From Terebella lapidaria (taxonomy: Eukaryota; Annelida; Polychaeta; Terebellida; Terebellidae), in assembly GCA_949152475.1 (NCBI GenBank), contig OX424562.1, forward strand, positions 24,738,209-24,802,208: DNA of 64,000 nt. Direction: 5' to 3'. The notes under the pieces were generated by a model. It was given only the letters and a program-made list of their open reading frames with translations. It did no database searches and was not told the origin of the DNA. Position 1 is the first letter of the stretch; each line of letters opens with the position of its first letter. Both the position numbers and the translations under genes were made by a program. Below, in pieces: positions 1-64,000 of the stretch.

Positions 1-3000
1 TAGATGCACGTACGTTGAGCCTTTCTTAAAATATCAACAACACAGGTTTCTACAGATTATGCATTCCATAGAAAGCATGACACCTCGTATACAGAGAAAA
101 TGTATCTAGAGGTAGGAAATGGGTTGCATATTTCTTGTTTCATAAAATATTGTCGTCGCTGAAACGGTCAAGTTGATATAAATAACGGTTATGATGTGTC
201 GACCTGTGGGTCAAGATTCTTCAAGAGTGTTGGTACAATGGGTATAAGGAGCATGTACCAATGAAATCAATTCTGACTGCATGTGGAAGTAGATATTTCC
301 GACAATTTGTAAAGGCTTTCAGTTGAGCAGGTACATGGACATTAAGTCACTTGTTGATTCATAGTTGACACCGTGCGTTATGTGTTTATCACCCTGGCAA
401 GATTATGAGCAAAGCAACAACCCAAAACGAAATATACATGTATTCACAAAAACGTACCACAAAAGAACACATCTAAAACATAATAAGCAATAATGTTGAA
501 ATTTATGAAACAACTGTAGTTATTCTAATGTCGTTATTAGAGACGAAAATCTAGCAAAGATGTTATTGAAGATCTTCTGCAGCTTTCGAGCATTGAAGCT
601 AAAATATGGTAATCAATAATATTCGAATAAGTGTCAAGACAGAATCGACCAATTTTGCCATTCTAGATATAATCGTGAATGAAATACATCAAATATAAAT
701 TGATTATTGATTTATCAACTATTTCGGGTTTGGTGGTCTCAGAATTAAGGCCGTTATAATCAATACCAATAAAGCTGGACAAAAGCAGAGGTTAGTCACC
801 TTATGAATGAAACGCTTTCCCAATAGTGCCAAATTTAGTACATAGAAAGCATGGGTGATCAAAAACAATTCACTGGTGTGACGACACTCTGTCACCATGC
901 ATGATTTCGAACAACGCAAGTGACAGCAAATCAAATACAACCGCAATGCATTTGACCAGAATCTCTTATGGGTTTCTGGTTTGGCGGTATGAATAATGCA
1001 ATCGATGCTAAAACAACAAGATCCGATATCAGTGGTATAATCAATGCTTAAAACAAACCCCAAAACACACAATAAACCTGAGTAACTCAATGAAAATACA
1101 GTCTCCCAGAGAATTCAACGAAAAGGTATATTTTCGAAACAATATTTTTTGGAGGCAAAACAATGATGCTCTCATATAACTCGTTTTTCGCTCTCACACT
1201 CATAGCTACTGGGTAATATATGCCGAAAATGAGCTCAGAATGGTATATTGTTGAAGGGTCGTGTTGTAATTTTGCAATCACTTCCAAGCGGGGCCTGGTG
1301 GAGGCACATCCGTCATGTCTTATCTAGCTTTCACACATGCTGAAAACTAATTATGTAATACCTTTCTTCATGAGTGTTCCGTCTTCAGAAGATATTTCGT
1401 GTAAATAATATTTAGCTACACACATTTATACCAATGCTATAAGTAGACAGATACAGTAGGTATGTTTGCTATGTTTACAGCAAAAAAAACCACTTTTGAT
1501 TCGACATGCCATATGTCATTTACAAAGCTGACATATTACTGGTTTAAAACAAGTATTCACATGCACACTTCCCATATAGATTTGGGATATTCCGTGATAT
1601 TCTGGCTAAATTGAAGTTAGTATTGTATGTGCACAAAATATGTGACAACATAGATTTATAGGAACACTGTCAGAGCACATATCTAATGACTAAATTAATT
1701 ATCTGCATGCTAAAAGTCTATTTGGCAGTTTTGATTTCGATATATCAGTTGCAAAACTAGTATACTGCATGTTTATTGCATGTACCCACCGACAACATGT
1801 TATAAGTAGAACGCCAGAATAGAAGATACTAGGTCAAATTGATGGCAGCGATAAGTCCGATAACAGTGAGAACGGATGTTGTTGTGTGGGTAACTTTGAG
1901 ACGTCAGTCACTGTGTGTCGTGACAATAAGGCGTCAGAGACGGGTCGATACCCTGACACAATGGGTGAAGTTATCTCACCTAAGAATAAAGGCAGGATAA
2001 AATCAGGACTGTTATCGTTTCAGAATGAAATTTCAAAATACAGAATGAAATTTTTCATACATGGTCTGCTCACAATATCGTGTATTTCGTTCCAACACAT
2101 TTTTCATAACATACTTTCAGCCTTGAATGTATCCATACAGTACATTTTTGTTTTCAATTCTTGAATTATTGTTTCATCTTCTTGTTATATTATCATTTAC
2201 TACTATGATAAGAAAAAATGTAAACGTGTCATTATAGCATATCGCTGTCTTTTAACGACAAAAAGAATGTAATAGACAATGACTCAATAGCGGCGATCAA
2301 TAGTTTTAAAGATGCATGAGATGTCACCATCAAAGCAATTTACTGGTAGGCATGTCCAATATATCATAGTCAGTAGTGGTTCTCGAAATGGATAGCTCCA
2401 TTATCCCGATCCAACTGAATATTACATAACGTTCATATTGATAGTACAACTGCAGAAAAGAGTAAACGTTTGATTGTTTAGTATACGTGTTACAGACTAG
2501 TGCACGAATAAGTAAGTATTTAGGTATCAACCTATTACCAAAAAACACTACCAAACTAGATGATACAAATAACACACCCAATTACAACATTTAAAAAATA
2601 AACATGTAGCCCTACCGAACATTTACAACCAAACCCACAATGGCGTCATCTGGGACAGACAGTGTGTAAAAAATTGATGTTTCTGATGTAAACCTGATAG
2701 AACAAATACATTACCCAACAAAGGAAATGGAACAAAGAAACTACCCAACAACCCACTAGAAGAGTTTAGAACTCTGTAACAAACTCTAAATAAGTATCTA
2801 ATCACAAGCCAGAAGGTTCCTGAGTGTATGATATCCTTATATGTCATATGAGTATATTATAAGTATATTATTGTACAATATCATAAGTTATTATGCTGTA
2901 CAATACACAACTGCTGGTTGTTTACAGTTTATTAAAATTCATGACAGCTAAAGTGGGTGTTAATGATGAGTGTTGTTCCTGGGGGGAATTAGCTACAATG

Positions 3001-3130
3001 ATACAATGATAGGCCAAAAAAGTATTATGATTATTGTTATTCAGGTCCCCGAAAAAGTGATGATAGAGGTGTCGTACAAACACGCTTCCCCTGGGGGATC
3101 CTTGCAGACAAAGGAACCTGCGTTATTTAA

Positions 3131-3847
3131 GGTGTGATTGCACGTAACTTACCGGGGACTGCACTGAGGCACTTTTCCATTGATTCATAATGTGAAAGTA
3201 AAGGTAACAAAATCACCAAAACAATACAATCTCCTGACCTAAAACTTGGCTAGCACCCACACATATACTCATGGATGATGAACCGAGACATGGTTTCATA
3301 AATGATATCACGAAAGGTGTGCAATTTGATGATTAAATAAATCATTTTATACGTTTCACCAAAACGAAGATTCGAGTGTTCTGCTTGACAAGCACTGGCT
3401 GTTGCATATATTTATTCCTTGTTGTCGTCAAAATAATGTGAATATCTAGGGCTATACTTTCTGTGAGATGAATACAATGAGCTGAACATTCATAATCCCA
3501 AACACCTCGGTGCACCCGAGTGCATATCACCTGTGAGTTTCACTGGCCTCACTAGCTATTTGCTGCACAGCATAATCCTTTCGCTCGCCCTGTTGTGAGT
3601 ATATTTTGTAGACTGAGAAATAGGTCGGAAAATGACATATGAAAACGATGAATTTAACAAATTTAACATTGCTTAGTAAGAAACAGAGTCTCGGTTAGTA
3701 ATCCTTGATGGCTAACAATCAGAAAGGCAAAGTTTCACGTTGATTGGAAAGGTGTAAATTCATGAATTTGTTACCTTCATATTTACATTATGAGTGAATG
3801 GACAGCTGGTCAATGCCAGGTTCATGACCATCACATGCAATCAATCC
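3131..3847. mobile_element. piggyBac-like MITE (717 bp, TTAA target duplication)
   Basis: A non-coding insertion lies between TTAA at 3127-3130 and TTAA at 3848-3851. Its ends form an imperfect inverted repeat: the left end reads GGTGTGATTGCACGT and the right end, reverse-complemented, reads GGATTGATTGCATGT (12 of 15 match). The related units near 18811 and 36065 read straight through with one TTAA, which is the empty site. TTAA duplication is characteristic of the piggyBac superfamily. No transposase is present, so it would depend on one supplied elsewhere. The superfamily call rests on the TTAA and the TIR only. Confidence 0.72.
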
Positions 3848-3980
3848 TTAAGTTTTGTACAAGGGAACTAAATAGAATATCATTTTTATTTATTTATTGA
3901 CATTTGATATAGCGCATTTTCCACCGGAGTGCTCAAGTGCGCTTTACAGTAATGATAGATGAATGATACATATGACTAGA

Positions 3981-4817
3981 TTAACACTTGTAGCACCGTT
4001 TGAAAAGACTAGTTTTGAGGTTACACTTGAAAGACTTTAGGGTTTCAGAGTTCTTTATGCCAGTAGGAAGATTGTTCCAGAGGGTTGGACCACAAACGGA
4101 AAAGGCCCTGTCACCAACAGTCTTGAGCCTGGTTCTTGGAACGAGGAGCTGTCCTGACGTGGATGATCGAAGATTGCGTGCTGGCTTGTAGTCGGTGATC
4201 AGGTCTCGAATATATGTGGGGGCTAGGCCATGCAATGCCTTGAACACCAATACCAGCACTTTGAATTCAACACGAGCGCTCGCAGGCAGCCAGTGCAGAC
4301 CTTTGAGAATTGGTGTGATGTGCTCCCGCCTGGGTGTCTGCATTACAAGCCGTGCAGCATTGTTTTGTACGAGCTGGAATCTGTTCATAGCTTGAGATGA
4401 CGCCCCATACAATAGACTATTACAATAGTCGAGGCGTGATATCACCAGAGATTGAACAAGGATTTTAGTGGTGTGAGTGGTGAGCTTCTGATGTATTCGG
4501 CCGATATTACGGATGTGGAAGCTTGCTGACTTTACCATGCTTGTGATCTGGTGTGCCATAGACAAAGAGGAGTCGGATGTGACGCCTAGGTTACGTACCG
4601 GACGTTTGGAGATCGGAACATTGGTGCCTGCGACGTTCAAGTGACTCAGGTGAATAGTATCCAACTGTTTCTGACGCCCAATGAGCATGATTTCAGTTTT
4701 TTCCTTGTTTAACTGAAGCTTGTTTGAGACCTTCCAATGCTGAATATCTACTAGAAAAAGCTCCAGCTTTCAGACATGTGCCGCAACTTGGTTCACAGAT
4801 CGCGAGTTTGGGAAAGA
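3981..4817 (-). pseudogene. CR1/L2-type LINE reverse transcriptase, C-terminal part
   Basis: The open part (to about 4770) encodes the end of the RT palm/thumb and the conserved C-terminal region of CR1/L2-type elements. Visible motifs are the LQLNKEKTEIMLIG stretch (just upstream of 4688), SRLDYCNSLLYG, RLVQNNAARLV-like text, LHWLP, FKALHGLAPTY, the GDRAFS...LWN.LP block and a final SFK..LKT.LF. Reading upstream, homologous text continues to about 4817, where it resumes the sentence cut after the ADDTQIY motif at 7278. One stop codon lies near 4765. The 235-residue open frame starts inside the domain and is not a host gene. As it stands it is a non-functional 3' fragment. Confidence 0.85.
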
Positions 4818-7277
4818 CGTGGAATCAATACCCAGTATTAAGTATTCCGAGCAAACAAAACAGGGTCCGTTATCCAATCTCATAGTCCGGGGACAGAAAG
4901 TCATATCAGGCATACGAAGTGAGAGAAAACAAAAATAACAGGGAAACTCACGAACCCCCCAAAATGGCCATTAGGAGGTGAAATCAGGTGTTCCGGAAAG
5001 AGTGAGCATTTCCTGCCCCACTAGTGGCACCCGTCATGAATTCCCCAAAATTAACATGAAAATAGATCTAGTTGCATGGCAGACATGGATTTGCTGTATT
5101 TGTCAACCAGATCATGATGACGTCCATAGAATTTCTTAAACGCAGCTATAAGTCTTGGTAAAACATATCCTTGTCGCAGCAGTTTAGAGACTAGCTGGGC
5201 ACTTCGATAGACAAAGTCCTCATATTTGCAACTAGCTCTGGAATAGCGTATAAGTTGAGAAACAAACACACCATATGCCGGTGACATAGGAATGTTGCTG
5301 CTTAGAAAAGGGAAATTGACTATGGAAAAATTGAAATCATCACGTTTGTCATATAATCTAGTTGACAGGTTAGAATCATTATCAATCTCCAACCTCAGGT
5401 CTAGATAGTTGGAAAAATTAGCGGAGTCTGTAGTATCTTTAATTTCAAGTTCCTTAGGATATATGACATCCAAATAATCACCAAACTTGGGATTATTTAG
5501 CGACAATACATCATCTATGTATCGGAAAGTGAAATTAAAATTACATGTTAGTTTCTTAGAACCTCCTCGTTGTAAATGTTGGATAAAATCTGATTCATAT
5601 GAGTATAAAAACAGGTCTGCCAATAATGGTGCACAGTTTGTACCCATGGGAATACCAATAGTTTGTTGAAATATTCGACCACCAAATTCCACAAAAATAT
5701 TATCAATCAGAAAATTAACCATATTTATCACATCTATTTCAGTATATTTGTATGGGGCATCAGAGTCGCCTTTAACAAAATAAGCGGTATTATATTTAAC
5801 TACAATATAGTGGTACCGACGTTGTCCTTTTTTAGAGAAAAATGAATTATTGATTAGTTTTTTAAGCTGAGACTTCAGTTCAGAATGAGGTATAGTTGTG
5901 TACAAAGTGGAGAAATCAAATGTTTTGATAGACGTTACTTTTGAAAGTGTGTGAGCATGTAGGTATTCCAATAAAGATTTGGAATTTTTTAATATCCACA
6001 TTTGGTTTACACCACTTCTAGAATAGATGGTTTCAGAGTACTTTTGGAGACCCTGTTTAATTTTAGACAATATAACAGTTAATATTTTTGAAAGGGCTTT
6101 GGTAGAACATGACGCTGAACCTGAAATATATCTTTGTTTGTGTGGATTTTTGTGCAACTTTGGGATCCAATATAAGTTTGGTAGATTAGAATCTTTACAT
6201 GAGGTAGTAATACCAAACGAATGCAATACGGACACATGATTTGATAAGATATCCTGTTTGGGCACGGTAATGGCTTGGTATGTACTATTGGAATTAGTAT
6301 TGTTGGCAATACCCAGTTCGTTAAACAGACACTGTATATAGTATGCTTTACAAACAAAAACAACATTATTAGAAGCTTTATCTGCAGGGACAATGACGAA
6401 CCTTTCTTTAAGTTTCAACAAACTATTAGTAACCACGTGATCATTGAAGACAGAGCTGTATTTACTACTAACTGACTTTGACAAAACATTAATGCGTTTG
6501 TTTACCAATGACCTAATCTGTTTGACCCATTCTGACAGAGAATCAGTTTCTGCCTTTTCTCGCTTTGTCCATTTTCTGGCATGCTCCTCAACTGCATCCA
6601 TGATTAACTTGAAATTGTATCTCCATGAAAACGACGTGGGCTCTCTATATTTGGGACCTTTGGACAAAATGTCTTTCAATGATTCATTCTCCACTATATT
6701 GAGGTCGCCTGAAATAACATGCCCAACTGGATCGTGTATGAACGGAGAGTTAATGCAAGTGCAGGAGGGTGGGTTATGTAAGAGATTGTTTGTTTGTAGT
6801 TGAATATCTTGGAAGCAACAGATTTGGTATATGAGTAGGATATAGATGGAGCGGCCGTGTCAGTGAAGTATGATGGTACCTGGGACTGAACAGACTTATG
6901 ATGTAATATATTACTGATGTTAATTGCATCGATACCTTTATTGGCAAATTTTATCTTCAGAAAAGACCGTTTGGGTGGTATATATTCGGAAGTCTGTGTT
7001 GGCTTATAAAGCCGATGATAAACAATATCCATGATAATGGAATACAGACGAAATTCATAGCTATTGGTATTTCTGATATAGTGGGTAGGACATTGGTCCT
7101 CCAGTTCTTTAAGTTTAACATGAGGTATGGCAAATAATTTAGTGCGAACATAGTGTAGTCCTAGTGGTTGTTTCAATATTCCAAGTAGATCATCAAAGGA
7201 AATACTATGAATAGATGGTCGATTATAATGTCGTTGTCCATGGCTTCGTTTCCTACGTTTAAATGATATACGTTTTA
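4818..7277 (-). mobile_element. Penelope-like retroelement inserted in a LINE
   Basis: The boundaries are deduced from the interrupted LINE protein: its text stops right after the ADDTQIY motif at 7278 and resumes at 4817. The insert carries one Penelope-type reverse transcriptase gene on the same strand as the LINE, about 230 bp of 3' non-coding sequence, and no GIY-YIG endonuclease that I can see. I could not identify terminal repeats or a convincing target-site duplication, so the exact ends may be off by several bases. A recombined or truncated insertion is possible. Confidence 0.75.
5051..7260 (-). pseudogene. Penelope-like reverse transcriptase (one frameshift)
   Basis: The protein is recognisable as a Penelope-like element RT by IVPADKASNNVV, then IPKLHKNPHKQRYIS (fingers), FDFSTLYTTIPH (motif A, catalytic Asp), IGIPMGTNCAPLLADLFLY (motif B/B'), FRYIDDVLS (motif C, YIDD) and the LYDKRDDFNF and YGVFVSQLIRYSRA blocks after the catalytic core. 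The first 547-codon frame is open from 6694 to 5051. The N-terminal part (KRISFKRRKRSHGQRHYNRP and the PPKRSFLKIKF block) lies in another frame from about 7260 to 6780. The two join by one frameshift near 6765-6780, where the shifted frame continues with VGHVISGDLNIVENES. The start codon is not certain. All RT motifs are intact, so the single frameshift may be fairly recent. Confidence 0.85.
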
Positions 7278-7918
7278 CATATAGATCTGCGTGTCGTCGG
7301 CATAGCCATGGAAGTCCAGCCCATGCTCTATGATGATTCGTCGTAGTGGTAGGACATACACTAGGAAAAGTATTACTAGGAAAAGTAATACTTTTCCTAG
7401 TAATTACACTAGGAAAAGTATTGGACCTAGAACGGACCCCTGAGGCACACCTGATAGAAGGTCAGATGGATTGGACGTGAAATCTCCAATCTTGACAGAC
7501 TGCACACACCCTGTAAGATACGACCGAAACCAGTCCAATGGTACGCCACGGATCCCCAGCCAATACAGTCTTTCCATGAGGATTTTGTGATCGACCGTAT
7601 CGAACGCCGCGCTCAAGTCGAGGAGAACCAGGATTGACACACAGCGGGAATCCATGTTTCGGAGAAGATCATTCTGAATCTTGATGAGAACTGTTTCAGT
7701 ACTATGTCCAGGCTTGTACGCAGACTGCATTGGATCGTGAAGACCATTTCTATCCATGTGAACCCGCAGTCTGTTAGCTACCACCTTCTCCAGGAGCTTA
7801 GAGAGAAACGAAAGATTGCTGACTGGGCGATAATGGCTAAGAATGTCAGGATTCAGCGTCGGTTTCTTCAGCAGGGGAGTAATGTTGGCTGCCTTCATTG
7901 AGTTTGGCACACTACCAG
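7278..7918 (-). pseudogene. CR1/L2-type LINE reverse transcriptase, N-terminal part of the palm
   Basis: Read on the minus strand, this encodes TGSVPNSMKAANITPLLKKP, then HYRPVSNLSFLSKLLEKVV, DLSAAFDTVDHKILMERL (motif A), SGVPQGSVLGPILF (motif B) and, after a 48-bp disruption with a stop codon, HGLDFHGYADDTQIY (motif C, YADD). The set is typical of CR1/L2-group LINEs. The 5' end is truncated inside the RT domain. The gene then stops abruptly at the Penelope-like insertion and resumes at 4817. Dead for two independent reasons: the local rearrangement and the insertion. Confidence 0.88.
7358..7422. repeat. Templated duplication with 27-bp palindrome inside the LINE RT
   Basis: The 17-mer ACACTAGGAAAAGTATT occurs at 7358-7374 and again at 7406-7422. 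Between them lies a palindrome (about 7375-7401) made of ACTAGGAAAAGTA followed by its reverse complement. The inserted 48 bp keeps the length in frame but adds a stop codon. The pattern suggests a slipped or template-switched repair event that copied the same bases in direct and inverted order. Confidence 0.8.
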
Positions 7919-8747
7919 TTTTGTCCTATTTCTAAGAACTCGCGTTATATCGGGATTTTATTAACATACCTTTCCAATTCCCAGTCGCCTTAAATGATAT
8001 TTTAACGCATATATTTATAGTGGGTAGATATATGGCAGATTATTTGTCCATAACAATTGATCGAAACAGACGTCTAAAACTAGGAAAGCGACATTTGTAT
8101 GATGATGTATAAAGACGCCAAGCAGAAAGAAACATATATAGCGACATATTCCAAATACTCTCTGCAGTATCAACAAGGAGGATAAAAATAAAATCCATAT
8201 AATGCGAATGAATAACACATAAACGTATAGATACATATGTAAATTTACACACAAACATTAGCCCAAGGACTAAGAGAGGCTACGGGACACATTGAAATCA
8301 CTATTTGTGGCCTTCTATTTGAATGTGCTATAAATACTAAATACGCTCTATCTTGAATTATTCTAGGACTTTATTCAATGAACAAGAGAACGTCGATACG
8401 TCCTTCCGTCTTATCAGTAGTGTCATGAAACATATGTCAATATATAAGCGAAATATATCATTATAGATGAACAACGTGTATGCAATATTAGAATGGGCAA
8501 CTCGAAAACATACGTACTTGCACAATGATGCTTTTTATAAGATGCTTCACATCTTGAGTATGAATAAATCTTACTTTGTTCACATCGCATAATACAAATA
8601 TTTTGATCTGAATTACACGGGAGACCATCGTTACGTGAATTGGATTGCTATGGGTTGCATCATTATATTCTATGTTTGGTTAATCGAATATCCCCGTATA
8701 AGGTACGAGTTTAATCGGGACAATGAAATAGTCGTCACGAACACGGC

Positions 8748-11700
8748 GAGTATATTCGGTGAGTAGTACCTCCTACGTGTCAACACTGGACGTGATTGGA
8801 TCATTTCCTTATGAATAGTTTTCGTGTATTTGCATCAATGTTGTGAATCAGCTGACATGTTGGAAAACTGACAGCATAATAAGGCTGGAATAACATACCG
8901 ATATGACAAGGTTGTTGAAAATGTAGTGCTGCATTCATACATAGATGAAATAGAATATGTGTAAATAAATAATAGCATATATCTATATGTAATAATGAAA
9001 TATGAGGCGTCTGAGGATGCTTGACAAAACGTATGATAAAAAAGTTAAGAATGGTCAAACTTCTGTAAAAATCAAGGAAACAACTCAACAACTCAATGTC
9101 CAACAATACTTCTACCCAAATACATTTGTCATCAGGATCAAAGTGTCTAGGGCGATATTGTGGTTTTATACGGTTGTTTGAGCAACTCATTGTGTCTTAT
9201 GTTGTCTTCACACTTGTTTTCGTTGAGGTATTCTTCGCTTTTGGATCACTACAATACATATCATAACATCAATGATGCAACGAGCTCAGGATATTCGAGG
9301 TATGTCAAAATTTTCACTCCAATATTCAAGTCACATACCTGCACAATTTTTATATGAAAACTATTAAATTCATGAGTTACGAAAGAAACAATGGTTTGCT
9401 GTATGAGAAAATTGTGCTTGTTAAACTTTGTTACATTTACTTGACATTCAATTAGCCGACATTCTATGAGTTTGAATGCCAAATCCAGAGCGATAAGTCA
9501 GATAAAAGGGACGCCAGATGTTGTTATTGTGTGGGCAATACTGAAATGTCAGTCATGGTGTCGTGACAAGAGGGTGACAGAACTGGTCGATATCTTGACA
9601 CAATGGATGCAGTTATCTCACTTCAGGCGAGTTCAGAGAACTGGCATGAAGGATTTCCGATTTGTTATCGTTGTTAGGTCATTTATTTCATACATGTACT
9701 AGATCATTAGCATGTACTAGATCACTAGCGCAATGTAAAACGAAGGACTGTAAAAACCTTCTAGCTATATATACAGCACTCTTCTGTCTTCATGCTAAAA
9801 CAATGGATAGTGATAGTTTGTATTGAGTCACTTTCTAAAATATATAACCATTCTGGAAAATATATGTCATGTGACTTTAAATCAGTTCTAGAAAATGAAC
9901 AATATATGCTGTGGAGCATCCAAATAATAAAGAAATAATTCATTTAAATGTGATATATAGTAGTTTGTATAATACCTTCTGTCAGTTGTCTTTCCGGGGA
10001 AAATCCAAGGAAAGCCACGTCAGTGATGCTTCGTTGTATAGCTTTGGTAAATCTCTCCGGTATAAAATGCCAGTATTTCACTTGGAATTTGCTCAAAAAC
10101 AAAGTGGTTTTCGAGACCACTGTATTCCCATGGTACCCATTCAGGCAATACAAAGGATCACATGTAGAGATCAGTCGGGAGTATATTCGGTGAGTAGTAC
10201 CTCCTACGTGTCAACACTGGACGTGATTGGATCATTTCCTTATGAATAGTTTTCGTGTATTTGCATCAATGTTGTGAATCAGCTGACATGTTGGAAAACT
10301 GACAGCATAATAAGGCTGGAATAACATACCGATATGACAAGGTTGTTGAAAATGTAGTGCTGCATTCATACATAGATGAAATAGAATATGTGTAAATAAA
10401 TAATAGCATATATCTATATGTAATAATGAAATATGAGGCGTCTGAGGATGCTTGACAAAACGTATGATAAAAAAGTTAAGAATGGTCAAACTTCTGTAAA
10501 AATCAAGGAAACAACTCAACAACTCAATGTCCAACAATACTTCTACCCAAATACATTTGTCATCAGGATCAAAGTGTCTAGGGCGATATTGTGGTTTTAT
10601 ACGGTTGTTTGAGCAACTCATTGTGTCTTATGTTGTCTTCACACTTGTTTTCGTTGAGGTATTCTTCGCTTTTGGATCACTACAATACATATCATAACAT
10701 CAATGATGCAACGAGCTCAGGATATTCGAGGTATGTCAAAATTTTCACTCCAATATTCAAGTCACATACCTGCACAATTTTTATATGAAAACTATTAAAT
10801 TCATGAGTTACGAAAGAAACAATGGTTTGCTGTATGAGAAAATTGTGCTTGTTAAACTTTGTTACATTTACTTGACATTCAATTAGCCGACATTCTATGA
10901 GTTTGAATGCCAAATCCAGAGCGATAAGTCAGATAAAAGGGACGCCAGATGTTGTTATTGTGTGGGCAATACTGAAATGTCAGTCATGGTGTCGTGACAA
11001 GAGGGTGACAGAACTGGTCGATATCTTGACACAATGGATGCAGTTATCTCACTTCAGGCGAGTTCAGAGAACTGGCATGAAGGATTTCCGATTTGTTATC
11101 GTTGTTAGGTCATTTATTTCATACATGTACTAGATCATTAGCATGTACTAGATCACTAGCGCAATGTAAAACGAAGGACTGTAAAAACCTTCTAGCTATA
11201 TATACAGCACTCTTCTGTCTTCATGCTAAAACAATGGATAGTGATAGTTTGTATTGAGTCACTTTCTAAAATATATAACCATTCTGGAAAATATATGTCA
11301 TGTGACTTTAAATCAGTTCTAGAAAATGAACAATATATGCTGTGGAGCATCCAAATAATAAAGAAATAATTCATTTAAATGTGATATATAGTAGTTTGTA
11401 TAATACCTTCTGTCAGTTGTCTTTCCGGGGAAAATCCAAGGAAAGCCACGTCAGTGATGCTTCGTTGTATAGCTTTGGTAAATCTCTCCGGTATAAAATG
11501 CCAGTATTTCACTTGGAATTTGCTCAAAAACAAAGTGGTTTTCGAGACCACTGTATTCCCATGGTACCCATTCAGGCAATACAAAGGATCACATGTAGAG
11601 ATCAGTCGGGAGTATATTCGGTGAGTAGTACCTCCTACGTGTCAACACTGGACGTGATTGGATCATTTCCTTATGAATAGTTTTCGTGTATTTGCATCAA

Positions 11701-13039
11701 TGTTGTGAATCAGCTGACATGTTGGAAAACTGACAGCATAATAAGGCTGGAATAACATACCGATATGACAAGGTTGTTGAAAATGTAGTGCTGCATTCAT
11801 ACATAGATGAAATAGAATATGTGTAAATAAATAATAGCATATATCTATATGTAATAATGAAATATGAGGCGTCTGAGGATGCTTGACAAAACGTATGATA
11901 AAAAAGTTAAGAATGGTCAAACTTCTGTACAAATCAAGGAAACAACTCAACAACTCAATGTCCAACAATACTTCTACCCAAATACATTTGTCATCAGGAT
12001 CAAAGTGTCTAGGGCGATATTGTGGTTTTATACGGTTGTTTGAGCAACTCATTGTGTCTTATGTTGTCTTCACACTTGTTTTCGTTGAGGTATTCTTCGC
12101 TTTTGGATCACTACAATACATATCATAACATCAATGATGCAACGAGCTCAGGATATTCGAGGTATGTCAAAATTTTCACTCCAATATTCAAGTCACATAC
12201 CTGCACAATTTTTATATGAAAACTATTAAATTCATGAGTTACGAAAGAAACAATGGTTTGCTGTATGAGAAAATTGTGCTTGTTAAACTTTGTTACATTT
12301 ACTTGACATTCAATTAGCTGACATTCTATGAGTTTGAATGCCAAATCCAGAGCGATAAGTCAGATAAAAGGGACGCCAGATGTTGTTATTGTGTGGGCAA
12401 TACTGAAATGTCAGTCATGGTGTCGTGACAAGAGGGTGACAGAACTGGTCGATATCTTGACACAATGGATGCAGTTATCTCACTTCAGGCGAGTTCAGAG
12501 AACTGGCATGAAGGATTTCCGATTTGTTATCGTTGTTAGGTCATTTATTTCATACATGTACTAGATCATTAGCATGTACTAGATCACTAGCGCAATGTAA
12601 AACGAAGGACTGTAAAAACCTTCTAGCTATATATACAGCACTCTTCTGTCTTCATGCTAAAACAATGGATAGTGATAGTTTGTATTGAGTCACTTTCTAA
12701 AATATATAACCATTCTGGAAAATATATGTCATGTGACTTTAAATCAGTTCTAGAAAATGAACAATATATGCTGTGGAGCATCCAAATAATAAAGAAATAA
12801 TTCATTTAAATGTGATATATAGTAGTTTGTATAATACCTTCTGTCAGTTGTCTTTCCGGGGAAAATCCAAGGAAAGCCACGTCAGTGATGCTTCGTTGTA
12901 TAGCTTTGGTAAATCTCTCCGGTATAAAATGCCAGTATTTCACTTGGAATTTGCTCAAAAACAAAGTGGTTTTCGAGACCACTGTATTCCCATGGTACCC
13001 ATTCAGGCAATACAAAGGATCACATGTAGAGATCAGTCG
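8748..13039. repeat. Tandem triplication of a 1431-bp segment
   Basis: Three head-to-tail copies occupy 8748-10178, 10179-11609 and 11610-13039. By eye the copies are almost identical: I noticed only two substitutions, both in the third copy (AAA to CAA near 11929 and CCG to CTG near 12319). The first ~600 bp of each copy matches repeat unit 2 at 20337-20935. The part near 9440-9700 resembles the segment at 16390-16600, so the amplified piece joins two regions of the large unit. The recurring open frames of 60-129 codons are by-products of the triplication and show no recognisable domain. The near-identity means a very recent event, or an assembly duplication. Confidence 0.92.
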
Positions 13040-14544
13040 TTATCTGGTTGCGAAGCATGGGACCCTTTATGGTAAATTCTTCACTACTTCTCATATTGTC
13101 TAAAATTATGTAAATTTTTATAATATTATATGTACTTGTTTAATCACATGTTTTTGGTCATGTGTGAATTAGTTGATGAAATAAAATAATAATAACAATA
13201 ATAAGTGTAGTCAAACTGACTCACCACGTCATCAGTTTTAATTTGTTAAATTAGATTATTGTCCAGCAAAACCAATTATACCCTCTAGTTTGTGACATTC
13301 AGAACACACACATGTGCCACGTGCATACTAAACATATGCCTATATCCATTGACTCATATGATTTTGTATTTGAAAATATTCACATGTTTTATCATTCGAA
13401 TATAAATCTTGCACTGCCTATAGGCCTATCATGGTGCAAGTGTGTAAACCATTTTACATATAAATGGGATATTGCAGACTTCGGTTTACCAATTACCGTA
13501 CTACCATATAATTACCAGAATTCATCAACACACCATTCCTTTTTGGGACCCCCCAATTATTACTGAAACTCATATGGACACATGAAATCCATGGATGATT
13601 TTTTGCATAATAGGAAATTGAATTCACATTTATTGAATCTACAGTCAACAATTCTGTATGATAACATCGCTAACATCTTTTTCGAGACATATTGGCATGT
13701 GAGTATGACCAATGACTATTACAATTTCACAGAAGACAAAATCATCACTTGAAACGTTTATGTTTGGAATAGAATAGAAATAGAAATATTAATTGAGTGC
13801 CTTTGTCATCGTTCGTTGATTTCCATTTGATTCCAATTCATTCAATGTCCAACGATGCATATAAAATGCTTGCAATTAACTAACAGCTATATTCAACGGG
13901 TCATTTGCCACGAGAAAGATTGCCATATAAATGCGAATAAATAATTGAAATCTTCTGAACTCTCTTCTTCGATGTGGAAAAAGATGCTCACCATGCGTGT
14001 TTGAGTTCGTTTCAGATAATGTGCAGTGTTCTTTTTTGTTTAATCTCACAATACAGCCAAATAATTAAAATGGTTATTATTTCCAATGCCCCGGTACAAA
14101 ATATGATTATAAATAAGTCACATGCACTGAATACCTGACGACCCTTATCCATGAATCAGCAACCCCGGAACAATGGTGCCTACAGTTCTAGTTCAATATT
14201 ATGTCCGACTGAAATATATTGGCTGACTGCAGCAAAGTGATCACTCGAACACGGTTAAAAAATGTATACAGTGACAAAGACACTTTTTGTTCAAAGGAAT
14301 ATATAATAAGAAAAGCCATATAAACTCTGTACATGTAGGTATCAATCGAGAGAGACTGGAGCAAAGCTTTGGAGCTATGGTCACAATATTTGTTTTAGGT
14401 ATATTAAACTGCTTCATGTTCGATGGAGTGTGTGGATTTTCCTCTGTTTTTCCCTATTTATGTTTCGATTAGGAAGGATTCACTGAGTGCTATCTCCACC
14501 ATATTATATGAAAGTTCAAGCAAACAAAGCGAAATGTATATTGA
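13040..14544. other. Unassigned AT-rich spacer
   Basis: Single-copy sequence within this window lies between the triplicated segment and repeat unit 2. It is AT-rich. The longest open frames are under 90 codons and show no recognisable motif. I see no RNA gene, terminal repeat or tandem structure in it. Confidence 0.5.
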
Positions 14545-17500
14545 TAGATGCACGTAACGTTGAGCCTTTTTTAAAATATCAACCACACAGGTTTCTACAG
14601 ATTATGCATTCCATAGAAAGCATGACACCTCGTATACAGATAAAATATAACTAGAGGTATGAAATTGATAGCATATTTTTTGTTTCGTAAAATATGTTTA
14701 TACCCGCATTTGTCTCGCTGAAACGGTGCGGTTCAAGTGGATATAAATAACGGTTATGATGTGTCGACCTGTAGGTCAAGAATCTTCAAGAGTGCTGGTA
14801 CAATGTGTATAAGGAGCGTGTACCAAATGGAATCAATTCTGAGGGCAAGTGGAAGTAAATATTTCCGACAATTTGTAATGGCTTTCAGTTGAGCAGGTAC
14901 ATGGACATTAATTCACTTGTTGATTCATAGTTGACATCGTGCGTAATGTGTTTATCGCCATGGCAAGATTATGAGCAAAGCAACAACCAAAAACGAAATA
15001 TACATGTATTCACAAAAACGTACCCATCGAAGAACACATCTAAGACAAAATCAGCAATACTGTTGAAATTATGAAACAACTGTCGTTATTTTAATGTCGT
15101 TATTAGAGACGGAAATCTAGCAAAGATGCCATTGAAGATCTTTTGCAGCTTTGGGGCATTGTGGCTAAAATATGGTAATCAATAATATTCAAATACGTGT
15201 CAAGACAGAATCGACCACTTTTGCCATTCTGGATATAATCGTGAATGAAATACATCAAAGATAAATTGATTATTGATTTATCAACTATTTCGCGTTTGGT
15301 GGTCTCAGAATGATGGCCGTTATAATCAATATCAATGAAGCTGGACAATAGCAGAGGTTGGTCACCTTACGAATGAAACGCTTTCTCAATACATGTAGTG
15401 CTAAATTTAGTACATAGAAAGCATAGGTGATCAAAAACAATTATCTGGGTGACAACACTTTGTCACCACGCATGACTCCGGACAACGCAAGTGACAGCAA
15501 ATGAATTACAACCGCATTGCTTTCAAATTGACGGCAAAATGCGATCGATGCTGAAACAACTAGATCCGATGATCAATGATTAGAAAAAAACCAAAACACA
15601 CAATAAACCTGAGTAGATCAACTAAAATACAGTCTTAAAGAGAATTCAGCGGGAAAAGTATGTTTTCGCAAACAATCTTCTTTTTTTGGTGGCAAAACAA
15701 TGATGCTCCCATAACTCGTTTTTCGCTCGCACAAGTCGACTGCTGTTACGACTATCACACTCATGGCTATGAAAACTGGGTAATATATTCCGAAAATGAG
15801 CTCAGAATGGTATATTGCTGAAGGGTCGTGTTGTAATTTTGCAACCACTTCCAAGCGGGGTCTGGTGGGGGACATTCGTCATGTCTTATCTAGCTTTCAC
15901 ACATGTCTTATCTAGCTTTCACACATGCTAAAATCTGATTATGTAATACCTTTTTTCATGAGTGTTTCCGTCTTCAGAAGATAATTATTTCGTGTAAATA
16001 ATATTTAGCTACACACATATACCAATGCTATAAGTGGACAGGTACAGTAGGTATGTTTGCTATGTTTAAGGAAAAACACTTTTGATTCGCCATACCATAT
16101 GTCATTTACAAAGCTGAAATGTAACTCGTTTAAAACAAGTATTCACATGCACACTTCCCATGTAGATTTGGGATATTTAGTGATTTTCTGGCTAAACTGA
16201 AGTTAGTATTGTTTGCGCACAAAATATGTGACAACATAGATTTATAGGAACACGGTCCGAGCACACATCTAATGACTAACTTAACTATCTGTGGCAAGTC
16301 TATTTTGCAGTTTTCACTTCGACATATCAATTGCGAAACTAGTATACTGCATGTTTATGGCATGTACCCACCGACAATGTCAGAATAGAAGATAATAGGT
16401 CAGATTGATGGCAGCGATACGTCAGATAACAGCGAGAACGGATGTTGTTGTGTGGGTAACATTGAGACGTCAGTCACTCTGTGTCGTGACAATAAGGCGT
16501 CAGAGACGGGTCGATACCCTGACACAATGGATGAAGTTATCTCAGCTAAGAATAATGGCACGAGAAAATCAGGATTTGTTATCGTTTCTATGTTTCTTAG
16601 ACCACATGACCTATAACATCGAAATACAGAATGAAATTATACATCCCTGGTCTACTCACAATATTGTGTAGTTTGTTCCAACACATTTCCCATAACATAC
16701 ATTCAGCAATGAATGTATCCATGGGGTACATTTTTATTTTCAATTCTTGAATTAACGTCTCATATTCTTGTTATATTATCATTTACTACTAGTATGATAA
16801 GAAAAAAATGTAAACATGTCATTACAGCATATCGTGTGTCTTTCAACGACAAAAAGAATGTAATAGAGAATGACCGATGGTGTTCTTGATTCAATAGTGG
16901 AGATAAATAGTTTTAAATTTGCATGAGATGTCACCATTAAAGCAATTTGCTGGTAGGCATGTCCAATATATCATAGTCAGTAGTGGTTCTCGAAATGGAT
17001 AGCTCAATTATCCCGATTCAACTGAATATTATATAACGTTCGTATTGATAGTACAACTGCAGAAATGAGTGAACGTTTGATTGTTTAGTATACGTGTTAC
17101 AGACTAGTGCACAAATAAGTAAGTATGTAGGCATAAACCAATTACCAAAAGCACTACCAAACTGGATGATACAAATAACACACCCAATTACAACATACTA
17201 AAAATAAAAATGTAGCCCGATCGAACATTTACAACCAAACCCACAATGGCGTCATCTGGGACAGACAGTGTGTGAAAAATTTATGTTTCTACTGTACACC
17301 TGATAGAACAAATACATTACCCAACAAAGGAAATTGAACAAAGAAACTACCCAACAACCCACTAGAACAGTTTAGAACTCTGAAACTAACTAATGCTAAT
17401 GCAATATGTGTATGACAACTAAATAAGTATCTAATCACAAGCGAGAAGGTTCCTGAATGTATGATATCTTCATATATCGTATGAGTATATTATAAGTATA

Positions 17501-17649
17501 TTATTGTAGAATATCATATGTTATTATGCTGTACAATACACAATTGCTGGTTGTTTACAGTTTATAAACATTTATGACAGCTAAAGTGGGTGTTGATGAT
17601 GAATGTTGTTTCTGGGGGGAAACAGCTACCAAACAGCTTAACAATCAAT

Positions 17650-17995
17650 TGGGAAGCTGTGTCATGTGACCTTGAAAATGAAGTTAAATATCAAATTACA
17701 GGTCATCAGAATATTCGGCATATATTTCCTGTATGTCCACAATTGATTGTCAAGTTAATTTTGATAATAATCGAGATATTAGCCATTTTGTCCTTTGACC
17801 TTGAAACTTGGTCAAAGTTCAAATTTGAGGTCATGACAATATTCATCATATAACATATGATTTTATATGTGAACAATTGATCTCTAAGCTGTAAGGATAC
17901 TAGCCATTTTGTGTTCCGATCTTGAAAATGAGGCCAAATTCAAGTTCATAATTCAAGTGCATACATCATTCCTTATTTGTACACAATCAATTCTA
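17650..17995. repeat. Satellite-like ~130-150-bp repeats with TGACCTTGA words
   Basis: Diverged tandem copies contain the words TGACCTTGAAA, AATATTCGGCATATAT, TGTCCACAATTGAT and AGCCATTTTGT. The equivalent stretch in copy 3 is 34940-35360, where it is more regular. This resembles a repeat widespread in mollusc genomes from memory; I could not check it. The TGACCTTGA / TCAAGGTCA words match extended nuclear-receptor half-sites, which may be coincidence. Confidence 0.6.
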
Positions 17996-19455
17996 CAGTT
18001 GCCAGAAAAACCACAGTAAGGGGAAATAAATTTAACCAGGGGAGTATGCCAGTCGTTTTCTGTGGAATGAGCCACAGTACATCTCACTGTACACAAATTG
18101 TAAAACATATAACGAGTGCCTGCTTTCTGTATCAGGAAGCAGACACTTCAATTGTGTCATTTAGGTCAAGTACATGTAGGTCAGACGGGGGCCGAGGAAG
18201 TCAAACCTATGATCTTCCTAATGGTCATGCATTTATTTGGAGACAACAATATTAGTAAGGCTTCAGGAAATGAAAAACACCGGAAGTGAAGCCATGACAT
18301 CAATGTTACCGAAGATATACCAATTAGGCAGAGAACAATCTCGATAGAGCATGTATTGTATGCGGCCTTGAACAAAAAACAGCCACATTAATTGGAGATA
18401 AATTTCCCTGGAATGTAACTACATGCACGGATGTATGAGAATCAATAATTTGGGTGTTACGTAGCGCAGTACCTAATCCGTTCAAGTGGATATATAATAG
18501 AAACCAACACCTGAAGTCCTATGGACAACGAGACTAGCGAGATACAATGACAGGAACACAATATACCCAGCGTGAGAACTGCCTTTGAGGCCGTTAGGTG
18601 GCATTCAATTAGGTTGTTGTTGACCATGTGATATCTGGGGATCTGTCTCCAGGTAACTTCTTTGCATCATGTATTTACGTCTGACGGGTATACTGAGTAT
18701 GTTATACACACATGTGGATGTATCTAGTCGACTACTCAGGGTTTCAGATGCCTATGGGTATCTGGCCCCGGGGGATCGATGCAGACAAAGGAACCTGCGT
18801 TATTTAAGTTTTGTACAAGGGAACTAATAGAATATTATTTTTGTCCTTGTTCTAAGAACTCGCGTTATAACGGTAATTAATAAACATACCTTTCCAGTTC
18901 TAGAACTAGGAAAGCGACATTTGTATGATGAGTTAAATAGACGTCAAACAGGAAGAAACATAATAGCGACACAATCCAAATACTCTCTGCAGTATTAACA
19001 AGGAGGATATAGATAAAATCCACATAATGCAAATAAATAACACATAAACGTATAGATTCGTATGTAAATTTACACAAAAATATTAACCTAATCAGCCTAA
19101 GGACTGAAAAAGATTACGGGACACACTGAAATCACTATTTATGGCCTTCTATTTGAATGTGCTAATACTTACGCTCTGTGTTGAATTATTCTAGGACTTT
19201 ATTCAGGGAAGGAGAGAACGTCGATACGTCCTCCCTTCATATTAGTAGTATCATGAAACATATGTCCATATAAGAAATATATCATTAGAGTTGAATAACG
19301 TGTGTGCAATCTTAGAATGGGCAACTCGAAAACATACGTTTTGATACAATGATGCTTTTTATAAGATGCTTCACATCTTGAGTATGAATAAATCCTACTC
19401 TGTGCACATCGCATAACACGAATACTTTAATCTGAATTTCATGGGAGACCATCAC

Positions 19456-20218
19456 CACTGTGGCGAGACTGGATGCACTAACGATCGTTAGTGCATCCCG
19501 CAATGACGAACACCACTCGCGGTTCATTTTAATTTCCTTCATTTTCCCGATAATTACGATTGTGATCGATACACACATACATCGGCTGATTCCTATGCGC
19601 ACGAAACAACCGTTCGTTGCAAATACATGGCGATTTATGTTGGTTTGAGCATGAACAATTCGTCTGAAAAAAACCCCGAAAGATTCCCTAACGATTGCTT
19701 TTGTAAAATCGAAGATTCCCTAACGAACATGTATAGATTCCCTAACGATCTTTTCTTTGTTAATTCGAATCTACCTTATTTAAATGTTAAACGTGAAATA
19801 AAGTACCAATTGACATGTATTTATGTGTACAGATGATCTCCTAGTACAGATGTTCTGTTCTTAAAGTGACATTCGCTAATTTATGTCGCATAAATCAACG
19901 AATTCACAATGGTGTATGCTATGGACCTATTATAATATACACGTATTAGGCCTATATCGTTAGGGAATCTCACTTTTGTCGTTGGTGAATCTTATCGCTA
20001 ATTCTTTTCCTCAACATATCTCAACAACAAAGCGTGATCTGCTTGAAATAACTACGCATGTCTTTGACCAAAACACTAAGCTATCTTCGAAGTATCCATA
20101 TATCACAAATGGACCTGTTATTTGATAAAATACGGTTAAAAACCAAACTGACCGTGTTAACTGTCCACCGTTGCGGGATGCACTAACGATCGTTAGTGCA
20201 TCCAGTATCGCCACAGTG
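19456..20218. mobile_element. CACTG-ended MITE (763 bp) with palindromic termini
   Basis: Both ends carry an inverted repeat of about 48 bp starting CACTGTGGCGA. Inside each TIR is a perfect 28-bp palindrome, GGATGCACTAACGA followed by its reverse complement. The word CTAACGA recurs subterminally at about 19687, 19720 and 19740, each inside GATTCCCTAACGA, and once in reverse near 19958. The other two units (about 8630 and 36620) are empty at this point. The flanks share ATCA, which may be a 4-bp target duplication with one base of asymmetry. The CACTG termini and subterminal repeats fit the CACTA/Chapaev (CMC) group; no transposase is present. Confidence 0.78.
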
Positions 20219-21630
20219 ATCATGACGGGGTCGGATTGCTATGGGTTGAATCATTATATTCTGTGTTCGGTTAATCGAATATTCCCGTATAAGGTACAAG
20301 TTTAATCGTGACAATGAAGTAGGCGTCACGTACACGGCGAGTATATTCGGTGAGTAGTACCTCTTAAGTGTCAACACCGGACGTGATTGGATCATTTCCT
20401 TATGAATAGTTTTCGTGTATTTGCATCAATGTTGTGAATCAGCTGACATGTTGGAACACTGACAGCATAAAAAGGCTGGAATAACGTACCGATATGACAA
20501 GGTTGTTGTAGTGCTGCATTCATCCATAGATGAAATAGAATGTGTGGTGTCGATCTTGTCTCAATAAATGCTAGCATATATCTATATGTAATAATGATAT
20601 ATGATGCGTCTGAGGATGCTTGACAAAACGTATGAGGAAATGGTTACGAATTGTCAAACTTTTTTAAAAGTCAAGGAAACATCTCAAACCCAAATCAAAC
20701 CCAAATCTTTTACCCAAATATATACGTCAACAGGGTCGAAGTGTCTGGGGCGATATTGTGATTTTATATCGTTTGTTTCAGCAACTTATTCTGTTTTATG
20801 TGGTTTTTACTGCGGCATTCTTCGCTTCTGGATCATTACAGTACAGATCATTACAGTAATGAACCAACAAGCTCAGAAGATTTGAGGTATGTCAAAATTG
20901 TCACTCATATTCATATCGAAATATAATAGACCAGATACGTTGATATAAGATTCGTACAATTGCCAATATGTAAAAAAAGCGATTTTAAAAAGTTAACACA
21001 ATATTAACAACATTCATATGTTCCCATATATTATGAGGTCTTCCATATAATGTTGTTCACTACAGGTATGAAAATCATACTTGTTGTTTCATGATGTATA
21101 TCCAGTGTACAGTGCAATGCCCCAAGACACTGATTACCACAGGTCAAGTGAATATAAATATGATATATGACATGTTGACACGTGGGTCAGAGTTGTTGAA
21201 CAGTGCTAGAAAATGAGTGTAAGGAGCATGTACCGAACAGATTTGATGATCATCATTCATACCAGGGAGTACACGTGGAAATGAATGTTTCTGACGAAAT
21301 AGTAGTATCTGCTGCATCTCAATCTTGTCCTTGGTTCAATTGTGGCACAATAACGTATGTGAGTAAGAGCGGATGGGATACGAATATTTTTTGATACATG
21401 AATGGTGAAAAAAAAAGCATTAAAGGACACAGAAAATAGCATTGACATACATTATGTAATTGGTTCTGCAAATCATCCCGTCGTGATAAACAGTTGGCAT
21501 ATTCATAAGAATAGTCGGGCACTTTGGAATATGACGCATGAAGTCATGTTCGTCAGTTATGCGTCAGCATTATGAGTATGAACATTCTACCGGCAATACA
21601 GCATGCTATTTTTGATGAGGTCAATTTTTG

Positions 21631-21966
21631 AATGAGAACGAAACCCTACCAACAATAAAATCCACATCAAAGCGTCATCTAGTACGGAAGCGTATTTGGG
21701 TTAAATGAGTTTTTTAAAAATTCAATTTGTCGTCAATCGACTTAATATTTAGATAAATAGACTTACCTATTTTGATAAATTGGTATGGCCTATTTCTAAA
21801 TGAGAACGAAACCCTACCAACAATAAAATCCACATCAAAGCGTCATCTAGTACGGAAGCGTATTTGGGTTACATGAGTTTTTTTAAAAATTCAATTTGTG
21901 GACAATCTACTTAATATTTAGATAAATAGACTTACCTATTTTGATCAATTGATTTGTCATCTCGAT
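21631..21966. repeat. 168-bp tandem duplication
   Basis: Two near-identical copies start at 21631 and 21799, each opening AATGAGAACGAAACCCTACC. Copy 3 of the large unit has only one equivalent (from about 38158), so the duplication arose in copy 2 after the units separated. Confidence 0.85.
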
Positions 21967-22891
21967 AAAATGAATATTGAGGTAGATTGTCAACTTTCTT
22001 CATTTTTCGGATAGAACTCGGAAATTTGGTGAAAAGTTGCGGCATGATTTTTAGTTAGGACAAACAAAATTTCATGTTGATCCGATTAACCAAGATAAGA
22101 CTACGGCCCAAAAGCGTGTTTTACTGATACATAAATTTGACTTTAATCATGTTAATCCCAGATGAATAGCCACATGACAAATAAAAAAGATCACAATATC
22201 AATAATCAGCGCAATTTATCGTCGTTGAATAAATTTACATCTGTAATTCTGGAATGGGGTGGGGGTCTTTTAGTTCACCAAGAAGCCCAAATATCAGGAA
22301 ACAAATTCATGTAGGAAATAACCATTCATCATTCTATTCGATTTTTCAGAGTAAGCAATTGTAAATGAAATGCGCCAGACAGAAATTGACTATTGATTTA
22401 TCAATAAATTCTTTGTTAGTGGTCTTAGAATCATGGACATTGTAATCATTATCTATGAAGTTAGACAAAAGTAGCATGCTCAAAAGGTCAGTCACTTTTC
22501 TATTCACTGGGGGTGACAAGGATTTCTCATTACACAGGATCCAGGAAATTCCACGCTGGAGTACTTGTAAAGAATCCACGAAGGCTGCCACATGACGTCC
22601 TGATACATAGCATTGAGGTCATAAATAATATACTTCAGAAAGTATTGAAATAAAACACGAACTCAATATTTGTACAGGCCCTTATCAGTTGAAAGTCACG
22701 AACGTTGTATCAATTATACAAAGGTTAATTATTTTTGAAATGAAAAAAGAAAGCAAAAACACATCCGTAAGACCCCCCCCCCCCCCCTTCCCAAAAAGTC
22801 CATATTTTTCCATAGAAATCAAGACACCTCGTATACAGAGAAAATGTAACTAGAGGTAGCATATTTCTTGTTTCGTAAAATATGTTTATAC

Positions 22892-24616
22892 TACGGTGGC
22901 TTCTTTCGGCCATAATTTTTTATTTTAATTTCAGAAACTTATGTAAAATTTATGTTGGCGACGAAAATCATTTTAGACGTGACGAAAATCAATTTCATCA
23001 TGACGAAAATGTTTTAAACGCGTTGAAAATCATTTTAAATGTGACGAAAATGTTTTAAACGCAACAAAATGTTTTAAACGCATTGAAAATCATTTTGAAC
23101 ACGTTCAAAATCATTTTAAACGCAACGAAAATATTTTAAACGCGTTGAAAATCATTTTTCAAACGCAACGAAAATGTTTTAAACGCAACGAAAATAGTTT
23201 TAAATGCAACGGAAATATTTTAAACTCATTGAAAATAGTTTTAAACGCAACGAAAATGTCTTAAACGCATTGAATATCATTTTAAACGCAACGAAAACAG
23301 TTTTAAACGAAATCATTTTAAACATGTTGAAAATAGTTTTAAACACAAGGAAAACGTCATTAACGCGTTGAAAATCATTTTAAACGCAACGAAAATATTT
23401 TAAACACGTTGAAAATCATTTTAAATACAACGAAAATGTTTTAAACGCAACAAAGATAGTTATAAACGCAAAGGAAATATTTTCAAACGCAACGAAAATA
23501 TTTCATGCTTAACCGTTTTAAGCACGTTGAAAATAGTTTTAAACGCAACGAAAATGTTTTAAACGCGTTGAAAATCATTTTAAACACAACGAAAATGTTT
23601 CAAGGACGTTGAAAATAGTTTTAAAGACAAGGAAAATGCTTTAAACGCATTGAAAATCATTTTAAATGCAACGAAAATGTTTTAAACGCGTTGAAAATAG
23701 TTTTAAACGCAACGAAAATCCGGTCCTGTCTGTTGCTGTCTGAAAATCCGGTCCTGTCGAAGAGCTAAGTCCTGTCTGTTGTTATGGGTAAATCCATGAT
23801 TGTGTAAGGTGCGTCTTCCAAAATGGCTGCCCTACTCATCACGTTACTCACTACGAGAAAGAGTAATGCATTTTATTGCACTGTTTCAGTCACGTTTAAA
23901 ACATTTTAGTTGCGTTTAAAACTATTTTCAACGCGTTTAAAACAGTTTCGTTGCGTTTAAAATGATTCTCAACGCGTTTAAAATATTTTCGTTGCGTTCA
24001 AAATGATTTTCAACGCGTTTAAAATATTTTCGTTGCATTTAAAATGATTTTTGTTGTGTTTAAAATGATTTTCAATGCATTTAGGACATTTTCGTTGCGT
24101 TTAAAATTATTTTCAACGTGTTTATAATATTTTCGTTGCGTTTAAAACTATTTTCGTTGCGTTTAAAACATTTTCGTTGCATTTAAAATGATTTTCAACG
24201 CGTTTAAAATGTTTTCGTTGCATTTAAAATGATTTTCAACGGGTTCGAGACATTTTCGTTGCGTTTAAAACTATTTTCAACGTGTTTAAAACTATTTTTG
24301 TTGCGTTTAAAACATTTTCGTTGCATTAAAAATGATTTTCAATGCGTTTAAAATATTTTCGTTGCGTTTAAAATGATTTTCAATGCGTTTAAAATGATTT
24401 TCAACCTGTTTAAAACATTTTTGTTGCGTTTTAGACATTTTCGTCACGTTTAAAATGATTTTCAACGCATTTAAAACATTTTCGTCACGATGAAATTGAT
24501 TTTCGTCACGATGAAATTGATTTTCATCACGTCTAAAATGATTTTCGTCGCCAACATAAACTTTACATAAGTTCGTGAAAATAAAAAAAAATTATAGCCG
24601 AAAGAAGCCATCGTAA
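22892..24616. mobile_element. Foldback element built from 21-bp repeats (1.7 kb)
   Basis: The ends are inverted copies: the left begins TACGGTGGCTTCTTTCGGC and the right end, reverse-complemented, begins TTACGATGGCTTCTTTCGGC. The left arm (about 22940-23715) is a string of 21-bp units alternating TTTTAAACGCAACGAAAATG and TTTTAAACGCGTTGAAAATC. The right arm (about 23885-24560) is the reverse complement of the same string, around a ~170-bp centre. TATAC flanks both sides (22887-22891 and 24617-24621). The related unit at 14690 has a single TATAC, so this is an insertion. There is no coding capacity. A transcript would form a very long hairpin. The superfamily is unclear. Confidence 0.85.
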
Positions 24617-27306
24617 TATACCCACATTTATCGTCGCTGAAACGGTGCGGTTCAAGTTGATATAAATAACGGTTATGATGGGTCGACCTGTGGGTCAAGA
24701 TTCTTCAAGAGTGCTGGTACATTGGGTATAAGGAGTATGTCCCAAATGGAATCAATTCTGAGGGCAAGTGGAAGTAAATATTTCCGACAGTTTGTAATGG
24801 CTTTCAGTAGAGCAGGTACATGGACATTAATTCACTTGTTGATTCATACTTGACATGCGTTATGTGTTTATTGCCATGGCAAGATTATGAGCAAAGCAAC
24901 AACCAAAAACGACATATACATGCATTCACAAAAAAGTACCACCGAAGAACGCATCTAAAACAAAGTCAGCAATAATGTTGAAAATTATGAAACAATTGTC
25001 GTTTTATTTTAAGATGCCATTGAAGATCGTTTGCAGCTTTGGAGCATTGTGGCTAAAATATGGTAATCAATAATAGTTATTCAAATACGTGTCAAGACAG
25101 GCTCTGGATATTAAATGTGAATGAATTAATCAAAGATAATTTGATTATTGATTTATCAACTATTTCGGGTTTGGTGGTCTCGGAATTAAGGCCGTTATAA
25201 TTAAAATCAATAAAGCTGGACAAAAGCAGCGATTAGTCACCTTACAAATGAAAACGTCTCCCAATACTGCTAAATTTAGTACATAGGAAGCATAGGTGAT
25301 CAAAAGCAATTCACTGGTGTGACGACGATTTGTCACCATGCATGACTCCAGACAACGCAAGTGACAGCAAATGAAATACAACTGCAATGCCTTTCAAATT
25401 GACGGCATGAACAATGCAACTGATGCTGAAACAACAAGATCTGATATCAGTGGTATAATAAATGTTTAAAAAAATAACACACGCAATAAACATGAGTAAC
25501 TCAATGAAAATACAGTGTTCCATAGAATTCAACGAAAAAGTATGTTTCTTTTTGGTGGATCTTTTTTTTGGTAGCAAAACAATGATACTCTCATATAACT
25601 CGTTTTACGCTCGCATAATTCGACTGCTGTTACGACTGTCACACTCATAGCTATGAAAACTGGGTAATATATGTTGAAAATGAGTTCAGAATGGTATATT
25701 GCTGAAGGGTCGTGTTGTAATTTTGCAACCACTTCCAAGTGGGGCCTGGTGGGGGCACATCCGTCATGTCTTATATAGCTTTCACACATGCTAAAATATA
25801 ATTATGTAATACCCTTTTGTTCATGAGTGTTTACGTCTTCAGAACATATTTCGTGTAAATAATATTCAGCTACACACATTTATACCAATGCTATAAGTAG
25901 ACAGATACAGTAAGTTTGCTTTGTTTAAAAAAACACTTGATTCGCCATACCATATGTCATTTACAAAGCTGACATGTTACTGGTTTAAAACAAGTATTCA
26001 CATGCACACTTCCCATATAGATTTGGGATATTCAGTGATATTCTGGCTAAATTGAAGTTAGTATTGTCTGTGCACAAAATATGTGACAACATAGATTTAT
26101 AGGAACACTGTCAGAGCACATATCTAATGACTAAATTAACTATCTTTGATAAGTCTATATATATTTTTGCAGTTTTCACTTCGATATATCAATTGCAAAA
26201 CTAGTATACTGCATGTTTATTGCATGTACCCACCGACAACATGCTATAAGTAGAATGTCAGAATAGAAGATAATAGGTCAGATTGATGGCAGCGACAAGT
26301 CAGATAACAACGAGAACGGATGTTGTTGTGTGGGTAACTTTGAGACGTCAGTCACTGTGTGTCGTGACAATGAGGCGTCATAGACGGGTTACCCTGACAC
26401 AATGGATGAAGTTATCTCATCCAAGAATAATGGCACGATTTCACATACATGGTCTGCTCACACACAATATTGTGTAGTTTGTTCCAACACATTTTCCATA
26501 ACATACATTCAGAATTTAATGTATCCATGGGGTACATTTTTATTTTCAATTCCTGAAATAATGTTTCATATTCTCGTTATATTATCATTTACTACTAGTA
26601 TGATAAGAGAAAAATGTAAACATGTCATTACAGCATATCGTGTGTCTGTCAACGACAAAAAGAATGTAATAGAGAATGACCGATGGTGTTCTTGATTCAA
26701 TAGTGGAGATAAATAGTTCCAAATATGCATGAGATGTCACCATTAAAGCAATTCACTGGTAGACATGTCCAATATATCATAGTCAGTAGTGGTTCTCGAA
26801 ATGGATAGCTCAATTATCCCGATTCAACTGAATATTACGTACATAACGTTCGTATTGATAGTACAATTGCGGAATTGAGAAAACGTTTGATTGTTTAGTA
26901 TGCGTTTTACATACTGGAGCACATATAAGTAAGTATGTAGTAATCAACCTATTACCACCAACACAGCCAGAATAGATGATAGAAATAACAAACCTAAGTA
27001 CAACATTTTTGGGATAAAAATGAAGCCCAACCGAACATTTACAACCAAAAATCATACTGGCGTCATCAGGGACAGACAGTGTGTAAAAATAGATTTTTTC
27101 TACTGTACACTAGATGGAACAACTATGAAACTACCCAACAAGCTACTAGAACAGTATAGAACACTGTAACAAACTCTTGCAATATGTGTATACGGCCACT
27201 GCATAAGTATATAATCACAAGCCAGAAGGTTATTGAGTTTACGGTATCCTCATATATCAAATGAGTATATAATTGTAGAATATCATAAGTTATAATGCTG
27301 TACAAT

Positions 27307-27316
27307 AAACAACTGC
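27307..27316. repeat. Target-site duplication of LINE copy A, left
   Basis: AAACAACTGC precedes the LINE and recurs right after its poly(A) at 34579-34588. The related unit at 2895-2910 has one ACAACTGC, which is the empty site. Confidence 0.9.
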
Positions 27317-27626
27317 GACTTAAAGCATGGCAGCGCCGATCGTGTAATCTCAAAGTGCTCTGCAGAAAACTGCCGATAAACGCAGTAAGATTCGCAAAGG
27401 ATGTGACTCTCACAACACAGTAACTGTCTAAAGATGCGTGGAACTGGACATTAACATCAGATTGTGTGTTCACCCAGCAGACCTAACATAATCTTCGGAT
27501 AGAAAAAATCGACATTTTACGCAAGACATTCGCATTGCCCATACACAATATACATCGCGGCGAGGAAGACGCAGCGAACCGTGACCGGCTGACGGTGGTC
27601 ACATACATAGCTACACAGACTGTTGT
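27317..27626 (+). promoter_or_regulatory. 5' UTR / presumed internal promoter of LINE copy A
   Basis: About 310 bp lie between the exact 5' end of the insertion and the ORF1 ATG. A full-length LINE must carry its promoter here, which is inference from family biology. I recognise no specific promoter motif. Confidence 0.45.
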
Positions 27627-28910
27627 ATGGAAAGTAACAATACTACCACACAGGGCTCCACCCCCTCAAGCTCTAGGAAACGCAATCGCTCACAAGTATC
27701 ACCAGCGCTCTGTGAAGCTAACAAAATGCCAAAGCAGGAACTGGCCAACGCTCCGCGGTGGGCACAAGAAATGTACAGCGGCCTGACCGCCCAGATACAG
27801 GAGGTAAAGATTGACATCGAGGGCGTCAAGGAAAAACTCAGTGTCCTAACAAAGGACGTATCCAAGCATGATCAGCAAATCAACGACATTGTTGTTGAAA
27901 ATGAACGATTGCACAAACAAATCGAAAAACTTGAAACTGACAAGGCTAATGTACATGACAAGGTCCTTCTCCTAGAGTCATATTCTATGCGCAAACAGCT
28001 GCTAATCCACGGACTTCCCGAAAAAACATGGGAAAGTGAGCTACAATCTGAAGCCACAGTCCGCATCTACCTGAAAACTTCACTGAAGCTTGATCCAGAC
28101 AACATCGATTTCGACCGTGTTCATCGAGTGGGTCCTAAGATCACGTCCAGACGACAGACCCACAACAGAACAGTCAAGCCGAGGCCCATCATTGTCAGTT
28201 TCCTGCGGTCAAGCGACAAGCAAAAAGTGTGGAACGCAAGAAACACACAACCTGACGAGTCTGACCAATCACAGCCCCAGCAGTCCGATATCTACATCAC
28301 TCGACATTACCCGGCGGAGATACGAGCACGCAGGAAAGTCCTGACGCCGATATTGTCTGCTGCAAAATCCATGTCAAAATACAAAGACCACTGCTACATC
28401 CGAGAGGACAAACTTGTGATTTTTGACATACCGTACACAGTGAAAACATTGCATCTCCTTCCCGATGACCTCGACCCCCGAAAACTGTCCACTCCGACCA
28501 TAAATGAGACCACATATTTCTGGGGACGCAACTCTCCATTATCCAACCACTATCCTTGTGACATCGAGATAAACGGCACCTTGTATAACTGCTCCGAACA
28601 GTTCTACCTTCATCAGCTAGCGCTCCATGTCAACGACACGGGAGCTGCAAACGCAATATTGAACGCCGATGACCCCGCAGCCCAGAAAGCCATAGCAAAC
28701 AAGATCAACTACGATTATAAAAAGTGGCTAGAAATAGCGCCGAGGGTGATGGAAAAAGGCCTCCAAGCCAAGTTCGATCAGAACAAAAACTTGTGTTCCT
28801 TCCTCGTGTCGACAGGTAACACTACCCTCGCTGAAGCCTCACCTACCGACAAATTCTGGGGGATTGGCATGTCTCTTGAAGCTGTAAGGAAAGCCGACGA
28901 CCCAATCTGA
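27627..28910 (+). CDS. LINE ORF1 protein: coiled coil, RRM, CTD and NADAR domain (copy A)
   Basis: The 427-residue product starts with a basic Ser-rich head (RKRNRSQ, residues 17-23). A coiled coil follows at about 50-118. Next comes an L1-type RRM at about 119-205, with YSMRKQLLIHGLPE, FDRVHRVG and PRPIIVSFLRSSDKQ. The L1 C-terminal RNA-binding domain is at about 220-283 (DIYITRHYPAEIRARRK, REDKLVI). From about 296 it enters a NADAR/YbiA-like domain: FWGRNSPLSN, CSEQFYLHQ (candidate catalytic Glu324), W367, GLQAKF and ASPTDKFWGIG. A TGA at 28908 ends it, but the same frame continues TGQNQLGELLKSIRNKL to 28967. That is the normal last NADAR motif, and copy B has TGG (Trp) at this place. The TGA is therefore a late nonsense mutation removing about 19 residues. 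Expected role: binding LINE RNA; the glycosidase role is inferred. Confidence 0.9.
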   Translation: MESNNTTTQGSTPSSSRKRNRSQVSPALCEANKMPKQELANAPRWAQEMYSGLTAQIQEVKIDIEGVKEKLSVLTKDVSKHDQQINDIVVENERLHKQIEKLETDKANVHDKVLLLESYSMRKQLLIHGLPEKTWESELQSEATVRIYLKTSLKLDPDNIDFDRVHRVGPKITSRRQTHNRTVKPRPIIVSFLRSSDKQKVWNARNTQPDESDQSQPQQSDIYITRHYPAEIRARRKVLTPILSAAKSMSKYKDHCYIREDKLVIFDIPYTVKTLHLLPDDLDPRKLSTPTINETTYFWGRNSPLSNHYPCDIEINGTLYNCSEQFYLHQLALHVNDTGAANAILNADDPAAQKAIANKINYDYKKWLEIAPRVMEKGLQAKFDQNKNLCSFLVSTGNTTLAEASPTDKFWGIGMSLEAVRKADDPI

Positions 28911-28998
28911 ACAGGCCAGAATCAACTAGGCGAGCTGCTGAAAAGCATCCGGAACAAACTACAGTGAACACAGACTGATATCAGAGTGACTCGAAACG

Positions 28999-29649
28999 AT
29001 GCCGCCTTCAAAACGGTACTGTCCTATCCGTCATATTTATGACGATATGCACGTTAAACTCACAGGACCTAAGTGCCACTACAGACACACTCTATACAAG
29101 TGGCCCGGGCATATTGGGAACAATTACACCATTCTGAGCGATAGTATCTGTAAATTCATCAGAAATACCCGATACACTTGTGTTCAAGCATTTCCTGGCG
29201 CACGAATTGAAACATTGAAACGTCACATCAGAATGTACGGCGCCAGAGTAAAATCTTTCAAACTGATTATACTGCACGTCGGGACCAATAACCTCGCATC
29301 CTGCTCGGCCGAACACATCACGCAAGTCTACGATCAGCTGGTGCAGGAAATCAAAGTGCTCAATCCACTCGCAAAGATCGCCATCTCCGCCATAATACCC
29401 CGTCCAAAGGATACATCCACGGAAGACGCCGTCCGTCAGGAAGTCAATACGCGCCTCCGTAGACTATCCAAGTCGCGCGGTTGTCACTTCCTGTACACGT
29501 GGAGGCCCTTCATCCAACAAGACAAAACCGTCGACCGTACCATGTTCGCGCGGGACGGACTCCATCTCAGCTACAAAGGAACCTCAGCACTGAAACTGTT
29601 CTTCGACGGTACGGTTACAAGACTACGAGGTCAGTTGGACAAGTCCTAA
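28999..29649 (+). CDS. LINE-encoded SGNH/GDSL esterase (copy A)
   Basis: The 216-residue protein has the SGNH hydrolase blocks in order. Block I is ILSDSICKFI, with nucleophile Ser49 in SDS instead of the usual GDS. Block II is AFPGARIE (Gly67). Block III is HVGTNNL (Gly95, Asn97/98). Block V is DGLHLSYKG, giving the catalytic Asp186 and His189. Family members hydrolyse esters such as acyl or acetyl groups; the substrate here is unknown. The gene starts 31 bp after the ancestral ORF1 stop, in another frame, so it probably needs reinitiation or an internal entry site. SGNH domains are established in ORF1 proteins of CR1-type LINEs, where they may act on membranes or RNP delivery. Here the domain is a gene of its own. 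The frame is intact and matches copy B throughout. Confidence 0.9.
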   Translation: MPPSKRYCPIRHIYDDMHVKLTGPKCHYRHTLYKWPGHIGNNYTILSDSICKFIRNTRYTCVQAFPGARIETLKRHIRMYGARVKSFKLIILHVGTNNLASCSAEHITQVYDQLVQEIKVLNPLAKIAISAIIPRPKDTSTEDAVRQEVNTRLRRLSKSRGCHFLYTWRPFIQQDKTVDRTMFARDGLHLSYKGTSALKLFFDGTVTRLRGQLDKS

Positions 29650-29900
29650 AGGAAAAACTTCATCAGTTTTAAAGTTCTGTACCAAACGTACTCTTACTAC
29701 TAGGTTAGTAATTTTCTTTTTTTGTATTATTTCTATTATAGACAACGTCGTACATCCGTTAATATATCAGGCGATCTATAGACTTAGTATAAAATGTACG
29801 TGCCTTATATCATGTACCCTCAGGCGAGATCCAGTATAGTGGTACAGCATAGTATACAAAAAATGAATGTGTGTCCTTGGTGAGTACCTTTGCCGCGGGC

Positions 29901-30012
29901 TGGCGTGGCCATCTCTTCAGTCTGTCTGGGATTGCAGGTGAGCTTGTGCTTGTACTTGGCCCAGCTGACTGTCGATGTGGAACCTCCAGTCCCAACGGTA
30001 ATCTTCCTCACA
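29901..30012 (+). promoter_or_regulatory. Hairpin repeat R1 of LINE copy A
   Basis: This ~110-bp block repeats at 30208-30319. Its core at 29930-29961 reads GATTGCAGGTGAGC, loop TTGT, then GCTTGTACTTGGCC. In RNA, GUGAGC can pair with GCUUGU (two Watson-Crick G-C pairs, A-U and G-U wobbles) closing a 4-base loop, with CAG opposite CUUG below it. CAGGTGAG also matches a 5' splice-site consensus. Confidence 0.65.
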
Positions 30013-30207
30013 TCGCCCATAAATAGCCATGAATTCTAGTTTGTGACAGTTTGTGACAGCATAGGTATCTGTGGATGTGTCCTCACGTGTAATATGTAAT
30101 TGTACATCCATACGTATGTCTCTGTGAAATCAATACATCAAAAAGAAATATGTATAAGCTGAAATGGCGGTTGCATGGTACCAAACTGTGAGTATTGTTG
30201 TCGGTGA

Positions 30208-30319
30208 CTGGCGTGCCCATTTCTTCAGTCTATCTGGGATTGCAGGTGAGCTCGTGCTTGTACTTGGCCTAGCTTACTGTCGGCGTGGGCCCTCCAGTCC
30301 AAACGGTAATCCCCTCACA
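30208..30319 (+). promoter_or_regulatory. Hairpin repeat R2 of LINE copy A
   Basis: Second direct copy of R1, 308 bp downstream. The core at 30238-30269 differs from R1 only in the loop (TCGT instead of TTGT); the rest of the block has several substitutions. It ends about 210 bp before the RT start codon. Confidence 0.65.
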
Positions 30320-30531
30320 GTGTTATCACTAATGCCACATCCCTGTGCAATCACTCACACAATTATGTCACACTATGATGGCAGTATCTCAGAGCATCGC
30401 ACGCCACATCGGTCTGCACTAATTAAAATACTAACTAAGATGTTCATCATTACTCTAATGACTGTCCTTTATATTTTGTGTTTCTCATCATACATACTAA
30501 CCAGTACCGACCTACTTCACAACTATACATC

Positions 30532-33500
30532 ATGGATAACTTAGCCTTAAATTCTCTTAATGTACGCGGCATACGAACAGACAAAAGAAAGCGAATCAGC
30601 ATATTTTCTACCATCGCTAATGAGCACAAAGCAATAACGTTCCTACAGGAAACACATAGCTCTCCAGATATAGAAAATAAATGGAAAAACGAATGGGGCG
30701 GGGATATTGTATTTGCCCACGGGACTCCCCGAAGTAAAGGTGTAGCAATTCTAATACCCAGAAACCTAGAATATACAATAATATCTGACTTTAAAGATTC
30801 AGAAGGTCGTTTCATAATTCTTGAGATTTCGTGTCTAAACAATGTTTTTGTGCTCGTAAACGTATACGCACCAACGCAGCTAAGCGAAAATAACCAAATA
30901 CGTTTTATAGAAAAACTAATGGACTGTCTGACTAAGTACGACGGAAAAAATCTCATACTAGGAGGCGATTTCAATATTGTTCTCGACCCATCCCTAGATA
31001 AGAAAGGAGGCAATACGAGCATGAACAGCTCATTCAGATTTAGAAAGTGTATGGAAAGTTTAATGGAATCCTACCAGCTAAGCGACATATGGCGAGTTTT
31101 AAATGAAAGCAAGTTCATGTTCACATGGCAATGTAAAGCAAAAAACATATACTGTCGCTTAGATTACTGGTTAATTTCAGATCATCTAATCAATACAATC
31201 GACAAGACAGATATCATGCCATGTTCCTTGTCAGATCATAGCCTCATAGAACTTAGTTTAAAGGGATCACCCAATTCAAAACGCGGCCCCGGGTATTGGA
31301 AATTTAATAACATGCTGTTAAGAGACACTCGCTATATAACCCTCATAAAAAAAGTTATACAGGATAATATTGATAAATACAACATTGAAGATAAAGGATT
31401 AAAGTGGGAAATGATCAAAATGGAAATTCGGAATGCCACAATAATGTACAGTAAACATAAATCGGCTGATCTAGCCAAATCTAAATCAGACCTCGAGAAT
31501 AAAATTAAAAACTTGCACGAAAACCTGGCTAATGGTGTAAATATAGACCAGAATAACGAGCAATTAAAAGCATATGAGCAAGAATTAAATAGCTTAAAAT
31601 TAGAACACGCAAGCGGTGTCATAATGCGATCCAGAGCGCAATGGTTCGAAGAAGGTGAAAAGAATACTTCTTATTTCCTAAATCTAGAAAAGCGGAACTA
31701 TGTTAACAAAACAATAACGCAGCTAACTGTAAATGGAAAAAGCATTGTGCATCCCCATGAAATCCTTGAGCAAGAAAGAATATTCTACGAAAATCTCTAC
31801 AAGGAAACAAGCAAAAACCCCAGAAACCATGAACACTATATGTATATGTTAAACAACCGCAACATTCCACGATTAACCCCTAACCAAAATCAAGACAGTA
31901 ACATAGTTATAACTGAAACATCATGCGGCAATGCCCTTAAAAATTTGAAAAATGGAAAAACACCAGGAATAGATGGCCTATCAAGCGACTTTTACAAATT
32001 CTTCTGGCCTGATATAAAGACCTTAGTGAAAGAATCAATCGCCTACGCCTTCGAGAAGGGCGAATTATCAATAAATCAGAAGCGTGGCATTCTAACATTA
32101 ATACCCAAAAAAGGGAAAGATAGACTACATCTAAAAAATTGGAGACCCCTGAGTTTACTTGCAACGGATTATAAAATAATAGCTAAAATAATTGCACAAA
32201 CTTTAGCCCCACTCCTACCCACGGTCATAAAAAATGACCAAAATGCATATATAAAAGGCAGATATATAGGTGAAAATATTAGAACCACGGAAGACATTAT
32301 TCATTATTGCAAAATCCGAAATCTCTCTGCTATAATTCTTCTAATCGACTTTGAAAAAGCCTTCGATACAGTAAGATGGCAATTTCTATTCGACAGTCTA
32401 AAGTCTTTCAACTTGAGTAGGAACCTCATTAAATGGGTAAAGATTCTGTACACACATATAAACAGTGTTATAATAAATAATGGTTACTCTTCGAGAGGAT
32501 TCAATATTGAACGTGGAGTAAGGCAAGGATGTCCCCTATCTGCTTATCTGTTCATCTTAATTGTTGAAATCATGGCAATAGAAATAAGAGCGAATAAAAA
32601 TATTAGAGGAATTAAACTAAAAACTAAAGAAGTGAAAATTAGCCAATTTGCTGACGATACCACCCTATATCTCCTCGACTACGACTCAATAAAACATGTG
32701 AAACTATTCTTACACACTTTCTATCAGTGCTCTGGACTCCGAGCGAACATGGACAAAACGCAGGCATACTTAATCGGCAAGCACATGAAACGCTTCAAAG
32801 AAAACGACGACCTACAATGGAAACAAGGTCCAATACCTACCCTAGGGATATATATTTGCGATACTGAAATTGAAAATCAAAAGCTTAATTTTGACCCCAA
32901 AACAAAACAAATAAAAACCCTCCTAAATATCTGGAAACAGCGTAGCCTATCATTAAAGGGAAAAATCACTATAATCAACTCATTACTAGCCTCGACAATA
33001 GTTTACCAGTGTAGTAACATAGTAACCCCTCCATGTGTTATCAAAGAACTCGATAGCTTGTTTTTCGAGTTCTTATGGAACGGGAAGAAACACAAAATCT
33101 CCAAAACAACAATCATCAAACAAGTTGAAGATGGCGGCCTGAAAATGATAGATATAGATGCTAAAATAAAATCTCTAAAATTCTCCTGGTTCAAACGAGC
33201 GCTCACAAACCCGGGCAGTACTTGGAAAATTATTTTGGACGAAATCATAAACATACCTTTCGATTATATTGTACAGTGCAGAAGTAATTGTGTTATCAAA
33301 AACATGCCTACTTTTTACCAAGAAATATTGACCACTCTACATCAATTAAGCTATCTAAATTATGATATGGGACTCGAGTTGAACGAACTAAATCTCTGGT
33401 ATAACCCAAACATAATACTCGACAAGCAACCTATATACTGGAAGAAATGGTTTGATGCAGGTATTCGCATAATGGGCGACCTCTTAGATGAGACCAACAA

Positions 33501-34317
33501 TTTCCTAACCCTCGAAAAATTTAAACAGAAATACAACATAAAATGCAACTTTCTTGACTACGTGCGTCTCCTTGATGCAATACCCAGAGCCTGGCGTAAA
33601 AAACTAACGTGTAAACCAGATGAGTCTAAACTAGACCCAACAGCATCCTCAGTTGATAAATCAACGAATAACAATATCGTCGACCCCTTACTAACTAAAT
33701 CAAGAGAATTGTACTGGGCAATTATCAAGGGGAAAACACTTGCAACAGAGCCAACGTGCATCTCCAGGTGGAATAGATTATATGACATTTTATCAGAATC
33801 TTGGCCAACAATCTTCCAAACAGCTTTCCTATCATGTCGAGAAACTTATTTACAGTCATTCCAGTATCGAGTAATTCACAGAATAATCCCATGTAACGAA
33901 ACATTATACAACATGAAGGTAGCCAGCACGAACATTTGTACATATAAGCTATGTCATCAAAACGTCACTGACAGTATCCAACACCACCTAGTCACATGTC
34001 CACCTGTCAAAACTTTCTGGAATACTTTCACCCAGTGGTGGGATAACCTACATCAAAATAAAACTTTGAACATCAGCGAACAAGAAATAATATTAGGTAA
34101 ACCATGTGTCAGTGATGAAGACTATACTGTCAATTTTTGTATTATTCTGGCAAAAAATTTCATTCATAACTGTAAACTTAAGGAAACAGATATATTCTTC
34201 ATGTCTTTTTTAGCGATATTGAAATGTAAGCTAAGTACAGAAAAAGAGATACACGTTAATCTAGGTAAAGAGTCAATTTTCTATAATCGCTGGGGCCACC
34301 TTTATGACAACTTATAG
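30532..34317 (+). CDS. LINE ORF2: APE endonuclease and reverse transcriptase (copy A)
   Basis: From ATG 30532 the protein has 1261 residues, the same start context as copy B (LNSLNVRGIRTDKRKR). An upstream non-ATG extension is unlikely. Endonuclease, residues 1 to about 225: FLQETHS (catalytic Glu), VNVYAPTQ, GGDFNIVLDP, FTWQC, RLDYWLIS and CSLSDHSLIEL (SDH with the catalytic His). Reverse transcriptase, about 440-760: LIPKKGKD, NWRPLSLL, LIDFEKAFDTVRW (motif A), RGVRQGCPLSAYLF (motif B) and SQFADDTTLY (FADD catalytic pair near residue 706). A C-x4-C...H-x4-C cluster near residue 1137 matches the C-terminal Cys/His motif of L1-type ORF2. It nicks target DNA and primes reverse transcription of LINE RNA. 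No stop or frameshift; potentially functional. Confidence 0.95.
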   Translation: MDNLALNSLNVRGIRTDKRKRISIFSTIANEHKAITFLQETHSSPDIENKWKNEWGGDIVFAHGTPRSKGVAILIPRNLEYTIISDFKDSEGRFIILEISCLNNVFVLVNVYAPTQLSENNQIRFIEKLMDCLTKYDGKNLILGGDFNIVLDPSLDKKGGNTSMNSSFRFRKCMESLMESYQLSDIWRVLNESKFMFTWQCKAKNIYCRLDYWLISDHLINTIDKTDIMPCSLSDHSLIELSLKGSPNSKRGPGYWKFNNMLLRDTRYITLIKKVIQDNIDKYNIEDKGLKWEMIKMEIRNATIMYSKHKSADLAKSKSDLENKIKNLHENLANGVNIDQNNEQLKAYEQELNSLKLEHASGVIMRSRAQWFEEGEKNTSYFLNLEKRNYVNKTITQLTVNGKSIVHPHEILEQERIFYENLYKETSKNPRNHEHYMYMLNNRNIPRLTPNQNQDSNIVITETSCGNALKNLKNGKTPGIDGLSSDFYKFFWPDIKTLVKESIAYAFEKGELSINQKRGILTLIPKKGKDRLHLKNWRPLSLLATDYKIIAKIIAQTLAPLLPTVIKNDQNAYIKGRYIGENIRTTEDIIHYCKIRNLSAIILLIDFEKAFDTVRWQFLFDSLKSFNLSRNLIKWVKILYTHINSVIINNGYSSRGFNIERGVRQGCPLSAYLFILIVEIMAIEIRANKNIRGIKLKTKEVKISQFADDTTLYLLDYDSIKHVKLFLHTFYQCSGLRANMDKTQAYLIGKHMKRFKENDDLQWKQGPIPTLGIYICDTEIENQKLNFDPKTKQIKTLLNIWKQRSLSLKGKITIINSLLASTIVYQCSNIVTPPCVIKELDSLFFEFLWNGKKHKISKTTIIKQVEDGGLKMIDIDAKIKSLKFSWFKRALTNPGSTWKIILDEIINIPFDYIVQCRSNCVIKNMPTFYQEILTTLHQLSYLNYDMGLELNELNLWYNPNIILDKQPIYWKKWFDAGIRIMGDLLDETNNFLTLEKFKQKYNIKCNFLDYVRLLDAIPRAWRKKLTCKPDESKLDPTASSVDKSTNNNIVDPLLTKSRELYWAIIKGKTLATEPTCISRWNRLYDILSESWPTIFQTAFLSCRETYLQSFQYRVIHRIIPCNETLYNMKVASTNICTYKLCHQNVTDSIQHHLVTCPPVKTFWNTFTQWWDNLHQNKTLNISEQEIILGKPCVSDEDYTVNFCIILAKNFIHNCKLKETDIFFMSFLAILKCKLSTEKEIHVNLGKESIFYNRWGHLYDNL

Positions 34318-34547
34318 GTTGACATTCTATATTACTGTATCATGAACCTATCGTATGCCTGCTTATCAGCTCCATGTCGTAGCCTGTATTATTTAGTAAT
34401 TTACTGCTTGGTATAATCGTACACCGCCTACATCTCATATCCTATGATGCTGTATCCCATGATGACATTCCTGTATGCATTTATGTAAAGTTGTACGCCT
34501 TGTAGCACAAAATGTATGTATTATGTATGTATGTATGATGTGAAACA

Positions 34548-34581
34548 AATAAAGGATTCTCGATTAAAAAAAAAAAAAAAA
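34548..34581 (+). terminator. Poly(A) signal and poly(A) tail of LINE copy A
   Basis: AATAAA at 34548-34553 lies about 12 bp before the A-run at 34566-34581. The A-run runs into the second target duplication. Confidence 0.88.
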
Positions 34582-34588
34582 CAACTGC
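34579..34588. repeat. Target-site duplication of LINE copy A, right
   Basis: AAACAACTGC, matching 27307-27316; its first bases merge with the poly(A) tail. Confidence 0.88.
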
Positions 34589-34939
34589 TCGATGTTAACA
34601 GTTCATCAAAATTCATAAAAATTAAAGTGGCTGTTAATGATGAGTGTTGTTTCCGGGGAGAAATAGCTACAATGAGGGACCATTAGCTACAATGATAGGC
34701 CAAAAAAAGTATTACGATTCTTGTTATTCCGGTCTCCGAAAAAGTGAAGATAGAGGTGTCGTACAAACAAGAACATATCGGGTAAGTACTCAATCACAAG
34801 CAACACGGCTATAGAGTGTGTGGGCAATCCGGTTTCAGTGACTCCATCCTTGTCTTACAGAACAGAAAAAAAATATTGATGACAAAGCAAAAAATAGCCC
34901 AGAGGCTTAAACAGGTTACCAGACAATATATGGTTTAAA

Positions 34940-35360
34940 TTTTAGATATTAACCATAAAGTCACTGGTCAAATTCAAGGTCACGCGAATATTCAGCATAT
35001 AGTTTTTCCTATATGTCCACAATTCATAAATGAAGTCGAAGATCAAACTAAAGGTTATCACAATATTCGGCATATATTATTTCTTCTATGCCCACGATTG
35101 ATTCTCAAGTTAAAGTCGAAAACAAACGAGATTATTTTGCCATTTTGTCCAAAGACCTCGAAATTTGGGTCAAAGGTCAAATTCAAGGTCATCACAATAT
35201 TCAGCGTATATCGCTTCCTATATGTGCACAATTGATCCCTAAGCTGTAAAGACGATGATGAGCGAGATATTGGCCATTGTGTGTTCTGATGTAGTAAATG
35301 AGGTCAAATTCAAGGTCATCAAAATATTGGGCATACATCATTTCTCATATATACACAATC
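34940..35360. repeat. Satellite-like repeats with TCAAGGTCA words
   Basis: About three tandem units of roughly 130 bp contain GGTCAAATTCAAGGTCA, CACAATATTCAGCATATA and CCTATATGTCCACAATTGAT. Equivalent to 17650-17995 in copy 2; copy 1 lacks this segment. Confidence 0.65.
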
Positions 35361-38300
35361 TAGTCCAGAGTTGCCAGAAAACCACTCTATCAGAAAGCGG
35401 ACACTTCAATTGTGTAATTTAGTTCAAGTACATGTAGGTCAGGCGGGATCTCAGGAAGTCATACCCATGATCTTCCTAATGGTCATACATTTATTTGGGG
35501 ACAGCAATACCAGTAAGGCTTCAGGGATTGAAAAACACCGGAAGTGAAGCCATGACATCAATGTTACCGAAGACATACCAATTAGGCAAAGAGCAATCAA
35601 GATAGAGCATGTATTGTATACGGCCTTGAACAATAAACAGCCACATGAATTGGAGATAAATTTCCCTGAAATGTAACTACATGCACGGATGTATGAGAAT
35701 CAATAATTTGGGTGTTACGTAGCGCAGTACCCTATCCGTTCAAGTGGATATATAATAGAATCGAACACCTGAAGTCCTATGGACAACGAGACTAGCGAGA
35801 GACAATGACAGGAACACAATAAACCAAGCGTGAGAACTGCCTTTGAGGCCATTAGGTGGCATTCAATTAAGTTGTTGTTGTTGACCATGTGACATCTTTG
35901 GATCTGTCTCAAGGTAACTTCTTTGCATCATGTAATTACGTCTGACGGGTATACTGAGTATATTATACACACATGTGGATGTATCTAGTCGACTACTTGG
36001 GGTTTCAGATGCCTATGGTTATCTGGCCCCGGGGGATCGATGCAGACAAAGGAACCTGCGTTATTTAAGTTTTGTACAAGGGAACTAATAGAATATTATT
36101 TTTGTCCTTATTCTAAGGACTCGCGTTATATCGGGACTTTTTTAACATACCTTTCCAATTCTAGAACTAGGGAAGCGACATTTATTTTGTATGATGAGGT
36201 AAAAAGACGCCAAGCAGAAAGAAACATAATAGCAACAAAATCCAAATACTCTCTGCAGTATCAACGAGGAGGATATAGATAAAATCCACATAATGCAAAC
36301 AATATAACACATAAACGTATAGATACGTATGTAAATTTACAAAAAAAATTAGCCTAATTAGCCTAAGGACTAAGAAAGATTTCGGGACACATTGAAATAA
36401 CTATTTATGACCTTCTATTTGATGGTGCAAATACTTAGGCTCTGTGTTGAATTATCCTAGGATTTTATTCAGGGAAGAAGAGAACGTCGGCAACTCGAAA
36501 ACATACGTTTTGGCACAATGCTGCTTTTTATAAGATGCTTCACATCTTGAGTATGAATGAATCTTACTTTGTTCACATCGCATAACACAAATATTTTGAT
36601 CTGAATTACACGGGAGACCATCGTAACGTGGAATGGATTGCTATGGGTTGCATCATTATATTCTATGTTTGGTAATCGAATATTCCCGTATAACATACAA
36701 GTTTAATCGTGACAATGAAATAGTCGTCACGTACAGGGCGAGTATATTCGGTGAGCGTACCTCACTGAGTGTCAACACCGGACGTGATTGGATCATTTCC
36801 TTATCAATAGTTTTCGTGTATTTGCATCAATGTTGTGAATCAGCAGACATGTTGGAACACTGACAGCATAATAAGGCTGGAATAACATACCGATATGACA
36901 AGGTTGTTGAAAATGTAGTGCTGCATTCATCCATAGATGAAATAGAATGTGTGGGGTCGATCTTGTCTCAATAAATAATAGCATATATCTATATATGTAA
37001 TAATGAAATATGATGTGTCTGAGGATGCTTGACAAAACGTATGAGGAAATGGTTACGACTGGTCAAACTTCTGTAAACGTCAAGGAAACACCTCAATATC
37101 GAATAATACCTCTACCCAAATATAGATATGTCAGCGGGATCAGAGAGTCTGGGGCGAAAGCGTGATTCTATACCGTTTGTTTCAGCAACTTATTGTGTCT
37201 TAAGTGTTTTTCACACTTGTATACGTTTAGGTATTCTTCACTTTTGGATCATTACAGTACGAACCATAACAGTAATGATTCAACGAGCTCAGAAAATTTC
37301 GGTATATCCATTTCGTTATATCCGGCTTCGTTTGTAATGTAATCGAATGGGGAATGGACGGGACCACCAACCTGCTTCGTTATAAGTGAGTATTTCGATA
37401 TATCCGACTTTGAATTAACGGAAGTTTACTGTATGTCAAAATTTTCACTCATCAAAATATAATAGACCGAATAAGTTGATACAAGATCCATACAATTGCC
37501 AATATGTACAATATTCGATTTTAGAAAGGGTAACACAATATGAACAACATTGATATGTTTCCATATATTAGGTTTTACATAAAAGTGTTGTTCACCTGAC
37601 ACCTCAGGTATATAAATCGTTCTTGTTCTTTCATTGAGTATATCCAGAGTACAATGCAATGATCCACGACACTGATTACCACAGTTCAAGTGGATAATAA
37701 TATGATATATGACATGTTGACGCGTGGGTCAGAGTTGTCGAACAGTGCTAGAACATGGGTGTAAGGAGCATGTACCGAATAGATCTGATGATCATCGTGC
37801 ATACCACGTGGAGTACACGTGGAAATGAACGTTTCTGACAAAATAGTAGTGTCTGTTACGTCTCAATCTTGTCCTTGGTTCAGTTGTGGCACAATAATGA
37901 ATGTGAGTAAGAAGAGCGGATGGGGTACAGATATTTTTGGGTACATGACTGGTGAAACAAAGAGCGCTAAAGGATACAGGAAATAGCATTTACATACATT
38001 ATATAAATGGTTTCCCGTCGTAATAAACAGTGGGCACATTCACAAGAATGATCTGGCACTTTGGAATATGACGCCTGAAGTCATGTCCGTCAAGTATGCA
38101 TCGGCATTATATGTATCAACATTTTAATACAGCATGCTAGTTTGGATGAGGCCAATTTTTGAATGAAAACGAAACTCACCAACATGTACATAAAAATCCT
38201 CACCAAATCGCATCCAGTACGTAAGCGTATTTGGGTTACATGATCTTATTTGTAAAATTCAAATTGTCGACTTGATAATCGACTTAATATTTCGATAAAT

Positions 38301-39010
38301 CGACTTACCTATCTCGATAAATTGACTTGTCATCTCGATGAAATGAATATTGAGGAAGATTGTCAACTTTTTAATTTTTTAGATAGAATTCTGGAATCCG
38401 GTTTTCGGTCACCTTTTCGGTCACCTGGAATTCGGTCACCTTTCTATTCACTTTCTATTCACTGGGGTGACAACGATTTGTCACTACGCACGATCCAGGA
38501 AATTCCTTGCTGGAGTAATTGTAAAGACTCCACGATGGCTGTGACATAGCATGCTGATACAGAGCATTGAGGTCATAAATAATATAATTTATAAAGATTT
38601 CAAATATAATACGAACTCAATATTTTCACAGACCCATATCAGTTGAAAGTCACGAAAATTGTATCAATTAGACAAAAGTTCATTGTTTTTTAAAATTCGA
38701 TCAATTATCGGAAAACAAAAACACAAGTACCCCCCATAAAGTTGTATACTCATCCAAATGAAACTATGCATTGTAATGGTGATGTCTCAGTTTAGGAATG
38801 ATATATGAGGACCCAAAACCTCCCCATGCAATAAGGAATGACTGATGGTGTTCTTGATTCGATAGTTGAGATAAATCGGGTGCGAGATATGCATGGGATG
38901 TCCTCAACAAAACAGATTCCTGGTGGAATGACGTCAGTATTCTGGTGCATAAATACTCGCAATTTAGCGAATAGATTGCAACAAAAATTGTTGTCCCGGT
39001 TAGTGTGTCA

Positions 39011-39015
39011 TAATG
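39011..39015. repeat. Target-site duplication of the LTR element, left
   Basis: TAATG directly precedes the left LTR and recurs at 44392-44396 directly after the right LTR. Confidence 0.88.
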
Positions 39016-39737
39016 TGTGAAGAATATCGTTCACGGCCGATATCAAGCCGACTTAAACTGGGTCGTTGTGCAGTGATAAGCCGGCAGTAGTTTTCACTGT
39101 TTATTAGATGCAAATGTTCAATGATGCACTTACTCTAACAGGCCGTTTCACACCTATGTCCGGTGATATTCCCAGTCTATATTTCTATATATATCCTATA
39201 TTATAGTCCTTCGTATATGTCTCACAGTTTACAGTTCACAAATATATTCACCTACTAAATCACGGCTATTTTCTCTGCTATATCCAACACGTCTGTTCAC
39301 CGTGAAAGTCTCTTCTCCACTGCGCGGGCTTTTGTCTATGTCTCTGCAAGTTTTCCCGTCTCGAGTATACGGTGTTGTGATTGGTCATGTATGTGCTGAT
39401 GTGTGCTGATCTCACCGGGAAAGTGGAATTTCCCGGTGTGTGTTCTGACATGTTTGGTCTCGTGCGGTGCATGTTATTTCCATGTGTATGAGTGCAGGTG
39501 TATGAAGGTCAAGGCCGGTGTACTGGGGTCGAATTTTCTGATTGGACGGGGCCGAAGGTGTGAGCTGTTTGACCTGTGTTTGGGGGCCGCCTGGTTATTC
39601 GTGGTTTTGTATGTTTTGTCCAGGCAGTGATCGTGTAGTGGTTATATTTAGCGTGGTGTGTAGAATATGCGTGGGCGAGTTGTCATGGAGATGTGTGCGG
39701 GAGGGGACGGGCGTTTACTGTCACTAAAAATGCTACA
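39016..39737 (-). repeat. Long terminal repeat, 3' LTR
   Basis: 722 bp; on the plus strand it starts TGTGAAG and ends GCTACA, so it begins TGTAGC and ends TTCACA in the element's own orientation (TG...CA). It differs from the other LTR by a 2-bp indel near 39253; I saw no other clear difference. Confidence 0.93.
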
Positions 39738-39752
39738 TTACACCCCTTCATT
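39738..39752 (-). promoter_or_regulatory. Polypurine tract
   Basis: On the minus strand AATGAAGGGGTG directly precedes the 3' LTR, as expected for the plus-strand primer of an LTR element. The call rests on position and purine content. Confidence 0.6.
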
Positions 39753-41430
39753 AATCTACGCCCTCGGAGATTACCCTCCCCGGACCCTACCGTCGCAAAA
39801 ACTAAACAATAAAAAGCTAAAAAGTCCTAAAAGGTCAAACCCCAACACTCACACACACTCGCCGCGCGACAATGTGAAAACACTTCATACAATAAAAAAA
39901 TTCCTAACCGTCAAAATAAACGTCAGCAGTCAGTCCGTCAGCAGTCACTACGATGATACATTTACAAATACATGCACAACAACGAGTATGAGATGATATG
40001 ATATGATTAAACAAAACTCCTCGACATTCTCTAGTAGAATGGACAAATTACACGACCCAGGTGATTACAGTGACCAGGATTACTTCTCCCGTGTCACTAT
40101 AGGGCCGACACGATGCTGGGCCGACAGTTCAGGGTCGAGCAGATCAGCGTGACCAGGATTTCCAAGTCACTATCCTGTGGGGCCGACACAACAGGGCCGG
40201 CAGTTCAAGGCCGAAGTTCGTTACTACTCCTGACCACGTTTGCTGGCGGGGGACGGCGGGGCCGCTGTGATGTGAGGCCGACAAGTTCACTGGGTCGATT
40301 GTGGAAATAGTTCGGGTTTGTTCAGGGTCGAATTCTGCCATGTTTTGTGAAGTATGGCCTTATACTTGTTCGGATCCGATCCTCATGCAGTGTGTTGTTG
40401 TTCCGGGTGTGTGCCGCGAGGCTGGGCCGTCGTCAGGGAAACGCGGGTACAATCCTTCTCCGACCTACCAGGCCGGTCCGTTACGACAGCAGGGGGGTCC
40501 ACACACTGTCCAGTTTTCCGAATGTTCATCTGCCGTCCCCTGGATTACACGTTCCAAAACATATCCTAAATGTACTTATCGACTGTTCAAATTGCTGGGC
40601 TCTTTTTGCCCGACGACTCACTATTGTCTTTAACAGGGGAGATGATGTAGGTGCTGTAAACAGCTACAGGGTCTACCTGCGCTCGTGCGAACCTTGTGAC
40701 CTGCACAGTTTATCGTTCCTTTTCTTTCAGAGTTAGCGCACAGTAGACTAGCGGGGTCGAATTGCGGTTTAGCAGACGACACACAGTGATTAAAGGCTGA
40801 GATATTAATATCAATCACTCACAGGGCGGACATCGTTCCGTTCATTATCAGCCAGTTCACAGGACGACGGGGCCGCTATATTGTTGGGGTCGAAGTTGCA
40901 ATGATCTGGGTCGGTCACACCGCGGCGCTTTGAATATTTTGGGTGATGAATTTGGTGACAGGCCGCATCTTGGCATGATAGCTATGTAGTGACTGGTTCC
41001 CGTACCACTGGGCCGTTCCTCCGAATATTACATGGAGTGAGTAGAGGCTCTGTCGACGCATACTCCGGAACGAATCACACTATCACCTCTTCGACAACTA
41101 AGTGGCCTTACTCACGGTGTGACTGGTTATTATCCTCTTCGGCTGACACATGGATAGAAACTTTGCATGATATTTTAGTTAGTGCGTAACACACGCGGAA
41201 CAATGGTACATGCTATACGGGGACGAAACCAATTATTCACCAGCATCATAATTATGAAATCATACCAAGTGTATATATATCGGAATTGCCTCACTGACAT
41301 CTTGTACATATTAAATGCATATATTGTTATTGTAATATAATATATTATTATTGTGAATGACATGATATCATAGTCCATTAGACATGCATAATTCATTATC
41401 AATGGTATCAATCAGATAACCAGGCCGGGG
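39753..41430 (-). other. Internal non-coding region of the LTR element
   Basis: About 1.7 kb lie between the gag-like gene and the 3' LTR. Pol would be expected here, but no RT, integrase or protease motif appears in any frame. The stretch is rich in GGGTCG/GGGCCG words, for example four GGGCCG-type words between 40100 and 40200. Confidence 0.6.
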
Positions 41431-43603
41431 TTATCTATATCGGGCCGGTCTGCGTGCGTTGCGTTTGGGTCGACTTGGTCGTGCAGGCGGGGGCGTAGCC
41501 TCGCTTGTCTCAGGGTCGGAAGATACCACAGGCTTTTGCCTGCGTGTCTTGCTTGCCGGTTTTGGTGTGTCGGAACTTGATCTGCGTGATCTTTTCCGTT
41601 GCCGATGTCGACTTGGGCCGGATGAAGTCGGAGGTCGCGATTGACGATTTTGGGTCGTTGGCGAGTCAGACTCAGCTGTTTGGGCTGAATCGGTATGCCG
41701 ATCTTGGACTGTTACCTCCCAAGGGCAGCAGAGCTCCTCGAGAAGTCCCATGGGGTCGGGCGATTGATCTGGGTCGGACTTGCTTGACAACGACGTGGGT
41801 CGTACCGGGTCGGAGTAGATGTGGGCCGCTTGGTTGTCACCTTCATCTGGCTTGAGCACATCCGGATGAGGAACAACAGCCATCCGATGAACCGGAAGTT
41901 CTCCGGAACTGGTCTCTGGGTCGGTCGGAGGTGACACCCCTTCATGACGATGATTTCCGCGTGAAGGTCGCCGCGGACGGGGGGCGGACACCCCTTCATG
42001 AAAAGGAGCCGGCGCCAGGGTCGGAGCATGGCACTTGGTGCACACCCCTTCAAGGAGCTGAGGTGTGGGCTGGGCCGGCTGAGTTGGGTTGCCGGTCTGG
42101 TTGGGCACTGACAGTACTTGTACAGTCTCTCGGTCAGTACCCGGACCACTGGGTTGATATGCCAGCAGCTTCATGCCATTGCGCAATAGCACGTCTCTAA
42201 GCCGAAAACATCGCATCCAGCGATGGCCGGGCTCCTTACAAAAAAAGCACACGGCTGGTCGTCCGGGCAGTGGAGGTCGATCACCTGTGATCGGGGCCGT
42301 AGCTCGCAGGACGGAGTAGACGGCATCTGCTCTATATTGTCCGTCTTCGTCTCTAAGGACGTACTGGAACGCTTCGGCCACCCACTCGCGTGAGCAGAAT
42401 GGCACAGAATGTTCATCACATCCCTGCAAGCCGGTAGTATCGCTGTGGGCTAGGTCGCAGTAGGTCGCCGGCGTGGCAGTCGGAGCAACCGGGGCCATAA
42501 TGATCGGAGCCGTCGGGGGCGTGTTAGCGGGGATAGTTGGTGCTGTCATCACGGAGACGGAGAGCGAGGCGGCGGTTAGTGCCGGAGTGTAGCCGGGGTC
42601 ACGTGGTGCTTGTGTGGCCGGTGCCGCTTGGCTGTACTGTGGCGACACCCATGGTACTCCAACTGAGGGTGGAAATACAGCCGGGGGCGGATATCGGTAT
42701 ACCGATCCGTCTGGTGCCACACTTTGGTACACTACTCCATTTTGTGCACCATGATAGCCGATACCTGTTACTTCGTTTGGAACGCCACCATATCCGGTTG
42801 GTGAGTTCGTATAGCCGACATGTGGGTGCTGATATCCGGCAACTGGTGTCGGAGATCGACATGTTGAAGTCGCAGGGTCGGCGACTTGACGTGGACAGTG
42901 GCTGTCGAGGTCGCGCTTGTCGTGAGAGGGCGCGAGATTCTGCCGTCGCGTCGCTGGGTCGTTGCGGTCGTGGAGGCGTCGCGGTCTGGACAGCGGTCAT
43001 CACCGAGATGCTCCCTGGGGTCGATTTTGCATGGCTGGGTCGAATGTACTCTACCACGGTTGGCTCGGTCGGTAGACGAGAGTACACCATTGGTACTGGG
43101 TCGTGTTGCACTGGCGTCATTGACGGCGCCAAGGGTCGGGTTGCCAAATAAGCGCTCGGCGGTACCAGTTCTGTAACACTGTCATTGTCACAGACCCATT
43201 GTCGTATCCGAGGGTCGCTTGGCGGGTGTGTAACCATTGACGTATCCATGGTTACAGGCCGAATGTTCATCGTAGAACGTTTGATACGATCACACACACT
43301 CACTCTTTGACGTGAGCGTGTATAGTCTCTGCTGATAAAGTTACTTCGTAATTTCTGGGTCGTTCTGGCCGGCGTGGCCGAGTACGCCCTTGCGTGTGCA
43401 CTTATAATGTCACTTACTGTATGCAAGGGCGCTAGCGGGTCGTCGTCGAGGAACTCCCCAACCAGGTCGGCAGGCGAAGAAGACGATCTCAGGGTCGAAT
43501 GGTCGCCCATGGCAACTGAGCGGGGGCCGGAAGATCGGAAGGCCGGATTCGGATTGAACGTTACCTTGTAATCCGTAGGGTCGAGCGGCGGAGTCATCGC
43601 CAT
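41431..43603 (-). pseudogene. Gag-like gene with CCHC zinc knuckle (frameshifted)
   Basis: The N-terminal part runs from ATG 43603 (MAMTPPLDPTDYK) and is rich in Pro, Ser and Thr. Near 42960-43000 the reading shifts to the frame that ends at 41431; that frame is open from about 43000 to 41431. It carries GYQHPHVGY text, a Pro-rich stretch, then VCFFCKEPGHRWMRC, a C-x2-C-x4-H-x4-C zinc knuckle of the retroelement nucleocapsid type. It ends in a long acidic/Ser-rich region and a very basic tail (SRHRQRKRSRR and RPSRPKRNARRPARYR). Gag packages the element RNA. One frameshift is deduced; a programmed shift is less likely because both frames look like Gag. The exact shift position is uncertain. 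Confidence 0.72.
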
Positions 43604-43649
43604 TTCTGCCGGTCAAATCGGGGTCGATAATCCGAGACTAGCTCAGATC

Positions 43650-43666
43650 CTGGTCGAACGGCGCCA
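43650..43666 (-). promoter_or_regulatory. Primer-binding site
   Basis: On the minus strand, one base after the 5' LTR, the sequence reads TGGCGCCGTTCGACCA. This is the form expected for pairing with a tRNA 3' end (…CGGCGCCA). I did not assign the tRNA. Confidence 0.65.
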
Positions 43667-43667
43667 A

Positions 43668-44391
43668 TGTGAAGAATATCGTTCACGGCCGATATCAAGC
43701 CGACTTAAACTGGGTCGTTGTGCAGTGATAAGCCGGCAGTAGTTTTCACTGTTTATTAGATGCAAATGTTCAATGATGCACTTACTCTAACAGGCCGTTT
43801 CACACCTATGTCCGGTGATATTCCCAGTCTATATTTCTATATATATCCTATATTATAGTCCTTCGTATATGTCTCACAGTTTACAGTTCACAAATATATT
43901 CACTTCTACTAAATCACGGCTATTTTCTCTGCTATATCCAACACGTCTGTTCACCGTGAAAGTCTCTTCTCCACTGCGCGGGCTTTTGTCTATGTCTCTG
44001 CAAGTTTTCCCGTCTCGAGTATACGGTGTTGTGATTGGTCATGTATGTGCTGATGTGTGCTGATCTCACCGGGAAAGTGGAATTTCCCGGTGTGTGTTCT
44101 GACATGTTTGGTCTCGTGCGGTGCATGTTATTTCCATGTGTATGAGTGCAGGTGTATGAAGGTCAAGGCCGGTGTACTGGGGTCGAATTTTCTGATTGGA
44201 CGGGGCCGAAGGTGTGAGCTGTTTGACCTGTGTTTGGGGGCCGCCTGGTTATTCGTGGTTTTGTATGTTTTGTCCAGGCAGTGATCGTGTAGTGGTTATA
44301 TTTAGCGTGGTGTGTAGAATATGCGTGGGCGAGTTGTCATGGAGATGTGTGCGGGAGGGGACGGGCGTTTACTGTCACTAAAAATGCTACA
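43668..44391 (-). repeat. Long terminal repeat, 5' LTR
   Basis: 724 bp, identical to the other LTR apart from two extra bases near 43905 as far as I can see by eye. An AT-rich segment (TATATTTCTATATATATCC, 43830-43850) lies within both LTRs. The near-identity implies recent insertion. Confidence 0.93.
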
Positions 44392-44396
44392 TAATG

Positions 44397-45480
44397 CATG
44401 CAACTGACACCTAAAATTTATGAATAAATAGAGTATTATTCATATTCATGATTATATCACGTAATTGATTGAAGGATATCCGATATCAGAACATTGTGTA
44501 TGCCAGGCGAAATCGACAGACACTGTTCACGGGTAGACGATGGAAGGTTTCTCAGTATTTAAGTGGAAACATCCACCCTTGCACATAAGCACTGTATGCT
44601 AACAATACCTGATTTTGGGATAAATGAGACATGAATAGTGGTTTGTTTAAGTCAGACAAGCAGTATGTACAAGCAGTATGCATCGTATGATGATTGTACA
44701 ACTGGCATTCTTCAGGTTTTCTTTTCGGGTATTATTTCTTGATGTCGTCAATTATATAGGTCAGCGGCTTCTAATGTTCCACCTGAACAATATTTCCTGA
44801 CAATGATAAACAGTCAAGTGATAGAGGCAAGGAATTCATACTTTGTAGCATGTATTCAATATGATATGGGTGCATCGGTTTCAACAGAAGGTGATACAAG
44901 AAGCTTGTTGTTTAATGCCAAATAAAGTAATATATCACACATTAGTTGATACACGAGTCTACCTACTGTTTAGTTCATCCCCACAAAGCCTAGTGGGTCA
45001 TTAGCTCAAACTCTGGGGAGAATACATTACCTAAGAAAATGTTGGTATTTCACTTAATAACGCCTCTTCATGGAAGTGGATTTGCAGATGAAACTGTCCC
45101 TGGTGTGCACTACGCTGTCTGAACAAAGGATTTCAGTCTGAAGATATTTCCTACCCAGAGACAATGTAGATTTATTCATGCATCATGCACAACAAGTGGC
45201 TATTACTTTGACAATGTTAAACTCATATATAGCAAAACATATATAACAAAATCACGTATCTTTCTATCTACGACGAGTGTTACAAAGTTAAGTTGATTTG
45301 TTAGTCCAGTGTTGACAGTGTTGTTATATAAATACTCATTCGTAAACAGTTGTGCAGATCACCTGCCCAGGGAATATATTTATCTTCAGTTCACTTCTTT
45401 GAGCTGCTTTCATTCGAAACGGTAGCCGACCACATTTAACGCTAATGTATTATGAAATGAAAGGTATTAACATGCTCTGA
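44397..45480. other. AT-rich spacer with a repeat fragment
   Basis: No gene is visible. The part at about 45035-45230 (GTTGGTATTTCACTTAATAA and AAAGGATTTCAGT) matches 51195-51380, so it belongs to the degenerate array to the right. Confidence 0.5.
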
Positions 45481-47982
45481 ACTGTGACGATATCTTTCAA
45501 CACTAATGTCCATACTTATTCAGCAATGATCACATTTTCGAGAGGTCTCTCTTGCGTGACAGCGTCAGGGTCTACATCCATACACGCCTCCATTACAGTT
45601 GATAAAATGACGAATAGCCACCTATGTCTTATGGATCTGTCGTCGTTATTAAATCAGGAATGTGATCAATCACGGAATTCTTGCAACCATCTTGTGATCG
45701 CTGCAACGAATATATTATCGATTCATACTAACGAGAACACGTCCTATCTGAGTGATCACGTCTTGATCATACCATTGCGCCTCGTCTCTACAACTAAAAT
45801 GTATGTGCAAAATATGTCCCTTATTTAGCCTCAAAGATGAACAATATAATCTCATATTTATCATATTGAAATCCGAAATAACGAACAGAACCTTTTGTGA
45901 TAGGTATAAAACTATATCACATTATAACTGCCGTACTGCTTATGATACCGAAACTCATACATTTTGTACTTATGATACAGAAGACAATCCTATTGCTGAC
46001 CTGTTTGTCTTTTCCAAATTCAGAATTCAGGCATGAATCGTACAAGTATGTTTCTCATGCATAACATATGGATCATTAATAATGCATAATGGTTTGTTTA
46101 CTTAGCCATGTATATTATGTATCATGTTCATGTATGAAACTACGAGCCTACAAGAATAAGCCTGCAAGATGAGTGCGAGTAAAGAGCCGGATTCGTCTCA
46201 GTTATCACGTTATGATTGATTTACTTTGGGTTCGTTGGAGCACGGATTCTAAGCATTAGAGAATCGATGTATCTTGTGGAGGACTCTCACCTTTCTACAG
46301 TCTGTTTCTATATTTGGTGAGGAGAACACGAGACATCCTTCAAGACATCGATGTGTTGGGACGTCTTGGGAAGACTGTTTATTGTCATTCTTTTGAGATG
46401 GGCTCGAATATCCTTTTTTTCAGACGAGCACGGCATAGTGGGTATTCTATTGTACATTGTACTTGTGGGTCACGAGGAGCAAGTAATGGTTTTATCAAAC
46501 CATGCATCGCATGCCACCCTGAGACAAAACCACAATATTGAAATTGTCCTCCGTCAAAAGAACAGTGATATCCACGTTATGTCCCACATTCCATTAGTAC
46601 CAGTCACTGGACATAGCTCTGCTACTGGGGGAGTGGACGGCAGACTTGATTACCTGAAGGTCAGATGCCATTAGGATATAGTCATAGCGGACTACATGTC
46701 ATGCACAACTGGTGGAGAAATTGATGCAAGGCGTTTATCGTTTTGTGCAATAAACGCCGTTAGATACAATATTTGTACCACCTGCACTAGATGTACATGT
46801 ATAGATCAGAATTTCAATAATTCTCATAGCAACGCTATAAAAATATGAATAAAGGCCACACAGACTTACTACCTTGGGTGCGTTAGGGTTTGCCCCCAAC
46901 CAACAAATTCTTTTAAGGACTTCATACATGCATGAGCACAACCACATCATTCCCAGACTTTCCCCATGTACTATAGTACTACTCTATGTACATATTTTGT
47001 ACATAAATAACACTGTGATTGAAGTTATGTTTTTCAAATGCTTTTGTTCAAATTACATGTATACGTGTTTTTGTTCTATGTATTTCCACCTATTTGGCGC
47101 TTTAATCAGTTATGCACGTATAACTCTGTCCTCTACAGATAAGTGTACATTAGTGAGTGCACATGTCTGTATGTGTTGAAATTGTTATAGGTTTATATGA
47201 GCACTTTCTGAATATCCCGCACATTTTAGCAGAGATCTTAAAATACGGAAATACGAGACATCTTCCCGTTCAAGACTTCGATGTGGTGGAACGTCTTGAA
47301 AAGATTGTCGTCATTCCTTTGAGATGGAAGTTTTGAAGGGTTTTCAATCGCAGGGTAAAATATACTTAATTCAAATAAGTAGGGCATAACGGAAATTTCA
47401 TTGTGTTACATTGTGCTTTGAGGATCTTGCAATAGTAAACGATCAATATCATGTTCGTGAAAGCAATACAACAGATCCCACATACACTATGTATTTGTGC
47501 ATTGAATATTTGCTGTGTCATTTGATAACGACAAACACAAAATATTTCAGCTGTCCAAATAAATATATGCTAATACTAATTGTAGAGTGAGCTCCATGAA
47601 AAAATAATGTATTGTGACTTTAGTATACAATACTAATTCTCATACTATTGGCAGGGAATTTGTTCCTAATCATTATGGCAATTCTGTGAGGTTTTCGCTT
47701 GTGTGAATGCGTGGGGCCTATACATTCACACCTGCATATATTGACATACAGTTGATTAAATCACGAACGTCCAGCTATGCATCTGTCATCGTTGTTGTGT
47801 AATAAGTCTAGTCCAGCACAGAACATTGGACACCATCTTCTGGTTGCTGGAACTAATATGTTATTGATCCGAACCAATAGTTACGAATCTCGTGTCTTGG
47901 TTATCACGACTAGATCTTATTTTGTGTGCGAGTTTCGTCTCGACATGTGTGCAAGCAGAATGCATGAAATGCACGAACAATA

Positions 47983-48152
47983 TTGTGCCAGGGCCTATTC
48001 GGGGTTCGCCCAATTTGGTAGTCAGCATTCCTACTAGCTCGGCTAGTGGGATATCCCTTTAGCTCACCTGGTAGAGTGTTGGACTACTGTTCGTGGGGTC
48101 CTGGGTTCGAATCCCCTCTCGGGCAAGCGGATTTTTCCGAACCCTGTAACAT
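47983..48152 (+). mobile_element. tRNA-derived SINE
   Basis: A ~170-bp insertion is absent from the equivalent places in the neighbouring units (45850 and 50225). It contains a pol III A box (TAGCTCACCTGGTAGAG, 48062-48078) and a perfect B box (GGTTCGAATCC). It is preceded by a short hairpin (ACTAGC-TCG-GCTAGT) and followed by a T-rich non-tRNA tail. The would-be acceptor arms do not pair, so it is not a functional tRNA gene. Confidence 0.68.
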
Positions 48153-51100
48153 TTATTATATTGAAATTTCAAATCCGAAATAACAAACAAAACCTTTTGT
48201 TATAGGTATGAAACTATATCACATTATAACTGCCGTACTGCTTTTGATACCGAAACTCATACATTCAGTACTTATGATACAGAAGACAATCCTATTGCTG
48301 ACCTGTTTGTCTTTTCCAAATTCAGAATTCAGGCATGAATCGTACAAGTATGTTTCTCATGCATAACATATGGATCATTAATAATGCATAATGGTTTGTT
48401 TTCTTAGCCATGTATATTATGTATCATGTTCATGTATGAAACTACGAGCCTACAAGAATAAGCCTGCAAGAGGAGTGCGAGTAGAGGACCGGATTTGTCT
48501 CAGTTATCACGTTATGATTGATTTACTTTGGGTTCGGTGGAGCACGGATTCTAAGCATTAGAGAATCGATGTGTCTTGTGGAGGACTCTCACCTTTCTAC
48601 AGCCTGTTTCTATATTTGGTGAGGAGAACACGAGACATCCTTCAAGACATCGATGTGTTGGGACGTCTTGGGAAGACTGTTTATTGTCATTCTTTTGAGA
48701 TGGGTTCGAATATCTTTTTTTTCAGACAAGCACGGCATAGTGGGTATTCTATTGTACATTGTACTTGTGGGTCGCGAGGAGCATGTAATGGTTTTATCAA
48801 ACCATTCATCGCATGCCACCCTGAGACAAAACCACAATATTGAAATTGTCCTCCGTCAAAAGAACAGTGATATCCACGTTATGTCCCACATTCCATTAGT
48901 ACCAGTCACTGGACATAGCTCTGCTACTGGGGGAGTGGACGGCAGACTTGATTACCTGAAGGTCAGATGCCATTAGGATATAGTCATAGTGGACTACATG
49001 TCATGCACAACTGGTGGAGGAACTGATGCAAGGCGTTTATCGTTTTGTGCAATAAACACCATTAGCTACAGTATTTGTAACACCTTCACTAGGTGTATAG
49101 ATGATAATGTTAACAACTACTATATCGAGCTTAACAAAATATGAATACACACGCCAAAGACTTACTGCCTTGGTGTGTGAGGGTTTGTCCCCAACCAACA
49201 AATTCTGTTATGGACTTCATACATTCATGAACATAACCACATCATTCCCAGACTTTTCCCTATTTTCTACTGTATGCACATATTGTGTACATAAATAACA
49301 CGGTGATGCTTTTGCTCAAATTATATGTATACGTGTTATTGTTATATGTATATTCACCTATCCGGCGCTTTAATTCTTCCTCTACAGATAAGTGTACAGT
49401 AGTGAGTGCACATGTGTGTATATGGTAAAATTGTTACAGGTTAATAAGAGCACTTTCTGAATATCCCGCACATTTCAGTAGAGATCTTAAAGTACGGAAA
49501 TACGAGACATCCTACCCTTCAAATTTTCGATGTGGTGGGACGTCTTGGAAAGATTGTCGTCATTCCTTCGAGATGGAAGTTTTGAAGGGTTTTCAATCAC
49601 AGGGTAAAATTTACTCAATTCAAATAAGTTTGGCATAACGGAATTGTGTTACATTGTGCTGTGAAAATCTTGCAATAGTAAACGATCAATATCATGTTCG
49701 TGAAAGCATTCCAACAGATCACACATACACTATGTATTTGTGCATTGAATATTTGTTGTGTCATTTAATAACGACAAACACAAAATATTACAGCTAGCCA
49801 ATAAATATATCTGTTAATGCTACTTGTAGAGTGAGTTCCATGAAAAAATAATGTATTGTGACATTAGTATACAATACTGATTCCCATACTTTTGGCAGGG
49901 AATTTGTTCCTAATAATTATGGCATTTCGTGAGGTTTTCGCTTGTGTGAATGCGTGGGGCATATCACACGTGCATATTTTGACATACAGTTGATTAAATC
50001 ACGAACGTCCAGCTATGCATCTGTCCTTGTTATTGTGTAATGAGTCTAATCCAGCACGGAACATTGGCCACCGTCTTGTGGTTGCTGGAACTAATATGTT
50101 ATTGATCCGAACCAATAGTTACGAATCTCATGTCTTGCTTATCACGACTAGATCTTATTTTGTGTACGAGTTTCGTCTCGATATGTGTGCAAGCAGAATG
50201 CATGAAATGCACGAACAATATAGTTACCTTGTTGATTGATTTGGAATTCGCCTATGATACAGATATTCTGCCATTGGCCATGAGAGTGGACAACCCTATC
50301 GTTGACTCGTTTGTCACCTCAACTGGAAGGGGAAAAGCTTGGCAAGCATTCGCATAAAGCACACATCATTGTTAATGCATGATGGTTTATTTTCTTAGCC
50401 ATCCTATATGTATTTATGTTCTCAGTGTTCTGGTATAAACACGTAAGCCTGCAATAATAATTCATGAATAATGCAAACAAAGGACTTGATTCGTCTCAGT
50501 TTTCACCTAAGGTTTTCTTTACTTTTGGATCCTTGAAACACAGATTCTGAGCATTAGGGAATCAATGTATCTTGTAGAGGACCCTCACCTTTTAGTGTCG
50601 TATGGAAGACTCTCGCCTTCTACCATCTGTTTCTATATTTGGCGTGGGTAATATGATACATCCTCCGATGTGTCGGGAGGTCCTGGGAAGTTATCATTGT
50701 TTTGAGATGCAGATTTTGAAGGGCTTCAATTGTGGGGTGTTTATATATTCAGTTCAAGCAAGTAATTCACAACGGGAGTTCTTTTGTGCTGCATAGCACT
50801 GTGTGAAAATCACAATGGCAAACAATCAATATCATGTTTGCAGGAACATTTCAACGGGCCACTAATCCATTGTATTTGGGCAAATAGTCGTTATTTCATT
50901 TAATGTAAATAGTTAAATAATGGAAAACACAAATTAATTCAGCTGTCCAATAAATAACGTCAATCATTGTTTGGATATAAGTATCAACCTATTACCATTA
51001 CTTTTACCATTTCCATAACCTATTTTGGGTCTGCTAATTCAACTAGAGCAAATAACCCTGCTGATGAAGATAATAACAGCTAAGTGTACCTCCTCGAACG

Positions 51101-52344
51101 TTGTCAGTGCAAAGAACCTTTGTTTATTCTGTTCTGTTGATCCGGATAAAGCCAGGGCGGTCGACAACCGTCCCTGGGAGGACACCGGATGGAAGAGAAT
51201 GTTGGTACTTGACTTAATAAGGTCTCTTCTCGGAAGTGGTTTTGCGGATAAATCTGTCTCTGGGGTGCATTACGTTGTCTGGACAAAGGATTTCAGTTTC
51301 AAGACACTACCAACACAAGGTTGATTCAAATTTATTCCTACATTATGCGCAACAAGTGGTCATTAGTTTTAGTACATGTAGACCCATATCTCAGGACGAA
51401 TGAATCAAAGTATATGCAAGGAATTACAGATGCTTTGCTTGATAATTGGTAGGCTACCGTAATATTGTCTTTTCACATATCATAAGTACTGATTCCAAAA
51501 AGCAGTCTAAGATGACTTGCATATTATTTACCATAGGGGCACAGTGTTTTATTCATTCATTGCATGGTCAGTTCAAATGCTTCAGCTGGACTGATTAGAA
51601 ATTCGTATATCTTTATATATTTCGTTATACAAACTTTGAGCTGGCATTTTGATGTCATTATTGTTGTGTGATTGTGAATGGGGCAAGTTTAGCAATATCT
51701 GCAATCCCCTTCTTGCTGCACTGTTTCTGGAGTGAAAATTCCATCATAATTCTGTTTTTTCTGGCATTATTAATATGATCATAAGTTTACTGCCATAAAT
51801 CATGTCATTGTTGATTACAGACGATTTCCGTTCATGATTTGGGGCCAAAAATTTACCACAATTATAATGCTGCATCCTGTCGAATGAAAATATAACATGT
51901 CCCATTGTTTACATACAAGAGAAATACATTTACGCAGAAATAAGAGAATATGTATGTATTTCTCATGGCAGTTTGTCTGAAAAGTCTCACATCAAAGGAT
52001 TCGGTTTTTCATTTTACTAGAGGAAGTGTCACAAATTTGGTGGCAGGTAAAAATCAAACTGCAGACAAATTAACCTTTTTGGTATTCCTGGAAATACAAA
52101 CTGCGCTTGACCATGAGACATACCGTGATCTATCTAACAGCCCTGCAGCATTTAGACAGGGAACCAATGGCAATTTTGCAAGTATTCCGATTATCCATAA
52201 TTTATGTGGAGCTTCCACGTGATTTTTCAAAATACAATTGTAATTTGTGTTTTGCTACAATGACTTCATGAGATGGGGCGAGAAAACTGACTTGAAACTT
52301 TATATTGTTAATACCATAAAAACTGTACATGTATTGATTAATAA

Positions 52345-52558
52345 GGAGCCCCTGAGGTGACATACCGAAAACATTAATTAATCCGTGCGCACAATTTAAC
52401 AATTTGTGCGCATGAATTACTAATTCGTGCACACAAAATGCTAATTTGTGGCCACAAAATATTAATTCGTGGGCACGAAATACTAATTTGTGGCCACGAT
52501 TTGTTAATTCGTGCACACGGATTAATAAATATTTTCCGTATGTCACCTCAGGGACTCC
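52345..52558. mobile_element. Small foldback MITE with tandem-repeat core (214 bp)
   Basis: The ends are inverted repeats of about 45 bp: left GGAGCCCCTGAGGTGACATAC and, reverse-complemented, right GGAGTCCCTGAGGTGACATAC. The interior consists of ~21-bp units of the type AATTCGTGCACACAAAATACT in alternating G/C variants. No target duplication was resolved and there is no coding capacity. Confidence 0.75.
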
Positions 52559-53900
52559 GTGAAATAATGATCATTTTCGAAAGAAATTTTTAACAAAACC
52601 TAAATTTCTCCCCATGTAAGATTTCCTTTCATAAAAATATAGCGTTTGTTCGAAATGGGCATTCATACAATACCAAGGAACTTAAACAGTTCACACCAGG
52701 CTCTTTGGTTGACATGATGAGCAACCAGCAACGTCCTATTGATATGTCATCATTATTGGATCAGGAATGTAATCAATCAGGGCATTTTGCCCATCGTCTT
52801 GTGATTGGTACATCTAATATGTTATTGATCCACACTAACGAGCTCTTCTCATCTTACCACTGCTTCTTCTCAACATATTTGCGAGTGGAATGAATAAACA
52901 GTTATATATATTTGCCTTTTCATTGACTAATATTATCGCCAGCATGCCTTTGCATGTTTTGAAAAGGCTCCCAAACGAAACGAAAGCTGATGTTATGAGA
53001 ATTAGATTTTATCGCATGTTATAACTTCTGTATGTCCGGACGACTGCGAAAACATTTTGGCATAGCATGACATGTTCACTCTGACATGATACCCCACCAT
53101 CAATGCTTGAACATGAAGACTTGCAATAGTGTAGCTACTTGTCTTCAAGAATATCAAACTGAACGGATTTTGGCGTTAGTTTTGTGTACTTATAGGTTAT
53201 TGAGTATCAATTCTAAGCATTAGCGAGGTGATGTATCTCGTGAAGGAGTCTCACATTTTCGCTCTCTCTTGCTATATTTTGATTGGACAATGTGAGACGC
53301 CCCTCCCAGTTGTCGATGTGGTGGGATATACCGGAAAGACAGGTATTTGTCGTGTATTGAGATACGAATGAAATATTTGTCTGACCAGTAGAAACGTTTT
53401 GCATGGGAAAAAAATCGATTTTCTTGTATTTGCCCTGTTGAATAATTTTATTTTCCTGAAATACCTGGAATACAACATAAAACTTGGAATGGAGTAACTA
53501 TCGCATCATGAACGTGTCGTCTTGTGTAATGGTAACGGAAGCCTGTAAAATTTCAAAACGACTGGCATTTTAGTGTCATTTCTGAATTGCTATCTGAATT
53601 GCTCCTCTATTACGTAACGTGCTTGTACCAAATGTTTGAGCCGTTTCTCCGATGTTGATGTGCATATTCAGTTGGTTAGTATGCTATGAACTAATTATAA
53701 ATAAGTGTTGTTATATCCGACAGTGCCAATCCTGTTGATTGGCTGTGTTAAGATAGGGTAGGTTTCCATATATGTTTTCAATATGAATCGTTGTAACTGC
53801 TGACTGGTCACATTTATCAGTCACCGTAATACTTTCTCTTGATCACTGTAACTAGCATGTCATCGATCTACACTAACGAGACGATGTCTGCTGTCACATG

Positions 53901-54590
53901 GTGAAGCATCATGTAGAAAGAGAGGGAGATTATCTCATGTAAATTTTTCCTTGTCATTAAATGACAAGGAACCGGTCATATATTTAGGGATTTCAGAAAT
54001 ATGAGTCGATGTTACTTTCTAGGTGTTGTATGTAGGGCTATATTGAATTATGATTAAGCGAAACAAAGCACACGTGTAATAGTCGTATACGTTATTTTAT
54101 GATAAAAAAAGAAGCATCAAATTTTCAATGATGGAGGATGATTCGACCATTGTGGATAACTTCTCACAAGAAATATGGTTGTTCAATCAACACGAATAAA
54201 GGAATATGCATTCGGAAAATGTGGTGTTTTCGTTCTGATAAATTTTGCAGGTAACTTTTGTTTCTATACGTCAATTGTCCCTTTCTTTTTATATCAGCTT
54301 TTTACTCATATTGCCCCAGATAATTTTATGAGCTGCACCTTCAAAATTTCGATTGGAAATAGAGAATTAGTCAGACCTGAATAGATAGAAACCTCTTTCC
54401 ACACTAAAATGACAGTTTTTGTCGAAGTGATACAATTTACAGACCAATAAATACGTTCAGGGTGCTCTGACTGTTTGGAAACAAGATCGCGTTTTTCCAA
54501 GCCCGAAAAAAAATACGAAGAACTTTCAAAAATTGTTCCAAATCTGGTACGGTTTTCTCCTACATAACTGAGCGGTACAGCGGCGGTGCG
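53901..54590. other. Unassigned sequence before LINE copy B
   Basis: AT-rich, no recognisable gene or RNA. The 5' end of LINE copy B lies somewhere between here and 54903. I could not fix it because no left partner for the sequence after the poly(A) (TTCAGCGATTACATTC) was found. Confidence 0.4.
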
Positions 54591-54903
54591 GCAGCATGTA
54601 AAATTGCTCTCGTGTTTCTGAACTAAAATGCTGGAACAAAACATAGTTGGGCTTATAAAGCTACAGCAATGAACAAATAAGTCTTCATAGAACTGACATC
54701 CACTCTCATTTTGGATTATGGCAACAGAAACATTGGCTAATTTCATTGGATATATACTCGGAAAATAGACTGCGGACATTGTATATTGCCATTCCATGCA
54801 AAGGGGAGCATCCATGCGTGACGATGTATGCGTGTACACAAATGAACCGGCCACACGGCGGAATATAGTCCAGCTATCGACTCACTAGACCGTAACAACC
54901 CCT

Positions 54904-56229
54904 ATGCCTCCAAGGAAGCGCAATCGATCGCAAGTTTCGCCACTTCCTGAACAAAATAAAATGTCTAGAGAAGAAATACAACCGCTGCCAAATGCGCCAC
55001 CATGGGCCAACCAGATGTACTTGGGGCTCTCATCCAAAATTGAAAAAGTGAACAGCGATGTCCTGGAAAAAATTGAGGCAGTGCGCACTGACGTGAAAAA
55101 AAATGAAATACGGATCCAAAACCTGGAAACGGGAAACACTGCTCTACAAACAGATGTACGGAGTGTAGAAAGTGAGCAAGACAAAATCTACGATCGTCTT
55201 CTTATGCTCGAATCATACTCGATGCGGAAACAACTCCTTTTCCATGGGCTACGGGAGACCGCCTGGGAAAGTGAAGAACAAGCGGAAACAACCGTACGCA
55301 CGTACATACAATCTTATCTTCACATGGATGACACGGAAATCGTATTCGATCGTGTACACAGGGTCGGTCCAAAAATAACGTCTCAACCATCTACACCCGA
55401 CAAAACCAGACCTCGACCAATTATCGCCAGCTTTCTACGATCCAGCCAAAAACAATAATTATGGGACGCGCGCCCGAAGTTCTACGATAGAGAAAATGAT
55501 TCTTCAAACGCTACTGTACCTGGCAGCAACACGTATGACAACTATTCAGCAGTATATATCACGCGACACTACCCAGCAGAAATTATCAAACGCAGGCGAA
55601 GCTTGACGCCTATTCTACAGGCAGCCAAATCGATGACAAAGTACAAAGACAAATGCTATCTTCGAGAAGACAAATTAGTGATTGACAACATAAGCTACAC
55701 GGAGAAAACCCTACATTTACTCCCAGACGACTTGGATCCTAGATGGATTTCAACACCCACAGAATCTGATACCACTTTCTTCTGGGGCAGAAACTCACCA
55801 CTCTCAAATCATCACAAATGCACCTTCCAGGTAGATGGGATTAAGTACAACTGCAACGAACAATTCCTGTTTCATCGACAAGCATTGTTTGCAAGAGACA
55901 ACGATAAGGCAGCAGCAATACTGAATGCAAAAGATCCCGTTGAGCAAAAGGCTCTATCGAAACACATAAGGATCAACAAAGCGGCATGGCAACAAACTGC
56001 CCCGGAAATCATGAAACAGGGTCTCAGGGCTAAATTTGAACAGAATCCACACCTGCGCGACTTCCTCGTGCAAACAAAAGGCTCGACAATCGCGGAAGCT
56101 TCACCGTTCGACAAATTCTGGGGAATAGGAATTTCAATCAACTCTCGCGATCTAACAGACAAAACCAAATGGACTGGTCAAAATCAACTCGGGAAGCTAC
56201 TCATGGAGATCCGGTCGGAGCTGGTCTAA
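54904..56229 (+). pseudogene. LINE ORF1 protein with NADAR domain (copy B, one nonsense codon)
   Basis: One frame encodes 441 positions, broken only by TAA at 55456-55458. Before it: a basic head (RKRNRSQ, identical to copy A), a coiled coil (about residues 38-105) and an RRM with SYSMRKQLLFHGL, FDRVHRVG and RPIIASFLRSS. After it, in the same frame: YITRHYPAEI and REDKLVI (C-terminal RNA-binding domain), then the NADAR domain with FWGRNSPLSNH, CNEQFLFHRQA (catalytic Glu candidate), GLRAKFEQN, SPFDKFWGIG and the closing WTGQNQLGKLLMEIRSEL. Copy A has a Lys codon where copy B has TAA, so a single A-to-T change explains the break. The NADAR part retains all the key positions visible in copy A. 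Confidence 0.88.
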
Positions 56230-56267
56230 ATTGAGGAACACTGATGGCATCAATACGGTGCAGAAAA

Positions 56268-56912
56268 ATGTCTCGTCGAAAAATGTGTCCGATCAGAAGT
56301 GTATTCGACAATGAACACATCCGGATTAGCGGTCCACATTGTAGGAACCAGCACCTGGCGTACAAATGGCCGGGACGCTTGACTAATGACTACACACTAA
56401 TCAGCGACAGCATTTGTAAATTCGTCAAGAATACAAGATATACTAGTGTGCAGGCATTTCCAGGTGCACGAATCCGATCACTAAAGTGGCACATCAAAAT
56501 GAATAACGCCACAGTCAAGCACTTCAAACTTGTCATCCTTCACATCGGTACGAATGATCTGTCTTCTGTGTCCTCTGAGGAAATCGTCAATTCGTACGAG
56601 GAACTGCTAACGGAGATTGAAAGAATTAACCCAGAAGCCAAAATAGCCATCTCTTCTATAATTCCACGTCCAAGAGACACCAAATCCCAAGACGAAACTC
56701 GCCAACATGTGAATACTTCATTGAGGAGAATCTCCAAGTCGCATGGTTGTGCCTTTCTCTACACATGGAGACCCTTTGTACAAAAGAATAAGACCACCAA
56801 CCGCTCATTGTATTGTAGTGATGAACTTCACCTGAACTACAGAGGTACCGCCGCACTGAAAAACTTTTTTGACGGAACTGTCAAACGTCTTAGAGGTCAA
56901 CTCAACCTCTAA
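56268..56912 (+). CDS. LINE-encoded SGNH/GDSL esterase (copy B)
   Basis: I chose ATG 56268 because from here the protein (MSRRKMCPIRSVFDNEH) aligns with the start of copy A. ATG 56244 in the same frame would add eight residues and lies 14 bp after the ORF1 stop. The catalytic blocks match copy A: LISDSICKFV (nucleophile Ser in SDS), AFPGARIRSL, HIGTNDL (the standard GTND form; copy A has GTNN) and DELHLNYRG (Asp and His). The frame is intact although ORF1 upstream is broken, and the motif spacing is conserved. Substrate unknown; cellular role inferred from SGNH domains of other LINEs. Confidence 0.88.
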   Translation: MSRRKMCPIRSVFDNEHIRISGPHCRNQHLAYKWPGRLTNDYTLISDSICKFVKNTRYTSVQAFPGARIRSLKWHIKMNNATVKHFKLVILHIGTNDLSSVSSEEIVNSYEELLTEIERINPEAKIAISSIIPRPRDTKSQDETRQHVNTSLRRISKSHGCAFLYTWRPFVQKNKTTNRSLYCSDELHLNYRGTAALKNFFDGTVKRLRGQLNL

Positions 56913-57106
56913 ACTCGGTGCGTGCGAGTGAGTATTGCTATAGTTACACATACTCTAAGGACTATTCTCTGATTACCAGTAAATTTCATGGACTATTATG
57001 CCAAAACATTTGTATGTCATTGGATGATGGCCAAATTAGCTGTAACTACACATGTATATATATATATGTGACAAAAAAAGTGATTGTGAGGTAAACTGGG
57101 AATGTC

Positions 57107-57215
57107 TGAGCCCGTCCACGGTGCTGTAAGGATTGCAGGTGAGCATGCGCTTGTACTTGGCCTGAGGTTCCGTGTTTCGTGGCTCTTGCATTCCCTACTG
57201 TTACACTCCCAGTTA
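57107..57215 (+). promoter_or_regulatory. Hairpin repeat R1 of LINE copy B
   Basis: The core at 57131-57162 reads GATTGCAGGTGAGC, loop ATGC, then GCTTGTACTTGGCC. The stem halves are identical to both copies in LINE A; the flanks are unrelated to LINE A. Confidence 0.65.
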
Positions 57216-57385
57216 CTTACCTTAATTTTTTCTTCATTTCACATCTCATGATGCCGAATTGAGCTATTGGTTCGAGAGTATGCCTGGCTCCAGGTGTATT
57301 AAGTAACAAAATGTGTGTTAGTCGATGATGCTCAAATTAGCTGTTATATGACAAAAAAGTGATTGTGAGGTAAACTGGGAAGTCC

Positions 57386-57492
57386 GAACCCGGCCACGGT
57401 GCTGTAAGGATTGCAGGTGAGCGTGTGCTTGTACTTGGCCTGAGGTTCCGTGGTTCGTGGTTCTTGCATTCCCTACTGTCACACTCCCAATT
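57386..57492 (+). promoter_or_regulatory. Hairpin repeat R2 of LINE copy B
   Basis: The core at 57409-57440 has the same stem halves and loop GTGT. It lies 278 bp after R1 and about 270 bp before the RT start codon, a spacing close to that in LINE A. Confidence 0.65.
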
Positions 57493-57708
57493 ACTTATCA
57501 TAAGTCAATACCCAACATTGTCATTATATATTGTGATGTTAACTTGAGCTTTTAGTTCGGGAGCACGTTTTCGGCTCCAAAAACCGCAAAACTAACGTTC
57601 TACTACTGTACAATTTGAAGTGAGATACAAACGTACACGGTAATTTCCAATTATACTCGTACATGAATCGTAGATCATACTGAGGCTTGGAATTTTTTTG
57701 ATACAGGT

Positions 57709-60700
57709 ATGACTGTTTTAAACGTGTTCTCATTAAACGTGCGGGGTTTGCGAACAGATGCGAGGAAGCGAATGAATATATTCAAAACATTTTCGGAAAA
57801 ATATCGGGGAATAACCTTCTTACAAGAAACTCATAGCATATCTGAGATCGAAAACAAATGGAAAAATGAATTCAATGGCGAAATAATATTTGCCCACGGC
57901 TCTACTAGAAGCAAAGGCGTTGCAATCCTAATCCCCAACTACATGGATTATAAATTGCTCTCAGTTTTTAAAGACCCCGAGGGGCGCTTTATCATACTAG
58001 AAATCACTGTAGATGATATAGACTATATATTAACAAATATATATGCACCAACGAAATTGTCTGAAAACGTTCAGATAAATTTTATTGAATCCTTGATCAG
58101 CAAACTCTGTGTACACGAAAACAGTAATCTGATAATAGGGGGAGATTTCAATATTGTGTTAAATCCTCTGGTTGATAAGAAAGGAGGCAACACATCGTTA
58201 AGCTCCTGTTGGAAATATCGCGCAGTTCTGGAATCCTTAATGGATACATATGAATTAAGTGACATATGGAGACTACGAAACGAGGATAAATTCATGTTTA
58301 CATGGCATTCTAAATCGAAGAAAATATACTGTCGATTAGACTACTGGTTAATTGCTAGTCACCTGAGTAGCAGAACAAAAAAGGTAGATATAATCCCCTG
58401 CTCCTTATCTGATCATAGCGTTATACAGCTACAACTGGAAAATGGACCAGATAGTAAACGTGGCTCAAGTTACTGGAAATTTAACTCCTCACTTCTAAAG
58501 GATCCAGAATACATATCTGCAATTAAAACAGTGTTAAAGGAAAGTGCAGATAAATATGATATGGAAGATAAGGCCATGAAATGGGATCTCATTAAAATGG
58601 ACATACGATTGTCCTCTATCCAATTATCTAAAGTTAAACGGCAAAATAGGAGTAAAAAAACAGCAGAATTGGAGTCTAAGCTTCAATTTTTGCACGATCA
58701 AATTTCGAATCAAGGAGAAACAGATGAAAACCGAGATGAACTCTTAGCAACCGAACAAGAACTAAACAGTATAAAAAATGAAGACATAGCTGGTATTATT
58801 TTACGATCCAAAGCCCAGTGGGCTGAGGACGGTGAGAAAAACTCATCATTCTTCTTAAACTTAGAAAAACGCAATTATAACAATAAAACTATTTCAAAGT
58901 TACAGGTAGATGGACAAATAGTAACAAACCCGCCTGATATCCTTAAGGAAGAGGTGGCATTTTACAGCAACCTATACAAAGCACCCCCCCATGATCCTCC
59001 CGATATCTCAACATATAAATCTTTGTTTACCAATATCCCCCAATTGGATGATCGGCAAATGCTTAAAAGTATGATACATATAACAGAATCAACGTGTAGC
59101 AGGGCTCTCAAAGATATGAAAAATGGTAAAACACCGGGGATAGACGGCTTAACAACAGATTTTTACAAGTTCTTCTGGACAGACATTAAACATTTAGTCG
59201 TTGAATCATTCAAATACTCGTATGAAAAGGGGGAATTGTCAATAAATCAAAAAAGAAGCATTCTTACTCTAATTCCAAAAAAAGATAAAGATAGACAATT
59301 ACTTAAAAATTGGAGACCACTTAGCCTTCTCAATACAGACTATAAACTGCTTGCTAAACTTATGGCACAACATATTGTCCCGCTGCTTCCTTCCATCATT
59401 AACGAGGACCAGAAAGCATATATAAAAGGTCGTTATATTGGTGAAAATATTCGAACCATCTCGGATATTATAGACTTCTGTAAAAAGCGAAATTTATCGT
59501 CCATTATACTCATGATTGACTTCGAAAAAGCTTTTGACACAGTCAATTGGTCTTTTTTAAATGATGCTCTGAAAGCTTTTAATTTTAGTGATAACCTCCG
59601 AAAATGGATTGAAATCATATATTCCCACATCAATTGTACAATAATAAATAATGGGTATTTTTCCAGCTATTTCGATATACAACGAGGTGTAAGACAGGGC
59701 TGCCCACTATCCCCCTATCTTTTCATTATTGCCGTAGAAATAATGGCGATTAAACTCAGAGCTAATAAAAAAATCAAAGGTATAAAATTAAACCAAAATG
59801 AGATCAAATTAAGTCAGTTTGCAGATGATACGACATTATTCCTCGAGGACTATGACTCCATAACGCAGGCAAAAGGCTTCTTTCTACTTTTCCAAAAATG
59901 CTCAGGACTGAAGATCAACATGGATAAGACCCAAGCATTTCTGATAGGGAAGCATATGAGATTTAAAGATGATGAATTGCAATGGAACACTGGCCCTATA
60001 TCCGCACTCGGAGTAACGATATGTGACAATGAAAACGACAACATAAAATTCAATTTCATGCCAAAACTTGAAAAAATGAAAGTACTTCTTAACATATGGA
60101 GGCAAAGGAATCTGTCGCTAAAGGGCAAAATTGTTATAATAAATACCTTGATAGCTTCACTCATTGTATACCCGTGTACAAATTTAACAACGCCTCATAG
60201 AATAGTGAAAGACATTGAAAATATTTTATATGACTTTTTGTGGAATGGGAAAAAACATAAAATAGCAAAGTCAACTATTATAAAAGAAATAGAAGAGGGT
60301 GGTTTAAAGATGATTGATATACACAGTAAAATATCTTCGTTGAAGTTATCTTGGCTTCGTCGAGCTTTGGATAATCCAAACAGCACATGGAAGCTAATCG
60401 TAGACAATATTATCGGCGTTGATTTCCAATATATTATTCGCGGTTGTTCAAAGATAGGCTTGACAAAATTGCCCTTATTTTATCAAGAAATTTTGAATGA
60501 CTGGTACACTTTACACACTCCCAAAACTAGCAACACACTCGATGTTCTAAAAGCGAATATTTGGTTCAATGACAAAATCATGATTGACAAAAAAACACTA
60601 TTCTGGGAAAAATGGTATGTGGCAGGTGTGAGGTACTTAGTAGATTTATTAGATTCGTCTGGCAGATTCTTAACACTGGATGCTTTAAAGCTGAAGTATG

Positions 60701-61488
60701 AGTTAAATGTGAATTTCTTGGAATATCTGAGCCTGAAATCGTCTATACCAAAACTCTGGCTGGAGACCATTTCAAAAGATGACATAAACTCCTCTACCCT
60801 ATTAGAAAATATGTCAAAAGTTTATATCTATGTAAATGAAGAGACATACACAGATTTCATGTCTCTAAAAAGTAAAGATTTATACTCTCTATTGTTAAAA
60901 TCAAAAGTAGGGAACCACACACCGATATGTGTAACCAGATGGAACAAGATATACGACATCAGTCCACAAATCTGGCCATGCTTATATGAAGCAGGATGTA
61001 TATCATGTAGAGAAACCGTACTGCAGTCCTTCCAGTACAAAGTCATCAATAGAATAATACCCTGTAATGAATTTTTGTACAATTTAAAGATCATAGAATC
61101 AAATGATTGTACATATAAATCTTGCAATATGCAAGCAGTTGATACAATTATACATTATTTTGTTGATTGCAAACCAGTACAACACTTTTGGAATGCATTC
61201 GTCAGCTGGTGGAATAATATCATTATATCCAAATTAAATCCTTTGTTGGGTGAAAACATTATATTAGGATTTCCATGCATTTCAGACGAAGATTGCATTT
61301 TGAACTTCTGTCTGATACTAGCTAAATTCTTTATACATAATTGCAAAATGAATAGCAAGGACATCTTTTTCTTGGCATTTTTGTCATTACTGAAAAGCAA
61401 AATGGAAATTGAAAGACAAATTAGTATCCAAAGAAAGGATCATTCTCTGTTTAAAAAGCGTTGGGGTCTCCTGTATTCAAACCTGTGA
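57709..61488 (+). CDS. LINE ORF2: APE endonuclease and reverse transcriptase (copy B)
   Basis: A 1259-residue protein from ATG 57709, open throughout. Endonuclease: SLNVRGLRTD, FLQETHS (catalytic Glu), NIYAPTKL, GGDFNIVLNP, RLDYWLI and CSLSDHSVIQL. Reverse transcriptase: LIPKKDKD, NWRPLSLLNTDYK, MIDFEKAFDTVNW (motif A), RGVRQGCPLSPYLF (motif B) and SQFADDTTLF (FADD). Near the C-terminus CTYKSC...HYFVDC repeats the C-x4-C...H-x4-C cluster of copy A. All catalytic residues are present, so the enzyme could be active. It nicks DNA and reverse-transcribes LINE RNA in the nucleus. Upstream ORF1 carries a nonsense codon, so mobility in cis may be impaired. Confidence 0.95.
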   Translation: MTVLNVFSLNVRGLRTDARKRMNIFKTFSEKYRGITFLQETHSISEIENKWKNEFNGEIIFAHGSTRSKGVAILIPNYMDYKLLSVFKDPEGRFIILEITVDDIDYILTNIYAPTKLSENVQINFIESLISKLCVHENSNLIIGGDFNIVLNPLVDKKGGNTSLSSCWKYRAVLESLMDTYELSDIWRLRNEDKFMFTWHSKSKKIYCRLDYWLIASHLSSRTKKVDIIPCSLSDHSVIQLQLENGPDSKRGSSYWKFNSSLLKDPEYISAIKTVLKESADKYDMEDKAMKWDLIKMDIRLSSIQLSKVKRQNRSKKTAELESKLQFLHDQISNQGETDENRDELLATEQELNSIKNEDIAGIILRSKAQWAEDGEKNSSFFLNLEKRNYNNKTISKLQVDGQIVTNPPDILKEEVAFYSNLYKAPPHDPPDISTYKSLFTNIPQLDDRQMLKSMIHITESTCSRALKDMKNGKTPGIDGLTTDFYKFFWTDIKHLVVESFKYSYEKGELSINQKRSILTLIPKKDKDRQLLKNWRPLSLLNTDYKLLAKLMAQHIVPLLPSIINEDQKAYIKGRYIGENIRTISDIIDFCKKRNLSSIILMIDFEKAFDTVNWSFLNDALKAFNFSDNLRKWIEIIYSHINCTIINNGYFSSYFDIQRGVRQGCPLSPYLFIIAVEIMAIKLRANKKIKGIKLNQNEIKLSQFADDTTLFLEDYDSITQAKGFFLLFQKCSGLKINMDKTQAFLIGKHMRFKDDELQWNTGPISALGVTICDNENDNIKFNFMPKLEKMKVLLNIWRQRNLSLKGKIVIINTLIASLIVYPCTNLTTPHRIVKDIENILYDFLWNGKKHKIAKSTIIKEIEEGGLKMIDIHSKISSLKLSWLRRALDNPNSTWKLIVDNIIGVDFQYIIRGCSKIGLTKLPLFYQEILNDWYTLHTPKTSNTLDVLKANIWFNDKIMIDKKTLFWEKWYVAGVRYLVDLLDSSGRFLTLDALKLKYELNVNFLEYLSLKSSIPKLWLETISKDDINSSTLLENMSKVYIYVNEETYTDFMSLKSKDLYSLLLKSKVGNHTPICVTRWNKIYDISPQIWPCLYEAGCISCRETVLQSFQYKVINRIIPCNEFLYNLKIIESNDCTYKSCNMQAVDTIIHYFVDCKPVQHFWNAFVSWWNNIIISKLNPLLGENIILGFPCISDEDCILNFCLILAKFFIHNCKMNSKDIFFLAFLSLLKSKMEIERQISIQRKDHSLFKKRWGLLYSNL

Positions 61489-61733
61489 AAATGGTGTTTC
61501 CTTATACGTGTACATTATCTAGGCATACGTACATGTACTATTTTTTTCCGAAAAATTGGTCCTCTTCCCAATCTCCAAATATAAATGAAGATGGTCCTTC
61601 GCAAACGCCGCACGTGCCTCTATGTATCAATGAATATTCATAGTGTCGAACTCATGCTTGTGTATCTTTTCTTTCGTTGCTCATCATTTTGTGTATGTTT
61701 CGTTCATGTTACCTGTATCTGATGTTTATGTGT

Positions 61734-61741
61734 AATAAAGG

Positions 61742-61774
<33 letters not shown>
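61734..61774 (+). terminator. Poly(A) signal and tail of LINE copy B
   Basis: AATAAA at 61734-61739 is followed by a 28-bp A-run at 61747-61774. Confidence 0.88.
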
Positions 61775-61776
<2 letters not shown>

Positions 61777-61962
61777 CAGCGATTACATTCACACCACACC
61801 AAAGAATGTCACGAAATAGTTGATATGAGGGAGGTTCAACAATGTCTCATGGTTTTGTCATCACTAGGTTGTCAGGGAGGTGACGGAATTCTGGTTGCCA
61901 TCCCGTGGTTGCTACGAGTAATGAGCTATGTTATTGATTCATACCAACGAGCCTCTTTTATA

Positions 61963-62454
61963 TGGTTGGCCAAACTGGTCATAAGTAAATTTTGTTGCGC
62001 GGAGTGAATATGCAATTATATCGCGCAATAAATTAACCAATCATGGACAGTGTTTTATGACGCGATCAAAATATATTTATATCGCGCGTTAATTCAACCA
62101 TTCGTACACCGTCTCTCCATGCGCGACACATTTAAGGATACTTATTGCGCGCATTAAATCAGCAATTGTATGGCGCAGTAAACCAGCCAATCATGTAAGG
62201 TGTTTTATGTCACGGTACAATTTGATTTAGATCGCGGAATAAATCATCCAATGACAACCTGTGATTTCATGCCCGCAATAAATATATGCATCGCGCATTG
62301 AAAGACAGGTTATGAATGGTTGACATATAGCGCGACATAAATATATTTAGATCGCGATATATAACGCCTCACCTGATTGGCTGATTTACTGCGCGACATA
62401 ATTCCTTATTTATCGCGCGCAACAAACTTTACTTCTGACCAGTTTGGCCAACCA
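61963..62454. mobile_element. Foldback MITE rich in ATCGCGC words (492 bp)
   Basis: TIRs begin TGGTTGGCCAAACTGGTCA on the left; the right end, reverse-complemented, begins TGGTTGGCCAAACTGGTCA as well. The inverted similarity runs on for about 45 bp to GTTGCGCG. TA flanks both ends (61961-61962 and 62455-62456), compatible with a TA target duplication. The interior repeats short blocks of the type ATCGCGCAATAAAT and CCAATCATG in both orientations. CpG-rich words stand out in AT-rich DNA. No coding capacity. Confidence 0.78.
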
Positions 62455-62456
62455 TA

Positions 62457-64000
62457 CTTTTATCCCTTTCCGAGCGATGACATCACCACTATGTAATGTG
62501 TTTTTCAACTTCTTAGCACCAAAAAGAGCCAGATTCTGATGATGACAATACCAAAGCTAGTACTTTCTCTCGAAAATTGTAGTCATATTACACCTACATG
62601 TACCTGATCGGGCCATGATTATGGACACATATATAATGTAATATTTCTGATTTGTATTAAAATTATACTGAACAAACCCACGAAAATAGACCAAATTTCT
62701 AAATTCAACTGGATAATGAGAATGTTGTTGGTCATAAACCTAGTGCACATAAATGGTCAAATGAATGAGTTTACCATCTTTTGTAATATATTGTAACACA
62801 TTGTAAACTGTTGCTTTTTTTTACTGATTTATTTATACATTCAACCTCCAAACAAACATCTTCAAATGAACGAAAATTGGAGATTGGGTTCTCAGAATCG
62901 ATAGCTACATGATGTTTGCAACATGAAAATCGACAATGGAAATGATCCGAGTAAACAAGTGGCAATTTCATGTTGTATTTCTCTGGTTCTGTTGTTTGTA
63001 CAGTCCATATATGTGTCCATCTTTGCAAATGCACAAGTAATCACGCCTATGTCCTCGTGTACATAAACCTGCAACCTGTTATTCATGAAACTCCACTGCA
63101 TGAAATCTTATATTGTAGTAAATAATATAGGCCTGGGGCCATTCCTGAAACAAAGCATATTCTGAGAGTTATCTGCACCCCCATGCCAACATAGGTTTGA
63201 TGATTGTTTTATGTTCTATGATATGTTAGAAAAAAATGTAAAAACATTAACCTCTGATAAAAGTGTCCGAACGACTTCAAAATCCAAGATGGCCGCCGCA
63301 ACCCCCCTGATTTCGCAGTTTTCGTCGTAAATCCCCATAAACTCGGTTCTATGATACTTAGGGACGTGATTTTCATATCATATGATAGGTATTGATGAGC
63401 ACTACCATCTACAGGCCATATCTTAGCTCGCCTTCTCATAATTTCTAATATAAGGACAAAATTTCTCCAAAAATCAACCCCAAATCATCTAAATCGGTTA
63501 CTTATTAAGAACTACAGGTTTTTGTTGTCTTATTTTTCATATTGAGAGACGGAAATGCACCCTGGAATGCAATCACAATAACTACTCTCTTCCGTTGATA
63601 ACTCAATTTTGATTTAGCCAAAGTAAGTGGAACAAAAAGTGCATCAAACATGATTATCTATGTGCACATGTAGTTTTGTTTGGGTGGCTGGCTGGGACAC
63701 ATAGGCCTGATACTGGGCAACACGATTTCCATTTGATATGCAGTATTATGAATTCATTTTAATTAAAGCTTGTGTGTTTGCCCTTCCTTCTATAGATTCT
63801 GCATGTCTCCATGGTTTCGGGATGTTTTATTCCATGGTTGCTATGGTGTTATTGTACCCTATTGTTTTGTTTCTATGATACCTAGAGACGTGATTCCCAA
63901 GTCATGTGGACAAGTTTGAGTTTGCTCTTCCATCTATTCTGAACGTTTCCATGGTTTCGGGTTGTATTATGGTTTTGTTTATCCGGGAAGGTGATTGCCT
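62457..64000. other. Right-end spacer with short tandem repeats
   Basis: No gene recognised. A block with TTCTATGATAC(T/C)TAG(G/A)GACGTGATT occurs at about 63348 and again near 63870. TCTCCATGGTTTCGGGATGTTTTA (63806) recurs as TTTCCATGGTTTCGGGTTGTATTA near 63949. The word AATCCAAGATGGCCGCC (63280) is common in invertebrate repeats. Probably the start of another tandem repeat that continues past the window. Confidence 0.5.

Follow-up and report, generated by a model that had tools for sequence, protein, structure and literature searches.

The window analysed here is a stretch of 64,000 nucleotides of Terebella lapidaria DNA, which contains two LINEs, designated elements A and B. Their features are given below in window positions.

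27317..34580, + strand: element A, a full-length LINE of ~7.26 kb whose 3′ end carries AATAAA and poly(A)
27307..27316: target-site duplication of element A, left copy, 8-10 bp, edge ambiguous owing to an A-run
34579..34588: target-site duplication of element A, right copy, 10 bases identical to 27307-27316
27627..28910, + strand: ORF1 of copy A, 427 aa, ended by an in-frame TGA inside NADAR; the same frame runs to 28967
27939..28490, + strand: RRM and CTD of L1-ORF1p type, copy A (profile A3)
28515..28967, + strand: NADAR domain, copy A, a PF08719 match interrupted by the TGA
28999..29649, + strand: SGNH/GDSL hydrolase ORF, copy A, 216 aa (Pfam PF13472, 1.4e-13)
29880-30003 and 30188-30311, + strand: direct repeat pair, copy A, 124 nt, 85%, between the SGNH ORF and ORF2
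30478..34317, + strand: ORF2 of copy A, APE endonuclease and L1-type reverse transcriptase (Pfam)
54568..61774, + strand: element B, 5′ edge from two siblings (54568, 54571), 3′ edge at the poly(A)
54904..56229, + strand: ORF1 of copy B, broken by an in-frame TAA (55456-55458) close to where the RRM ends
55777..56223, + strand: NADAR domain, copy B, open throughout (Pfam match over aa 107-255 of the interval 55459-56226)
56244..56912, + strand: SGNH/GDSL hydrolase ORF, copy B, 222 aa (Pfam PF13472, 1.6e-15)
57099-57225 and 57377-57503, + strand: direct repeat pair, copy B, 127 nt, 90%, in the same place as the copy A pair
57709..61488, + strand: ORF2 of copy B, with endonuclease and reverse transcriptase (Pfam), 56% identical to that of copy A

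Insertion structure of the two elements

Homology between the left flank of element A and two local repeats ends at 27316. On the right, it picks up again at 34581, at the same point (2907-2914) of one local repeat; with the second repeat the right flank aligns only farther along. Among the nine sibling copies listed, eight begin at 27317-27324 and one begins later. With its poly(A), target-site duplication and an empty-site homologue within the window, copy A is a genuine LINE insertion. The local repeats (1249-2914, 15816-17547 and 25700-27316) are 81-86% identical and one of them supplies the empty site; part of the repeat at 25700-27316, positions 26929-27251, resembles a tandem repeat scattered at many places in the genome.

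Element B ends in a poly(A) at 61747-61774, and a search for a target-site duplication around it found none. An imperfect inverted repeat with 174-nt arms (79%) occupies 61961-62456, just past its 3′ end. On the minus strand, 5051-7910 holds fragments of another retroelement, with Pfam RVT_1 matches of 1.3e-6 (just below the cut-off) and 1e-19.

Domain composition of ORF1

An earlier note on this DNA had described NADAR motifs at the end of the copy A ORF1. The motifs were located as described, and Pfam NADAR (PF08719) matched the ORF1 of copy A at 6e-29 (101.8 bits, aa 297-418) and that of copy B at 4e-41 (141.4 bits), against a cut-off of 35.1 bits; with such scores, chance resemblance is excluded. 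The ORF1 NADAR domain also matched the Phytophthora nicotianae NADAR (8bau) at 5.3e-33 and Escherichia coli YbiA (2b3w) at 2e-23. The note had also read 27627-28967 as one continuous frame, which proved incorrect: the TGA at 28908-28910 ends ORF1 at 427 aa, and the domain continues for 18 further codons until the next stop at 28967. Sibling ORF1s of the A type have open frames of 459-460 aa. The claim that copy B carries the same fusion holds for the domain itself, but its ORF1 is likewise broken, by the TAA noted above; B-type siblings are open over 446 aa.

The RRM and CTD of L1 ORF1p type that the note had proposed were recovered by profile A3, built from the RRM-CTD region of 24 related ORF1s, which matched LINE-1 ORF1p at 6.9e-13 (2ykp) and 5e-11 (2ldy). 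Single-sequence searches with PF02994 (L1 RRM) were nearly blank, with no match in copy A and one among the 24 ORF1s, at 9e-4; the profile settled the question. For the putative N-terminal coiled coil of the window ORF1s, Pfam gave sub-threshold matches only. Human LINE-1 ORF1p (2ykp, 2yko) thus shares the RRM and CTD by profile, but the match stops ahead of NADAR, a domain that human ORF1p is not known to have. Judged by these matches, the window ORF1s are L1-ORF1p-like RNA-binding proteins that end in a YbiA-subfamily NADAR domain.

Active-site residues

Residue numbers are those of the P. nicotianae NADAR (PMC11543638), transferred by eye through the alignment. Equivalents of Glu43, Glu125, Asp130 and Trp133 are kept in all 27 ORF1 families (grouped as described below), and that of Trp89 in 25/25 aligned rows. 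The catalytic glutamate, whose loss in most families would have spoken against the note's proposal, is therefore present throughout, as is the second one. The last-strand residue is Glu, not Asp or His, in 27/27 families, and a Glu at this place defines the YbiA subfamily (PMC11125620, PMC11543638). The note's statement that key positions are kept is correct for the five equivalents just named, found in both copies, but fails at Lys50/K95, the position that coordinates the ADP-ribose phosphate, which is Leu in copy A and Gln in copy B.

This lysine is present in 21 of the 27 families. The six families without it (L, Q, Q, M, R and F) are all A/B-like, being members of group c1 or, in the case of L059, assigned by similarity and present in no tree. 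When the two window NADARs were aligned with 29 bacterial and viral sequences, Lys accounted for at least 90% of the residues at this position. E88 and K95 are required in the E. coli C7 NADAR (PMC11543638); with Leu or Gln at a position that is mostly Lys elsewhere, the window copies have lost a residue essential in that enzyme. For the same protein, PMC11543638 reports that a K-to-R change retained in-vitro activity without rescuing cells, and that the Glu matching the second LINE Glu is dispensable, with Asp replacing it. Positions equivalent to Arg79 and Arg93 vary among the LINE NADARs, as seen by eye. Assignment to the NADAR family is independent of the Lys50 position. The stand-alone proteins 8bau and 2b3w have the domain family, the glutamates, the Asp and the Trp in common with the LINE domains; they differ in not being fused and in possessing the lysine absent from the window lineages.

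Genome-wide census

A NADAR search of the 761-Mb genome gave 973 candidates. The best 150 were scored and all exceeded the Pfam cut-off; 144 of these 150 have no internal stop, in a score ranking that favours good copies, and the census counts NADAR domains rather than LINE ORF1s confirmed one by one. Loci L001-L072 comprised 30 fetched through NADAR itself and 42 fetched through the RNA-binding core. A NADAR match was present in 41 of the 42 core-fetched loci, namely in 29/30 of L031-L060 and in 12/12 weakly similar ORF1s hand-picked from the weak end of the list (29-38% identity to the copy A core); in L069, one of these 12, the domain is cut short. The one locus without a match is L040, for which a NADAR is listed at C2:51087745, 1.6 kb beyond its core and outside the fetched locus. 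Distinct ORFs containing NADAR over 100 aa or more numbered 65 and clustered at 80% identity into 27 families.

Selection on the domain

Only 3 of 1625 pairs, all between L001 and near-copies of one family, were usable for pairwise dN/dS, and we therefore used codon models (MG+F3X4) on 25 of the 27 families (L030 and L059 excluded), with 7 rows in c1 and 8 in c2. The omega ranges are log and checkpoint values of one run. For NADAR, omega was 0.048-0.069 in c1, 0.045-0.062 in c2 and 0.075 over the 25 families; the corresponding values were 0.022-0.042, 0.079-0.087 and 0.067 for the RRM-CTD and 0.15-0.16, 0.276 and 0.219 for the N-terminal part. Fixing the NADAR omega at 1 was worse by 217 and 290 log-likelihood units, and the lysine-poor c1 was roughly as constrained as c2 in this domain. 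These omegas lean on the model because synonymous change is saturated everywhere except in three pairs of one family; the sole unsaturated comparison, L001 against its three near-copies, gave a dN/dS of 0.08 for NADAR and 0.07 for the core.

The earlier note had expected selection on the domain, and dN/dS is indeed far under 1. The estimates show that purifying selection acts on NADAR in many of the genome's LINE families, and a domain kept in this way probably helps the element. Together, the comparisons support a fusion to an L1-type ORF1 that is spread over distant families and maintained by purifying selection.

ORF2 partners

Copy A ORF2 matched LINE-1 ORF2p (8uw3) at 1.6e-85 (290.8 bits, aa 22-905, spanning EN and RT) and the best R2 at 2.7e-20 (74.8 bits) in the PDB, which holds few LINE proteins. 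By this comparison, the window elements carry an L1-type ORF2. Outside the window, 12 stretches downstream of NADAR-ORF1s were analysed, and an endonuclease or RT was found in 11 of them and in L170 neither. The ORF2 of L171 (family L056) is L1-type; those of the ten other stretches are of other types. The non-L1-type RTs are ~25% identical to the copy A RT, and the two tested matched L1/R2 weakly (76/79 bits and 69/44 bits). The motif GVPQGS.LGPLLF may point to Jockey-superfamily-like elements, with CR1, L2 and RTEX among the candidate clades. 2A-like motifs occur near the N-terminus of non-L1-type ORF2s (GNIELHPGP, GTVELNPGP, GDVEPNPGP and GDIETNPGP, in L073, L074, L009 and L030).

Because the gap between ORF1 and ORF2 reaches 1.5-3.2 kb in six non-L1-type elements, we tested whether the two ORFs form a unit. 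The gap and ORF2 start recurred behind same-family ORF1s elsewhere at 95-99% identity in all three families tested, in one of which the tandem-repeat portion of the gap varies in length. This recurrence indicates that NADAR-ORF1 serves both L1-type and non-L1-type LINEs.

Trees, possible capture and proposed module transfer

Groups c1, c2 and c3 were recovered by both the NADAR tree and the RRM-CTD tree, and in the joint tree their bootstrap values were 99-100. Since the trees give the same three groups, NADAR and the RNA-binding part have travelled together. When 25 LINE NADARs were placed with 32 bacterial, phage, plasmid and viral ones, a set without host or other eukaryotic NADAR, the LINE domains formed one side of a branch (99/98). 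The bacterial sequences came from the best 80 of 338 matches to a query from c2; 36 of the 80 were dropped as near-copies, and then 22 of the remaining 44, before this tree was made. Group c1 alone had weak support (67/87) in the tree with bacterial/viral NADARs. Because the LINE NADARs lie on one side of the 99/98 branch, a single capture of NADAR by LINEs would fit best within this set. An IMG/VR search returned 2 loci, and the IMG/VR search with A4 returned none.

In the RT tree, L012 and L019 grouped with the partners of c3, whereas in ORF1 their placement with c3 was rejected (p 2e-7). An exchange of ORF1 among non-L1-type partners is suggested by this discordance but not established, because the alternative RT tree, with all c2 partners together, was not rejected (p-AU 0.124). 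The simplest reading is that the ORF1-NADAR module moved between LINE groups; alternatively, the fusion may predate these groups. Reticulate evolution of ORF1s has been proposed, and L1-like ORF1s are known in CR1 and L2 elements (PMC4120745). The type II ORF1s of CR1, L2 and R1 LINEs similarly combine an L1-like coiled coil, RRM and CTD beside a non-L1 ORF2, but the extra domains described in the accessible text are PHD and esterase, unlike the NADAR or UPF0029 found here (PMC4120745).

SGNH ORF and spacer

In both window elements, SGNH/GDSL hydrolase is encoded by a separate ORF downstream of ORF1, followed by ~0.8 kb and then ORF2; in both copies this spacer contains the 124-127-nt direct repeat pair. 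The catalytic blocks of SGNH hydrolases (SDS, GTN and DxxH) were located in both SGNH ORFs. The best PDB match was 4c1b, an 'ORF1-encoded protein' (2.5e-8, copy B). Searches with the two window SGNH proteins by tblastn found no counterpart within ~1 kb around NADAR in L051, L052, L054-L058 and L060, nor within 1.5 kb of NADAR in L001-L030. Esterase ORFs occur in CR1, L2 and RTEX LINEs and in rotifer LTR and Penelope-like elements (PMC5408684; PMC3905857). These elements likewise hold an SGNH hydrolase within a retroelement (PMC5408684), but in the window the hydrolase has an ORF to itself, flanked by a type II ORF1 and an L1-type ORF2.

Duplications of ~125 nt, or longer tandem repeats in other families (gaps of L074 and L075), precede ORF2. 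Such spacer repeats lie between ORF1 or the SGNH ORF and ORF2 in otherwise diverged elements.

UPF0029 at the ORF1 C-terminus

We scored 125 of 5967 candidate L1-type RT matches for domains within a 7-kb span, using the best 150 of 973 NADAR and the best 150 of 381 UPF0029 matches. A listed NADAR lay 3.0-5.0 kb upstream on the same strand in 30/125, and a listed UPF0029 lay 2.4-5.9 kb upstream in 15/125. None of the 125 had both, and 80 had neither among those best 150 of 973 and of 381. In the same span downstream, NADAR and UPF0029 were both at 0; an opposite-strand NADAR was found upstream once. By eye, at least three further RT matches have NADAR (C7:42611947, C16:21898901 and C14:12197372).

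Upstream sequence was fetched for three L1-type ORF2s without a listed NADAR. L176:2-1009 (+), upstream of the RT at C6:28171891, encodes the same RRM-CTD with UPF0029 behind it (Pfam 2.1e-20), and L175/L178 have a similar RRM-CTD-UPF0029 arrangement that is broken, as seen by eye. By these matches, the place of NADAR is taken by an IMPACT-like domain, UPF0029, in some sibling L1-type families. No literature coupling UPF0029 with retrotransposons was found, in a search that covered few subscription papers. In L177, an ORF1 was looked for upstream of the L1-type ORF2 and none was seen; an ORF at L177:2-532 (+) lies upstream of that ORF2 and by eye presumably resembles a GIY-YIG-type nuclease.

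Discussion

The earlier note knew of no description of NADAR in a LINE ORF1, but one exists: PMC12477816 (Genome Biol 2025) reports NADAR in ORF1s of Crassostrea gigas LINEs of an L1-related clade, in one main-text sentence and a supplementary alignment. The fusion is therefore not wholly new, this being the one prior report recognised in a search that covered few subscription papers. The name Tx1 is used there for the oyster elements, and we keep it as their label only. The present analysis describes the architecture and active-site pattern of the fusion, the selection on it, a census of copies, its non-L1 partners and the UPF0029 alternatives. The same paper describes a YbiA-family NADAR inside another retroelement protein, the Pol of Ectocarpus Gypsy elements, and calls the oyster matches divergent; Gypsy differs in being an LTR element with NADAR in the N-terminal part of Pol (PMC12477816).

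LINE ORF1 proteins have been seen chiefly as RNA chaperones, and L1 work has established that ORF1p coats the element RNA. By analogy with characterised NADARs, we favour, at a probability of about one half, the reading that the NADAR of ORF1p hydrolyses an ADP-ribosyl or ribosyl adduct on the element's own RNP. Coating of its own RNA by ORF1p would bring NADAR to the RNP and to the site of reverse transcription, where it would cleave an N-glycosidic ribosyl or ADP-ribosyl adduct. The likeliest adduct would be ADP-ribose placed by a host transferase on element RNA, cDNA or RNP proteins, and its removal would keep the RNP competent. All NADAR/YbiA proteins tested in PMC11125620 hydrolysed guanosine-ADP-ribose, NADAR proteins tested so far take ADP-ribose off guanosine (PMC11125620, PMC11543638), and processing of an RNA intermediate has been suggested (PMC12477816). 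ZAP is a member of the PARP family. It restricts human retrotransposition (PMC4441479), a finding that does not itself show ADP-ribosylation of LINEs. Several points count against the hydrolase reading. The lysine is lost in 6/27 families, both window lineages included; the K-to-R change and the dispensable Glu of the E. coli C7 enzyme, and the variable Arg79 and Arg93 positions, also weigh against it, and no host transferase is known to act on these elements. In lineages that lack the phosphate-binding lysine, those of the window included, the domain would probably act on an altered substrate or only bind it.

Such lineages are best suited by a role in binding, in which NADAR, hydrolysing little or nothing, would be an ADP-ribose reader or a protein-interaction surface and so direct the RNP; one conceivable target is ADP-ribosylated chromatin at DNA breaks. 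Lys50 is replaced in both window lineages (Leu, Gln) and in four A/B-like families (Gln, Met, Arg, Phe), and the omega of the lysine-poor group is as low as that of the lysine-bearing c2. However, all 27 families retain the two glutamates in contact with the distal ribose, for which a pure reader has no obvious need, and the lysine is retained in 21/27; for the family as a whole, we regard pure binding as unlikely. Another alternative is an enzyme that clears soluble NAD-derived or riboflavin-type ribosyl compounds, which might be signals of an NAD-based antiviral response, rather than nucleic-acid adducts. NADAR/YbiA proteins cleave riboflavin intermediates, and the LINE domains are YbiA-type, with Glu in the last strand. 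Soluble ADP-ribose derivatives have been proposed as substrates that viral NADARs may prefer (PMC9503650), a proposal that also counts against an adduct on the RNP, although the same source, where it deals with eukaryotic RNA viruses, leans towards macromolecular substrates. The covalent tie to an RNA-binding protein favours an RNP substrate, since a diffusible one needs no fusion, and we consider the small-molecule role rather improbable. That the domain was captured without function, or is a read-through artefact, might be supposed from the stops that break both window ORF1s. The selection and co-inheritance data make this highly improbable for the family: 144 of the best 150 NADAR matches (of 973, a score-biased set) have no internal stop, omega is about 0.05-0.08, and the RRM-CTD and NADAR trees share three clades.

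Hydrolysis of an adduct on the RNP thus remains our preferred reading for NADAR. A broader and tentative reading, which we hold to be possible but doubtful, is that the ORF1 C-terminus provides a slot in which counter-defence or signalling enzymes can be swapped, with whole ORF1 modules moving between LINE superfamilies. NADAR would then counter ADP-ribosylation, while UPF0029/IMPACT might counter stress-kinase signalling. A second testable case is provided by the UPF0029 that occupies this slot in sibling families. If the slot reading is true, LINEs would resemble some large RNA and DNA viruses in bringing their own immune-evasion enzymes, carried here on the RNA-coating protein.

PMC11125620 calls the roles of eukaryotic NADARs, including those of animals, unclear. 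In the LINEs described here, ORF1 bears an enzyme-type domain whose family reverses guanine ADP-ribosylation, and selection has preserved it in strongly diverged families, alongside ORF2s of more than one type. Activity of the domain, if confirmed, would be direct evidence that host ADP-ribosylation of nucleic acid or RNPs is both encountered and reversed by retrotransposons.
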